Assembly (NCBI GenBank): GCA_030280995.1
Contig: JASXTE010000017.1
Coordinates: 14,994,498 to 15,058,497, forward strand
DNA from: Hemileia vastatrix
Taxonomy: Eukaryota; Basidiomycota; Pucciniomycetes; Pucciniales; Zaghouaniaceae
DNA: 64,000 nucleotides
Direction of reading: 5' to 3'
Made by a program: the position numbers and the translations under genes. Positions 1 through 64,000 of this stretch are shown here, in pieces. Each line of letters opens with the position of its first letter. Position 1 is the stretch's first letter. The notes beneath the pieces are model-generated. The model did not search any database, was not told the DNA's origin, and saw nothing but the letters and a program-made list of their open reading frames with translations.

Positions 1-1430
1 TTAGGATTTAATTGAGAAATGACCCCTGAAATAGCATTATTGCTAGCATCTGTCTCGATTATTGTAAAAGCAGAAGGATAAAAGTGTTGAAGAATTGGAG
101 CTGTGGTGAACACAGTTTTCATTGCTTCGAATTCCTTTTGTGCTGTAAAAGTAAAAAAAAAGGAACATCTTTTCTAAGAAGATAAGTAGGATTGGAAATA
201 GTTTTAGAATAATCTTTAATAATTATTCTATAGAAATTGGCAAAACCCAAAAAACCTTGGAGGGATTTAACGGTTTTAGGCTCAGGCCCTTCCATGATTT
301 TTTGGACCTTTTTGTCTTCCATGACTAAACCATCAGTGGACAACGTAAAGCCCAAAAAATCAATAGATTTAAGAAAGAAATCACATTTATTGTGCTTGGC
401 GTAGAGACCTTGATCCTGAAGGCGATTTAGAACCTGTAGAACATGATGAATATGTTCATCTAATGTCTTCAAGAAAATTAAAATATTGTCAAAATAGACG
501 ACAAAAAATGTTCAACAACATCTTAAAAGATTTCATTAACAAAGGTTTGAAAAGTAGATGGTGCATTAAACAATCCATAAGGCATAACTAAATATTCAAA
601 ACTTCCAAATATAGTGCGCATTTCAGTAAGTGGTTCATGACCTTCCGCAATGCAAATAAGATAATAAGCACCTCTAAGATCAATTTTAGAAAAGAAATTA
701 GCACCATTAAAAAGGGTAAGAAGCAATGACATAGGAGTAACAGGATATGCATTCTTCTTAGAGAATGTGTTGAGCTTTCTATAGTCAACACACATCCTAA
801 GGCTACCATCCTTTTTCTTTAAAAAAGAACAGGGGAGCCAGTTGGAGATTTACTGGCTCTGATGAAACCTTTGGCTACATTCTCTGAAATGTAGTCTCAA
901 AGAGCTTGAGATTCATCCTTCGACAAAGAATAGACAGGACCTTCTGGAGGTACTGGACCTATTACCTCTATTTGATGGTTGTAGGGTCGATGAGGTGGTA
1001 ACTTATCGGCCTTGCAAATCGAGAAAACATCAAGGAAATGGTGATAGATCTCTGGTAGAGTTGATTTAATGGCTTCAATGTTGATTTGGTTGTCCTCATC
1101 ATCTTTGAGAGAATCTGTCGAGGGAAGACCAGAATGGAGAGAGCATAATTGGATTACTTCGAGGCAATTTAAATCCTCTTTGAGTGAAGTCATTGAGCTA
1201 GAAGGGTTAGCCAATTGCTCATTTAGAGAAATATCAGATGCTTGCAAGTTATCTGGCAGAGATTTATCCTCTAGAAGGACATTGTCAGGCAGGTTGTTTA
1301 ACTCCCTATTGATCTGCATTGAAGAATCAGAAATATACTTATTACATGGGGTGATCAATCCCCGTGTCCAATCAATTTCTGGATTCCAATGTGTTAAAAA
1401 GTCATGGAAAAGAATGGTATAGTCCATTCA
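1..1430 (-). pseudogene. A1' pol fragment: protease-RT linker and reverse transcriptase
   Basis: On the minus strand an open stretch at 1427-897 encodes the acidic linker between protease and RT (it ends SKDESQAL). RT follows in broken frames at 795-523 ([33 protein letters not shown]) and 472-119 (KHNKCDFFLKSIDFLGFTLS, then GFLGFANFYR). The catalytic YLDD box seen in A1 and A2 reads YFDN here (about 497-512), so the polymerase site is lost as well as the frame. RNase H would begin at the left edge. Family identity is secure; the gene is dead. Confidence 0.85.
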
Positions 1431-1597
1431 TGGGGCGTCCAAGGCTGATAATTCCCACTCAAACGAGGGAAATTTTTGAAAGTTGAAAACCCATAAAACT
1501 TTCTTGCTTACCCAATATTTGGGTTCCTCTGATTCAACCAAATAAATTGGAGTTTGATCAATATCTGTGAATGTCAGATTTAACTTCTCAGCAAAAG
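1..1597 (-). mobile_element. Chromodomain Ty3/Gypsy fragment A1' (PR-RT part), runs off left edge
   Basis: This is a second, partial copy of the same Gypsy family as A1, in the same orientation. It starts abruptly at about 1597, inside the stretch that follows the protease in the full element, and continues past the window edge. It is directly abutted by the pyrimidine-rich stretch that follows the A1 chromodomain. No LTR or target duplication is visible at the junction, so this looks like a recombinant or truncated joint and not a clean insertion. Sequence matches the corresponding part of A1 (about 3540-5110) closely by eye. Confidence 0.8.
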
Positions 1598-1643
1598 ATA
1601 GAAAAAAGAAAAAGAGAAGACAAGAGAAAAATAAAAGAGAGTT

Positions 1644-1940
1644 CTAAGGTTTTGGTTCTAAAGGATATTTGATATGAAAAGAATTTAGGAAATCAGGGGC
1701 GTTAGAAACATTGATGGCTGGTTCCCAGGATGTTTTGTTTGAGTCATTGAGGAAGCCTTCCCATTCCACGAGGTATTGAAGTTTCCCCTTGCGTATTCTT
1801 GAATCAAGGATACGACTTACTTCCCACTCTAGATGATCTTCCACTTCGACCGGTTCCGGAGGAGGTTGGTTCCTGCCCGGGTATATTTCTTGAGCCAGTT
1901 CCAGGAGAGATATGTGAAAAACAGGGTGAATAGCCTGCAA
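1644..1940 (-). pseudogene. A1 integrase C-terminus and chromodomain
   Basis: An open stretch of 98 codons. It starts with the integrase tail common to Tf2-type polyproteins (HPVFHISLLELAQE). A chromodomain follows from about residue 32: EVEDHLEWEVSRILDSR, then LQYLVEWEGF and TSWEPA, which supply the aromatic cage residues and the conserved W-E-P. Chromodomains at this position are thought to steer integration to marked chromatin. It stops at 1644 after PLEPKP, the same end as in A2. This piece is intact, but the upstream pol is broken. Confidence 0.9.
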
Positions 1941-2289
1941 TTAAGGAGGTAGCTTGAGTCAAAATGCAGTTTTAGAGACTTCAGAGTTGATTTCAAATGG
2001 TCCCAAGCGCCTTTTGGCTAGTTTCTTTGATGGTCAAGTTTTTCGAATGTTTCGTGTGTCGAGCCATACTTTTTTGCCTGGTTTAAAGGGAGGAGCAGAT
2101 TTTCGATGTTTATTGGCCTGTTCCTTGTACCTTTGAGTCGCTAATTCCAAATTTGATTTAAGTTCTTCCTGGAGTCGTGATATGGTTCGAAGATAATGTT
2201 CCGCAGGATGATTAGTTCCTACATGGATTGAGTTGAATTGAGGATGCCTTCCATAAACAGTTTTGAAAGGAGATTGTCATGTTGAAGAA

Positions 2290-3344
2290 TGTGTCAAGTT
2301 TTTATAAGCAAATTTGGCCAATGGTAACCATGTGGTCCAATTATCTTATTGGTAACTGACATACATTCAAAGGTATTGTTTGAGGATTTAGTTGACCCTT
2401 TCTGTTTGCCCATTGGTTTCAGGATGATAGGCCGTGGAGAGATTCCTTGTGATATTGAGTTGTCGACACAGTTGAGTCCAGAATGTGGATACAAACAATG
2501 AGCCTCTATCTGAAATAATACTATTAGGTAAGTTATTTATGGAAAATACATATTCTAGAAACAATTTTGACAAATCTTCTGCTGTAGCAGTAGTAGTGGT
2601 TTTAATGAAAATAGACATTTTTGAAAATCTATCTACTATTACTAATATAGCATCAAAATTATTAGAAAGAGTAAGTTGAGAAATAAAATCCATCGATAAA
2701 GATTCCCAAGGTTTAGATGGAATAGGAAGTGGTTGAAGCAAACCATGCTTCCGGTGACAGGGAGCCTTATTCCTATTACATTAGTAACAAGCTCTTATAT
2801 AGGCTTTGATTTCTCTGGTCATTCCTGGCCAGAAGAAATCCCTCTCTATTAAATGGTAGATATTATCAACCCCAAAATGACTAGCTAATGGAGAATCATG
2901 TTGACTATTGAAAATCCATAATTTTGTTTCATTGTTGTCGGGTATGACTACTCTACCTTCAAAGACTAATAGGCCTGATTCAATACTAAATCTTTTGGCC
3001 CCTTGCTTCAAGAGTATTTTGTCTTTTAACCCTAAACAATAATTTTCCTTCAACTGAGCTTTGAGGATGTTGGATACTGGATTTTGAAAAGATTGAATTG
3101 TCATTGAATTAAGTTGATGAGTTGTTAACATTGATTTGTTGAAAATTGATTTCACATTTTCTGGGTTCTTTTCAGCAAATGTGTCCCCCCGCTGTGGGTA
3201 AACATCGTCCCAACATGAAAAGATATCTGGGACAATGCAGTTCTTACCTGGGCAATAGGAAATAGAAAAAGGAAATTCAGACAAAAATTCAGCCCACCTG
3301 TCTTGACGCCTGGTTAACACTTTGAAAGACATAAAGTATTTCAA
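2290..3344 (-). pseudogene. A1 integrase (broken)
   Basis: Two main open blocks. 3344-2781 carries the end of RNase H (ISYCPGKNCIVPDIF) and the integrase zinc domain (HDSPLASHFG, then WPGMTREIKAYIRACY). 2741-2388 carries the catalytic core: SMDFISQL (first Asp), ISDRGSLF (second Asp) and the [12 protein letters not shown] box with the third acidic residue. A stop falls straight after RACY, inside the second Cys pair of the HHCC motif. Beyond 2388 the frame is lost, although homology continues towards the chromodomain. Confidence 0.85.
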
Positions 3345-4410
3345 ATCATTATGGTCTGTTAGAATTTGAAAAGGAATATATAAGCTGAGAAGAAAAGAGC
3401 ACCATTTTTTAAGATAATGAATAATATCTAAAAGCTCTTTGTCATGAATTTAATAATTTAATTCTGCTGCAAAGAGTTTGCGTGACTCAAAAGCAACAGG
3501 ATGAAACAATTTTGTTTCAAGATTTAATTGAGAAATGACCCCAGCGATAGCATAATCGCTTTCATCTGTCTCGACTATTGTCAAAGCAGAAGGATCAAAG
3601 TGTCGAAGAATTTGAGCTGTGGTGAACACAGTCTTCAATGCTTCGAATTCCTTTTGTGCTGTAGAAGTAAAAACAAAATAAATATTATTTTTAAGAAGAT
3701 AAGTAGGATTGGAAATAGTTTTAGAATAATCTTTAATAAATATTCTATAGAAATTGGCAAAACCCAAAAATCCTTGGAGGGATTTAATGGTTTTAGGCTC
3801 AGGCCATTCCAGGAATTTTTGGACCTTTTTGTTGTCCATGACTAAACCATCAGTGGATAAGGTTAAACCCAAAAAATTGATTGATTTAAGATGGAATTTG
3901 CATTTATTGTGCTTGGCGTAGAGACCGTGATCTCGAAGTTAATTTAGAACCTGTCGAACATAATGAATATGTTCATCTAGTGTCTTCAAGAAAAAAAAAT
4001 ATCATCTAAATAGACGACAACAAATTTTTCTACAACATCTTGAAAGATGTCATTGAGAAAAGTTTGAAAAGTTGATGGTGCATTACACAATCCAAAAGGC
4101 ATAACTAAATATTCAAAACTACCAAATCTAGTGCGCATTGCAGTCATTGGTTCATGACCTTCTTCAATGCAAATAAGATTGTAAGCGCCTCTAAGATCAA
4201 TTTCAGAAAAGAAATTAGCACCATTGAAAAGGGTAAGAGGCAATGACATAGGAGGAACAGGATATGCATTTTTCTTAGTGACTGTGTTGAGATTTCTATA
4301 GTCAACACACAGCCTAAGGCTACTATCCTTTTTCTTTACAAAAAGAACAGGGGAGCCAGTTGGTGATTTACTGGCTCTGATGAAACCTTTGGCTACATTC
4401 TCTGAAATGT
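3345..4410 (-). pseudogene. A1 reverse transcriptase - RNase H (broken)
   Basis: RT motifs read in several frames: the 4249-3986 block has KIDLRGAY-type text (here EIDLRGAY), [17 protein letters not shown] and the catalytic YLDD box; 3872-3450 has the thumb (LGFANFYRIF) and the start of RNase H (VETDESDYAIAGVISQ, with the first catalytic Asp kept). Compared with A2 there are frameshifts just after YLDD and around 3900, and a stop near 3450. The domain order and text match Tf2-type pol. Confidence 0.85.
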
Positions 4411-4414
4411 AGTC

Positions 4415-5200
4415 TCAAAGAGCTTGAGATTCATCCTTCGACAAAGAATAGACAGGACCTTCTGGAGGTACTGGACCTATTAACTCTATTTGATGGTTGT
4501 AGGGTCGATGAGGTGGTAACTTATCGGCCTTGAAAATCGAGAAAACATCAAGGAAATGGTGATAGATCTCTGGTAGAGTTGCTTTAATGGCTTCAACGTT
4601 GATTTGGTTGTCCTCATCATCTTCGAGAGAATCTTTCGAGGGAAGACCAGAATGGAGAGAGCATAATTTGATTACTTCAAGGCAATTTAAATCCTCTTTG
4701 AGTGAAGTCATTGATCTAGAAGGGTTAGCCAATTGCTCATTTAGAGAAAGATCAGATGCTTGCAAGTCATCTGGCAGAGATTTGTCCTCTAGCAGGACAT
4801 TGTCAGGCATGTTGTTTAACTCCCTATTGACATGCATTGAAGAATTAGAAATATACTTAGTCCGTGGGGTGATCAATCCCCGTGTCCAATCAATTTCAGG
4901 ACTCCAATGCGTTAAAAAGTCATGGCCAAGAATGGTATCATCCATCCTTGGGGCGTCCAAGACTGATAATTCCCACTCGAAGGAGGGAAAGTTCGGAAAG
5001 TTGAAAACCCATAAAACTTTCTTACTTACCCAATATTTGGCTTCCTCTGATTTGACCAAATAAATTGGAGTTTGATCAATATCTGTGAATGTCAGTTGTA
5101 ACTTCTTGGCAAAAGATAAACTGACAAAAGAATTGAAGCTCTAGAGTCTATAAGACAACTGAAGGGGATATCCTCCTTAAAAAGAATGAATCTCAATCAG
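4415..5200 (-). pseudogene. A1 retropepsin remnant and protease-RT linker
   Basis: Near 5150-5110 the minus strand reads CLIDSRASI, which aligns with the retropepsin active site CLIDSGAS. The catalytic-loop Gly is replaced by Arg. The block 5059-4415 is open and carries the rest of the domain (LGHDFLTHWSPEIDW) and an acidic linker ending SKDESQAL just before the RT. A2 lacks this whole part, so A1 and A1' are the only copies here that show it. Confidence 0.75.
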
Positions 5201-5287
5201 TTTAAGGCAACTCCAGTCATTAAGACATGGAGGTCTGTGCACTGGGAGAGATAAGATAGTTTGCTTTGCACACAAGTAAACTATTTA

Positions 5288-6475
5288 CTAGTTTTTTGAC
5301 TTTGAACTAGTAACTTCTCTTTCCTTCAACTTTACACAATCTTCCAGCTTGTGCTTACCCCCACAATACATACATAACCCATTATCTGCTTGTCTCTTCC
5401 TCTCAGCTTCTTTAAGATCCCCTTTGGGATCCAGTACTTTACTTATGTTGCCTGGGGTCGAGCTTTTCGGTCAAGGTTTGTCCTTTCCTTTATTTGGTTT
5501 AAATTGAGTTGAGGAGGATTGAGTTGGCCGTGGGTGTGAAGAAGGTCCCGATTTAAAATTTAGGCCTTGAGATTTGTTGGCGTATCGACAATGTTTTAGC
5601 CGTCCTTGGTAAACACCGTCAAGTTCGAGGTTTTGATCCATTAAATCTGTTAAAGTATTCATCTTCTGACCGTGAAGATTTAATTGATCCAGAATCCTTA
5701 AAGGAAGTCCCTTTTTGAAATGATACTTGAGGGCAGCATCATTCCATACCTACTTGAGTTTGAAGTGCTCTGAAGTTTGAGATGTATTCAGAAGCTTTTC
5801 CATTATCCCTCATGCAAAGGAATTTCAGTTCAATTTCCGCATTGTCAGTTTCATTAGGGTCACCGAACAACGAAAAAGTTGGTCTTTGTATTTTTCCCAA
5901 TTATTGATGAGTAAGTGGGTCTCTGTCAAAGAGAGAATGAGAAGATAAGGTTTGAACCACCTTGCTGCCTTTCCGGCTAGGAATGAAGAAGCGTAAACAA
6001 CCTTTGATTGGTCGTTATTAAAGGTTCGAGGGTCATTATGGAACAGAAGTTTGCATGTTTACAAGAAAGGTCGCAATCTGTCTGGATGTTCTCCATCGAA
6101 TTTATCAGGAGATTTCATGGAAGGAGTTTTGAATTTTTAACCCTCCAAAGACGTTGGATTTGAAAGGGTCTTCATGAAAAGTCTCATGAAATATTCCAGA
6201 GAATTAGATGGTCCAGGTTCCAAAGGTTGACAAGAAGGGTGTGTAGCAGGGGCAGATGGTTCCTCGTGCATTGTATCCTCTCCTTCTTCATCATCACTAG
6301 AATCATCAAAATCCTGTGGTATGTCTTCTACAGATTGGACTGAATGTTGCCGTTCCCTAAGATTGAGAGGTTCAGGGGAGTGAGTGCGGGAAATAGGCTG
6401 TGTGTCTGTTGGCCTGCCTCTGGCACGAGCTCTAGTGGTAGCTCCCATAGGAGGAGTGCGTTGAACAGGTTCCAT
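5288..6475 (-). pseudogene. A1 gag (capsid plus zinc knuckle), broken
   Basis: It starts at the ATG at 6475 (MEPVQRTPP), the same start as the A2 gag. An Arg-rich, then acidic N-terminus (DDSSDDEEGED) is followed by capsid text shared with A2. An in-frame TAA at about 6139 sits where A2 has Ser in EGSKFKT, and further frameshifts follow. The tail at 5662-5471 has NKGKDKP, and a knuckle of form CX2CX3HX4C lies around 5380-5340. The gag stop is at 5290-5288. It packages element RNA in intact relatives; this copy cannot make a full protein. Confidence 0.85.
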
Positions 6476-6550
6476 TTTATGAATTTAGAAAACACCTGAA
6501 AAAGGACGTAGTAGTGCAAAGAATGAGAACTACAGATAATTAAATTATAC

Positions 6551-7358
6551 TTTCATCAGAAGACCTACGCAAATGGTCGAGGGTGTTCCTGAAAGTGAGA
6601 TGAGGTATAAAGTTTAGAGACTTCTTCGAAGCACAGAGGAATTGTTCGAGGAAGTGATTCAAAGATGACTCAAAGGAAAAGCTACTGCTTCGAGTTATAT
6701 TCGAGAAGAATCTTAATATATTTTAAGGTAATACTAATGTTCTTTAGAATCTCACAAAGGGTTGTAACACTCAACAATCAAAGATTTAAATTTAGAAATG
6801 ATTATTGAGGGAAAAGGGAAATGTACAATAATAATGATTTAACTTGCAGTTTTACCACTATTAACTATAAATACATTTTATAATATAATTCTAAAGTAAC
6901 ATTGAACCAAAATCCAACCCCTTTTATATCTTTTACTCCTCCTTGCATTGAACTTATACCCATCCATCATTCTGCACACCACAGACCACCAAAATTACAC
7001 CTGTTACACCTAGACCCTCCTCACTAACATCTGTGAAACCCTTAATCCTCCACTAATCATTCCGCCCATACTCACTACCCCTTTTTAATAACCCACAGAT
7101 ATTTAATAAAACCTTTAGCGGAATATTGCATTGACTATTGCACTGTGCGTTGCTTATCAAAGAAAAGTCTAAGCACACTTTTGAGAATTGACTTATTTAT
7201 ATTTAAAGTTTAGATCAACGCAGTTGATTAGTGAGTACACAAAGGGAAGTCACCGTGGCAAGTTAGAATCGCTTTCTGTGCTTCAAGTATGAATTTATAC
7301 CTCTATTTTATTGATTTAATGAGCTGCTTTTGCCTTGAGTGTCACGTGGCATGTGACA
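6551..7358 (-). repeat. 5' LTR of A1 (808 bp)
   Basis: The minus strand begins TGTCACATGCCACGTGAC at 7358 and ends at 6551. It aligns along its length with the two 771-bp LTRs of A2. A TATA box (TATAAAAG, complement of 6921-6928) sits in the same place as in A2. The base after the LTR and the run TATAATTTAA match A2. No partner LTR for A1 lies in the window. Confidence 0.85.
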
Positions 7359-8454
7359 ACAGAACTTAAACCTGCCTTTTCCTCTTTATCTTCTACTCCT
7401 TCAAGAAGATCACACCATTCTATTCCCAAGACCCTTCCTAAAAGACAAGATTTAACTTCTCAAGAATCTTCTTTAGTTCTCAGCAAACTCAGTAAAAATG
7501 GCATCAAAATCAGCTCCTAGGCTGCTAAACTGTGTTCAGGTGGCCCGCCCACCTTGCCAGAAAGCAAAAATCAGGCTCAAAACTCGCAAATTCAGCCAGA
7601 TAAAAGCCAAATTCTTCCATCCAACACCAATAACTCAACACCACAACCTTCTAATGCTCCCAGAGCAATTTGTACCACAACCATTTCTTTATCTATCAAC
7701 TCCAGGAAAACTAACATCTCTCTAAGTCCTGCTAGAGGACCCACTGCAAACACCAGAACAGCCAATAATGTTCCTAAACAAAAAACTCCTGTTACTTCAA
7801 GAAGAAATAAATTCACCTCTCATTTGGCGGCCAATTATTCCTCTGATACTTCTCTTTATTCTAGATCTTCATCCAGAAGATCACAATCAGCTACCAGGTC
7901 AACATCTCCTGGTCTTTCCTTCAACCAACCTGGCACTCCTAGGCCAGTATCTACCAAACCTTCACCTAGCAATCATATAAACAACAACAACAACAACAGC
8001 CCTACTTCTGCAAACATGTCACAGGAACATCCTTCTTCTTCTACATCTTCTCAAAACCATTTGGAGGATGACCATGAAAATCTATACCTCCATCTGGTGG
8101 ACCCTCCTACAACGTCTATTCAACACTCTTCAGCCATCCATATTCCAGCTGCATACAAATTGGATGATCTCCCAATCTGTAAATACCAAAATAAAATAAC
8201 AATCTCAATTTCTTCATCAGAGAATAATTATTTAACCAATTCTCTGTTTAGTTGGAGCCATGCCTCCTGCAGCTGCATTTGAAATTGGCCAAACCCTAGA
8301 AACTATTTTGAAGCTGGATTATGCTGATATGAAACCACACCTTAGCATGATGTTTTCCAACATGCTTACGGCCTTTGCTCTCCATAATCCGTTGAATGAT
8401 TTTAGGAAGAATCTGAGAAAACAACTCCTTGATGACCACTGGAAGACATCTTGA
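7359..8454 (+). pseudogene. Element C antisense accessory gene, 5'-truncated by A1
   Basis: It lies on the strand opposite to gag-pol of C, at the position of antisense gene 1 in B. Exon 1 is open from 7359 apart from one TAG at 7518-7520. It is a Ser/Pro/Asn-rich, basic chain (SSSRRSQSATRS, an Asn run at about 7977-7997). An intron at 8179-8251 (GTAAAT...TTTAG, 73 bp) joins in phase to exon 2 (8252-8454). Exon 2 encodes a compact domain with FSNMLTAF and RKQLLDDHWK that aligns with FNNLIAYF and REQLLRDLFK in B gene 1. The N-terminal Cys cluster is missing, apparently removed with the A1 insertion. Splicing is predicted, not shown. Confidence 0.65.
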
Positions 8455-8744
8455 ATTATCAAGCACACTTTCCAGCACTCCATTCCTGTTTCTTCTTCTT
8501 CTTCCCAAAGTTTACCTTGTGACCCAGTTCCTGACCACTATAACCCAGATACTTTCTCCAGCCTCCTGCACTACAATAAACACAGTTCTTCCTCTAATCC
8601 AAACAAGAAAAAAAAACGCCAACGCCATCCAGACCTGCCGCCAGAGGCTTCTTCATCTTGTAATTAAATAAAATAGTTAAAAAAATTCACTAAATTGAAA
8701 AAAATTATAACAACTAACAGATATATACATATATATTGGTTTAA
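8455..8744. other. Spacer between antisense gene and microsatellite
   Basis: About 290 bp following the stop of the C antisense gene, T/C-rich and then A-rich. No coding signal is convincing. It probably holds the 3' UTR of the antisense transcript. Confidence 0.4.
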
Positions 8745-9980
8745 TTTTAATTTTAGTTTTAGTTTTAATTTTAATTTTATATTTAATTTTAATTTTAATT
8801 TTAATTTTAATTTTAAGTTTATATTTAATTTTAATTTTAATTTTAATTTTAAGTTTAATTTTAATTTTAATTTTAATTTTAATTTTAAGTTTAATTTTAA
8901 TTTTAATTTTAATTTTAATTTTAATTTTAATTTTAATTTTAATTTTAATTTTAATTTTAATTTTAATTTTAATTTTAATTTTAATTTTAATTTTAATTTT
9001 AATTTTAATTTTAATTTTAATTTTAATTTTAATTTTAATTTTAATTTTAATTTTAATTTTAATTTTAATTTTAATTTTAATTTTAATTTTAATTTTAATT
9101 TTAATTTTAATTTTAATTTTAATTTTAATTTTAATTTTAATTTTAATTTTAATTTTAATTTTAATTTTAATTTTAATTTTAATTTTAATTTTAATTTTAA
9201 TTTTAATTTTAATTTTAATTTTAATTTTAATTTTAATTTTAATTTTAATTTTAATTTTAATTTTAATTTTAATTTTAATTTTAATTTTAATTTTAATTTT
9301 AATTTTAATTTTAATTTTAATTTTCATTTTCATTTTAATTTTAATTTTAATTTTAATTTTAATTTTCATTTTCATTTTCATTTTCATTTTAATTTTCATT
9401 TTCATTTTCATTTTCATTTTCATTTTCATTTTCATTTTCATTTTCATTTTCATTTTCATTTTCATTTTCATTTTCATTTTCATTTTCATTTTCATTTTCA
9501 TTTTCATTTTCATTTTCATTTTCATTTTCATTTTCATTTTCATTTTCATTTTCATTTTCATTTTCATTTTCATTTTCATTTTCATTTTCATTTTCCTTTT
9601 CATTTTCCTTTTCATTTTCCTTTTCATTTTCATTTTCATTTTCATTTTCATTTTCATTTTCATTTTCATTTTCATTTTCATTTTCATTTTCATTTTCATT
9701 TTCATTTTCATTTTCATTTTCATTTTCATTTTCATTTTCATTTTCATTTTCATTTTCATTTTCATTTTCATTTTCATTTTCATTTTCATTTTCATTTTCA
9801 TTTTCATTTTCATTTTCATTTTCATTTTCATTTTCATTTTCATTTTAATTTTAATTTTAATTATAATTTTAATTATAATTTTAATTTTAATTTTAATTTT
9901 AATTTTAATTTTAATTTTAATTTTAATTTTAATTTTAATTTTAATTTTAATTTTAATTTTAATTTTTATTTTTATTTTAT
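8745..9980. repeat. 1.2-kb hexanucleotide microsatellite (TTTTAA)n / (TTTTCA)n
   Basis: An almost unbroken hexamer tract. It is AATTTT from about 8745 to 9320, a mixed zone to about 9390, CATTTT to about 9842 (with three CCTTTT variants at 9595-9620), then AATTTT again to about 9965. It lies where element B has a shorter A/T-rich simple tract (55430-55800). Both strands are stop-free because the period is a multiple of three. This gives Asn-Phe/His-Phe and Lys-Met/Lys-Ile runs that should not be taken for proteins. Confidence 0.97.
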
Positions 9981-9989
9981 TTTTCTACT

Positions 9990-11100
9990 AAACTACTACC
10001 ATAAAAAAAAGTTGAAAATGAAATTAAAATGAAATGAATAAAGTAGTATGAACTAAATAATTATTACAAATCGTATCCCCCAGCCAATTGATGAGCTGAT
10101 CCCCTGATACCTTACCCACATTCAAGTGCACCTTGATGTGGATACACAATTAGATATTTTAAATTATTTAAGATATAAAAATAAGAGATTAAAGAAAACA
10201 ATAAAAAGTGAAACAAAGAAATAAATGAAATAATTAAAAAAGATAAATCGCATTGCCCCGCCAATTGGTGAGCCTTTCCCCACCAATGCTTCCCCACATC
10301 CAGGTGACCCTGATGTGGTAACACCATAATTTTGTGATTTTTTCACTCTTTACATCCTAATAACCCCCATACAAAATTAAAAGAAAAAAAGAGAAAAAAG
10401 AAAATAATCCAAAACTACTATCTAACACAACTATAAACACAAAAATCAGAAAAAGTAAAAAAGTAAAAAGTCCAATCCAAAGAAATGCTCACTGGGTGGG
10501 CTTCCTCCAATGAGTAAAAATGATGGGAGACCACCAGTGATCCGCCGCCACTCCAAAGATACAAAGAAGCCAGTCCAAAGCCAGATTAAAGTCATAGTGG
10601 ACTAAAACCTGAATAACAAAACGAGAACTAGGATTCAACTAGGACAAACAAAATACTTGAAACTGACATTATTGGTTAACTGTTTTGAAGAGCAGCCAGC
10701 TCATCAATTACCCCCACACTTGCCAAAATAAAATCTAGAAGTCCCCCCTAGGTACCTTCTAACAAAAACAACATCCAATACAAAAACCAAAACCAATAAT
10801 TGTGAAGAGTCCGGAACTTGAAGACCAAATGAATTTCCAGTTTAAATTCATAGAGGACTAAAAACAGTAAAGAAAAAAACATTACTAGGGTTAAACCATA
10901 CTAAGAGAAGGGGTTGCAAACAGACTATCTGGGGTAAATGTTGATGGAGCAGCCAGCCCATCAGTCACACCCATACTTGCCAAGGAAAAATCTAGAAGCC
11001 CCACCCATGGGTACCTTCTAACAAAAGTTTCCAACAAAACAGATGCACAGAGTCACCACAAAAAAAATCCAAAATTAAAGAATGGTCCATATTTTTTCCT
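9990..11100 (-). other. Element C 3' noncoding region with duplicated blocks and hairpins
   Basis: This is homologous, on the opposite strand, to B 54680-55440. Features: a ~258-bp duplication marked by GCAGCCAGC(T/C)CATCA at about 10690 and 10947; an inverted pair around 10488-10545 (CACTGGGTGGGC...GACCACCAGTG); and two CCACAT...GATGTGG hairpins near 10108-10140 and 10292-10318. No open frame of note. Conservation of the paired segments in B suggests they matter as RNA or DNA structure. Confidence 0.6.
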
Positions 11101-11110
11101 CATTGCGGAA

Positions 11111-12640
11111 TCAAACTTCTTCACTTCTAGTGCCTTTAGGGTAAAATATCTTCACCTGATCAGCAGCCACTCTCTTCTCTAAGAATGCACCATCCAACTC
11201 TTCCAAAACATAAGAACCTCCAGACACCTGAGATCTGACTCTGTAAGGTCTGTTCCATCCGTATGCCAACATTTTCTCCCACTGACTCTCCAAACTTCTA
11301 TTATACACTAAAACCAAACAACCAGGATCCAAGGGATTCCTGAGTCTATGAGCCAGATTTTTGTCCCACTATATTACTGATTAATTTCTTATCTTCATCA
11401 TTCTAGAGTATGCCTTCTCCTGACATTCTTCTCTTCATTCCAACTGTTGCATCCTGGCACAGAGAAAATCTTCTGTTGAGCACACATCATCCAAATCAAT
11501 TTCAAGATAAGAGATGGATTCCAAATCCACAGGTAGATTAATTCATAAGGAGAATATCCAGTTGTCCTTTTCACAGTGACCCTATCAGCAAATAACACCA
11601 AGTGTAAATAACACCTCCATTTTTCAGCACTATCCCCACACATATTCACCAAGGCATTCTTGATAACTTGATGGCCTCTTTCAACCATGCCTTCAGCTTC
11701 AGGATAATAAGGTGTAGCCACCCTGACTTTACAACCAATACTTGCCACACCTTTTTTTAATTCAGCTCCAAACTGTGTCCCACCATCAAAAGTCACCAAC
11801 TTCATCAACCCATTCCTTCTTCAAAACCTCCGCCACATTTTTGGCAGTCAAATTAACCAGAGGCGCTGCCTCCACCCTACCAGACAAATCATCCCTTGCA
11901 ACAATAAAGTATTTATACCTGCCCTCTTTAATATGGAAAGCATCCAAACTGAATCTTCCAAACACAGTTGATTCACCAGTAGCATTGCCAACCTCTTTAG
12001 GCTTCAAGTGACTTCTTCCTTGACATTCTTCACAAGATTGAAACCAACCCTGCTCAGCCAAATTCATACCTGGCCACCAAAGTTTGTCTGCTACTCTTCT
12101 ATAAGTCTCCCCAAAGCCTCTATGACCAAGGTCTTCATGCAAAGACTTCAACATCAAATCTTGACCCTTCTTCTGAGTCACCACAACTTGAGGATTTGGA
12201 TGTCTCCTCCTCATCAGTCTTCTTCCTGACACATAGAGTACAGGACTTTTCTTCTTGATTGCCAGCCAAGTATCATCATCAAAAATATCTGGCCTCTCCA
12301 AGGCTAACAGATATTCAACCAAAATAAAATAAAACCCAGTCTGACCCCTGGTCTCATCTTCCAAATCCAAGAAAACAACATCTAAGGGTACAACCCTATC
12401 ATCAAAATCACCAGTGTGCACATGAGCAACACGGCCGGCCCATCCAGGACACCAATCCCTAAACTTTGGTAAACCCTTTTCCTTCCACTGCATCTTATGA
12501 GAATCCAGTTCACTAACAAAAACACCATTTTCCAAATTTGAGCCATCCCAAACAACAGTTCCATCTCTATCAACAAAAATATTCTGATCACCAGAATCAA
12601 GATCAAAACCATCCAGTTTAACCTCTTGGAAGAGGAGAAA
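11111..12640 (-). pseudogene. Element C integrase (broken, catalytic residues kept)
   Basis: The block 12535-11786 has LHEDLGHRG and CEEC (the HHCC zinc motif, complete), then SLDAFHI with the first catalytic Asp. The block 11808-11398 has TFDGGTQF (second Asp) and EGMVERGHQ (Glu). The C-terminal piece 11332-11111 (VLVYNRSLESQW, VLEELDGAFLEKRVAADQVK) matches the end of B integrase. Frameshifts near 11800 and 11400 and a short deletion break it. B has lost the Glu and one zinc Cys, so C is the better guide to the ancestral protein. Confidence 0.88.
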
Positions 12641-12715
12641 AAATTAATCCATTTTAGCCTCATGGGGGAGGTTACAAAGATCTTCCAGTTTAGCCTCATG
12701 GGGGAGCATAGAAAA
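12600..12715 (-). repeat. Hairpin modules in element C (3 copies, pol linker)
   Basis: On the minus strand there are three copies of stem-loop-tail: CCTC-TTCCAA-GAGG-TTAAACTGG (about 12635-12612), CCTC-CCCCAT-GAGG-CTAAAATGG (about 12675-12652) and GCTC-CCCCAT-GAGG-CTAAACTGG. The last two read LPHEAK in protein. They match the motif in B at 52680-52760 and the arrays described below. Confidence 0.7.
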
Positions 12716-14428
12716 ATTTTCAGCATCCTTTGTTCTGGCTCTAACAACTGGGACATCTTTGATAAACTCTTCTGGATCAGAATCTTCATCTGTGTGCGGT
12801 CTTCTTGACAAAAATTCTGGAATTGTGAAAGTTTTACCTGGCTTATGCACCAGGTCAAGAGAAAAATGTTGATTAAACACCACCCACCTAGTCATTGGAG
12901 CATTTGGAAGACTAGGTGTGTTGATCATTTGAACCAGAGATTTAGCGCCCACCTGCTGCTCAAAATGCTGCCCCCACAAAACAGTTTTTAGCATCTTCAA
13001 GGTTGATGCTACACCGCACAATTCCAAATTTGGCTGAGAGTACCTAGATTCCACCTCATTAGAAATCACAGACTCATACCTTACTGGCCTGAGCTTCCCA
13101 GCTCTATCTTCCTAAGACAAAACAGCACCAGCAGCAATATAACTTGAGTCCACCGTCAGATAAATTTTTCCAGCCTGCCTACAATAATTCAACTTATGAA
13201 GAATAATATCTTTACCTACCACCTTCTTCAACTTCTGCAAAGCCACTTCACACTCTTTATTCCATTCCAACTCTGCATCTTTTCTGGTAAACTTCCTTAA
13301 AAGGTGATTCCAACAAAGAAAAATCTTTAAAAAAGATCCTGACATACACACAAACTCCCAAAAATCATCTGACTTCAGTGGTATTTTTAGGCCTTGGTCA
13401 TGACTGAATTTTATTAACATTCTTCTTTGCCATAATTCTACCTTCTTCACATACCACATGACCCAGAATTTCCAGAGCCGGAACACAACAACAAAGCTTT
13501 GACCCAGAAATGGTCAAGCCAGCCTCTTCAATTCTAAAAAATACTCTCTCTATAGTAATTGCATATTCCCAAACACACCTCCTTATACCTGGGTTTTCTT
13601 TCAGCACTTCATTTCCATAATCAGTTGGGGGTCCTTTAATTCCACCATCATCAATAAAAATACAAGCATGAGTAGGCACCTCATACTGTAATATCCAAGT
13701 TATTTGTGCTTGATAAACTGCTACTGAGGCAACCTAGTGAGCTGAAATCTCCCCAGAGGAGTCTCAAATGTTGTGAGTGGCCGTGAATCAGTTCGAAGTT
13801 CCCTTTCATCTTAACCTCCCATAATATCACCCAAACCATGACACACCCTTCCAGAAAAGGCTTCCACAAAGTGTTCTGCACTTGGGGGCATCTCTGCATC
13901 CTAGTTAGTAACTCTATTCAGGGCTCTAAGATCATGTACCACCCTGAGCTTTCCATTCTGCTTTTAACACAGAAAACCGGACTTGAGTAACTAGAAGTTG
14001 ATTGTTCATACAATCCAGTCCTGACTCTTTCCCTAAAAATCTCCACAAATTCATCACAGATAGCAACAGGAATTGGAATAGGTTTGATTTGCCAAGGTTC
14101 ATGACAAACCACAGGAATCAGGTAAGGTACCTCATAAGAGTGTTTCAACACACCCCTTTCTTCTTCAACAAATGCCACTGCCTTCTCCCTCAGCCCAATA
14201 ATGTGCAACAGAAACTTCTTTTCCTTCTCTGACAAAAAACCATCAGGACCAAAAATTTACAACCTTCAACCTTTCAACCATCACCCTAGCAGTTTCCTCA
14301 AAATCAGGAGGATTCTTCACCAGAGGAGTACAGCACGGATCTCTTGACAACGGAGGTCTCTTCAACCGAGGATTCAAACCTACAGGCATAGGTTCATTGA
14401 CAGGCCTAATCTTCTGCGCCACCTTCAT
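12640..14428 (-). pseudogene. Element C reverse transcriptase - RNase H (broken)
   Basis: The blocks in order are: 14428-14243 (IRPVNEPMPVGLNP), 14235-13918 (EERGVLKHSYEVPYLIPVVCHEPW, TGLYEQSTSSYSSPVF), 13679-13398 (FIDDGGIKGPPTDY, the catalytic box, then SGSKLCCCVPALEILGHVV), 13486-13112 (thumb and RNase H start, TVDSSYIAAGAVLS) and 13069-12644 (RYSQPNLELCGV, DLVHKPGKTFTIPEFLSRRP). Several frameshifts and stops break it. The FIDDG form of YxDD is shared by B and D. Confidence 0.88.
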
Positions 14429-14699
14429 GTACTTTGCGGCTCTACTGTCAACTTGAGGGATCTTTAGGACTTATTCTACTCCAGGCCTGGAACAAAAACC
14501 AAGGGTTTCCCCATTGCTCACATGTGTGGCAAAGGTAATGTTTTTGAAAGGTTTAGAAGAAACCCTAGAGCTGCATAATTGGGAGGACTTACTTTTACTC
14601 CCCATTCTCACCACTCCAAAGATTTTCCGCAATCACACATCTTTATCTTCACTTCCATCTACCAAATCTTCAAAACTTGTTTAATCTTCAGAATCACAT

Positions 14700-14895
14700 C
14701 TTATAAAACTGTGCAGTTTATCCTAATGCAGGAGGCCCAAAACTAGATCTTGCTGATCTTCATTCTTCAAAAATTTGTGAAGTATAACCTCTTGCTGGAG
14801 GCCCAAAAATTGATCTTGCTGATCTTCTTCCTTCAAAATTTTTTTGCAGTTATACTCATGCTGGGGGCCCAAAAATTGATCTAAATAATCTCTAA
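14700..14895 (-). repeat. Hairpin-module array in element C between protease and RT (~78-bp period)
   Basis: Three units on the minus strand, each with (A/T)GGGCC(T/C)CC(A/T)GCA, a GAGG/TAGG/GAGT partner and a TATACT/ATAAACT-type tail, separated by AT-rich spacers reading KKILKEEDQQDQ-like peptide. The place in the element (between protease and RT) is the same as the 150-bp array in B and the two-unit array in D, but the spacer sequence and period differ. Confidence 0.65.
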
Positions 14896-14932
14896 AAAAA
14901 TATTTCTTGTCTTCTTTCTTAATTATCTTCAA

Positions 14933-15511
14933 ATTTTTTCTTTTTTTTCTTCAGTAATCTTGAATTTTTTTTTTCTTTCCTTGGGTTTTCTTCTTGTCTA
15001 CAAAAATAACCTGGGGTTTCCCCAATGCTCTTGGATGTGGTCAAGGTAATGTTTTTGAAAGGTGTACAAGAAACCCTTCTGGTGCATAATTGGGTGGACT
15101 TACTTTTAGACCCCAATCTCACCACTCTACAGCTTTTCCGCATATCTTTCAATAAAGATATATAACCCATCTTCCTTTTTGAGCTTGAATTAGAATTAAT
15201 TGAAAATATTGAGAGAGAACAGAGACTCAATAAAAAAATTGAAGAATACTTGCAGAGAAGAGAAACATTAAAAGGAGAAAAATGAAAATCCACTTGGTAT
15301 ATCTACAAGGAATCTGACCTACTACAAAGTGGGATTTCCTCATATTGGGGAGAGGTTGTAGCAATTGGGCAATCAGCCCTCATTACTCTAAATAAGACTG
15401 ACTCTCACTAGAGCCTGAGCCACACTCCAAAAAAACAGATGTGGCACCCACTTCCTTTCTTCTCCTGCAACAATCCATGCATTGACACATGAACAACAAA
15501 CCAGGCCTGGT
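14933..15511 (-). other. Protease-RT spacer of element C
   Basis: About 580 bp with no usable frame. Parts match the same interval of D by eye (AAGGTAATGTTTTTGAAAGG-like text, and the (C/T)GTGCA(T/C)AATTG(G/C)G segment). It belongs to pol/linker sequence that is frame-broken in both copies. The segment at 15000-15110 is a diverged duplicate of 14505-14610. Confidence 0.45.
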
Positions 15512-15862
15512 CTACCAAAGATCATCTCCAAGAGATGACAACCTCATGTGATGTCTTCTTTTGTCTTCACCAGTCAACTCCAAACTGATTCCCATGTCAA
15601 ATTGGTAACCAATTCTTGCTTGAAAATCCATCAAGAATGGCCCACCCATCACAGCTTTTCCATTACCTTTAGCAATGTAAAAATGAACCTTTCTAGAGCA
15701 TCCACCAATATCCAACTTCACAAATTTAGAGGTTCCCATCAAATCAGTGATATGGCCACCTATGCCTGTCAAATTCCCACCAATACCAGTTTTGATGGGG
15801 AGGCCTAAACTAGTAGCCTCAAACAAGGAAATCAAGTTGATCTGAGAACCTGAATCCACCAA
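15512..15862 (-). pseudogene. Element C retropepsin domain
   Basis: Open over 116 codons. The active site reads LVDSGSQINLI at the start, followed by GIGGNLTGIGGH and GNGKAVMGGPFLMDF, an aspartic protease fold with DSG intact. It is the only one of the three FIDDGG copies with an undamaged protease: D has YSG and B has a stop six codons after DSG. It is joined upstream to gag in a broken reading frame. Confidence 0.85.
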
Positions 15863-15882
15863 TGCCCTAGCCTCCCTGCCAT

Positions 15883-17670
15883 TCAGAGTGACATTGACAT
15901 ATACCAGAGGAGCAAAAAATGAGTTTCCAACCCCTCACCAACCTTTTTAGCAGAATCACATATGTATTCTACCTCCCCAGTAGAAACCCTTCTTCTGGTC
16001 AAAAACTTCTTTTCTCTATCAGAAAACCCAGGGCTGATAGCACACAATTCCCCATAAGTGAGGGAAATCTGACCCTGGTTCATCCTTTCCACAACAGAGT
16101 CCATAAAATTAGATTGGCCAGAAACTACTGACCTCTCCAAGTGAGCCCTTGGCTTCACTACCTTGGTCCTAGAATTTTCCTGAGGAACAGAACCACCAAC
16201 AGATTTTCCATCAACAGGAATCAAACCAGATCTCTCACCAGAACCTCTAACTCTGGCAGGCCTTGGAAATAAAGCCAAAGGGAAATCCTCCTCAGATTCA
16301 GAGTCCACATCCATAAGAATTGGCTTGCCATTCATGTCCAATGCACCAAAGCTAGGGGGGCCCATATTAGAAATCCCCTTCTTCATCTTGTATAGCTCTT
16401 CTCTGCTGTAATTTCTCCTAGTTGCACTCAGCTTAGGATATACCTTAGACGCCTTAGGATTTTGTTGGGCCTGAGAGCTGCTCTTGTGCCTTCCCACCTT
16501 TCCTGCTTTAACATCATAGACACCAGCCAAACATTCACCACTTGACTGTCCACCACAAGAATATAATTCCAACCCACCAAAGGGAGTATAAAAAGAGACT
16601 TTATTAACATCCTTCCCTTATCCCTTGACATCATCATCTTCAATTCCAGAAGACTTCCCTTAATCAGGAATCACCTCAAACCTTGGCCTCCTCTGATTAA
16701 AACTGGCCCTTCTCCAGACCAAATTAACAGGAGCCTGCCCCTCACTGGACTTCACAAATGAACCGTCAAGGAACTTGAACACCCTGCAATTAAACTCCAC
16801 CTTTCCTTCTGAGACATCTCTTTTCAGAGCCCAACAATCATTGGACTTGTGCCGCCTCCTACTGCAATAAGAGTAGACCCAAGGGTCACTCCTATCAGAC
16901 TGCTTGTCAAAATCTCTAGGATGAGAAGGAGCCTCACTGGCCTTCTTAGCCTCCTGAACAAAAATATGTAGCTGTTATTTCAGATCCGCCAACAGCTCCA
17001 CCACTGGGTCCCTCTCCTGTTTGGGAACCTTCACCATATTCTTCTCCTCCTTCTTTACTCTACTCTACTCTTCAGCCAAAGCCTCACTGAATTTGCTGAC
17101 ATATTTGGCACACCCCTCATGATAGGTTACCACAGCCAATAACTTCAAATGGGCCTCCACTGACTCCTCCACCTTGTCCAAGGCAGGAAACTTCTGGTCC
17201 CCATTAGAAAGAGTCTTCATCAAGTCCTTCCTTGACAGCTCCTTCAACACATCCATCCTGACATCTCTTACCAGGGCAGACCAAAAAAAATCCTTGGCAG
17301 CATTTTCATGTGCCAGATCCTCCACTTCCACCAAGTATTTCACCACAAGATTAAACTGTAGCATAAACTTCCGGTAACTGTGAAAGTTACCAACACCACA
17401 AAAAGACTTCCATTCAAAGACAACCTTATTCAGATCCACCATAGTGAACCTGAAACCCCATCTATCTACCATCTCCCTACACAGTAACTTCCAGTCCCTC
17501 TTCTTGTAGCCAGACATGGCCACAACCTCCTTATCCACTGCCCTATCAACAATGAAGAAAATAATCTGCTTCACCATGTCCAGGTAAGAAGCACCATTGA
17601 CACCAGAAGCAGTTTCATACTTCTCCAGAAACCACTTCACATCTTCACCATTAAACTTGGTACCATCTCA
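15883..17670 (-). pseudogene. Element C gag (capsid, zinc knuckle, linker), broken
   Basis: The capsid-like block 17640-17065 aligns throughout with B (VDRWGFRFTMVDLNKVV, HENAAKDFFWSALVRDVRMDVLKELSRKDLMK). The knuckle at about 16880-16840 reads VYSYCSRRRHKSNDCWA: the first Cys is Tyr. The block 16572-15883 holds the Ser/Gly-rich linker with GGLELYSCGGQSSGECLAGVYDV and ends just before the protease. Stops near 17064 and 16640 interrupt it. The start codon region is missing. Confidence 0.82.
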
Positions 17671-17690
17671 AGAAGAAATAATTATCTCAT

Positions 17691-18028
17691 ATAAGGTCCT
17701 GGAGAGAAAATTCCTTATTTCATACTATTTTAATAAAATATCTTGAAAAAATAATTTCTAAAGGTATGAAGTTACCCCAAAAAGTCTTTTATGGTTAAAA
17801 TTAAATCTGTTACAAATGTTGTTATTTGTAAAATTTAATATTTAATAATTTAAAGCACTTTTTTGGAATCATTTCTCTAAGAATTTTGAAAAATCTTTAT
17901 TATAAACTTCATGAGGGTTCCAGATGAATGAGAGGCATATTATGCTTATTTATTTAATCTTAACTGATATAAACATGTGAGATGTTTTTTTGGTGAATAA
18001 ATAGATTAGTCTCGAAATTCTCTCTTCA
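17691..18028. other. AT-rich interval at the truncated head of element C
   Basis: About 340 bp, strongly AT-rich, no recognisable gene or repeat. Homology to the gag 5' end is lost near 17690. Confidence 0.4.
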
Positions 18029-19207
18029 TCAGGCCATTTTATAAGAACAATTTATATGATCAATTTTATAAATAAAATGTTTCCAATCTAATGAAGAATC
18101 ACTCTCAAAGTTAGGGTAATGTTCAAAATTTTTACTTATATTTTTTGAGATATTTTGAGCAAAATTATTCTTTTTAAATTGAATCTGAAAAATGATCAAA
18201 ATGTGAGAAATATTTATATTATGAATTGAATATCTCAATTTTTTCAATTCTAATTCCTGTGAAACAGTCTCAATAAATTATCTAAAGAAAAATTTTCATT
18301 CACAAGTGGGAATAAAGAATTTAATTACTGAGAGTCTGATATTTTAAATCAAATAAATTGATTAAAATATTCATATCACTCATCTTAAAATATGAAGATT
18401 TTTTTTTTTCAAAAACATAATAAATTTCAGGATTTATGACTCATTCATTGCTTTAAAAGCAAGATATTATTCAGACAATTATCTAAAAAAAATAATATTC
18501 AATTGAATCAACTATTTAATTTGGATTTATTTACATTGAAGTTTTATATTCAGTCACCAGTGGTAATTACAATACTTGTGGAGTCAGAGACAAGTTTATA
18601 TATAAAAAGATCTTATCAAATAATTCTAGTATCATGGCTTTAAGGAACATGAAATTTACTTACTTTTTCTCTTGCCTCCTTTTTCAGGATTTTCAGGTTG
18701 ATTTCCAACTTGAGGAAAATTTAAATTTTGAAATTGATATAATTTGGTGATCAGACACTAACACCTCCATATGCAACCTTCAATATTTTCTTGAGGTTTG
18801 AAAAGGCTTTGAGCATGTCTACATTGATGGAGCTGATTGTGAGGTATGAAAATTTTCTGATTTAGAACCTGAAAATTGAATAAGATTTCTTGAATCTTTT
18901 CTTCCAGAAGTTCTACCTTAACATTATATCTTAATTTTTCTTCATTCAATGCCAGTCATTGAGCTGATAGATCTGTGATTTTTTGACTTAAATGAGTATT
19001 TTCCATTATCAAGTCAGCTGAAAGTTTATCATGACTGTTGTTGGGATCCAATTTAATTTCTATATCTATATTTATTTCCTGCTGGTCTAATATATTAAAA
19101 AGCAGAATATAAAGTATTCAATACTGAGAGGAACTTACTGATTGTTCATCATAATTATTAATTTTCAGCTTCTCAGTGGCAGTAATGTTACCAATATTTG
19201 CAGACAT
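18029..19207 (-). pseudogene. Intron-containing coiled-coil gene, function unknown, decayed
   Basis: On the minus strand an ATG at 19207 starts MSANIGNITATEKLKINNYDEQS, followed by a GTAAGT donor. Using the acceptor ...GACCAG, exon 2 reads on in phase as an acidic, heptad-like chain (IMENTHLSQKITDLSAQ, stop, LALNEEKLRYNVKVELLEEKIQEIL). One TGA interrupts it. A further exon-like stretch (PQVGNQPENPEKGG) ends at another GTAAGT near 18655. The last open block, 18247-18029, ends FIYKIDHINCSYKMA. I do not recognise the family. It could be a host gene or cargo of an unrecognised element. The exon structure is tentative. Confidence 0.4.
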
Positions 19208-20052
19208 TGTGCCTGAAAAATTTAAATAAACAAAATTTAAAATCAGTTTATGTCAAAAACTTATTATTAATAAAATCAAAAAACTGTTAATTTCTATATG
19301 CCAATTAATCTTAAAAAAACTAAACAACAAGCTAGGAAATTTTATATTTATTATGATTATTATTTTATATTTTACCAAAATAAAAAATTCATTATTATAT
19401 AATAATTATTTATTTTCAAACAATAATTAATAGAATAATTCATCATTATCAGTAATATGTATAAAAAATAATGAAATAAAATTGAGTTATTGATTATTCA
19501 TATAATTTAAATAATAAAAATTCATATTAATTTTATAATCATCATTAATTCTTAACACAATAATTATTAAAATAAAAAATTATTTGGAATTATTATTTAT
19601 ATTTTATAAAAAAATAATCAAATAAAATTTATTAAGGTGACTAAATACAAAAAGTATTATTATGGTCTACCAAAAAAATACTATCAAATTAATGGAAAAA
19701 TCGGGACTAAGCAGAAAATTCTAAAATTGTCAACCAATAATACCAATTATAAATGACAAAATCAAATTAATAACTCAATTATTTTAAGTTAAAACAAGTA
19801 CTTATTCTAACAAAATTACTAATTTTTAGAATATAACATTAATAATTTAATTAATAAAATTTTTTAAAGTGTTTAATACTTTGATGACACAATTATGAGT
19901 TTAAAAAGCGCCCAATATTTTGTTTTAATAAGATATGAAAGGTTTTATTTTAGACATAAATTTAATTAATTAATTTAATTACATTATAAGTCAATTGTAC
20001 ACTTATAATTAAAATATATGTTTATAATTAATAAATACACCAGGGAAAATAT
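19208..20052. other. AT-rich intergenic DNA
   Basis: About 840 bp, extremely AT-rich, with no open frame, structured repeat or RNA gene that I can support. Confidence 0.5.
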
Positions 20053-20069
20053 GGGGGTGAACTGCTAGC
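20053..20069 (+). repeat. Left 17-bp terminal inverted repeat
   Basis: GGGGGTGAACTGCTAGC. A perfect inverted match to 35151-35167. The inner part is palindromic around GCTAGC. Confidence 0.8.
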
Positions 20070-20640
20070 AATCCGCTTTCTTTGAACTCCAGAGTGTCTC
20101 TTATTATTCCAGGGTTATTCTCACTTTATAAAAATATACAAAATTGTATTGGAAGTACATTTTTTCTCAGATTGATTATAGACAGAATATCAACTGATTC
20201 AAAATTATGCACAAGTTGATCCTCCAGAACTTGATTTCGGTCCTCTGTTGAGCAAAAATTGAGCTCAAATTGATCTAACCTAAGCTTATGCATATATAAT
20301 AATTCAGGATACTCGCTCTATTAAATTTGATAATAAAATAAAATATTGATGAATTTATATAAAAAATAATTATTATGTAAGATATTAAATTATAAATTTA
20401 GGCATCATAGGAGGGCACTTAATAGAACTTAATTATACTATGTGACACCTTAATACTGTATCACACAGTTTGAAACATTTAAAACAAAATGTTTCATGAT
20501 GGGCAATGAAATTGCTTGGACAGACACTTTCAAAATTAATACTGACCATATTACACAAGTATGAAACCTTGGCATCTATCCAATAAAAGATTTTCCTTCT
20601 GATAAATGGATTTTTCTCAGTTACTCCCTGCTAAAAAGTG
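20070..20640. other. Left subterminal region
   Basis: About 570 bp between the inverted repeat and the satellite. No open frame. Short GAACTCC, GAACTTGA and TTGAGCTC-like words recur, loosely like those in the small MITE. Confidence 0.35.
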
Positions 20641-23600
20641 TCCTTGTGAGGTTTGTCTGACCTTCAGGAGGATAATTTGGCCACATCAAACTACTTCTAT
20701 TTCCATTATTGACCAAAACATCATCCTCATTTCAATCTAAAGAGTTGATCTCCTCTGACTGTGGCTGATCAAAGGGGTCCACCACAAGTTTAGCCAAAAT
20801 TTTGGTGAACACTTTTTTGATGGATAGTGACTAACTGGTACATTCCAAAATTGTCCACCTGAAGTTAGGCTAAACTTCAGGAGGGTAAATTTATTATGAA
20901 TAACAAATTAACTGAAGAATACTTTTGCCCTAGCTACTCTGCATCATTAAAATTTCCAACTGAGGTTTAGCCATAATTCAGGTAGACACTTTTGGAAAGG
21001 CACAGTCTGATGGGTTTAATATCTATATATGGCAATAAGTATGAGTTTTTTATCAACATGGAACTAAAATTAATTTAATATGGCCAAATTGTCCATCTGA
21101 TGTTTGGCCAAAAAACAGGTGTAAATTTTTATGATTACTAGATGAAATGAAGAAAACTTGCAATTACTTTCCATCATAAAATTTTCAAACATAAGTTTAT
21201 AAAAAATTGTGGTGAAACTTTTGCCAGATCCAGTCATATGGGATTAACTCTCTATATGACAATGAGAATCAACTTTTAGTCAATCATGGCATTAGAAGTA
21301 ATTTGATATGGACAAATTTCCACCTGATTTTTGGCCAAAAATAAGTTGGAAATGTTTATGAGGAATACTAGATTAACTAAAGAAGACTTGCACCCTACTA
21401 CTGTCCATAATAAAAGTGTCCACCAGAAGAATTCTCAAACTTGTGGTTGACACCTTTGGCCTGGTCCGGCCATATGGGATCAATTCTGCATATGGAAATG
21501 AGGATGTAATTTGGTCAATCATGGTACTAGAAGTAATTTGATATAGACAAAGTGTCCAACTAAATATTGGAAAATATTCAGTTGAAAACTTCATTTAGAT
21601 TTTAAAAAAATCAAATTAAGTACAATTTTATTCCTCATGGTGCCCATTTTATCCAACACCTTTTCTGAGCCTTGAAAGTAGGCATTTAGCTTGAATTTTT
21701 AATTTCATATAAAATCCCTTTTATTCAACCTAATTCTTTTTATCCCTTTTTTTTCTTTTAGATATCCATTAATTTTCTGTAAAACAAATCATTTTCATAA
21801 TTTTTTACCTTTATTTAATAAAATTATAAAAGGTTTAACATCACCCTGTAAGCATTTGGCACATGTTTTTTTGCTATACTAATAAAAATAATAATATACT
21901 GGTGACAAAAAATTGATCAAATTATAAAATATTAATAAAACAGAAAGATCAAATACCAGTGGATATGTTTTAAAAAAATACCAGTTGCACTGAAGAAGAC
22001 CTGCGCCCTAGATACTCACCATCAAATAAGTGTCCAGCACAAGTTCCGCCAAACTTGTGCTGGACACTTTTGGTCAGGTGCAGTCATATGAGATCAAATC
22101 TCTCTATGGCAGTGAAAAAAATTATTTGATAAAAACTTCACTAGAAGTAGTATTATATAGCCAAATTTTCTACCTAGAGTTCATCCAAACCACAGGTACA
22201 CAATTTTTAATCTTTAAAAAAAAGTAAATTTAGTACAATTTATCCCTGATTGTTATCATTTGCTTCAACATCTCTACTGGCCTTTGATAGTAGGAATAAT
22301 ACATGGATTTCATTTTTCATATTTGATCACTTTAACTTAATTTTTTATTCCTCATATTGCTTTTGGATATCCATTAATAATTTTGAAAATAAATTAGTTT
22401 AATATTTTTATACATTTATTTAATAATATTATAAAAGTTGTAACATCACTCAGTATGCATTTGGCACACAATTTTTTGCTATACTTATATAATTAATAAT
22501 ATAATTAAGACAAAAAATTAATCAAACAATTTGTATGAGTGAGGCACAAAGATAAAATACCAGTAGTCATGGTTGTAAGAAATACTAGATGAACTGAAGA
22601 AAAATTCTACCCTAGCTGCTCTCCATCATAAAAGTGTCCAGCAAAAGTTCGGCCGACCTTGTGCTGGACACTTATGGTCAGGTGCAGTCAGATGGGAGCA
22701 ATTCTCTCTATGGAAATGAAGATAAATTTTTGATAAAAAATTACACTAGAAGTAGTTTGATATGGCAAAATTGTCATGCTGAAGTTTTGGTAAATCTCAA
22801 GTGGATTTTTATTTAATTTTTACAAAAAACAAAATTTAGTGCAAGATTAGCCCTGATTGTGCTAATTTGATTCAACATCTCTTTTTTCTGTTTATGGCAG
22901 GAATTTAACTTGTATTTTAATTTTCATCTTTGATTTCTTTTCTTTTCTTTTATTCCTCTCATATTGCTTTTGGATAGAAGTTTATTTTTTGTAAAATAAA
23001 TCATTTTCATATTTTTTTACCTTTATTTAATAATATTATAAAAGGTGTAACATCACACAGTATTCATTTGGCACAAAGGTTTTTGCTATACTGATAATAT
23101 TAATAATATAATGGTGACAAAAAAATAATAAATTGATAAATGTGAGTGAGGCACAAAGATTTAATAACAGTGGACATGTTTGTAAGAAATTCCAGATGAT
23201 TTGAAATGACTTGCACCCTGGCTACTCTCCATGATAAAAGTGTCCAGCACAAGTTTGGCCAAAATTGTGCTGGAACCTTTTGGTTGCATGCCATCAGATG
23301 AAATAAATTCTCTTTATGGAAATGAGACTGAATAATCACTCCATCATTGCACTGAAAGTAGTTTTATATGGACAAATTGTCCCCAGGAATTTTGTCCAAA
23401 CCTAAGGTAGACAATTTTTTACTTTGGTTAAAAGTAAATTTGATCCATGTTAATCTATGATGGTGCTGATTTTTTCTAAAGCCTCTACTGGCTCATGATA
23501 GCATAAATTATACTTAATATCTTTATTTCATGTTTGATTTCTTTAATTTTAATTTTATCCTTTTATTTATCCTTTAGCTTTTAAATATCAATTTTATTTT

Positions 23601-26600
23601 GGTAAAACTGATAACTTTCACATTTTTTTACATTTATTATATAATATTATTAACGTTGTAAAACAACCAAGTGTACATTCAGTACACATGTTTTTGCTAT
23701 ACTAAAAAAATTAATAATATAATGGTGACTAAAAAATAATCAAATAATAAATATGGATGACACAGAAAGATCAAATACCCATAGACATTTTTAAAATGAA
23801 TATAAGATTAACTGAATAAGAAGACTTTCACCCTAGCTACTGTCCATCATAAAAGTGTCCAGCACAAGTTCAGCCAAACTTGTGCTGGAAACTTTTGGTC
23901 ACATGCAGTCTGATGTGATCAATTCTCTATATTTCAATGAAAATGAATTTTTCTTCAATAATTGCACTAGAAGTTGTTTGATATGGAAAAATTTTCATCC
24001 TGAAGTTTTGGTAAAGCTCAAGTGGATTTTTTTTTATTTTTACAAAAAAGAAATTATAGTCCAAGTTTAGTGCCACTGGTGGGCGTTCACCCCATCATTT
24101 CTACTTTCTCTTGATGTCAGGAATTTTACTTTAATCTTTTATTTCATATTTGATCCCTTTAATTTTACCTTTTTATCCCTCATATTGCTTTTGGATATCA
24201 ATTTATTTTTTGTAAAACAAATCATTTTCATATTTTTTTACCTTTATTTAATAATATTATAAAAGGTGTAACATCACCTGTAATGCGTTGGGCACAGGAG
24301 TTTTTGCTATACTTATAATATTTATAACATAATGGTGAAAAAAAATCAATCAAATGATAAATATGATTGAGGCACAAAGGTCAAATACCAATTAATCAAT
24401 AGTTCTTTTTAATATCATAAATTTTTTGATTAAACAAAATGGTAATAATGAATTATATTTTTCATCCACAATTCCACTCTAATGATTCCCACTGCACAAT
24501 AAGGGTTCACCCGGTCCTTTCTTTACTGCTTGTGCATTCAAATTTTTTTACATTTATTATATAATATTATTAAAATTGTAAAATCACCCAGTGTACATTC
24601 AGTACACATGTTTTTTCTATAATAAAAACATTAATAATATAATGGTGACTAAAAAATATTCAAATAATAAAAATGGATGACACAGAAAGATCAATTACCC
24701 ATAGAGATTTTTAAAACTAATACAAGATTAACTGAAGAAGACTTGCACCCTAGCTACTCTCCATCATAAAAGTGTCCAGCACAAGTTCAGCTGAGCTTAT
24801 TCTGGACACTTTTAGTTGCATGCAGTCAGATGGGATAAATTTACTCAATGGAAGTTAAAATGAACTTTTGCTCAATCATTGCACAGAAAGTAGTTTTATA
24901 CTGCTATACTATCCTCCTGACTTTTTGGAAAACCTCAGGTGGACACATTTATTAATTTTAAAAAAATGAAAATATATTCCAAATCTAGAGCTGGTGGTGC
25001 AAATTTGGTCAGAAAACTTAAATTATCTTTGATGGCAGAAATTTTATTTGAATGTTTAATTTCATATTTAATCACTTTTATTTTACTTTTGTATTCCTCT
25101 TTTTGCTTTCAAATATCAATTTATTTATTGTAAAACTAATACTTTTCATATTTTTTTTACTTTTATTTAATAAGATTATTAAAGATGTAGCATCTCCCAG
25201 TATGCTTTTGGCTTACAAGTTTTTTCAATACTAATAACATTAATAGTAAAATGGTAAAAAACAATGAATCAAATGATAAATATGAATGACACAGAAAGAT
25301 CATATAAAAGTGGATTTGTTTATAAGGAATACCTGATGAACTGAAGAAGACCTGCAACCTAGATACTCACCATCATAGAAGTGTCCAGCATAAGTTCAGC
25401 CAAACTTGTGCTGGACAATTTTGGTTGCATGCAGTCAGATGGGATAAATTTACTCTATGGAAATGAAAATGACATTTTGCTCAATCATTGCACAATAAGT
25501 AGTTTGATATTGCCAAAATAACCTCCTGGTGATTTTTCAAATTTTATCAAGACACTTTCTTTGGTTTAAAAAAAAGAAAATATAGTCCAAGTTTATGCCT
25601 GGTGGTGCACATTTGATCTAACACCTCTACTTGTTATTGATAGTGGGAATTTTCCTTAGATTTTTTTTCTTATTTTATCCCTTTTATTTTACTTTTTTAT
25701 TGCTCATATTGCTTTGGATATCAATTTTTAATTTTTAAAATAAATAATTTTCATACTCTTATACCTTAATTTAATAATATATGATTAAAGGTGGAACACC
25801 ACCTGGTATGAATTTTTCACACAAGTTATTACTATAGTAATAACGTTAATACTATAATGATGACAAAAAATTAATCAAATGGTAGATTTAAATGACACAG
25901 AAAGATCAAATACCAGTGGAAATGTTTATAAGAGATCCCTTTTGAGTTTAAGAAGATTTTCTGTATGCCTACTCTCAATTATAAAAGTGTCCAGCACAAG
26001 TTTGGCCGAACTTGTGCTGGACACTTTTAGTTGCATGAAGTCATATGATATAAATTCTCTCTATGGCAATGAAAATGATATTTCACTCATTTATAATAGT
26101 AAAGAATGTTTAATATTGTAAAATTGTCCCCTGGAAGTCTTTCTAAAACTCAGGTCAAAATTTGTTAGCTATACATAAAAGTAAGTTTAGACCAAGTCTT
26201 GACCTAGGGGTCCCCAACTGTCCCAACACCACTTCTGGCTCTTGATAGTAAAAATTTTACTTGTATTTTTTATTTTGTATTTGATCCCATTTATTTTCAT
26301 TTTACTTTTCTATTACTCTTTTTAATTTTAAATATCAATTTCTTTTTTTAAAAAATAAACATATTCATATTTTTTTAACTTTATATAATAATATTATTAA
26401 AGGTGTAACATCACCAATTTTGCATTTGGCATGCAGGTTTTTGCTATACTAGAAACATTAATAATATATATGGTGAAAAAAAGTTAATTAAAAGATATAT
26501 ATGAATGATAAAAAAAAGTTAAAAATCCAATAGAAATGTGAAAAACAAAAAACTGATGTACTGAGCAACACTTCCACCCTAGCTACTCTCCATCATAAAA

Positions 26601-29600
26601 GTGTCCAGCACAAGTTCGGCAGAACTTGTGCTGGACACTTTTGTTCAGGTGCAGCTATATGGGATCAATTCTCCCTGTGGAAATTAAATTAAAAAAATGC
26701 TAAATAATTACATTAGAAGTAGTTTGGTATGGCTGAATTATCCACCTTGAGTTTTTCCAAACCTCAGGTGAAAAATTTTTTATCTTTAAAAAAAATTAAA
26801 ATTTATCAAATTTAGCCCTGATGGCACCCATTTGTTTCAACACCTCTACTGGCTTTTGAAGGCAGGAATTTTCCTTAAATTTTTCTTTTTCATATTTGAT
26901 CTCTTTTACTTTACTTTTTTATCACTCATGTTACATTTGGATATTAATTTATAATTTTGGAAAAAAAATCATTTTCATATTTTTTTAACATTTTTTAATT
27001 ATATTATAAAAGGTGTAATATAACATGGCATGCATTTGGCACACAAGTTTTTTCTATACTAATAAAATTAATAATATTCTAATGAAAAAAAATTAATCAG
27101 ATAATAAAATATGAATAACACAGAAAGATCAAACACCAGTTGACATGTTTTAAAAAATAACAGTTGCACTGAAGAAGACCTGCACCCTAGCTACTCTCCA
27201 TCATAAAAGTGTCCAGTACAAGTTTGGCCAAACTTGTGCTGGACACTTTTGGTCAGGTGCAGTCAGATGGGATCAATTCTCTCTATGGCAATGAAAAAAA
27301 TTATTTGATAAGAAACTTCACTAGATGTAGTTTGATATAGCTGAATTATCCACCTAGAGTTCATCCAAACCACAGGTTCACAATTTTTTATCTTTATAAA
27401 ACAGTCAATTAAGTACAATTTATCCCCCTGATGGCTCTCATTTGCTTCAACATCTCTACTGGCCTTTGATATTAGGAATAATACTTGGATTTCATTTTTC
27501 ATATTTGATCCCTTTAACTTAATTTTTTATTCCTCATATTGCTTTTGGATATCAATTAATAATTTTGAAAACAAATTATTTTAATATTTTTATACATTTA
27601 TTTAATAATATTATAAAAGGTGTAACATCACTCAGTATGCATTTGGCACATGATTTTTTGCTATACTTATATAATTAATAATATAATTAAGACAAAAAAT
27701 TAATCAAACAATATGTATGAGTGAGGCACAAAGATAAAATACCAGTAGACATGTTTGTAAGAAATACCAGATGAACTGAAGAAAAATTCTACCGCAGCAA
27801 CTCTCCATCATAGAAGTGTCCAGCACAAGTTCGGCCAAAATTGTGCTGGACCTTTTGGTCATGTGCAGTCAGATGGGATAAATTCTCTGTATGGCAACAA
27901 AAAAATTTTTTTATCAAATTTCACTAGAAGTAGTTTGGTTTAGCTGAAGCATCCACCTTCTGTTCTGCCCAATATCAGGTGTATAATTTTTTATCTTTAA
28001 AGAAAAGGTCACTTATTATAATTAAGCCCTGATGGCTCCCATTTGCTTTAACACATCTACTGGCTCTTGATAGCAGGAATTTTACTAGTATTTTTTTAAT
28101 ATTTGAACTCTTTGACTTTTATTTTACTCTTTTATTCCTATTTTTACTTTTAAATTTCTATTTAATTTTTGTAAAACTAATCCTTTCCATATTTATTTAC
28201 GTCTATTTTAAAAAATTATTGAAGGTATAACTTCACATGGTATGCATTTGGCACACAGGTTTTTGCTATACTAATAACATGAATATTATAATGGTGATGA
28301 AATATTAATCAGATGATAAATATGAAAGATACAGACTGATAAAATACCAGTAGACATGTTTATGAGAAATACAAGATGAAGGAACTGAAGAAAATTTCCA
28401 CCCAAGCCACTCTCCATCATAAAAGTGTCCAGCACAAGTTTGGCTGAACTTGTGCTGGAAACTTTTGGTCACGTGCAGTCAGATGGGATCAATTCCCTCT
28501 ATGGCAAAAAAAAACATTTTTTTATTAAACTTCACTACAAGTAGTTTTGTTTAGCTGAATCATCCACCTGTCGTTCTTCCCGACCTCAGGTGTATAATTT
28601 TTTATCTTTATAAAAAAGGTCACTTATTACAATTTAGCCCTGGTGGCTCCCATTTGTTTCAACACTTCTAATGGCTCATGAGAGCAAGAATTTTACAAGT
28701 ATTTTGTTTTTCATAATTGATCTCTTTGAGATTAATTTAACTTTTTTATTTCTCTCTTTTTTAATGTCTATTTAAATTATTGTAAAGTTAATCATTTTCA
28801 TATTTTTTTATTTTTATTTCATAATATTATAAAAGGTGTAACTTCACCTGGTTTGCATTTGGCACATGAGTTTTTTCAATACTTATAATATTAATAATAT
28901 AATGGTGACAATAAATTAATCAAATGATATATATGAGTGAGGAACAAAGATCAAGTACCAATGGACATGTTTATAAGAAATACCAGATAAACTGAAGAAA
29001 AATTCTACCCTAGCTACTCTCTGTCATAAATGTGTCCAGCACAAGTTTGGACAAACTTGTGCTGGACACTTTTGGTCACATGCAGTCTGGTGTATTCAAT
29101 TCTCTCTCAATCATTGCACTAGAAGTTGTTTGATATGGCTAAATGGTTCTGCTGAAGTTTTGTTAAACCTCATATCGGCACTTTTTTGTTTTTCAAAAAA
29201 GCAATTATAGTCCAAGTTTAGCCTCACTGGTGGACATTTGCCCCAATATGTCTACTTGCTCTTGATGTCAGTAATTTTATTTTAATTTTATTTTTCATAT
29301 TTGATTACTTTAATTTTACCTTTTTATCCCTCATATTGCTTTTGAATATCAATTTATTTTTTGTAAAACAAATCATTTTCATATTTTTTTACCTTTATTT
29401 AATAATATTATAAAAGGTGTAACATCACCCGGTATGCGTTGGGAACACAGGTTTTTGCTATACTTATAATATTAATAACATGATGGTGACAAAAAATCAA
29501 TCAAATGATAAATATGAGTGAGGCACAAAGATCAAATACCAGTGGACATGTTTATAAGAAATACCAGATGAACTGAAGAAAAATTCCGCCCTAGCTACTC

Positions 29601-30300
29601 TCCATCATAAAAGTGTCCAGCACACATTCGGCAAAACGTGTGCTGGACACTTTTGGTCACATGCAGTCTGATGTGATCAATTCTCTCTATTGCAATGAAA
29701 ATGAATTTTTCTTCAATAATTGCACTAGAAGTTGTTTGATATGGCAAAATTGTCATCCTGAAGTTTTGGTAAAGCCCAAGTGGATTTTTTTTTATTTTTA
29801 CAAAAAAGAAATTATAGTCCAAGTTTAGTTCCACTGGTGGGCGTTCACCCCATCATTTCTACTTGCTCTTGATGGCAAGAATTTTACTTTAATCTTTTAT
29901 TTCATATTTGATCCCTTTAATTTTACCTTTTTATCCCTCATATTGCTTTTGGATATCAATTTATTTTTTGTAAAACAAATCATTTTCATATTTTTTTACC
30001 TTTATTTAATAATATTATAAAAGGTGTAACATCACCCGGTATGCGTTGGGCACATGAGTTTTTGCTATACTTATAATATTAATAACATAATGGTGACAAA
30101 AAATCAATCAAATGATAAATATGAGTGAGGCACAAAGGTAAAATACTAATTAATCAATAGTTTTTTTTAATATTATAAATTTTTTGATTAAATAAAATGG
30201 TAATAATGTATTATATTTTTCATCCACAATTCCACTCTTATGATTCCCACTGCACAAAAAGGGTTCAATTGGTCCTTTCTTTACTGCTTGTGCATATATT
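20640..30300. repeat. Satellite array, ~605-bp units with a central palindrome (about 13 units)
   Basis: Units recur with a palindrome near 22028, 22630, 23236, 23851, 24766, 25379, 25983, 26597, 27205, 27812, 28424, 29031 and 29609, spacing about 605 bp except 23851 to 24766. Each unit also has TTTGCTATACT, an AATGGTGA(C/A)AAAAA segment and an AAATACCAGT segment. The first kilobase (20640-21600) holds more diverged, ~230-bp-spaced relatives. The closing segment 30145-30300 also occurs at 24390-24535, so the array contains an internal copy of its own end. No coding capacity. Confidence 0.92.
26597..26642. repeat. Representative 46-bp palindrome of the satellite
   Basis: The 20-nt arm AAAAGTGTCCAGCACAAGTT, a 6-nt centre CGGCAG and the exact reverse-complement arm. 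Most other units carry the same palindrome with one to four changes. Confidence 0.95.
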
Positions 30301-30371
30301 TTATTGCCCACAGTACTACAATTTTTTGTAGTGATTATCCCACATCTGATTCAGGAATATTTTTAAACAAT

Positions 30372-30420
30372 AGGGGGTGTCAGTTCTGGCAAATCCGCAC
30401 TTAACTTAAGTGCGGATTTC
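30372..30420 (+). repeat. Left TIR of the Harbinger-like element
   Basis: The outer part GGGGGTGTCAGTTCTGGC is followed by a self-complementary stretch with CCGCACTTAA and TTAAGTGCGG arms. Related starts, GGGTGTCAGTT(A/C)TGACCTC, recur at 30486 and 30725 with about 75 bp of following sequence, so the subterminal region contains an internal duplication. Confidence 0.9.
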
Positions 30421-31630
30421 AAAACAAATCAGCACTTACAAGTCAGCACTTATATTTTGCAAAAAAGTCACTTATTTTAAAAAAGGGTGTCAGTTATGAC
30501 CTCAAATCAGCACTTTTTTCCCATTTTTTTTCACAACCACATTTTGGCCACAAAACATCCCTTCTTTTCTTACCCCATCCCTGTCACATGTGACACACTG
30601 ACCTTCCTCGCTACCTACCCATCAATCCTCAGCACACACCCCTTCCTGACATTTTCAATCTTTTGACCAGGCATGTTTACATTCTTTTTTACTTATTTCT
30701 TCTACTTCTTAATCTTTTTTCTATGGGTGTCAGTTCTGACCTCAAATCAGCACTTTTTTCGTGATTTTTTTTTTCAAAACCACATGTTGGCCACATCATC
30801 CCTTTCTTTCCCATACCATTTTGTACTCTCCAAATGTCCTCTTTGTGTACTTCATTCACTTGGGTTGGTATTTTGGTTTGTTGCATATTCATTTTTTTTG
30901 GAATTTACGGTGAATTTTTTTTTTTTGGATGGCTCATTGGTTTTCTTTCACCAGCTCAACATGAAATTGCATATTTTCTGAAATCGCATATTTTGTCAGT
31001 GATTTTTTTTTTCATTCATCCCTCATATCCTTTTCCTATTCTCCTCCAACATCCCTCAAACAATTTGGTTTCATTCATTTTGTCATCTCATCTCTCCAGG
31101 TAAGTCACTTTATTCTTTTTTTTTGATTTTTTGATTACTAATTATAATTTTTTTTGTTTTTTTCTGTTTATTTTATTTTTTTTATCTAAATTTTTTTTGT
31201 AAGTGGTTATTTTGGATTTCAATGGTATAATTACCCTTTTTTTTCTCTCCCTCTTTACTTTCTTTTTTAGCTCCATCACCCTACTCTTCATCCCTCCTTG
31301 GCATGGTCATTATCCCCCTTTCCCTTATTTCACTTTTTTTGGCTCCATTTCATTGAAACACATACATTGCACATTCTTTATGCATTTCACTTACTCCATA
31401 TTCAATTTCCCCACAATTCCAACATCAATCTTTCTCACTCTATTTTTCCTACTTTTCAATCAAGGTAAGTTTCATCTCCTTTTTTTCATGCCTATATGAT
31501 ATCTCATTCCTTTTATGAAAAGTTCATACTTAAATATATGTATTACTCTTATCTGGATAACAGTGAACTTATAAAACTCCTTTTGATCTCATCTTCATTA
31601 CCACTTTTCAAGTTTTTGTAAAATTTTGAA
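30421..31630. other. Left internal noncoding region of the Harbinger-like element
   Basis: T-rich DNA with the duplicated subterminal block (30486-30560 and 30725-30800). GTAAGT donors occur at 31100 and 31463 that could belong to 5' introns of the plus-strand gene. No convincing exon is seen. Confidence 0.4.
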
Positions 31631-31639
31631 AATCAGACT

Positions 31640-31965
31640 CGGAATTAGGGTTAGGTTTATTCAAATCTAATGTTCTTTTTACTGAAGATTCTCCTGAAGG
31701 CTACCTTTCATTTCCCACAAACAGATTTGAATTTGATTCAGTGGTTTCTGAGATATTGACCATTGAAGTTAAGCCTTTTTTTTCCCAATTTAAATTTTTA
31801 TTTCATTTTTTTATGTAACAAATTAGGGTTAGGTTTATAAAAATCACATGTCCTTTAACGAATATTCTACTAAAGCATATCTTTCATTTCCCTCAAACAG
31901 GTTTGAATTAGGTTCAGTGGTTGCTGAGATTTTGACCTTTGAAGTTGAGCCTTTTTTCCAAATTT
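31640..31965 (+). repeat. Imperfect ~176-bp tandem duplication upstream of the TET-like gene
   Basis: Two copies start AATTAGGGTTAGGTTTAT (about 31651 and 31824) and end GTTGAGCC/GTTAAGCCTTTTTT (about 31775 and 31955). Positions are by eye. It lies just before the coding region and may be promoter or 5' UTR/intron sequence. Confidence 0.65.
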
Positions 31966-32054
31966 CACTTGTCTTATTTCACATTTTTATATTGCATATT
32001 TAGAGGATAAGGATTCTGAAACTCTTACATGATTATTATCTAAGCATATATTCG

Positions 32055-32671
32055 TTGCTCAAGAATATCACTAAAGCTCAAAAAGATGAAGATTTTTGCT
32101 TATGGGACACTCTACCTTCCTTTAACTCTTTTCTTGCTCTTCAACTCAAAAAGCACTGTAATAAAGCATTTGAAAAAAATCATGAACTTGCAACCAAAGT
32201 TGGAATACCAAATTGGTGTGACTCCAAATGGGAAGATATCAGCCACGAATATCATTTATTTTCTAATGTTATTATCACTCATTCTGGATTTCACAATAAA
32301 ATTCACACCGATACCAAGGACACCAATTTTCTTACTTTTGGTATATTCTCATATATCAAACCGATTACTGGCCAACCAATACCATCTCCAGCTAAAATCA
32401 AATGACATGGTTATATATTCCAGACCACTGGTGCATCATTGATTTTGGTTTGGGAAATGGTATCATTGAAACTATTTGGAATTCATCTAAGGATAATCAT
32501 CAGACGACCAAAGCTCCTCCTGGTTTGGAATCCTGTCAAGATTTAACACATTTTGGTTGCTCATTTCAAATCAGTCATAAGTTGATTCAAAGAATCAATA
32601 AGGTAATGAAAGAAGGTAAAGTTAATCAATTTAAAAAAACTTTATTTAGATCCAAAAAGTATGGGGATTAG
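32055..32671 (+). pseudogene. TET/JBP-like 2OG-Fe(II) oxygenase, one frameshift
   Basis: The open frame 32055-32405 includes FHNKIHTDTKDTNFLTFGIFSYI, whose HTD gives the HxD iron motif, followed by a GQPIPSPAK turn. A one-base frame change near 32400 leads into WCIIDFGLGNGIIETIWNSS and KDNHQTT (distal iron His), then GCSFQISHKLIQRI, ending at 32671. This layout (HxD, ~15 residues, FGIF, then GIIE.IW and a second His with T-T) is that of the fungal TET-like oxygenases expanded in rust fungi, which oxidise 5-methylcytosine in better-studied relatives. The N-terminal start is uncertain. The identification is by recall of the family and could be wrong in detail. Confidence 0.55.
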
Positions 32672-32964
32672 AGTTGTCATCAAAAATTTTATATTTTTTC
32701 GTAAATTTTTAATAAATATTTTTTATGTATCAATTTCCTCAACTAAAGTAATGGGCCCATGACCTTGTGTTGTATAAATGGCAATCATGATAACATTTAT
32801 TTGTTTCATGGGGTTCCTCTAGCCTATACCTGTGGAATGTCCCAAACTTTTGTTTCTAGATTTGATCTGCATTTTGGCTTGAGGGATTGTCATTACTTTA
32901 AACTATGGAAATTGATATATATTAGATATTTATTTAATAATTTATGTAATTATATTAAATTTAG

Positions 32965-33115
32965 ATGACTTCCACCACTTACTTCAATAAAATGCAGGGG
33001 GGGGTATTGCCAAATTTTCAAATCTGACATGTGAAATTGATGACTTAGAAAAATTTTGGTGATATCCACCCCTTGCTTCAATAAAATGCAGGGGAGAGTA
33101 TTGCCAATTTTTTAA
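32965..33115. repeat. Direct repeat of ~95 bp interrupting the transposase
   Basis: CTTCAATAAAATGCAGGGG followed by TATTGCCAA occurs at about 32981 and 33075. The first copy has a run of nine G. The duplication lies on the C-terminal side of the DDE region and disrupts the transposase frame. Confidence 0.7.
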
Positions 33116-33806
33116 AACAGATATAGAATTTTTTTGACTTGTAAATATTTTGGTGAAAATTTTTGACGAGAATGTGAAAGTAATTGTTTCCACCTTGAGC
33201 AGGTTTCTGGCTCAAAGGAATAGCAGTACCATCAACAAAACCAATACATCCTGGGAAGCCCTCTGCTTGCATAACCTGAGATGATTCAAGTCGCTCTTCT
33301 TTTGTTGGCCAGGTGAGAAGTTGAGATTACAAGGAGTTGATGGCAGTGATACATTGTTTGGTATAAGTGTTAACTGAACCATACCCTAAATCAAAGACAT
33401 TTTCTAAACGTTTCAAAGCGGCTCCATTACCATTTGAACCCAAATGACATAGTGTGATGGCCAATTGAATTGAAGGATGTTGTTGTTCTTTTTGAGAATT
33501 ATTGTGAAATATGGGATGATCCTGAATAAGCTCAAGCAATTTAAGGAAACATTCTTGAGAAGTCCTGAACAGCTCTCTAAAACTGGGTGTAGATAGTTTA
33601 AGAAGTGTTTGGATGGTGTACTTGGGGGTATGAAGTACTTGAGGCTTTCTGGGAAGAAGGTAACGTTTCGTGGCCATTTTTGATAAAAAGACAAAATCTT
33701 CTTCTAGATCAGAATCATAATCGCAATCAGAGTCCAAGAGCAGTTCAAGAGCCATGAAAGTCATTGCTTTATGTATTTTATCACGATTTGAAAGTGAGGA
33801 AGGCAT
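33078..33806 (-). pseudogene. PIF/Harbinger transposase, N-terminal two-thirds, one stop
   Basis: It starts at the ATG at 33806 with an acidic leader. Then comes the family's helical domain (FRELFRTSQECFLKLLELI, HPIFHNNS, PSIQLAITLCHLGSNGNG, VNTYTKQCITAINSL). An in-frame TAA at about 33329-33327 follows, after which the same frame continues as WPTKEERLESS and GFPGCIGFVDGTAIPL. Its VDGT carries the first catalytic Asp of the DDE nuclease. It stops in the 95-bp repeat near 33078. The second Asp and the Glu are not found. The Harbinger family is clear; the copy is inactive. Confidence 0.8.
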
Positions 33807-34029
33807 AACTCTTATATGATATGATATGAAGATGTAAGTTATGTACGATGTTTTGAGTTATGAAGTGTTATGCTGCGGAGTGCTGCGTATGAATGGGATG
33901 ATGCTGACAAATCAGTGAAATGGGACTTGATGGTGAAATCAGCACTTTTGGTTGAGAAAGTGCGGATTTGAGTGAAATAAGTGACTTATTTCATTTTGAA
34001 ATCCACCAGTATTGGGGCTAGTGTGTTTT

Positions 34030-34078
34030 GGAAATCCGCACTTATTTAAGTGCGGATTTGCCAGAACTGACACCCCCT
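34030..34078 (-). repeat. Right TIR of the Harbinger-like element
   Basis: The reverse complement reads AGGGGGTGTCAGTTCTGGC, then a CCGCACTTAAATAAGTGCGG palindrome, differing from the left end at only one or two positions. Confidence 0.9.
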
Positions 34079-34081
34079 AAT

Positions 34082-34540
34082 ATAAGTTTTTTTTACAAAA
34101 TACCTTATCATATCCAATATCCCACAAAAAATACAACCTGTTTTTGTATTAAAACCCGTTAATTATTAAGAAATTGTTAAAATAATTAGATTAGACCCTG
34201 GCACAGCTAGATCCATACCAACCAACCTAAAGTCTTTTCAATATTGAAAACAATTAAATAAAATTATGATATCATACTAAATTATGGGCACCAACCATAA
34301 TTCAGCACTTCTCATTTGCTCTGCTACAAAATGAGTGCATGTAGCATTTTTCTAACATCGGACTGTTTTTCTTCCTTCCCTCACACCTTTAGTCCAGAAT
34401 GAAAATTTAGTATGAGTTTTGGTCAAGTTGGTTTGCCAGTGTTATCTGTATGCAATATGAATTCATATTGCATATTTCTATTTATGCATAAAATATACTC
34501 GTTAAGCATCATTTTTTTGCATTTTTCAATCATTATGCAT
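34082..34540. other. Remainder of TIR-bounded region, no gene seen
   Basis: About 460 bp of AT-rich DNA to the right of the Harbinger insertion. No gene or clear repeat. Confidence 0.4.
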
Positions 34541-34800
34541 ATTTATGCATATTCATATGCATATTCATTATACATATTTATAAGCATATTAATATATTTT
34601 ATTCATATACATATATGCACCTTTTTTTTGCATATTCAATATGCATATTTTAATGCATATTCAATATGCATATTTTTAATGCATATTCAATATGCATATT
34701 TTTATGCATATTCAATATGCATATTTTTTATGCATAATCACTATGCATATTTTTTATGCATATTTTTTATGCATATATATTCATCATAGTCATTATGCAT
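34540..34800. repeat. TATGCAT-rich minisatellite (~24-25 bp unit)
   Basis: Repeated near-palindrome ATGCATATTCAATATGCAT followed by ATTTT(T)A, with five to six recognisable units between about 34624 and 34765 and looser ATGCATAT words on both sides. An open frame through it (Tyr/Ile/His-rich) is a by-product of the repeat. Confidence 0.85.
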
Positions 34801-35150
34801 ACACTTTGGATAGGCATTTAACATCAATTTTTAACATGCAATAAGTATCCACCATGCAAATTCAAATGCATATGCATCTATATCATACAAGCAACATATA
34901 TTCAAGTTTAATATTTGAATATTAAGGTATGCTAAGTGATGTTGTTCAACCTTTTGCCAAACCTGAGATTAATTGATGTTCAATGTGGTTCCTAAGCTCT
35001 GCCCAAGGAGGGATTGTTCTGGATTCAATCTGTGACAGTTTATTTTTTCAATGTTTTTTCATCAGATTTAAAAACATATTTCTGACAGTTTCAGGATGGT
35101 TTCGCAACCGTTTCCTGACAAATTCCTGATAGTTTCAAATAGAGGGAACC
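34801..35150. other. Right subterminal region of the TIR-bounded element
   Basis: About 350 bp with recurring (T/C)TGACAGTTT(C) and TTTCCTGA(C/T)A words near 35030-35140. No coding signal. Confidence 0.4.
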
Positions 35151-35167
35151 GCTAGCAGTTCACCCCC
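35151..35167 (-). repeat. Right 17-bp terminal inverted repeat
   Basis: GCTAGCAGTTCACCCCC, the exact reverse complement of 20053-20069. Confidence 0.8.
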
Positions 35168-35175
35168 AGATTTCC

Positions 35176-37026
35176 TGTGGTGATTATTAATTTATAATTA
35201 TTAAATACATAAAAATGAGCCATAATTTATAGAAAATAAAATATATGATGCTTAATTTAAATGTATAAATAATTTATATAACAATAAAAATAATTTAACA
35301 CTTATTTTACTTATATTTAATAAGATAGTTATATAATTTTATTATGCAATAAGATATTAATTTATATACATAAAATGCATAGTTTTATGCCCTCTTTCAA
35401 TTCCAATGAATTAAAATAACATTTACTTGGCTCCTGGTACAGCCTGGCTGACAGCAGGTAAGTAATTTTTTTTAATATTATTATATATATATATATATAT
35501 TTTGCAATTAAATTTACTGAATTTATTTTATTTTTATTTATTTTTGATTTTTGATTTTCTCTTTTTTTTTTTTTTGGTGATTTTGTTTGTTTTTTCAAGA
35601 ACTTTATCTGGTATTTCAAAAAACATTCAGGATTTTATTTTTATTTTTATTTTTTTTGCAATTTATTTAACAATTTTTTTCTTGTTTTTTTTGTTTTTTT
35701 TAAAAATTTTTTTTCTAGGATATTACCTGGTATTTCAATCATTATTCAGGTTTTTATTTTAAATTTTTCTTTTTTTCAAAATTTTTTACTGATTTTTTTG
35801 CAATTTTTATATTTATTTATTTTTTTATGTTTTTTTTACCAAAAAAATTTTTTCTTTTCAATTATTTTACCAATAATTTTTTATTGTTGGGGGTTTTTTT
35901 AATATATTTGTTTTTTAATTTTTATTTTTTTTGTTTTATAATTTTTTTCCAGGACATTGTGGTCTTCCAACATTGGCAGAGGCCTTTGTTGGTCTGTTTG
36001 GTGCTGGTTTTGTATGTGTTAATTTACATTGGTTGAAGAATTATGTGTATTGTGGTTTTTATTCAGTGAATATTGGGACTATGGGTATGTGGGTACTACC
36101 ATTGGATAGCCCCTGTTTTTCTCTATATTTGATAGCTTGTTGATAATTTTCATATTCCAAGTTTTAAGGGGTCATTTACTAACTTTTCATTTCTAAAAGA
36201 TAGCTGTTTAATTTTGTTTTCTGTGTTTTATGGGCTAACCTTAAGTATCAGGGTTAAGAGCTTAGTACCATTAAGTAAAGCTAATTTGGCTCTATATTTT
36301 ATGTCACAATGTTATCATAGCTTAATTTTGTGCTTCAAGGGTTTTAGTAGTTGTGGTGGATTTTTCTAAGTATTTTGGGCTTTATTGGAGGTTTTTAGTG
36401 GTTTTCTGGCTTCAGGGATGTCCTCCTGACATTGGGCAGCCCACCCGGCTTGATAATAGAAGGCTGGGGAGCCTTTCTGGAGGGTTTTTATTCAATTTGG
36501 CTGTCTACAGCGCCAAAATTAGTTTCTGTGCATAGATGTTAGATGGCTGGTCTGTGGGTACATACAGTAAAAGGGGGAACCTTAGATATCATACAACCAT
36601 CTGGTAAGTATATCAGTGTTTTTCTCACTCAGTTTTCACTGTTTTTTGGCCACAATTTGCTGTGTTTGTTGCAAGGTTAAGTCTTCACTTAACACAACTT
36701 TGGAAACAGGTTTCTCTGGTGTAGCTTTGCAACCTGCATCAAGTATTATTGCTGGTTTCTGTGTAACGAATTCACATTGTTTTGGTTTTCTGGTGTGGGT
36801 CTTTCTGAATTTCAGGTTCTAATTGGTCTGTGGTCTATCTAGGTGAATTTCTTGGCTTGTTAAGCAGTCAAGAAGTGTGTTGGAAGGGGTATAGTAACAG
36901 TCTCTAATTTTCTGTAGCAAATAAATCTCACCTGGTATTTCTCAAAGTGAAAGGGGGTTTTTCTCTCCAGTTTTACTCCAACTCTCTTGGTCAAGGCCTA
37001 TGGCTAGTACTATAGGATTTTCCACA
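35176..37026 (+). repeat. Presumed 5' LTR/leader of element D (left boundary unresolved)
   Basis: The right boundary is set by CCACA at 37022-37026, four bases before a primer-binding site. The left boundary is not certain. TGTGG occurs at 35176 (LTR of 1851 bp) and at 35959 (1068 bp, close to the 1088-bp LTR of B). The interval is T-rich, with a TA dinucleotide run at about 35485-35502 and several CCTGGTATTTC words. No partner LTR is in the window, so neither choice can be checked here. Confidence 0.5.
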
Positions 37027-37030
37027 TTTC

Positions 37031-37047
37031 TGGCGACCAACGTGGGA
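37031..37047 (+). promoter_or_regulatory. Element D primer-binding site (tRNA-Lys-like)
   Basis: TGGCGACCAACGTGGGA differs at two positions from the B site, which is complementary to the 3' end of a eukaryotic tRNA-Lys(CUU). It lies four bases after the putative LTR end, where minus-strand DNA synthesis would be primed. Confidence 0.75.
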
Positions 37048-37179
37048 TCAGGATTTGTTAGCTTTTTGGATTTTCTGTTACTTTTGGACTCTCTTCTTTG
37101 GTTGGAGTTTGGTTTTATGGAATCTATTGGACCATGACATCTTGACCCTTATGCTCTAGTGGTGGTAGTGGAACTATGG

Positions 37180-39010
37180 GTGGTGTTGAGGATCGTAATC
37201 CTCCTTTTCTGTTTGGCCTTCTGTCAGGATCAAGTCCTGGAAGGGGCCTTTGTTTATGGGGGAGGATGTGAAGTTGTTTCTGGAGTTGTTTGAGGCTGCT
37301 GTAAACGTAGATGGTGCTTCTTACTTGGAAATGTGAAGCAATTCATCTTCTATATTGGTGACAGAGCTCTGGTGAAGGAGTTTTCTGCTATAGAGGCTTA
37401 TAGGAGGAATTATTGGAAAAACTTGTGTCTTCAGATGAGAGACAGGTGGTGATCCAGGTACTCTATGGTGGTTCTCAATATGATTGAAAATGAATGGAAA
37501 TCTTATGAGTGGTGTGGACAACCTCCATACTTATAGGAAGTTTCTGGCTCAGTTGGAGCCAGTGATGCATTATTTGGTGGATATGCAGGAGTTGGAGAGT
37601 ACTCACTCTGAAAGGGATATTTTCTGGTCTTCCCTGGCTAGAAATGTCAGGATTGACATGCTGAAGGAGTTGGAAAGGAAGGATAAGATGAAGATTCTTC
37701 CTAATGTGAATCAGAAATTACCTGCTCTTTCTGTGGTGAAGGATTTTGTGGAGGGTCATCTAAAACTTTTGGCAGTGGATTATTTCCAAGAAGCTAGCAC
37801 CAAGTATGTAAGCAAGGTCGATGAAGCTTTTGCTGAAGATGTGGAGGAATCTAGGAAGAAGGAAAGTTTGAACAAGTGAAAGCCTCCTGAGAATCCTAAA
37901 GTGGCTGATTCATTAGTGGAGCAGTTGGATGATCTGAAAAAACAGTTATTTATTTTTGTTCAGGAGGCTCAGAAGGCCAATAAGGCTTCTTCTCAGCCTA
38001 GAAATTTTGAAAGGAGGGTTGGTAGGAGTGATCCTTGGGTCTGCTCTTATTGCAGAAGGAAGGGCCACAAGTAAAATTATTGTTGGGCACTAAATAGGGA
38101 TGTGTCTGAAGGGAAGGTAGATTTTGATAGGAAAGTGCTCAAGTTCCCAGATGGTTCTTTTGTGAAGCGTAATGATGGTCAGGCTTCAGTGGACTTGGTG
38201 AGGAGGAGACATAATGTCAACTCAAGGAGGCCAAGGTTTGAAGAGTTGCCTAATGAGGCTTCCTCTTCTGGTAAAGATGGAGATGATGGAAAGGGTAAGG
38301 AAAAGGAGGCTAATAGAGTCTCATTAACATCTTCCTTTGGTGGTTTGGAGTTGTATTCTTGTGGTGGAAAGTCAAGTGGTGAATGCTTGGCTGGTGTTTA
38401 TGATGTGGAAGCAGGAAAATTGGGAAGGCCTTAAAGCAGTTCTCAGGCCCAACCAAAGCCTAAGGCTTAAAAGGTGCATCCTAATTTGAGTGCAGCTAGG
38501 AAGAAGTACAGTAAAGAGGAGCTGTATAAAATTCAGAAGTGTATAGCTGATATGGGCCCCCGTAGTTTTGGAGCATTGGACATAAATGGTGAGCCAATAC
38601 CTATGGATTTTGATTCTTACTCTGAGGAGGATGTCCTTTTGGCCTCATTTCAAAAGCCTGCTGCAGCTAGAGGGTCTGGTGAGGGATCTGGTTTGGTTTG
38701 TGTTGATGGTAAATCTGTTGGTGATTCTGGTCCTCAAGAATGTTCTAGGACAAAGATAGTAAAGCAAAGAGCTAACTTTGAGAGGCCAGTGGTTTCTAGT
38801 CAAGTTAATGCTATGGACTCTGTCCTGGAAAGGAAGAATAATGGTCAGGTTTCCCTTACTTATGAGGAGTTGTATGCTATCAGTCCTGGGTTGGCTGATA
38901 GGTAGAAAATGTTGTTGACCAGAAGAAGGGTTTCTTCTGGGGAGGTATATTAAATTTGTGATTCTGCTGAAAAAATTTAGTGAGGGGTTGGAAACTCATT
39001 TTTCTTAACC
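37180..39010 (+). pseudogene. Element D gag (capsid, zinc knuckle, linker), broken
   Basis: Capsid homology to B and C begins near 37220 (GEDVK(L)FLEL) and is frame-broken until the open block 37484-37879 (ERDIFWSSLARNVRIDMLKELERKDKMK). The knuckle at about 38040-38085 reads VCSYCRRKGHK, stop, NYC: all CX2CX4HX4C ligands are present but a TAA sits straight after the His segment. The linker blocks 38102-38434 and 38474-38905 follow (GGLELYSCGGKSSGECLAGVYDV). Confidence 0.82.
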
Positions 39011-39032
39011 TCTGCATTATGTCAATGTCACT

Positions 39033-39420
39033 ATGAATGGCAGGAAAGCTAAGGCATTGGTGTATTCAGGTTCTCAGATTAACCTGACTTCTTTGGTTGA
39101 GGCAACTCATTTAGGCCTCCCCATCAAAATAGGTATTGGTGGAAATTTGAGAGGGATTGGTGGCCATGTCACTGAATTGGTTGGAACATCTGAGTTTGTG
39201 AAGTTAGATGTTGGGGGAGCCTCAGGGAAGGTTCATTTTTATATTGTAAATGCAACAGTGAGAGCTGTTTTGGGTGGGCCATTCTTTATGGATTTTCAGG
39301 AAAAATTGGCTATCAATTTGATTTGGGAATCAGTTTGGATCTGACTGGTGAAAATAAAATGAGGCTTCACATGAGGTTATCATCCCCTGGAGAGGATGTT
39401 TGGGAGACCAGGCCTGGTTT
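39033..39420 (+). pseudogene. Element D retropepsin with DSG changed to YSG
   Basis: The block 39033-39344 reads ALVYSGSQINLTSLVEATHLGLPIK and GIGGNLRGIGGHVTEL. The catalytic Asp is Tyr (GAT to TAT at 39061-39063 by comparison with C). The frame slips near 39300; homology continues to MRLHMRLSSPGEDVW-like text. It is inactive as a protease. Confidence 0.85.
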
Positions 39421-40270
39421 GTCTTCAATGTGCCAGTGCATGGACTGTTGTAGGAGAAGAAGAGAAGTGCGTTCTGCCTTTGGTTATTTAGAGTGAGACT
39501 CAGGCTCTAGTGGTAGTCTGTCTTTTTTAGAGTGATGAGGGCTGATAACCCTAGTGCTAAAAGCTCTCCCCAAGATGAGGAAATCCCAGGTTGTAGTAGG
39601 TCAGCTCCCTTGGAGGTATACCGATTGGATTTTCAACTTTCTCTTTTTAATGTTTCTCTTCTCTGCAAGTATTCTTCAAGTTTTCAATAAAGTATCTGTT
39701 CTCTCTTAAAATTCTCTTTTATTTTTATTTCAAGTTCAAAGAAGAAGATTTGTTATATATCTTTATTCAATGATATGCATAAATTCAGTGGAGTGGTGAT
39801 ATTGGGGTCTAAAAGTAAGTCCTCCCAATTGTGCACCACAAGGGTTTCTTCTACACTTTTCAAAAAAATTACCTTGGCCACATCTGTGAGAATTGGGGAA
39901 ACCCCCAGTTATTTTTGTAGGATAGAAGAAAACTCAAGGAAAAAAAAACAAAATTTCAAGATAAATGAAGAAAATCAAGAATTAATTTGAAGATAATTAA
40001 GAAAGAAGACATGAAATATTTTTGTGAAGATATTAAGATCAATTTTTGGGCCTCAAGCATGAGTAAAACTGCACTAAATTTTGAAGGAAGAAGATCAGCA
40101 AGATCAATTTTTGGGCCTCCAGCATAAGGATAAACTGCACAATTTTGGAAGACATGATTCAGCAGATTAATCAAAATTTTAAGATTTGGAAGATGGAAAT
40201 GAAGATGAAGATGTGGAATTTCAGAAAAGTTTTGGAGTGGTGTGATTTGGGAATAAAAGTAAGTTCTCCC
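39421..40270 (+). other. Element D protease-RT spacer with two hairpin modules
   Basis: Matches C 14430-15500 in the opposite orientation. It holds (T/A)TTGGGCCTC(A/C)AGCAT with GAGT/AAGG partners and (A)TAAA(A)CTGCAC tails at about 40046-40075 and 40108-40141, roughly 62-66 bp apart. AAGTCCTCCCAATTGTGCAC (about 39815) and its relative at 40262 form a ~447-bp duplication. No usable frame. Confidence 0.55.
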
Positions 40271-40379
40271 GATTGTGCACTACAAGGGTTTCTTCTACAC
40301 CTTTGAAAAATATTACCTTGGCCACACATGTGAGCAATGGGAAAACCCTTGGTTTTTGCTCCAGGTCTTGTTGTAAAGA

Positions 40380-40997
40380 TGTCCTGAAGATTCCTCAAGT
40401 GGAAGGTGGAGCTTCAAAGTATAAGAAGGTAGTGCAGAAGATTAGGCCTGTCAATGAGCCTATGCCTGTTCGTTTGAATCCTCCTTTGAAGAGACCTCTT
40501 TGTCAAGAGATCTGTAATGTACTCCTCTGGTGAAGAATCCTCCTGATTTTGTGAAAACTGCTAGAGTGACTGTGGAAAGTTTGAAAGACATTAATTTTGG
40601 TCCTGATGGGTGGTTTTCTGATGAGGAAAAGAGGTTTTTGTTGTAAATTATTGTGCTGAGGGAGAAAGTGGTGGATTTGGGGAAGAGGAAAGGGGTGTGG
40701 TGAAACACTCTTATGAGGAACCTTACTTGATTCCTGTGGTTAGTCATGAACCTTGAAAAATCAAACCTATTCCAATTCCAGCTGCTATCAAGGATGATTT
40801 TGTAGAGATTGTTAGGGAAAGAGTCAGGACTGGTTTATACAAGCAATCAAAATCTAGTTACTCTAGTCCAGGATTCTGTCTAAAGAAGCAGAATGGGAAT
40901 CTGAGGATGGGTTATGATCTTAGAGTCATGAATAGAGTCACTATCAAGGATTCTGGGATGCTTCCAAGTGAACAAGATTTTGTCGAAGCTTTTTCTG
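40380..40997 (+). pseudogene. Element D reverse transcriptase, 5' part (interrupted by A2)
   Basis: KYKKVVQKIRPVNEPMPVRLNPPLKRP opens the domain. After frameshifts it continues as ERVRTGLYKQSKSSYSSPGF, LRMGYDLRVMNRVTIKDSG and FVEAFSGR, where the A2 insertion begins. Homologous residues resume at 63592 (VCYGLGDLMGGFDER). Confidence 0.88.
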
Positions 40998-41002
40998 GAA
41001 GG
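40998..41002 (+). repeat. Left target-site duplication of A2
   Basis: GAAGG, paired with GAAGA at 63587-63591; one mismatch. The uninterrupted site in B reads GGGAGAGTGTG, which supports GAAGA as the original. Confidence 0.85.
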
Positions 41003-41773
41003 TGTCACGCGCCACGTGACACTCGAGGCAAAATCAGCTCATTAAATCAATAATATCCAGTCCTAAATCTATACTCGAAGCGCAGAAAGCAACTCTCCAT
41101 AGCAACTGTGATTCCCCTTTGTGTACTTACTATTTAACTGAGCTAGCCTAAACTCTAAATCTAAATTAGTCAATCTCCCAATAGGGTGCCTTAGTCTCCT
41201 TTTCAATAAGCGACGCACAGCGCTAGGTTCAACGTAATAGTACAGTAGTAGTTTTCATTAAAGTTTTGTTAATTAATTAAAAAGGGGTAAATTGAGCATG
41301 GACGGATATTTAGCGAAGAGGGTCTAAGTGTATGTTAGTAATGGTCAATGGTATGGGAATGGTGCGATGAAAGGGAGGTCAATGCGAGGAGGAACAAAGG
41401 ATATAAAAGGGTTGGGTATTTGGTTTGATATTCCTTAGAATTAAATTATAAAACGTATTTACATCAATAGTGGTAATTCTTTAAAGTTAAATCAATGTTA
41501 TTGTATCTTTCTTTTATTTTCTCAAGATTCATTTCTAAATCCTAAATCTTTGATTATTGAGTTTCCAACCCTTTGTGAGATCTTAAGAACTCCTATTACC
41601 TTTGAAACTATTTTATAATTCTTCTCGAACAAACCTTGAACCTGTAGCTCTTACTTCGAGTAACCTTCAAATCACTTCCTCGAATAATTCCTCTGTGCTT
41701 CAAAGAAGTTTCTAAATCTCTCATCTCACTTTCAGGAACATCCTCGACCTTGTGCATAGGTCGTCCGGTGACA
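41003..41773 (+). repeat. 5' LTR of A2 (771 bp)
   Basis: Starts TGTCACGCGCC and ends GGTGACA. About 25 differences from the 3' LTR at 62816-63586 by eye (about 97% identity). A TATA box is at 41402-41408. Confidence 0.95.
41402..41408 (+). promoter_or_regulatory. TATA box in A2 5' LTR
   Basis: TATAAAA within GGATATAAAAGGG. Conserved at the same place in the 3' LTR and in A1. Confidence 0.6.
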
Positions 41774-41845
41774 GTATAATTTAATTCTCTGTAGTTCTCA
41801 TTCTTTGCACTACTACGTCCTTTTAGGTGTTTTTAAAGTTTTAAA

Positions 41846-43033
41846 ATGGCACCTGTTCAACGCACTCCTCCTCCGGGGGCTACTACTAGAGCTCGCGCTA
41901 GGGGCAGGTCAACAGCCACAAGGTCTGTTTCCCGCACTCACTCTTTAGAACCACTCGACCTTAGGGAACGGCAACATTCAGTTCAATCTGTAGAAGACAT
42001 CCCACAAGATTTTGAGGATTCTAGTGATGAAGAAGAAGGAGAGGATACAATGCACGAGGCACTATCCGCCCCAGCCAATCACCCTCCTGGTCAATCCTCA
42101 GAACCTGGACCATCTAACTCTCTGGAAGATTTCATGAGACTTTTCATGAAAACCCTTTCAAATCCAATGTCTTCAGAGGGATCTAAGTTCAAAACTCCTT
42201 CTATGAAATCTCCTGACAAATTCGACGGAGATCACCCCGACAGATTGCAACCCTTCTTGCAAACCTGCAAGCTACTGTTCCATAATGACCCTCAAACCTT
42301 TAATAGCGACCAATCAAAGGTCTTTTACGCTTCTTCATTCCTAGCCGGGAAAGCAGCAAGATGGTTCGAAACTTATCTGCTCATGCTTTCTTCGACAGAA
42401 ACCCACTTACTTATCAATAATTGGGAAAAATTCGAAGACCAACTTTTTACGTTGTTTGGGGACCCTAATGAAACGGACAACGCAGAAATTGAACTTGATT
42501 TCCTTTGCATGAGTTTTAATGGTAAAGCCTCTGAATATATCTCGAACTTCAGAGCACTTCAAACTCAAGTAGGTTGGAATGATGCTGCCCTTAAGTATCA
42601 TTTCAAGAAAGGACTTCCTTTGAGGATTCTGGATCAATTAAATCTTCACGGTCAGAAGATGACTACTTTAACAGATTTAATGGATCAAACCCTCAAACTC
42701 GAAAGTGTTTATCAAGGATGACTTCAACATCGTCGATATGCCAACAAATCTCAAGGCCTATATTTTAAATCGGGAACTTCTTCACACCCACGACCAAATC
42801 AATCCTCCTTGACTCAATCCAAAACCAATAAGGGGAAGGATAAACCTCGACCAAAAGGCTCGACCCCAGGCGATATCAGCAAAGTACTGGATCCTAAAGG
42901 GGAACTTAAAGAAGCTGAGAGGAAGAGACGAGCAGATAATGGGTTATGTATGTATTGTGGGGGTAAGCACAAGTTGGAAGACTGTGTAAAGTTGAAGGAA
43001 AGAGAAGGTACTAGTTCAAAGTCAAAAAACTAG
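41846..43033 (+). pseudogene. A2 gag (capsid plus zinc knuckle), one nonsense codon
   Basis: It starts at the ATG at 41846 (MAPVQRTPPPG). Order: an Arg-rich N-terminus, an acidic block (EDSSDEEEGED), a capsid of Ty3/Gypsy type (DGDHPDRLQPFLQTCKLLF, KAARWFETYL, FNGKASEYISNFRAL) and a C-terminal knuckle CMYCGGKHKLEDC (spacing 2-3-4, one shorter than usual). A TGA at 42719-42721 interrupts it where A1 has CGG/CGA Arg (YQGRL); the frame continues to the natural stop at 43033 (SSKSKN). Otherwise it is intact over about 395 codons. Confidence 0.9.
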
Positions 43034-44395
43034 TATCTCAATACAGGTATCCCCTCAACAGATTCTCTTGAAGATGAAGAGGACGACCAAATCAACGTTG
43101 AAGCCATTAAATCAACTCTACTGGAAATCTACCACGATTTCCTCGATGTCTTCTCAATCCGCAAGGCCAATAAGCTACCACCTCATCGACCCTACGACCA
43201 TCAAATAGAGTAAATAGGCCCAGTACCTCCGGCAGGTCCTGTCTATTCTTTGTCGAAGGACGAATCTCAAGTTCTTCGAGACTACATTGCAGAGAATGTA
43301 GCCAAAGGTTTCATCAGAGCCAGTAAATCTCCAACTGGCTCCCCTGTCCTCTTTGCAAAAAAGAAGGACAGTAGTCTTAGGTTGTTTGTTGACTATAGAA
43401 AGCTCAACACAGTCACTAAGAAGAATGCATATCCTGTTCCTCCTATGTCATTACTTCTTACCCTTTTCAATGGTGCTAATTTCTTTTCTAAAATTGATCT
43501 TAGAGGCGCTTACAATCTGATTCGCATTGCAGAAGGTCATGAACCACTGACTGCAATGCGCACTAGATTTGGTAGTTTTGAATATTTAGTTATGCCTTTT
43601 GGATTATGTAACACACCTTCAACTTTTCAAACTTTTGTTAATGACATCTTCCAAGATGTTGTCAAACAATTTGTTGTCGTCTATTTAGATGATATTTTAA
43701 TTTTCTCGAAGACACTGGATGAACAAATTCATCATGATCGACAGGTCCTAAATCATCTTCGAGATCATGGTTTCTACGCCAAGCATAATAAATGCGAATT
43801 CCACCTCAAATCAATTGATTTTTTGGGTTTTACCTTGTCCACTGACGGTTTAGTCATGGATGACAAAAAAGTCCAGAAAATCCTGGAATGGCCTGAGCCC
43901 AAAAACATTAAATCGCTCTAAGGATTTTTGGGTTTTGCCAACTTCTATAGAAGATTTATTAAAGATTACTCTAAAACTATTTCCAATCTTACTTCTCTTC
44001 TTTGAAAAGACATTCCTTTTGTTTTTACTTCTACAGCACAAAAGGAATTTGAAGCACTAAAAACGGCGTTCACCACAGCCCCAATTCTTCAACATTTTGA
44101 TCCTTCTGCCTCGACAATAGTTGAGACAGATGCAAGCGATTATGCTATTGCAGGGGTCATCTCCCAATTAAATCCTGAAACAAATTTGTTTCATCCTGTT
44201 GCTTTTGAGTCATGCAAACTCATAGCCGCAGAATTAAATTATGAAATTCATGACAAAGAGCTTTTAGCTATTATCCATTGTCTTAAAAAATGGTGTTCTT
44301 TTCTTCTCAGCCTAGTAAGTCCTTTTCAAATTTTAACAGATCATAATGCTTTGAAATACTTCATGTCTTCTAAAGTGTTAACCATGGCGTAAAGC
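43034..44395 (+). pseudogene. A2 reverse transcriptase - RNase H; protease deleted
   Basis: Straight after the gag stop the sequence jumps to [20 protein letters not shown], the end of the A1 protease-RT linker, so the retropepsin and about 600 bp are missing. RT (from SKDESQVL at 43250) has [28 protein letters not shown] and YLDD at 43682-43693. A TAA at 43919 replaces Gln in KSLQGF and a TGA near 44004 replaces Arg. RNase H has VETDASDYAIAG, HDKELLAI and TDHNALKYF. A frameshift at about 44385 leads to integrase. Confidence 0.9.
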
Positions 44396-44399
44396 CAGG

Positions 44400-45846
44400 T
44401 GGGCTGAATTTTTGTCTGAATTTTCCTTCTCTATTTCCTATTGCCTAGGTAAAAACTGCATTGTCCCAGATATCTTGTCACGTCAGGACGACGTTTACCA
44501 ACAGCGGGGGGACGCATTTGCTGACAAGAACCCAGAAAATGTGCAATCAATCTTCAACGAATCAATGTTAACAACTCATCAACTTAATTCGATGACAATT
44601 CAATCTTTTCGAAATCCACTATCCAACATCCTCGAAGCTCAGTCGAAGGACAAATATTGTTTAGGGTTAAAAGACAAAATACTCTCGAAGCAAGGGGCCA
44701 AAAGATTTAGTATTGAATCAGGTCTATTAGTCTTTGAAGGTAGAGTAGTCATACCCGACAACAATGAGATAAAATTATGGATTTTCAACAATCGACATGA
44801 TTCTCCATTAGCTGGTCATTTTGGGGTTGATAAAACCTACCAGTTAATAGCAAGGGATTTCTTCTGGCCAGGTATGACCAGGGAAATCAAGGCCTATATA
44901 AAAGCTTGTTACGAATGTAATAGGAATAAGGCTCCCCGTCACCGGAAGCATGGGTTGCTTCAACCACATCCTATTCCCTCTAAACCTTGGGAATCTTTAT
45001 CGATGGATTTCATTTCTCAACTTCCTTTTTCTAATGATTTTGATGCTATATTAGTAATAGTAGATAGATTTTCAAAAATGTCTATTTTCATTAAAACCAC
45101 TACTACTGCTACAGCAGAAGATTTGTCAAAATTGTTTCTAGAATATGTATTTTCTAAACACGGCTTACCAAATGATATTATTTCAGATAGAGGCTCATTT
45201 TTTGTATCCACATTCTGGACCCAACTGTGTTGACAACTCAATATCACGAGGAACCTCTCCACGGCCTATCACCCTGAAACCAATGGTCAAACAGAAAGAG
45301 TTAACCAAATCCTCAAACAATATCTTCGAATGTATGTCAGTTACAAACAAGACGATTGGACCACATGGTTACCATTGGCCTAATTTTTTTAAAATAACTC
45401 TACTCATTCTTCGACACGACAATCTCCCTTCGAAACCATTTATGGACAACATCCTCGATTCAACTCAATCCATGTAGGAACTTATCATCCTGTGGAACAT
45501 TATCTTCCAACTATATCACAACTACAAGAAGAACTTAAAATACATTTGGAATAAGCAATTCGAAGATACAAGGAACAGGCCGACAAACATCGACAATCTG
45601 CTCCTTCCTTTAAACCAGGCAACAAAGTATGGCTCGACGCACGAAACATTCGAACAACACGACCATCAAAGAAACTGGATGAAAAGCGCTTGGGACCATT
45701 CTAAATTGACTCTGAAGTCTCTAAAACTGAATTTCGACTCAAGTTACCTCCTAAATGGCAGGCGATTCACCCTGTTTTCCATGTATCTCTCCTGGAACTG
45801 GCTCAAGAAATATACCCGGGCAAGAACCAACCCCCTCCGGAACCGG
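44400..45846 (+). pseudogene. A2 integrase (broken), interrupted by B before the chromodomain
   Basis: Open to 45233 with the zinc domain (RHDSPLAGHFG, CYECNRNK) and the catalytic Asps (SMDFISQL, ISDRGSFF). A TGA at 45231-45233 replaces Arg of LCRQLN. The third motif [13 protein letters not shown] follows in another frame. The tail (IHPVFHISLLELAQEIYPG) runs to 45846, where element B enters after CCGGAACCGG. All catalytic residues are present, but the reading frame is broken at least four times. Confidence 0.9.
45842..45846 (+). repeat. Left target-site duplication of B
   Basis: ACCGG, repeated at 60597-60601. The uninterrupted A1 copy has a single ACCGG at the matching site, confirming a clean insertion. 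Confidence 0.92.
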
Positions 45847-45928
45847 TGTGGTAGCCTAAAGTTTAGTATGGCACCTAAGTACATAAATGGAGTTATTACG
45901 GCGTGCAAGATTGGCGTTATTATTTTTT

Positions 45929-45940
45929 TATATATAAAAG
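45929..45940 (+). promoter_or_regulatory. TATA box in B 5' LTR
   Basis: TATATATAAAAG after a T run; conserved in the 3' LTR and the partial LTR copy. Confidence 0.6.
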
Positions 45941-46310
45941 GGTTTTATTTAATTTATTTGAGTTTTAAATATGAAGAAATTGGTCACGAGAAAATGCCTA
46001 CACAAAACAATTTATTTTACAGAGAAAACTTATTTTTACGGTCTGAAAAATTTATAAGTATCAAGTCGAGTCACTCAAGAACCTTGGGAAATTTTCCCAG
46101 AATTTTTACTATTTTTCTTAGATTTTTAAATGAATTTTAAAGTTTTATAGAAATATTTACGTTTTCAGAAATTACTTAACTTCGATGAATTTTCACGGGG
46201 TAATTAGAGATGCGCAGACTACGAAAATTAGTTTGGTATGTAAAGGGGAAGTAGCTCTATTATGTGCAATTATTCTAGATTTTTTATTATAGTTTTAAGG
46301 TTCTAATTGA

Positions 46311-46352
46311 GTCCGGAAGTCCGGACGGACTCCGTACGGGCTCCGGATTGAC
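46311..46352. promoter_or_regulatory. GC-rich CGG/CCG island in B LTR
   Basis: Within otherwise AT-rich DNA this stretch packs TCCGG, TCCGGA, CGGAC, CCGTACGG and CTCCGG, with GAGTCCG/CGGACTC as inverted arms. The same island is at about 59327-59375 (with an extra CGGACTCCGTA unit) and at 59969-60010. CGG/CCG triplets are the half-sites of Zn2Cys6 regulators. The link to the antisense genes of the element is inference. Confidence 0.45.
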
Positions 46353-46937
46353 TCTGGGAGAGCTCTGGAGGGGAAAACTTAGGCACGTGACTAGGAATAC
46401 TTAAGCGCCTGTCAAACTCGAAATTGAGAGGGGGGACACATCATACAGCTTAATCTTTAACTACCACAGTCTCATTTTTTATTACTCAACAAATTAAATA
46501 AGTTATAATACCCTTATAACATTTATTATTTTTACATAACATTTTAGAAATACAATTCAACAATTTAAATCACACTTCATATAGGGTATCTTTAGAAAGG
46601 TCTTCGTTGCTGGGACTTGATTATTGCTGTCTCATAAAAATTCAAATCATTATAAAAACATAAAGTTCAATCTTTACAGATCTTTCACTGGTACACCTTA
46701 ATTGTTGTTATCAGTATTTCTTTCTCAACAGCCACTTTCATTAAATCTCAATAAGCGTTAAATATTTTAGAGTTTCATTATTTTTATCAATCAGATCCAA
46801 GTAGACTGGGTAGCTTAGTGATTTAGAATTCTCATTTTGTTATTTTATTGGAAGGACGGGGTTTTCAGCTAAATCCACATATCTCCTCCGGATTCTGCTT
46901 ATAGCAAGGCAACTGTAAGAGTTTACCTTACCATAGT

Positions 46938-46954
46938 TGGCGCCCAACGTGGGG
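46938..46954 (+). promoter_or_regulatory. Element B primer-binding site for tRNA-Lys(CUU)
   Basis: TGGCGCCCAACGTGGGG, three bases after the LTR. It is the complement of CCCCACGTTGGGCGCCA, the 3' end of eukaryotic tRNA-Lys(CUU). Confidence 0.9.
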
Positions 46955-47111
46955 TTCAATTTCTCTAGCTTTCTATAAAGACTTACTTGGATCAAGAACA
47001 TTCTTAGCCTGCAAGAGGCTTATTTTCTGGAACTCTAATTGGATTTTTGTTATTGGCCTGCAAGAGGCTTGTTATTTTATCGATTGTTAACGCTTTTCAT
47101 TACTTATTGGG

Positions 47112-49200
47112 ATGTCTTCTTCTGCTGTTGCTTCTGGATCTTCTAACCCTCTTACTCCCTCAGTTAGAATTGTTTCTTGGGATGGCCCAAAGTTTGATGG
47201 GGAGGAGGTTAAATGGTTCATTAGCAGGTATGAAGCTGCTGCTGCTGTTGATGGTGCTTCTCATGTGGATATGGTGAAGCAAGTTAGGTTTTTTATTGCT
47301 GATAGGGAGGTGGAAAAAGAGGTTATTGCTATGCAGGCGTTTAAGGACAAGCATTGGGTTAAGCTTTCTAAAGCTATGGTTGATAGATGGGGTGTTAGGT
47401 TTACTATGATGGACCTCAATAAAATTGTTGGAGACTGGCAAGCAAAAGGTGGAGTTTCTTCTATGGCTGACTTCAAAAAGCTCTGTGTTCAGTTTGATGA
47501 AGTGGTGGAATATCTCATATTGGTGGATGAGTTAGTGCATGAGAACCAAGCAAAAGATTTGTTTTGGACAGCATGCAGCAGGAATATTCGTATGGACGTC
47601 TTGAAGGATCTTTCAAGAAAAGATTTGATGAAGGAACTGCCTAATGGTGAGCAGAAACTGCTGGCTCTGGAGGTTATCAAAGACAACATTCAAGCCCATC
47701 TAAAGTTATTGGTGTTGGACAAATATCAAGAGTCATGCACTCAATATGTTAGCAAGGTTAGCAAAGTTTTGGCCAAAAACAACGATATTATGGTCAAAGC
47801 CCAGGAGGCTAAGAAGGCTCAAATGGGATTACCTGCTGCTAAAGTTGAGGGTAGTGTAGATAACAAGATGGTCGATCATTTGGCCAATTTAACAAAACAA
47901 TTAAAAATATTTGTTCAAGAGACTCAGAAGGCCAATAAGGCCCCAATTGCTTCTTCGTCGACGTCGACTTCTTATCAGTCCAGAGGTTATGAACGTCGAA
48001 ATTATAATGGCAATAATAATGGTAACCACTTCCCAGGCAATGGGAGAAATGGTGGGAATGGTGGTAGTAATTATAGAGGTGGATATGATGAGCCAAAGGT
48101 GTGATCCTATTGTAATAGGAGAGGGCACAGAGCATCAGTTTGTTTTGCTCTTGATAAGGATATGGATGCTGGGCGAGTTTTATTTGATGGTAAAGTTTAT
48201 AAATTTCCTGATGGTTCGTTCATCAAGCCCAGTGATGGACAGTCTCCTTCTGATTTGGTCAGAAGAAGTTTAACAGCTGAAAGGAGAGCCAGGTTTGAAG
48301 AGGTGACGGATGAAGATGTTAATGCCAAGAGTGGCAAAAATGGTAATGGTAATGGTGGTAAAGCTGACAAGGGTAAGGAGAAAGAGGTTAGTAAAGCCAC
48401 ATTTTCTACTTCTTTTGGTGGTTTAGAGCTGGCGACGGTTGCCCAGGTGGAGGGTAGCTGTATGGCTGGCGAATACAATGTTAATGCTGCTAGAAGAGCA
48501 GCTGCTACTAAGGCAAAAAGTAGCATTCAGAGCCAATTGAGGGCTAATCCCGGCAAGGCCAATAACAAAGTGAACCCTTACTCAAAGGACAGGAATTCTA
48601 GTTCTCAAACTGCTTCCAACAAATTGAACCCTTACTCTAAGGACAAATTATATAAAATGCAGAAGGGGATTACTGATATGGGGCCCCCTAGTTATGGCAA
48701 GTTTGATTTAAATGGTGAGCCTATTCCAGAGGATGATTCGGATTCTGAGGAGGACGTACCGTTGGCGTCTCTACCCAGACCAAGTTTTAGCGGTCCCATA
48801 CCAATGGAGGGAGTAAGAAGGACTAGCGATGGATCAGGATTAGTGCAAGAAGCTGGTGACGGAGTTAGGGTTATAGAAAGTGAAGATGTTATTATGGGGG
48901 GTGAAGATGGCTCGGTTGGACCTCAAGAGGTACCCAGGGCCAAGGTTGTTAAATCAAAGGTCCAGTATGAGCGGCCAGTAGTTTCTGGTCAAGCTAATGC
49001 AATGGACGCAGTTTTGAATAGGGTGAATCAACTTCAGATTCCCTTATCTTTGGGGGAGTTATTTACAATTAGTCCGGCGCTTGCTGAAAAGCAAAAGAAG
49101 CATTTGACGAGGCGTCGGGTTTCCACTGGAGAGGTGGAATATATTTGTGAAAATGCTGAAAAATTTGGGGAAGATGTAGATACACATTTTTCCGCTCCCC
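47112..49200 (+). pseudogene. Element B gag (capsid, zinc knuckle, linker), stop at the knuckle
   Basis: The ATG at 47112 (MSSSAVASGSSN) opens a 330-codon frame: a helical capsid-like domain (VDMVKQVRFFIADREVEKEVIAM, VDRWGVRFTMMDLNKIV) followed by an Asn/Gly-rich tail. TGA at 48102-48104 falls exactly on the first Cys of the knuckle (stop-SYCNRRGHRASVC; D has CSYC). The same frame resumes and is open from 48105 through the linker (GGLELATVAQVEGSCMAGEYNV, QKGITDMGPPSYG) into the protease. It could be a programmed UGA readthrough or simple decay; C has Tyr at this Cys, favouring decay. Confidence 0.85.
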
Positions 49201-49721
49201 TGGGTTACCTGGTGGTAACTCTTAACGGTAAAGAAGTAAAGGCCTTGGTTGATTCAGGGTCTCAAATTAATTTAATTTAATTGGAGCAAGCGACGAGTAT
49301 AGGCTTTTCAATTAAAAGTGGAACTGGGGGAAACCTCAGAGGCATTGGAGGGCATGCAACAGAGCTGATGGGCACAGCTGAGCATGTCAGGTTAGGCATT
49401 GGTGGATCTGTTTGTAAGTTTCACTTTTATGTGGCCAGAGGAGCAGTCAGAACTGTTCTTGATGGTCCTTTTATGATGGATTTTGAGGCCAGGATAGGGT
49501 ATCAAGCTGGCATGGGGATTAGTTTGGAGATCACTGGTGAAGATATGCGGAGGTTACATATGCGGTTAGCGCCTCCTGGAGATGAAGGTTGGGAAACACG
49601 GCCAGGGATTACTACTCTGTGCCAGTGTTGTGTATGCACCAAGAAGCGGCATATAAAACGGACGGCTTCTGGTGAATTATGTTTGTTGGAAAGGGATGAA
49701 TGCCCTCATTTTTTGGGGTAG
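49201..49721 (+). pseudogene. Element B retropepsin, stop after the active site
   Basis: Same frame as the linker: ALVDSGSQINLI, then TAA at 49278-49280 (Ser in C), then LEQATSIGFSIKSGTGGNLRGIGGHATEL and TVLDGPFMMDF. DSG is intact. After the domain the frame runs on to 49721 (KKRHIKRTASGEL). Translation from gag would end in the flap region, so no active protease is expected. Confidence 0.88.
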
Positions 49722-49973
49722 AAGGGGCCGATCACTCTAATGTTGTAATCTCTCCTCAGGATGAGATCCCAGATTGCAATAGGTCAGCTCACTTGGAGAT
49801 AATTCAAGTGGATTCTCAATTATTTTCTGTTAATAATACTTTGGAATGCAAATACGTTTTGGACTTTTCTATATGTTTGTTGGATTTACCCTGTTTTTCT
49901 CTTAAATTTAAAAATGGTGAAAATGGCAAAATGGGCCAAATTAGGTTGGATAAAGGTTGGAAGGGTATGTTTT
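49722..49973 (+). other. Element B protease-RT linker
   Basis: About 250 bp, readable in a shifted frame (SPQDEIPDCNRSAHLEIIQVDSQ) that matches the end of the C and D protease-RT spacers (AHLEI/PLEV text). Leads into the repeat array. Confidence 0.5.
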
Positions 49974-50703
49974 ATGACCTCCAGCAAGAGGGTAAACTGC
50001 GAAAATATTATCAAAACCCAATTAAAAATGTCAGTATAATTAAAACACAAAAAATAATTTTTGTGAAAATGTTATTCCGGGCCTCCAGCAAGAGGTTAAA
50101 CTGCAAGTATCTCCTTCTATTATGGACCTCCAGCAAGAGGGTAAACTGCGAAAATCTTATCAAAACTTGATTAAAAATCTCAGTATAATTAAAACACAAA
50201 AAAATAATTTTTGTGAAAATTCATTTCCGGACCTCCAGCAAGAGGTTAAACTGCAAGTATCTCCTTCTATTATGGACCTCCAGCAAGAGGGTAAACTGCA
50301 AAAATCACATCAAAATACAATTAAAAATCTCGGTATAATTAAAACACAAAAAAATAATTTATGTGAAAATGTTATTCCGAGCCTCCAGCAAGAGGTTAAA
50401 CTGCAAGTATCTCCTTCTATTATGGACCTCCAGCAAGAGGGTAAACTGCAAAAATTACATCAAAACTCGATTAAAAATCTCAGTATAAGTAAAACACAAA
50501 AAAAAAATTTATGAGAAAATGTTATTCCGGACCTCCAGCAAGAGGTTAAACTGCAATTATCTCCTTCTATTTTGGACCTCAAGCAAGAGGGTAAGCTGCG
50601 AAAATCTTATCAAAATCCAATAAAAAATCTCAGTATAATTAAAACACAAAAAAATAATTTTTGTGAAAATTCAATTCCAGTCCTCCAGCAAGAGGTTAAA
50701 CTG
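49974..50703 (+). repeat. In-frame 150-bp tandem repeat (5 units) in B pol, ten hairpin modules
   Basis: Units start at 49974, 50122, 50272, 50422 and 50572, exactly 150 bp apart except the first (148). Each encodes 50 residues with two LQQE(G/V)KL peptides, and each peptide is encoded by CCTC-CAGCAA-GAGG-(G/T)TAAACTG. The frame is open for most of the array (one TGA at 50512). It separates protease from RT, as the differently spaced arrays do in C and D. The 2-bp change in unit one shifts the frame relative to the protease. Confidence 0.9.
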
Positions 50704-52788
50704 CCAACTTTCTTTACGGGTGATTTACTGTTGGATAAGGGAAGCAAAGGTGTTGGAAAATCTGTTTATAAATTAGACGAGGGAAAGGAGAAAAGGGTAA
50801 AATTTAAAAATGAAATAAAATATTTTTCTAATTTTTCTTATTCCGATTCTGGCGATGAAGAAGATTCATTTGATGAAAGTTTTAATGGCGATAAAGAAGA
50901 AAATGTTTTACCTCAAGTTTATTTAGATGTGGACGCAGCCAAATATAAGAAAGTAGCAAATAAAGTTCGACCTATTAATGAACCGCTACCTGCAAAATTA
51001 AATCCACCTTTGAGAAGACCAAGGTTATCAAGAGATCCTTATGAAAGTCCCTTGGTAAAGAATCTGCCTGAATTTTCTGAGACGTCAAGAATCACTTTTG
51101 AGAGACTGGGTGTTGTTAATTTTGGACCTGATGGTTGGTTGTCTGGAGAAGAGAAGAAGTTGTTGTTGGATGTGATGGTCAAGCGAGAGAAGGCCATTGC
51201 TTTTGTAGAAGAGGAGAGGGGTGTGTTGAAGCATTCCTATGGGGAGCCTTACAAGATTCCTGTGGTATGTCATGAACCATGGCAGCAGAAACCAATTCCT
51301 ATTCCGGCTGCATTAAAAGAAGCCTATATTGAAGTTGTCAGAGAATGGATACGCACTGGACTGTATGAGCAATCAACATCAAGTTATTCTAGTCCGGTAT
51401 TTTGTATCAAGAAACCGAATGGCAAGCTTAGAGTTGTTCATGATCTTAGGGAATTAAATAGGGTTACAATAAAGGATGCTGGGATACCGCCTAGTGCTGA
51501 GGAGTTTGTTGAAGCGTTTTCAGGGAGAGTGTGTTATGGTTTGGGAGATATTATGGGTGGATATGATGAGAGAGAGTTACATCCGGACTCAAGGCCTCTC
51601 GCTACATTTGATACACCACTTGGACGTTTACAGTTAACAAGATTACCTCAAGGAGCAACAAATTCGGTTGCAGTTTATCAAGCTCAGATGGCTTGGATCC
51701 TTCAAGACAAAATTCCACAATTGGTTGGAATCTTTATAGATGATGGAGGAATTAAGGGACCAACAACCGACTATGATAACCAGGTGTTGGAAGAAAATCC
51801 CGGGATACGCAAATTCATTTGGGAGTTTGCAATTACATTAGAAAGAATCTTGTTTCGAATTGAAGAGGCTGGTTTAACTATTTCAGGTTCAAAATTTTCA
51901 TGTTGTGTGCCAGCCTTAGAAATATTAGGCCATGTGGTATGTAGAGAGGGTAGGATTATGTCCAAGAAGAAAGTTAACAAAATTCAGTCGTGGCCAAGAC
52001 CCAAGAATACAACCGAAGTTAGAGGGTTTTTAGGCGTTTGCGTATATGTTAGAATGTTTATCAAGGACTTTTCTTCATTGGCAGCTCCATTGAGAGGGTT
52101 AACGAGAAAGGATGCAGAATGGGAGTGGGATGAAGAGTGTGAGAAGGCGTTTGTGAAGTTGAAGGAGGTTGTGGGGAAGGATTTAGTCCTGCACAAGTTG
52201 GATTATGGAAAAGATGCTGGCAGAATTTATTTAGCAGTTGATTCAAGTCAGGTTGCAGCTGGGGCGGTTTTGTCTCAGATGGATAAAGCTGGTTACATCA
52301 GGCCAGTTAGGTATGAATCTGTAGTATTTACTGAGGTCGAATCAAGATATTCTCAACCAAAATTGGAATTATGTGGTGTGGCAAAAATACTGAAGAAACT
52401 TCAGCATATTTTGTGGGGGCAACATTTTGAGTTGCAAGTAGATGCGAAATCGTTAATCCAGATGATTAATTCCCCAAGTTTAGCGAACGCACCCATGACG
52501 AGATGGGTAGCTTTTATTCAACATTTTTCATTTGATTTAGTTAATAAGCCTGGCAAGACTTTTACTATGCCAGATGGTTTATCAAGGAGACCAACCACTG
52601 AAGAAGATTCAGACTCAGAAGAGTTCGATGAAGATATACCTATTATCAAAGCCAGCACTAAAGGAGCTGAAGACTTTCCATACCTCCCCCATGAGGTTAA
52701 ACTGGCAGGACTATTGTGTTTAGATTATGATGATGATGACCTCCACCAAGAGGATAAACTGGAAAATAGTTTTTATCACTACACAATA
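50704..52788 (+). pseudogene. Element B reverse transcriptase - RNase H (open, inside broken pol)
   Basis: Open from 50572 to 52791 without interruption. An acidic linker (SDSGDEEDSFDES) leads to RT: VCHEPWQQKPIPIP, GLYEQSTSSYSSPVFCIKKPNGKLRVVHDLRELNRV, LATFDTPLGRLQLTRLPQGATNS, catalytic FIDD at 51733-51744, EEAGLTISGSKFSCCVP, LGHVVCREGRI. RNase H: YLAVDSSQVAAGAVL, RYSQPKLELCGV, QVDAKSL. It ends in a linker with two more modules (LPHEVKL, LHQEDKL). The stop at 52789 is created by the MITE insertion. RT and RNase H look catalytically complete. Confidence 0.92.
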
Positions 52789-52790
52789 TA

Positions 52791-53013
52791 GGGGGTGGAC
52801 TTGCTAGCAAGTCCTCAACCTGAACTCAGATGGAACTCAGACTGAACTCATACTGAACTCATGCTGAACTCTACTTGGACACCCACCTAAAACTGTTCTG
52901 CTGAGTGGTGTTCATCCCTGATTGTATGGTTCCTTTATCAATAGCTCAATGTGTGCTCAATCTGTGGTGAGTTTGGGTCCAAGGTTGCGGACTCGCTAGC
53001 AAGTCCGCCCCCC
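52791..53013. mobile_element. 223-bp MITE inserted in B pol
   Basis: Ends GGGGGTGGACTTGCTAGC and the inverted GCTAGCAAGTCCGCCCCCC, flanked by ATA at 52788-52790 and 53014-53016. Each end contains the palindrome GGACT(T/C)GCTAGCAAGTCC. Internally CTGAACTCA is repeated several times (52810-52870). No coding capacity. The end motif matches that of the 20053-35167 region. Confidence 0.85.
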
Positions 53014-53016
53014 ATA

Positions 53017-54673
53017 TTGCGTGGTGTATGTTAATAAAGGTGTTGGAAAAGGTGTAGATAAATTCGGTAGAAAGGAGGTAGAAGAAGATGTGGTGTATGT
53101 AGAGTAAGATGGATTGGTAGTGTGGGATAGTAGTAAATTAAGGAATGGTGTATATTTTGGAGAATTAGAGAATTTAAATAAAAGGGTGGATAAAGAGAAA
53201 GAGGTATTTTCAAATACGGTTCACAAAGGATCCAAAGGTTCGGAAGAAAAACGTTGACATAGCTCAATTAAAGATTTATTTAGGGGTCAACAATTATTGG
53301 CTCATTCATGTGCAGGTGATATTGGTGATAGAGAAGTCCCTATTGATGTTATATTAATCAATTTTCAAGATGAAGTCTGGGGTCAGACTGGTTTTTATTT
53401 TTTGTTAGTCAAATATTTGTTGACTTTAGAGAGGCCAGAAGATTGTGAAGACAATCAATGGGTGGCTATCAAGAGGAAGTCATCTACGTTTTACCTATCT
53501 GGTCGACGTTTAATGAGGAGGAGGTATCCAAATCCTCAAGTAGTTATAACTCAAGAGAAGGGGCAAGAATTAGTTTTGAAATCACTGCACGAAGATCTCG
53601 GGCATAGAGGCATTGGAGAAACGTTTAGAAGAATTTCTGATCGATTTTGGTGGCCTGGCATGAAGATGGCTGTTAAACAGTGGGTTTAGTCATGGAAAGA
53701 ATGTCAAAGACGAAGTTATTTAAGGCCAAAAGAACCTGGACGCGCAACCAGTGAATATACGCTCTTTGGGAGAGTTAGTTTAGATGCCGTTCATATAAAA
53801 GAGGGACGGTATAAATATTTAATTGTGGCCAGAGATGATTTATCTGGTTGGGTAGAGGCAGCGCCTCTAATTAATTTAACTGCGAAAAATGTGGCAGAAT
53901 TTTTTTTGAATAATTGGGTATATAGGTATGGGGTGATGAAGTTGGTAACGGTAGATGGAGGTCCTGAATTTGGGACAGAGTTTAATAAGGCCGTATTGAA
54001 AGTTGGATCAAAGGTTAGGGTAGCAACCCCATATTATCCTGAAGCTGAAGGCATGGTTAAAAGAGGGCATCAAGTTATTAAGGATGCTTTAGTTAAAATG
54101 TGTGGGACAAGTGCCGAAAAGTGGAGGCACTATTTACCTTTAGTTTTATTTGCTGATCGAATCGCTGCCAAAAGGACGACCGGATTTTCACCTTATGAAC
54201 TTGTTTTTGGACAGAAAGCAGTTTTACCGGTTGATTTAGAAGCTGAATCATATCTTGGAGTTGACTGGGACACGGTCAAAACTACTGAAGAATTATTGTG
54301 TACAAGAATGATGCAGCTAGAAAAGAAAGAAGAATATTTAGAAAAGGCATATTTGCGGATGATGAAGATCCAAAATCAATCAGTCAGATATTGGGATGAG
54401 CGGTTGGGACATCGATTAAGGAAACCTTTAAACCCAGGTGATATGGTCCTGGTGTATAATAGGAGTTTGGAAAGTCAGTGGGGAAAGATGTTTGCAGATA
54501 GGTGGAATGGAGCATATAAAATCAAGGAGCAAGTTTCCGGCGGTTCATATGTGCTAGAAGAGTTGGATGGAGTAGTATTGAAGAAGAGGGTAGCAGCCAA
54601 TCAAGTGAAACGGTTCTATCCTAGAGGCACCAGGAGTGCCGAAGTATTCCTCCGCAATGAGGATAAACTATGA
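53017..54673 (+). pseudogene. Element B integrase, catalytic Glu and one zinc Cys lost
   Basis: The block 53297-53689 has LHEDLGHRG (zinc His pair) and ends at a TAG (53687) where C has Gln. The same frame then reads SWKECQ, where C has SCEECQ, so the first zinc Cys is Trp. The block 53825-54673 follows: DAVHI and VDGGPEF carry the Asps, but EGMVKRGHQ has Lys in place of the catalytic Glu of C (EGMVERGHQ). The C-terminus runs to KRFYPRGTRSAEV and a module-encoded LRNEDKL. Inactive on three counts. Confidence 0.9.
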
Positions 54674-54770
54674 TATCGACAAAATTATATGGATACCTCC
54701 GCAACGAGGATAAACTATGATATCTACAAAATTTTATGGATTCCTCCGCAATGAGGATAAACTATCTTCT
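54648..54770 (+). repeat. Three ~47-bp hairpin units across the end of B pol
   Basis: CCTC-CGCAA(T/C)-GAGG-ATAAACTATGATATC(G/T)ACAAAAT-type units at about 54651, 54698 and 54744. The first encodes the last residues of pol (LRNEDKL-stop); the others lie in noncoding sequence, so the motif is kept outside the reading frame too. Confidence 0.85.
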
Positions 54771-55430
54771 TTTTTATCAAAATACTTTACTGTCATTACA
54801 CTGCATATGGGCGACAAAACTTTGATGAAACATAATGAAATGCGAGAAAACCTTCATTGAAAATTTTCAAAACTTAAAATTCTTAAAATATGGGTGAAGA
54901 TAGTGTTGGAAAAATTTTAAAATTTATTGGAAGAAGTGTTCACAGGGGAACCTTCTTAATTAAATATTGGCAAGTGTGGGGGTAATTGATGGGCTGGCTG
55001 CTCTATACACAATTACCCCATAATGTTCGTTTCCAAAATTTTCCCTGTTTCTAGTTGAATCCTGGCTTTGTCTTTTAATTATAGGAAGTCCACTAAGACT
55101 ATAAACTGGAATGAATCAAGAGACACCACTCTCAACTCCGGATTCAAGATTCTTTTTTTTTATTTTGTTTTTGATTTTTTTTATGTTAGATTGTGATTTC
55201 TTTTCTTTAATATATATTATGAATTATTGTAAAGGTGATGCTCACTGGTGGTCTCTAATCATTTTTATAAATTGGAGGGAGCCCACCCAGTGATCATCAT
55301 TATAAAATTTATCTTCTAAAAACTTTCATTTAATTTCTTTTCTTTTCAATTTCTCAAAATTGTGTAACCACATCAAGTTGCACTTGGATGTGGGTATGAT
55401 GTTGAGGGTACAGCTCATCAAATGGCCGGG
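54771..55430 (+). other. Element B 3' noncoding region with conserved hairpins
   Basis: Matches C 10080-11000 in the opposite orientation. It contains AATTGATGGGCTGGCTGCTC (54985), an inverted pair CACTGGTGGTCTC (about 55242) and GAGCCCACCCAGTG (about 55278), and CCACATCAAGTTGCACTTGGATGTGG-like arms (55370-55396, 10-bp arms). No gene. Confidence 0.6.
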
Positions 55431-55706
55431 GGGAATCTTTTAAAAAAAAAATTTATTTTTTTAAAAAAATATTTTTTATTACTTTTTTTTATTTTCTTTT
55501 CACATTCGTTTATCTTTCTTTAAAAAATTAAATTTTAACTTTTATTTCAAAACTATTTTTTTTTTTTTAAAAGAAAAAAAAATCTTTTATTTTAAATGGT
55601 AAAAAAAATAAATAAATAAATAAATAAATAAAAATAATAAAATAAAATAAATAATTAATTAATAAAATAACTAAAAATATATAAAAAAAATAATAAAAAA
55701 AAAATA

Positions 55707-55737
<31 letters not shown>

Positions 55738-55800
55738 AATAAAAAAATAAAAATAAAAAAAATAAAAAAAAATAAATAAAAAAAATAAATAAATAAAAGG
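55431..55800. repeat. A/T simple-sequence tract in B
   Basis: T-rich and then AAAT/AAATA repeats, almost free of G and C. It occupies the position of the 1.2-kb hexanucleotide tract in C, directly 3' of an antisense gene. Confidence 0.9.
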
Positions 55801-55884
55801 TATTTTAGTTTTAGGTAGTTTAGATGTTTATATTATTATTTTTCAAACATTATTCAAGAAAGCTACATACCAGGAAGAACACCA

Positions 55885-56897
55885 TTAAGGGTTGTTATCT
55901 TTTGAAGAATCGAAATTAGAAAATTTAGAAGGACCTTGATCGATTTCCTGGGATTCAAATCTTATTTCACGGTCACGATAGTGTTGAAGCCAGTTGGCTA
56001 TTTTGAAAAGGTCTCTTAACAGTTGCTCTCTCATCCAAGATTCTGATCTATCAGAGGGCGGGTATCGTTAGAAATAAGCAATAAGGTTATTAAAATTAGC
56101 AAAAAGCTTTTCAGACACTAGGTGAATTGGAACTCTAGGGAAGCTTGGATTAGGTTCTGGTAGTTCATAAGCTGAATATGAAATTGGAGAACCGGTGGAC
56201 GCTTATCAAATTAAAATATCAGCAACTTAAAACCTGAATATTAAGAAATAAAAAGAGACAACTAACCTGTGTCAACACTATCATGATCATAGATAAACGG
56301 TTTACTTGGTAATGGAGTGGGATTTTTTATGTTTAGGAAAGGATTTTTTATTTTTGATAGATGAGGAGGACTGGTGTTGGATTTGGTGTTTGAAGTAGAT
56401 GTTCTGGACCTTTTGGATGAAACAAGAGAAGATGAAGACTGCTGGCTATTATAGGACCTTTTGTGCTTCAAGATGTTGGAAGAAGGAGAAGAATTGTTAG
56501 AAGGTTGAAGCATGGCCCTGGGAGCAGCAAGAGTTCTTGGGGGAGTAGCAGCAAGTCTAGATTGGAGAGAAGGACCCAGAGGATTAGGTGATGGAGAAAG
56601 ATTTAAATAGGCTGATGGAGAAAAAGGTATGGGATCTTTAGAGGTTGATGGAATAGGGGGTGGAGTAGAAGGTGAAGAAGAAGGAGGAGGATTGCAGAAG
56701 GCGGCGAAGCTAGTAGCAGTGATGGGGAAAGAACCACAGTTCAAGCCAGAACATTTTCTTTTCTTCTCATAACAGGATAAACAGGCCCTGTTATAAGTGT
56801 GCTTTTGCCAGTTGAAAGTGAAGATACATTCCCTATGGGTGAAAGCACAATATTTGCAAGATTGATCAGTTGAAGCGATGAAGTCATAAGGTTTCAT
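55885..56897 (-). pseudogene. Antisense gene 1 of B: Zn2Cys6-like protein, one stop
   Basis: The ATG is at 56897. Exon 1 (56897-56267, 210 codons plus one base): six Cys at residues 14, 17, 24, 39, 42 and 49 (CKYCAFTHREC, CLSCYEKKRKC), spacing 2-6-14-2-6, then a long Pro/Ser-rich region and a basic patch (SSKRSRTSTSN). Intron 56266-56202 (GTTAGT...GATAAG, branch-like CTGAT), then exon 2 (56201-55885) in phase. The frame has one TAA at 56070-56068, between NNLIAYF and RYPPSDRSESWMREQLLRDLF, giving 254 residues instead of 315. The exon 2 domain matches the end of the C antisense gene and resembles that of gene 2. Role inferred: nuclear DNA-binding protein. Confidence 0.7.
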
Positions 56898-56991
56898 CTT
56901 GTTAGGAGATATTTTTTTGAAGAAGAAAACTTGAAACTAGGATGAAGAAAGCTGGTGGCAAAATCTAAGTTCAAGGATAGAGAAGTTGATA
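56898..56991. other. Immediate upstream region of antisense gene 1
   Basis: About 95 bp between the gene start and the hairpin array. It would include the 5' UTR and core promoter on the minus strand. No clear TATA. Confidence 0.35.
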
Positions 56992-57461
56992 GGTCCACCA
57001 AGACCTTAAACTGGACTGTTATCAAGCTGTTGGGTCCACCATGACCTTAAACTGGATTTCTTATCAATTAAATGTTTGGTCCACCATGACTTTAAACTGG
57101 TAGTTCATTCATTGTTTAGTCCACTATGACTTTAAACTGGAAAATTAATATCTGCAGGATAATTCAACATTCATTGGACCACTATGGCCTTATACTGGAT
57201 TACTTGTCAATCAAATGTTTGGTCCACTATGACATTAAACTGGATTATCAAATTTATTCAATCTTTGGTCAAGCCTAGGCCTTATTTATGAATTTGTCAA
57301 GTTTTTTATGCACCTAAACGATCTTTGGTCCACCAAGACCAATAAACTGGAAATCGATTATATGTTTGGTCCACCAAGACTTTAAACTGGAATGTCAATC
57401 TTGTTTGGATAACTCAATTCAATCTTTTAATTTATCACTGTCCACTAAGACTCTAAACTAG
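56992..57461. repeat. Ten-copy hairpin-motif array upstream of antisense gene 1
   Basis: A core of 4-nt arm, 6-nt loop CAC(C/T)A(A/T), complementary arm, then TTAAACTGG, at 56992, 57033, 57078, 57118, 57176, 57221, about 57267 (degenerate), 57327, 57368 and 57439. The arms are GGTC/GACC, GGTC/GACT or AGTC/GACT, so a G-C pair passes through G-T to A-T. Loop and tail match the CCTC/GAGG modules in pol. Noncoding, with variable spacers of 18-45 bp. Confidence 0.85.
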
Positions 57462-58048
57462 TTATTCAATTATTTCTGGAATCAGGTGCTGATAAGCTTT
57501 AGGAGGTTAAAATTTTAGGTGGTGATGATGCTAAGGAAAGCATAATGGTTAATTAGGTGAAATTTGTGGCGCTTTAACATGGTCTAAAGTTAATATTTTT
57601 ATTGGAAGCCTGGCAAAAGTATTTTATGGGTTTGCTGTATAGCAAAGTTTGAAAATTGTGATGAAGGAATCAGAAGTTAGGATGGTAGTTGGATTTTAGG
57701 GAATGATTTTTTTAGTGCCTCATTGTTAGGCCATTTTTTGTGTGAAGCTTGTAGGACCTTATGGCGAGATTGGAATCATAGAATTCGGCTCAGTGGGGGG
57801 CCCTATGAGGTTGGAATCAGGAGTATTCGGCTCATAGGAAGATCCACTCTCTCAATGCTGTGACAAGAAGGAAGACTGGTATATGGGAGTCTGAAGGGAT
57901 TCAAACCTTGCTCTCAGTAGTGGAATCATCACAAGATTTATATTATTTTATTTTATGTTATATCAAGCCAGAGAAGAAGAAAAAACGTTTTTATTATAAA
58001 GAATTAAAAGAAGACCAAGCAAAAACAAAATTTTATCAAGTTATACTG
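57462..58048. other. Spacer between the two antisense genes of B
   Basis: About 590 bp. Contains a direct repeat: TTGGAATCA(T/G)(A/G)GA(A/G)T(A/-)TTCGGCTCA-like text at about 57767 and 57811. Short open frames (57860-58105) have no homologue or motif I recognise. It would include the 3' UTR of gene 2. Confidence 0.4.
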
Positions 58049-58739
58049 TTAGAAAAGATAATTTCTTTGAAATTGTTCAACATCATTATCAAAGCTTTGC
58101 ATTAAAATTCTTCTTTTCATGAGGTCTTCATGATTATTAGCTGGAGTTTCTTGAAAATAGGCCAGCATTTTTTGTTTCAACTCATTAGTAAAGTCAAGAA
58201 AAAGATAGCGATGAAAATTTTGATAATGATTGATATAGTCCGTCTTCACTCTACCAACATCATCAGTGTTGGTTATTTTGACAGCTAGAAGTTCAAATAT
58301 GTTATTAAGTCATAGGTTTAGTAAATTTTGATTAAAAGTTTTTTAGTAAGATAAATAGGGTCTTACATTTAGAGCCAGGAAACATAGTCTCAGCAAAGTT
58401 AGTTGGGGGTACTGGCGTTATAGGATTAGGATCTTGTGAAGGCAAAATTAGGCCGGGATCTGTTGATGAAGATTGAACTTTTGAAGCTGTTTTTGATCTT
58501 ATTTGTTTTAAGAAGACAGGAATTTTGGATCGCCCTTTAGAAGTTGAGGGATCAGGGAGAGCTGCTGGTCCTAAATATACGTTTGTTTTAGAAGGAACTA
58601 ATGGCCGGTTACATTTGACTTTTTTCACATGGCATAAGTTGCAAGCTGTCCTGCTAGAAAGATTAGGGTTGGACATTAAACAAGGTACCTGGTATCGAGC
58701 GCAGAGTTCACATGGAGCGACAAGAACTTTGGAAGACAT
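58049..58739 (-). CDS. Antisense gene 2 of B: Zn2Cys6-like protein, apparently intact (2 exons, 202 aa)
   Basis: The ATG is at 58739. Exon 1 (58739-58367) begins with six Cys at residues 10, 13, 20, 33, 36 and 43 (CELCARYQVPC, CNLCHVKKVKC), spacing 2-6-12-2-6, within the Zn2Cys6 rule. The basic segment follows the second CxxC, whereas Gal4-type proteins have it in the first half. A Ser/Pro-rich linker with basic spots (KQIRSKTASK) follows. Intron 58366-58285 (GTAAGA...TTCTAG, 82 bp), then exon 2 (58284-58049) reads in phase to TAA with LFLDFTNELKQKMLAYF and MKRRILMQSF, a helical domain resembling that of gene 1. The gene starts 123 bp from the LTR, so its promoter is probably in the LTR. Function inferred only. 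Confidence 0.68.
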
Positions 58740-58786
58740 ATTGATGAAGATGAATTTTATAGTTGATTAAAGAAGATGGTGGTTGA

Positions 58787-60074
58787 AGGTTAAAGATGAA
58801 TATTGTGTTCGACCACTTATGCAAAGTTTTAAGAATAGGGACATTCTCAATTGGAGGGAGGATGTGGTAGCCTAAAGTTTAGTATGGCACCTAAGTACGT
58901 AAATGGAGTTATTACGGCATGCAAGATTGGCGTTATTATTTTTTTATATATAAAAGGGTTTTATTTAATTTATTTGAGTTTTAAATATGAAGAAATTGGT
59001 CACGAGCGAATGCCTACACAAAAACAATTTATTTTACAGAGAAAACTTAATTTTACGGTCTGAAAAATTTATAAGTATCAAGTAGAGTCACTCAAGAACC
59101 TTGGGAAATTTTCCCAGAATTTTCACTATTTTTCTTAGATTTTTAAATAAATTTTAAAGTTTTATAGAAATATTTACGTTTTCAGAAATTACTTAACTTC
59201 AATGAATTTTCACGGGGTAATTAGAGCTGCGCAGACTACGAAAATTAGTTTGGTATGTAAAGGGGAAGTAGCTCTATTATGTGCAATTTTTCTAGATTTT
59301 TTATTATAGTTTTAAGGTTCTAATTGAGTCCGGAAGTCCGGACGGACTCCGTACGGACTCCGTACGGGCTCCGGATTGACTCTGGGAGAGCTCTGGAGGG
59401 GAAAACTTAGGCACGTGACTAGGAATACTTAGGTTAAAGATGAATATTGTGTTCGACCACTTATGCAAAGTTTTAAGAATAGGGACATTCTCAATTGGAG
59501 GGAGGATGTGGTAGCCTAAAGTTTAGTATGGCACCTAAGTACGTAAATGGAGTTATTACGGCATGCAAGATTGGCGTTATTATTTTTTTATATATAAAAG
59601 GGTTTTATTTAATTTATTTGAGTTTTAAATATGAAGAAATTGGTCACGAGCGAATGCCTACACAAAAACAATTTATTTTACAGAGAAAACTTAATTTTAT
59701 AGTCTGAAAAATTTATAAGTATCAAGTCGAGTCACTCAAGAACCTTGGGAAATTTTCCCAGAATTTTTACTATTTTTCTTAGATTTTTAAATGAATTTTA
59801 AAGTTTTATAGAAATATTTACGTTTTCAGAAATTACTTAACTTCGATGAATTTTCACGGGGTAATTAGAGATGCGCAGACTACGAAAATTGGTTTGGTAT
59901 GTAAAGGGGAAGTAGCTCTATTATGTGCAATTATTCTAGATTTTTTATTATAGTTTTAAGGTTCTAATTGAGTCCGGAAGTCCGGACGGACTCCATACGG
60001 GCTCCGGATTGACTCTGGGAGAGCTCTGGAGGGGAAAACTTAGGCACGTGACTAGGAATACTTAAGCGCCTGTC
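58787..60074 (+). repeat. 644-bp tandem duplication across the B internal end and 3' LTR
   Basis: AGGTTAAAGATGAATATTG starts at 58787 and again at 59431, exactly 644 bp apart. Each copy contains 76 bp of internal sequence with the polypurine tract and the first 568 bp of LTR. The first copy ends abruptly at 59430 where the second begins. The left copy is therefore a partial LTR (58863-59430) inside the element. Confidence 0.93.
59497..59506 (+). promoter_or_regulatory. Polypurine tract of B
   Basis: GGAGGGAGGA directly before the 3' LTR start TGTGG, the normal place for plus-strand priming. A duplicate lies at 58853-58862. Confidence 0.85.
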
Positions 60075-60596
60075 AAAATCGAAATTGAGAGCGGGGACAC
60101 ATCATACAGCTTAATCTTTAACTACCACTGTCTCATTTTTTATTACTCAACAAATTAAATAAGTTATAATACCCTTATAACATTTATTATTTTTACATAA
60201 CATTTTAGAAATACAATTCAACAATTTAAATCACACTTCATATAGGGTATCTTTAGAAAGGTCTTTGTTGCTGGGACTTGATTATTGCTGTCTCATAAAA
60301 ATTCAAATCATTATAAAAACATAAAATTCAATCTTTACAGATCTTTCACTGGTACACCTTAATTGTTGTTATCAGTATTTCTTTCTCAACAGCCACTTTC
60401 ATTAAATCTCAATAAGCGTTAAATATTTTAAGAGTTTCATTGATTTTATCAATCAGATCCAAGTAGACTGGGTAGCTTAGTGATTTAGAATTCTCATTTT
60501 GTTATTTTATTGGAAGGACGGGGTTTTCAGCTAAATCCACATATCTCCTCCAGATTCTGCTTATAGCAAGGCGACTGGAAGAGTTTACCTTACCAT
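59507..60596 (+). repeat. 3' LTR of B (1090 bp)
   Basis: Full-length match to 45847-46934 with about 18 differences including small indels, followed by the ACCGG duplication and the A2 chromodomain. Confidence 0.95.
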
Positions 60597-60805
60597 ACCG
60601 GTCGAAGTAGAAGATCATCTAGAGTGGGAAGTAAGTCGTATCCTTGATTCAAGAATACGCAAGGGGAAACTTCAATACCTCGTGGAATGGGAAGGCTTCC
60701 TTAATGACTCAGACAAAACATCCTGGGAACCAGCCATCAATGTTTCTAACCCCCCTGAACTCCTAAAATCTTTTCATTTGAAATATCCTTTAAAACCAAA
60801 ACCTT
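60597..60805 (+). pseudogene. A2 chromodomain (resumes after B)
   Basis: PVEVEDHLEWEVSRILDSR, LQYLVEWEGF and TSWEPAINVSN, ending KPKP-stop at 60805. Colinear with the A1 chromodomain at 1644-1940. Intact in itself but cut from the rest of pol by 14.75 kb of B. Confidence 0.92.
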
Positions 60806-61756
60806 AAAATTTCTTTTATTTAAATTTTCTTTTCTTTTTCTTTCTTTCTTTTTCTCTTAAAAATCTAAAACACCTCTTGAATTTCTTAGCCTTGTTTTCT
60901 TTTTTTTCTCCTCTTCTTTTTTTCTTTCTTCTCCTTCTATAAAATTTCCTCCAAAACCAACTAAAAATAAAATCAAAATTAAAATAAAATAAAATAAAAT
61001 AAATAGAATAAATATAAATAATAAAATAAAATAAAATAAATAAAATAAACATAAATAATAAAATAAAATAAAAAACTCTTAAATCTCTCTAAATATTTTC
61101 TTTCTTTTCTTTTTCAATTCTCTAAATACATTATTTTCTTAAATTTAAAATTCACTTTGAAAATTTCTTTCCTAAAATTTATTCTCACTTTAAAACTTTC
61201 TTTCCTTCGAATCATCAAACCTTGTACGACACGACCATTTCCTCGAACTTAACTTCAACCTCTAAAATCTACCTATAAAAATTCTTCGAACAAATGATTC
61301 ATCTTTTCAAATTCTCTTTAAATTCTAAATTATGTGTTTCTGTTTTTTTCTTCTTTCTTCTTCCTCTCTTTTCAACAAAAAATTCCTAAAAAAAAAAATC
61401 AATCAACAACTTTTTTCAAATAACAAATTCTTCTTTTATTAAATTCTCAATTTAACAAACTCATCTCAATCACCAACCGTTTCTTTTTCTCTCTCTTTTC
61501 TTACATAAATTTTTTCTTTTAAAACCTTAAAACTTCCTTCAATTAAACAACTTTTTTTCTTTCTTTATTTACATTTCTTCTTTCAAATTCTAAAAGCAAA
61601 ATTTTATTTAAAACTTCTTTTTTTTCTTTTTCTTTCTCTTCCAAATCTTATAAAATTAATAATATTCACCTACAGTAAAAAAAATAAAATAAAATAAAAT
61701 AAAATAAAACTAAAATACAATTCTACTTTTCTACTTCTTTACATCTCCTTTTCATT
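60806..61756 (+). other. A2 pyrimidine-rich spacer between pol and antisense gene
   Basis: About 950 bp of C/T-rich and A-rich simple sequence, with AAAATA/AAATA runs at about 60980-61070 and 61680-61710. No gene. It would include the 3' UTR of the antisense transcript. Confidence 0.5.
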
Positions 61757-62708
61757 TCAAAGTTTTTCTTTTAATTTTTCTCGAACCAATCTTTTCATTT
61801 TCTCCAAAAATACCCTTATCTCCTTCCTGCATTTCTCAAATACCTCCTCCTCTCCTACAGGAACCACCTCTCCAATCTCCAAGAGTTTCTCTGCCACGTT
61901 GAAGGAAGAAGCGTAGATAATTGTGTCGACCTCCCCACACAACTCTTCTGAGAAACTTACTCGTCGACCTTGACGAGGTTTCTTTGACCACACCTGGTCC
62001 AGTGTGTCTTCAGGTTCTTCGACTACACCCATGGCCAGAGGGTTTTCCTCAGTTGGTAAAAGCGGCGCAGGCTCCCCAATCAGGTCTTCAAGGGTATTCG
62101 ATATCTAAACAAAACTCATCAGTAACCTCATCCTTAAAAAATAACAATTGAAAACTTACCTTGAAGATGGGGTCAGGCTCTAAGAATAACCTTGGCGCCA
62201 CCTCTACCTCTGCTTCTCTTTCCTCCTCGTCGTTTTCAATGACCACCCGTCGTTTCTTGGGTGCCCGCCCTGGAACAGGGACTTCATCTTCATCTTCCTC
62301 TACCAATTCGTCGAACTCTTCCTCAACACCCCGCTTCGAACTCGTGGCCTGGGTTACCCAGGTTGTGATCTCGTTATTGAGCTCCATATCATTCTCCCCC
62401 ACCAATTGTTCATCTTCAACTGAGACATCCCAAATGTCTTCAACCACCTCTTTTGTTTTAGGGATTACCCAAAACTTGGTCTTGGTAAACCGTTGTTCGA
62501 TCTTTGCGTTCTTCGTCAACGCATCGCACGCCACTCGTCGCTAATGGCAAAACTTGAATTTCTGGCGAGGGCCTTGAGTCGCCGTACTTTCGACACAAAT
62601 GTATTCCATGCTTTCACAAGCCGTGCAAGTTTGTGAAAATTGTCGCGTAATCATTCCCCCATCCGCTTTAGGGTGTGGAGGCGTAGGTGTGGGAGTAGGG
62701 CAGTTCAT
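61757..62708 (-). pseudogene. Antisense gene of A2: Zn2Cys6-like acidic protein, one stop
   Basis: The ATG is at 62708. Exon 1 (62708-62160, 183 codons): Pro-rich start, then ligand positions C28, C31, C38, F51, C54 and C61, the same 2-6-12-2-6 spacing as B gene 2 with Phe (TTC) at the fourth Cys. TAG at codon 56 (62543-62541) lies between C54 and C61. An acidic region (EEEFDELVEEDEDE) and a nuclear-signal-like PKKRRV at residues 150-155 follow. Intron 62159-62105 (GTAAGT...TTTAG, 55 bp) joins in phase to exon 2 (62104-61757, 115 residues) ending in a charged helix (RKEIRVFLEKMKRLVREKLKEKL). The start is 108 bp from the 3' LTR. Not recognised as any named gene. Confidence 0.62.
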
Positions 62709-62815
62709 TATAAAAGGGAAATTAATAAATAAGGAAAAAATTATAGAAGAAGGGAAACTAGTGTGAGAAGATGGCTCAAGCTCAACAGAGTTTGCGATTC
62801 TTATACCCGGGCATC

Positions 62816-63586
62816 TGTCATGCGCCACGTGACACTCGAAGCAAAAGTAGCTCATTAAATCAATAATATCGAGTCCTAAATCTATACTCGAAGCGCAGAA
62901 AGCAATTCTCCATAGCAACTGTGATTCCCCTTTGTGTACTTACTATTTAACTGCGCTAGCCTAAACTCTAAATCTAAATTAGTCAATCTCCCATTAGGGT
63001 GCCTTAGTCTCCTTTTCAATAAGCGACGCACAGCGCTAGGATCAACGTAATAGTACAGTAGTAGTTTTCATTAAAGTTTTGTTAATTAATTAAAAAGGGG
63101 TAAATTGAGCATGGACGGATATTTAGCGAAGAGGGTCTAAGTGTATGTTAGTAATGGTCAATGGTATGGGAATGGTGTGATGAAAGGGAGGTCAATGCGA
63201 GGAGGAAGAAAGGATATAAAAGGGTTGGGTGTTTGGTTCGATATTCCTTAGAATTAAATTATAAAACGTATTTACATTAATAGTGGTAAATCTTTAAAGT
63301 TAAATCATTGTTATTGTATCTTTCTTTTATTTTCTCAAGATTCATTTCTAATTCCTAAATCTTTGATTATTGAGTTTCCAACCCTTTGTGAGATCTTAAG
63401 AATTCCTATTACCTTTGAAACTATTTTATAATTCTTCTCGAACAAACCTTGAACCTGTAGCTCTTACTTCGATTAACCTTTGAATCACTTCCTCAAATCA
63501 TCCCTCTGTGCTTCGAAGAAGTTTCTAAATCTCTCATCTCACTTTCAGGAACATCCTCGACCTTGTGCATAGGTCGTCCGGTGACA
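62816..63586 (+). repeat. 3' LTR of A2 (771 bp)
   Basis: Starts TGTCATGCGCC and ends GGTGACA, the same length as the 5' LTR. Followed by GAAGA (63587-63591) and element D. Confidence 0.95.
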
Positions 63587-63591
63587 GAAGA

Positions 63592-64000
63592 GTGTGTTAT
63601 GGTTTGGGCGATCTTATGGGTGGTTTTGATGAAAGGAAAATTCACACAGATTCACAGCCACTTACAAGTTTTGAGACTCCTTTGTGAAGGTTTCAGCCCT
63701 CTAGGTTGCCTCATGGTGCAACTAATTTAGTAGCAGTATATCAAGAAAAAATGGCTTGGATTTTACAGGATGGGGTTCCTACTCATGCTATTATTTTTAT
63801 TGATGATGGTAGAATCAAAGGACCATCCAATGATTATCAGAATGAGGTGCTCAAGGGAAACCCAGGTATAATGAGGTTTGTTTGGAAATATGAAATTACT
63901 CTAGAGAGAGTATTGTTTAGGTTTGAAAGGCTGTTTTGACCAGTTCTGGGTCAAATTTTTATTGTTGTGTTCCTCCTCTCAAAATTTTTGTTCATGTGGT
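63592..64000 (+). pseudogene. Element D reverse transcriptase, continued after A2
   Basis: Resumes at VCYGLGDLMGGFDER. A TGA near 63684 breaks the frame. The block 63706-63939 has LPHGATNLVAVYQ, MAWILQDGV and the catalytic FIDD (FIDDGRIKGP). A frameshift after ERVLFR leads to SGSNFYCCVPP-like text at the edge. The copy is clearly dead. Confidence 0.88.

What the first reader, a model, noticed from the sequence alone, without database searches (positions are those of the whole stretch)
58049..58739. Intact spliced antisense gene encoding a Zn2Cys6-like protein inside an LTR retrotransposon
Between pol and the 3' LTR of B, on the opposite strand, a two-exon gene has no stop, in-phase splice sites and six Cys spaced 2-6-12-2-6. 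Gag, protease and integrase of the same element are broken, so an intact frame here is notable. Known: Zn2Cys6 clusters are fungal transcription-factor DNA-binding domains, and some plant Gypsy elements carry antisense ORFs in this slot. Inference: the element encodes its own regulator.
Basis: partly seen in the sequence, partly recalled or inferred. Interest (0 to 1): 0.92.

Follow-up and report, generated by a model that had tools for sequence, protein, structure and literature searches.

The report
Retrotransposon-borne antisense zinc-cluster regulators
A high-copy retrotransposon family in what is likely a rust-fungus genome carries, backwards beside its 3' LTR, two genes (each with a predicted intron) for zinc-cluster-like proteins, one of which aligns to known zinc clusters with the two halves in swapped order; both genes show purifying selection, and the proteins likely act as switches on the element's own LTR.

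Summary
The 202-residue two-exon frame lies at 58739-58049 (-), Cys spacing 2-6-12-2-6. A second antisense six-Cys gene (Zn2) is in the same element, and chromovirus E has a damaged relative in the same slot. 0 of 2000 shuffles gave the motif. In the 748-Mb host genome Zn1 gave 293 and Zn2 252 scored matches (lower bounds). In 41 Zn1 sequences both exon lengths are exact while the intron varies. pN/pS is 0.52 for Zn1 (copies chosen by non-coding flank) and 0.23 for Zn2 (0.50 with one frameshifted copy). Zn1's half-clusters align to PPR1 in swapped order. The AT-rich LTR holds the window's densest CGG/CCG cluster, the triplet zinc clusters read (recalled); the 48 LTR-bearing Zn1 loci fetched all have one. 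Best reading: an antisense, likely spliced DNA-binding protein predicted to act on its own LTR. Against: 28 of 39 flank-chosen copies lack Zn1, shared and single variants do not differ in N/S, no transcript or binding was seen, one genome only. Antisense genes in this slot are known in plants; my paper searches showed no fungal zinc-cluster case.

The parts
58367..58739 (-). Zn1 exon 1: ATG, six-Cys domain, linker (373 nt)
   Evidence: length 373 in 41 of 41 sequences
58285..58366 (-). Zn1 predicted intron, 82 nt, GT-AG, phase 1
   Evidence: GT-AG in 41 of 41 sequences, six lengths from 81 to 96
58049..58284 (-). Zn1 exon 2: C-terminal region and stop (236 nt)
   Evidence: length 236 in 41 of 41 sequences
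56267..56897 (-). Zn2 exon 1: second antisense six-Cys gene (631 nt), 210 codons plus one base
   Evidence: 252 scored genome matches
56202..56266 (-). Zn2 predicted intron, 65 nt, phase 1
   Evidence: first two bases GT in 7 of 8 aligned sequences and last two AG in 8 of 8
55885..56201 (-). Zn2 exon 2; one in-frame stop in this copy; the joined frame is open in 9 of 10 genomic copies (8 of the 10 picked by Zn2 protein match)
45848..46935 (+). 5' LTR of element B
59507..60597 (+). 3' LTR of element B
58787..59430 (+). tandem duplicate of the 76 bp before the LTR plus the first 568 bp of the LTR
46313..46346 (.). CGG/CCG triplet cluster in the 5' LTR (9 in 100 bp)
59330..59374 (.). CGG/CCG triplet cluster in the duplicated LTR part (11 in 100 bp)
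59974..60007 (.). CGG/CCG triplet cluster in the 3' LTR (8 in 100 bp)
47112..49721 (+). B gag (by position) and protease, broken into three ORFs
50572..52791 (+). B reverse transcriptase and RNase H, one open frame
53297..54673 (+). B integrase, broken into two ORFs (Integrase_H2C2 in the first; the second by position)
62160..62708 (-). antisense gene of chromovirus E, exon 1; five of the six Cys at Zn1's spacing, one in-frame stop (62543-62541)
62105..62159 (-). predicted intron of the E antisense gene, 55 nt, phase 0
61757..62104 (-). antisense gene of E, exon 2 (open)
60595..60807 (+). chromodomain downstream of E's integrase, which makes E a chromovirus
7498..8454 (+). antisense gene of element A (A lies on the - strand), my reading: decayed Zn domain, S/T/P/N-rich linker, predicted intron 8179-8251, C-terminal exon 8252-8454 similar to Zn2's

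Best explanation
Element B and its genome-wide family carry two antisense genes (Zn1 and Zn2) between pol and the 3' LTR that show purifying selection and encode six-cysteine zinc-cluster-like proteins, predicted to be made from transcripts that start in or near the 3' LTR, to be spliced once, and to likely bind the CGG/CCG cluster in the element's own LTR so as to regulate the element's transcription. Shown: position, frames, exon lengths kept against a varying intron, a selection signal, swapped half order of Zn1 against solved zinc clusters, and the LTR cluster. Inferred: transcription, splicing, zinc and DNA binding, target and sign of regulation. I think repression (self-limitation or latency) more likely than activation, because copies without Zn1 have multiplied; that is a guess.
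For: (1) Motif and frames beyond chance. (2) Zn1: exon lengths 373 and 236 in 41 of 41 sequences (40 loci picked by exon-1 protein match, plus the window), GT-AG 41 of 41, six intron lengths, joined frame open 38 of 41; no gap run in either exon against 6 in the intron and 9 in the two flanks. (3) Copies chosen by non-coding flank: 11 of 39 carry Zn1, 8 of the 11 open (two of the 11, L032 and L052, are also in the set of 41); with the window copy N 50, S 25, stop 3 against an expected synonymous share of 0.206, P=0.012, pN/pS 0.52, bootstrap 0.31-0.79. (4) Zn2 exon 1, in the 7 of 20 five-kb Zn1 loci that span it plus the window: pN/pS 0.23 (0.11-0.42) after dropping one frameshifted copy, 0.50 (0.34-0.73) with it; joined frame open in 9 of 10 genomic copies. 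(5) Zn1 residues 28-46 align to the first and 9-26 to the second half of PPR1 (E 0.0011); the same swap, weakly, in GAL4, LAC9 and LEU3 (E 1.9-3.6), 4 of the 5 listed chains. (6) A chromovirus, RT 28% identical to B's, has an antisense frame at the same place (ATG 107 against 123 nt from the LTR) whose Cys region aligns with Zn1 without gaps (score 53, 0 of 2000 shuffles). (7) The three densest CGG/CCG stretches of the window are the three B-LTR copies (11, 9, 8 per 100 bp; mean 0.46), reached in 0, 0 and 1 of 1000 shuffles; in the 48 LTR-bearing Zn1 loci (47 places) the densest 100 bp lies in the LTR and has 5-20 triplets.
Against: 28 of 39 flank-chosen copies lack Zn1, so it is not needed in cis. 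Among the 41 sequences, shared variants have the same N/S as single ones (13/11 against 28/22 plus 3 stops, Fisher P=0.81), where selection on the replicating lineage should have lowered it. Mean pairwise difference in the intron (0.0124) is no higher than in exon 1 (0.0136). E's C-terminal region matches no other (207 to 569 of 2000 shuffles as good), and its Cys region does not match Zn2's (875 of 2000). The LTR's total number of CGG/CCG is within mononucleotide shuffles (15 and 12 against means of about 9; maxima 19 and 21); only the clustering stands out. E's LTR has no such cluster. Zn2 finds no zinc-cluster structure and 9.5 bits for Zn_clus (exon 1). No transcript was examined; the structure tool was off; no relative was found in the protein database for Zn1 or the E protein (Zn2 was not searched there). 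A CG-rich cluster could serve other factors.
Confidence: 0.53

Rival explanations
1. Captured host genes carried as passengers: the element picked up zinc-cluster genes that are copied with it but do nothing for it.
For: Zn1 is absent from 28 of 39 flank-chosen copies; 3 of 41 and 3 of 11 copies have stops; shared and single variants do not differ in N/S.
Against: pN/pS 0.52 and 0.23, frame-exact exons against a length-variable intron, two such genes in one element, and a similar Cys region in the same slot of a chromovirus.
Confidence: 0.22
2. The protein is made but is not a transcription regulator: a nucleic-acid-binding accessory (packaging, integration targeting or silencing suppression) that uses the zinc cluster as a generic RNA or DNA grip.
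For: No known activation domain was found; some plant proteins from this slot are nuclear with unknown role (PMC7264820, passages).
Against: The basic half KKxKC of Zn1 matches the first half of PPR1 and GAL4, which contacts CGG (recalled), and the LTR has a CGG/CCG cluster.
Confidence: 0.17
3. Antisense RNA does the work: the transcript makes double-stranded RNA or interferes with sense transcription, and the frame is incidental.
For: Antisense transcripts of retroelements can act as RNA (PMC7264820 and PMC10186651, passages).
Against: An incidental frame should not give pN/pS of 0.2-0.5 or exact exon lengths.
Confidence: 0.06
4. Chance open frame or artefact.
For: A 135-aa ATG frame alone occurs in 6 of 1000 shuffles.
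Against: The motif occurs in 0 of 2000 shuffles; many genomic copies keep it.
Confidence: 0.02

Closest known systems
Plant antisense additional ORFs between pol and 3' LTR (aORF-3R: Grande gene23, RIRE2, Retand; PMC7264820 and PMC11963269, passages seen)
   Same: Same slot, same antisense orientation, present in many copies; the Retand TRP28 protein is predicted to bind DNA; long pol-3' LTR region with tandem repeats.
   Different: Here the host is likely a fungus, the domain is zinc-cluster-like and not TRP28, each gene has a predicted intron, there are two genes in one element, and the LTR has a cluster of the triplet that zinc clusters read (recalled).
HBZ of HTLV-1 (PMC10186651, passages seen)
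   Same: Antisense, expressed from the 3' LTR, with a spliced form, encodes a transcription-factor-like protein that lowers sense expression.
   Different: HBZ is a bZIP protein in a retrovirus; no homology is claimed; expression and regulation are untested here.
Fungal Zn2Cys6 (Gal4-type) regulators, PF00172 (solved: PPR1 1pyi, GAL4 1d66, LAC9 1cld, LEU3 2er8)
   Same: Six Cys as two C-x2-C-x6-C halves; the basic KKxKC half is present.
   Different: In Zn1 the two halves align in swapped order; element-borne and antisense; no known middle or activation domain found.

Membership tests
Fungal Zn2Cys6 binuclear cluster (PF00172) | Two C-x2-C-x6-C halves joined by a loop | tested here: met
   Zn1 spacing 2-6-12-2-6; Zn2 likewise with a 14-residue loop. 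E keeps five of six Cys.
Fungal Zn2Cys6 binuclear cluster (PF00172) | Basic half (KxKC) first, other half second | tested here: not met
   Zn1's second half matches profile positions 1-15 and PPR1 2-20, its first half PPR1 23-40. For Zn2 only the second half matches, at profile 1-15; the E piece matches nothing.
Fungal Zn2Cys6 binuclear cluster (PF00172) | Curated score cut-off for the whole protein | tested here: inconclusive
   Zn1 21.9 against 21 bits; Zn2 exon 1 9.5 bits.
Fungal Zn2Cys6 binuclear cluster (PF00172) | Binds two zinc ions and CGG triplets | not testable with these tools
   Only the LTR cluster was seen.
[quoted passage not shown]
Plant-type antisense additional ORF (aORF-3R) | Homology to plant aORF proteins (TRP28, PF04195) | tested here: not met
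   No such Pfam match listed for Zn1 or Zn2 exon 1 at E up to 10, where HMMER's filters drop most weak matches.
Ty3/Gypsy LTR retrotransposon (element B) | Paired LTRs, RT, RNase H, integrase after RT | tested here: met
   LTRs 98% identical; RVT_1, RT_RNaseH and Integrase_H2C2 in that order.

The most novel reading that the evidence does not exclude
Rust-fungus Gypsy elements of two deeply split clades carry their own zinc-cluster switch genes, written backwards beside the 3' LTR, at least one of them a circularly permuted Zn2Cys6 domain; in B the switch reads a CGG array in the element's LTR, the array grows and shrinks between copies, and Zn1-less subfamilies live under or outside the control of copies that still make it.
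Probability: 0.4. Interest if true: 0.88.

Novelty: new variant of a known kind. Interest (0 to 1): 0.76.

Why it matters
Antisense extra genes next to the 3' LTR are known in plant elements without a proven function (PMC7264820, passages). Here is what is likely a fungal case in which the protein has a recognisable DNA-binding type, selection can be measured on well over a hundred copies, and the element's own LTR carries a cluster of the triplet that this type of domain reads (recalled). If true, it makes retrotransposon self-regulation directly testable, adds a permuted form of a very common fungal DNA-binding domain, and offers one route by which zinc-cluster genes could spread in fungal genomes.

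Tried and rejected
Intronless copies as proof of splicing: seven copies match the 202 residues without a gap (one from residue 4), and I first noted them as spliced and reverse-transcribed. Their DNA shows one shared 79-nt deletion that leaves 20 nt of the intron and removes 17 nt of exon 2, so they are not splice products. Dropped as evidence.

The first selection estimate (N/S relative to expectation 0.33 in exon 1, P 6.6e-5, and 0.43 in exon 2, P 0.046) came from copies picked by protein match and is biased; I replaced it by the flank-chosen set. Shared and single variants did not differ in N/S. A codon-model tree run timed out.

Homologues elsewhere: protein database with Zn1 (E up to 1) and with the E protein (E up to 10), none; the third search went to pol, so Zn2 was not searched there. 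Viral contigs with pol, none. Zn2 against solved structures, none; its second half alone gave one weak hit, labelled cystathionine beta-synthase (E 1.4). Papers: (listings and starts of abstracts only; empty) showed no fungal Gypsy element with an antisense zinc-cluster gene and no permuted Zn2Cys6 domain by title or abstract; most subscription journals are not in that library.

E's antisense gene could not be counted genome-wide: 25 requests did not complete.

Full report
What is there. Element B is a Ty3/Gypsy retrotransposon of about 14.7 kb (45848-60597) with LTRs of about 1.09 kb that are 98% identical. It sits inside a chromovirus E (LTRs 41003-41774 and 62816-63587, 97% identical; chromodomain at 60595-60807, 49.9 bits), which sits inside another Gypsy element, C. 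B has RT-RNase H in one frame; gag/protease and integrase are broken (gag and the second integrase ORF are named by position). The best named relatives of its pol are from Puccinia striiformis (71%) and Austropuccinia psidii (64%), so the host is likely a rust fungus; no tool names the species.

The gene of the finding (my name: Zn1) is as described: ATG 58739, intron 58366-58285, stop ending at 58049, 202 residues, six Cys spaced 2-6-12-2-6. The true 3' LTR begins at 59507; the LTR piece next to Zn1 (58787-59430) is a tandem duplicate, and the ATG is 123 nt from the LTR edge. In the 42 of 48 fetched loci where both marks were found the gap is 122, 123 or 125 nt.

A second antisense six-Cys gene, Zn2, lies in the same slot (exon 1 56897-56267, predicted intron 56266-56202, exon 2 56201-55885; one in-frame stop in this copy). 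A six-frame scan of the window finds two full motifs, these two, and none of 2000 shuffles of the slot gives one. The chromovirus E has, in its own pol-3' LTR slot and antisense, a two-exon frame (62708-61757) whose Cys region aligns with Zn1's without gaps (score 53, 0 of 2000 shuffles); it keeps five of the six Cys and has one in-frame stop. Zn1 and Zn2 resemble each other at both ends (1 and 10 of 2000). Against this, E's Cys region does not match Zn2's (875 of 2000) and its C-terminal part matches none of the others (207 to 569 of 2000). Element A, related to B, has what I read as a decayed relative (7498-8454), whose C-terminal exon resembles Zn2's (1 of 2000) more than Zn1's (131 of 2000). 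Predicted introns are phase 1 in Zn1 and Zn2, joined as phase 1 in A, and phase 0 in E.

The domain. Pfam Zn_clus scores 21.9 bits for Zn1 (cut-off 21) and 9.5 for Zn2 exon 1. Cut into halves, only the second half of each matches, at the start of the profile (22.7 and 16.9 bits); both first halves and the E piece match nothing. Against solved structures Zn1's second half aligns to the first half of PPR1 and its first half to PPR1's second half (E 0.0011); GAL4, LAC9 and LEU3 show the same order weakly (E 1.9 to 3.6); the fifth listed chain is unrelated. So Zn1 looks like a circularly permuted Zn2Cys6 cluster; for Zn2 this is suggested only, since it found no solved structure. By the strict domain order it is not a member of the canonical family. 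That KK in this half contacts CGG in GAL4 and PPR1 is recalled, not from a call.

Genome copies. Zn1 gave 293 matches (150 of 13454 first-look candidates scored; exons count separately) and Zn2 252 (126 of 10019 scored). In 40 fetched Zn1 loci plus the window (L001-L007 with the 79-nt deletion, L008 as a duplicate of L017, and the Zn2 loci L009-L016 were left out) exon 1 is 373 and exon 2 236 nt in 41 of 41, GT-AG in 41 of 41, the joined frame open in 38 of 41, and the intron has six lengths from 81 to 96 nt. No gap run falls in either exon; 6 fall in the intron and 9 in the two flanks. Mean pairwise difference is 0.0136 in exon 1, 0.0089 in exon 2, 0.0124 in the intron, 0.0196 and 0.0357 in the flanks, so the intron is not more diverged than exon 1 by that measure. 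Shared and single coding variants have the same N/S (13/11 and 28/22 plus 3 stops; Fisher P=0.81), against the simple expectation of stronger selection on older changes.

That set was picked by protein match, so I also took copies by non-coding DNA next to the gene (40 scored of 2191 candidates, one being the window). Of the 39 others, 11 have Zn1 with exact exon lengths and GT-AG, 8 of them open and 3 with stops (two of the 11 are also in the set of 41); 28 lack Zn1. In all 28 the sequence before the gene is joined to a stretch like the end of exon 2, most simply read as a deletion of roughly 700 bp. The 11 plus the window give N 50, S 25, stop 3 against an expected synonymous share of 0.206 (P=0.012) and pN/pS 0.52 (0.31-0.79). 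Changes after insertion are included, so the ratio in the replicating lineage may be lower. Zn2 exon 1, in the 7 of 20 five-kb Zn1 loci that span it plus the window, gives 0.23 (0.11-0.42) without one frameshifted copy (7 sequences) and 0.50 (0.34-0.73) with it (8 sequences). The joined Zn2 frame is open in 9 of 10 genomic copies, 8 of which were picked by Zn2 protein match. A separate subfamily of seven fetched copies lost most of the intron by one 79-nt deletion yet stays in frame; 5 of the 7 have no stop in the match, of which one has lost the start region and one a Cys.

A candidate target. In a window with 0.46 CGG or CCG per 100 bp the three densest stretches are the three copies of B's LTR (11, 9, 8 per 100 bp), in an LTR of 32% G+C. 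0, 0 and 1 of 1000 dinucleotide shuffles reach this clustering; the total number in the LTR is not unusual (15 and 12 against shuffle means of about 9). In the 48 LTR-bearing Zn1 loci (47 places) the densest 100 bp lies in the LTR and has 5 to 20 triplets; of the 28 Zn1-less stretches 27 have 6 or more, and the last matches only the first 415 bases of the LTR, before the cluster. E's LTR has no such cluster (at most 2 per 100 bp).

How it likely works. The anatomy suggests an antisense promoter in or near the 3' LTR, a transcript with one intron, a small protein with a zinc cluster at the N-terminus, and action on the CGG/CCG cluster of the element's LTRs, in cis or on other copies. Survival of Zn1-less copies fits trans supply, redundancy with Zn2, or escape from a repressor. 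Transcription, splicing, binding and sign are all inferred.

Comparison. Plant Gypsy elements have antisense genes in this slot (Grande, RIRE2, Retand); some of the proteins are nuclear, the Retand TRP28 domain is predicted to bind DNA, and their role is unknown (PMC7264820 and PMC11963269, passages). HBZ of HTLV-1 is an antisense regulator of its own provirus with a spliced form (PMC10186651, passages). This case works, if the inference holds, like these, but no homology to either is claimed. My paper searches (listings only) showed no fungal counterpart.

Verdict. Observation confirmed, interpretation partly supported, a new variant of a known kind, with transcripts and the binding step the obvious next tests.

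Noticed in passing
L064, L066-L079, L081-L093 (28 of 39 flank-chosen loci): A large B subfamily lacks Zn1, apparently by a deletion of roughly 700 bp, but keeps the LTR CGG/CCG cluster in 27 of 28.
   Followed up: partly
L001-L007: A subfamily fused Zn1's two exons by one 79-nt deletion; 5 of 7 matches have no stop.
   Followed up: partly
21700-30200: Tandem satellite array with a period of about 607 bp.
   Followed up: no
8600-10030: Long microsatellite with units of 6 and 12 bp inside element A, giving spurious repetitive ORFs on both strands.
   Followed up: no
49899-50798: Tandem 150-bp repeats between the protease and RT of B, partly open in frame.
   Followed up: no
58787-59430: Tandem duplication of the pre-LTR and LTR start at B's 3' end, so a partial LTR precedes the true 3' LTR.
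   Followed up: yes
41003-63587: Three-deep nesting: B in chromovirus E in Gypsy element C, with a short direct repeat (CCGG) at B's ends.
   Followed up: partly
P0036: A protein of a record named Sphingobacteriaceae bacterium MAG is 71% identical to B's pol over 55% of it, which suggests fungal contamination of that MAG.
   Followed up: no
41003-41774, 62816-63587: E's LTRs have CACGTG near their start and no CGG/CCG cluster; if E's protein binds its LTR the site must differ.
   Followed up: no
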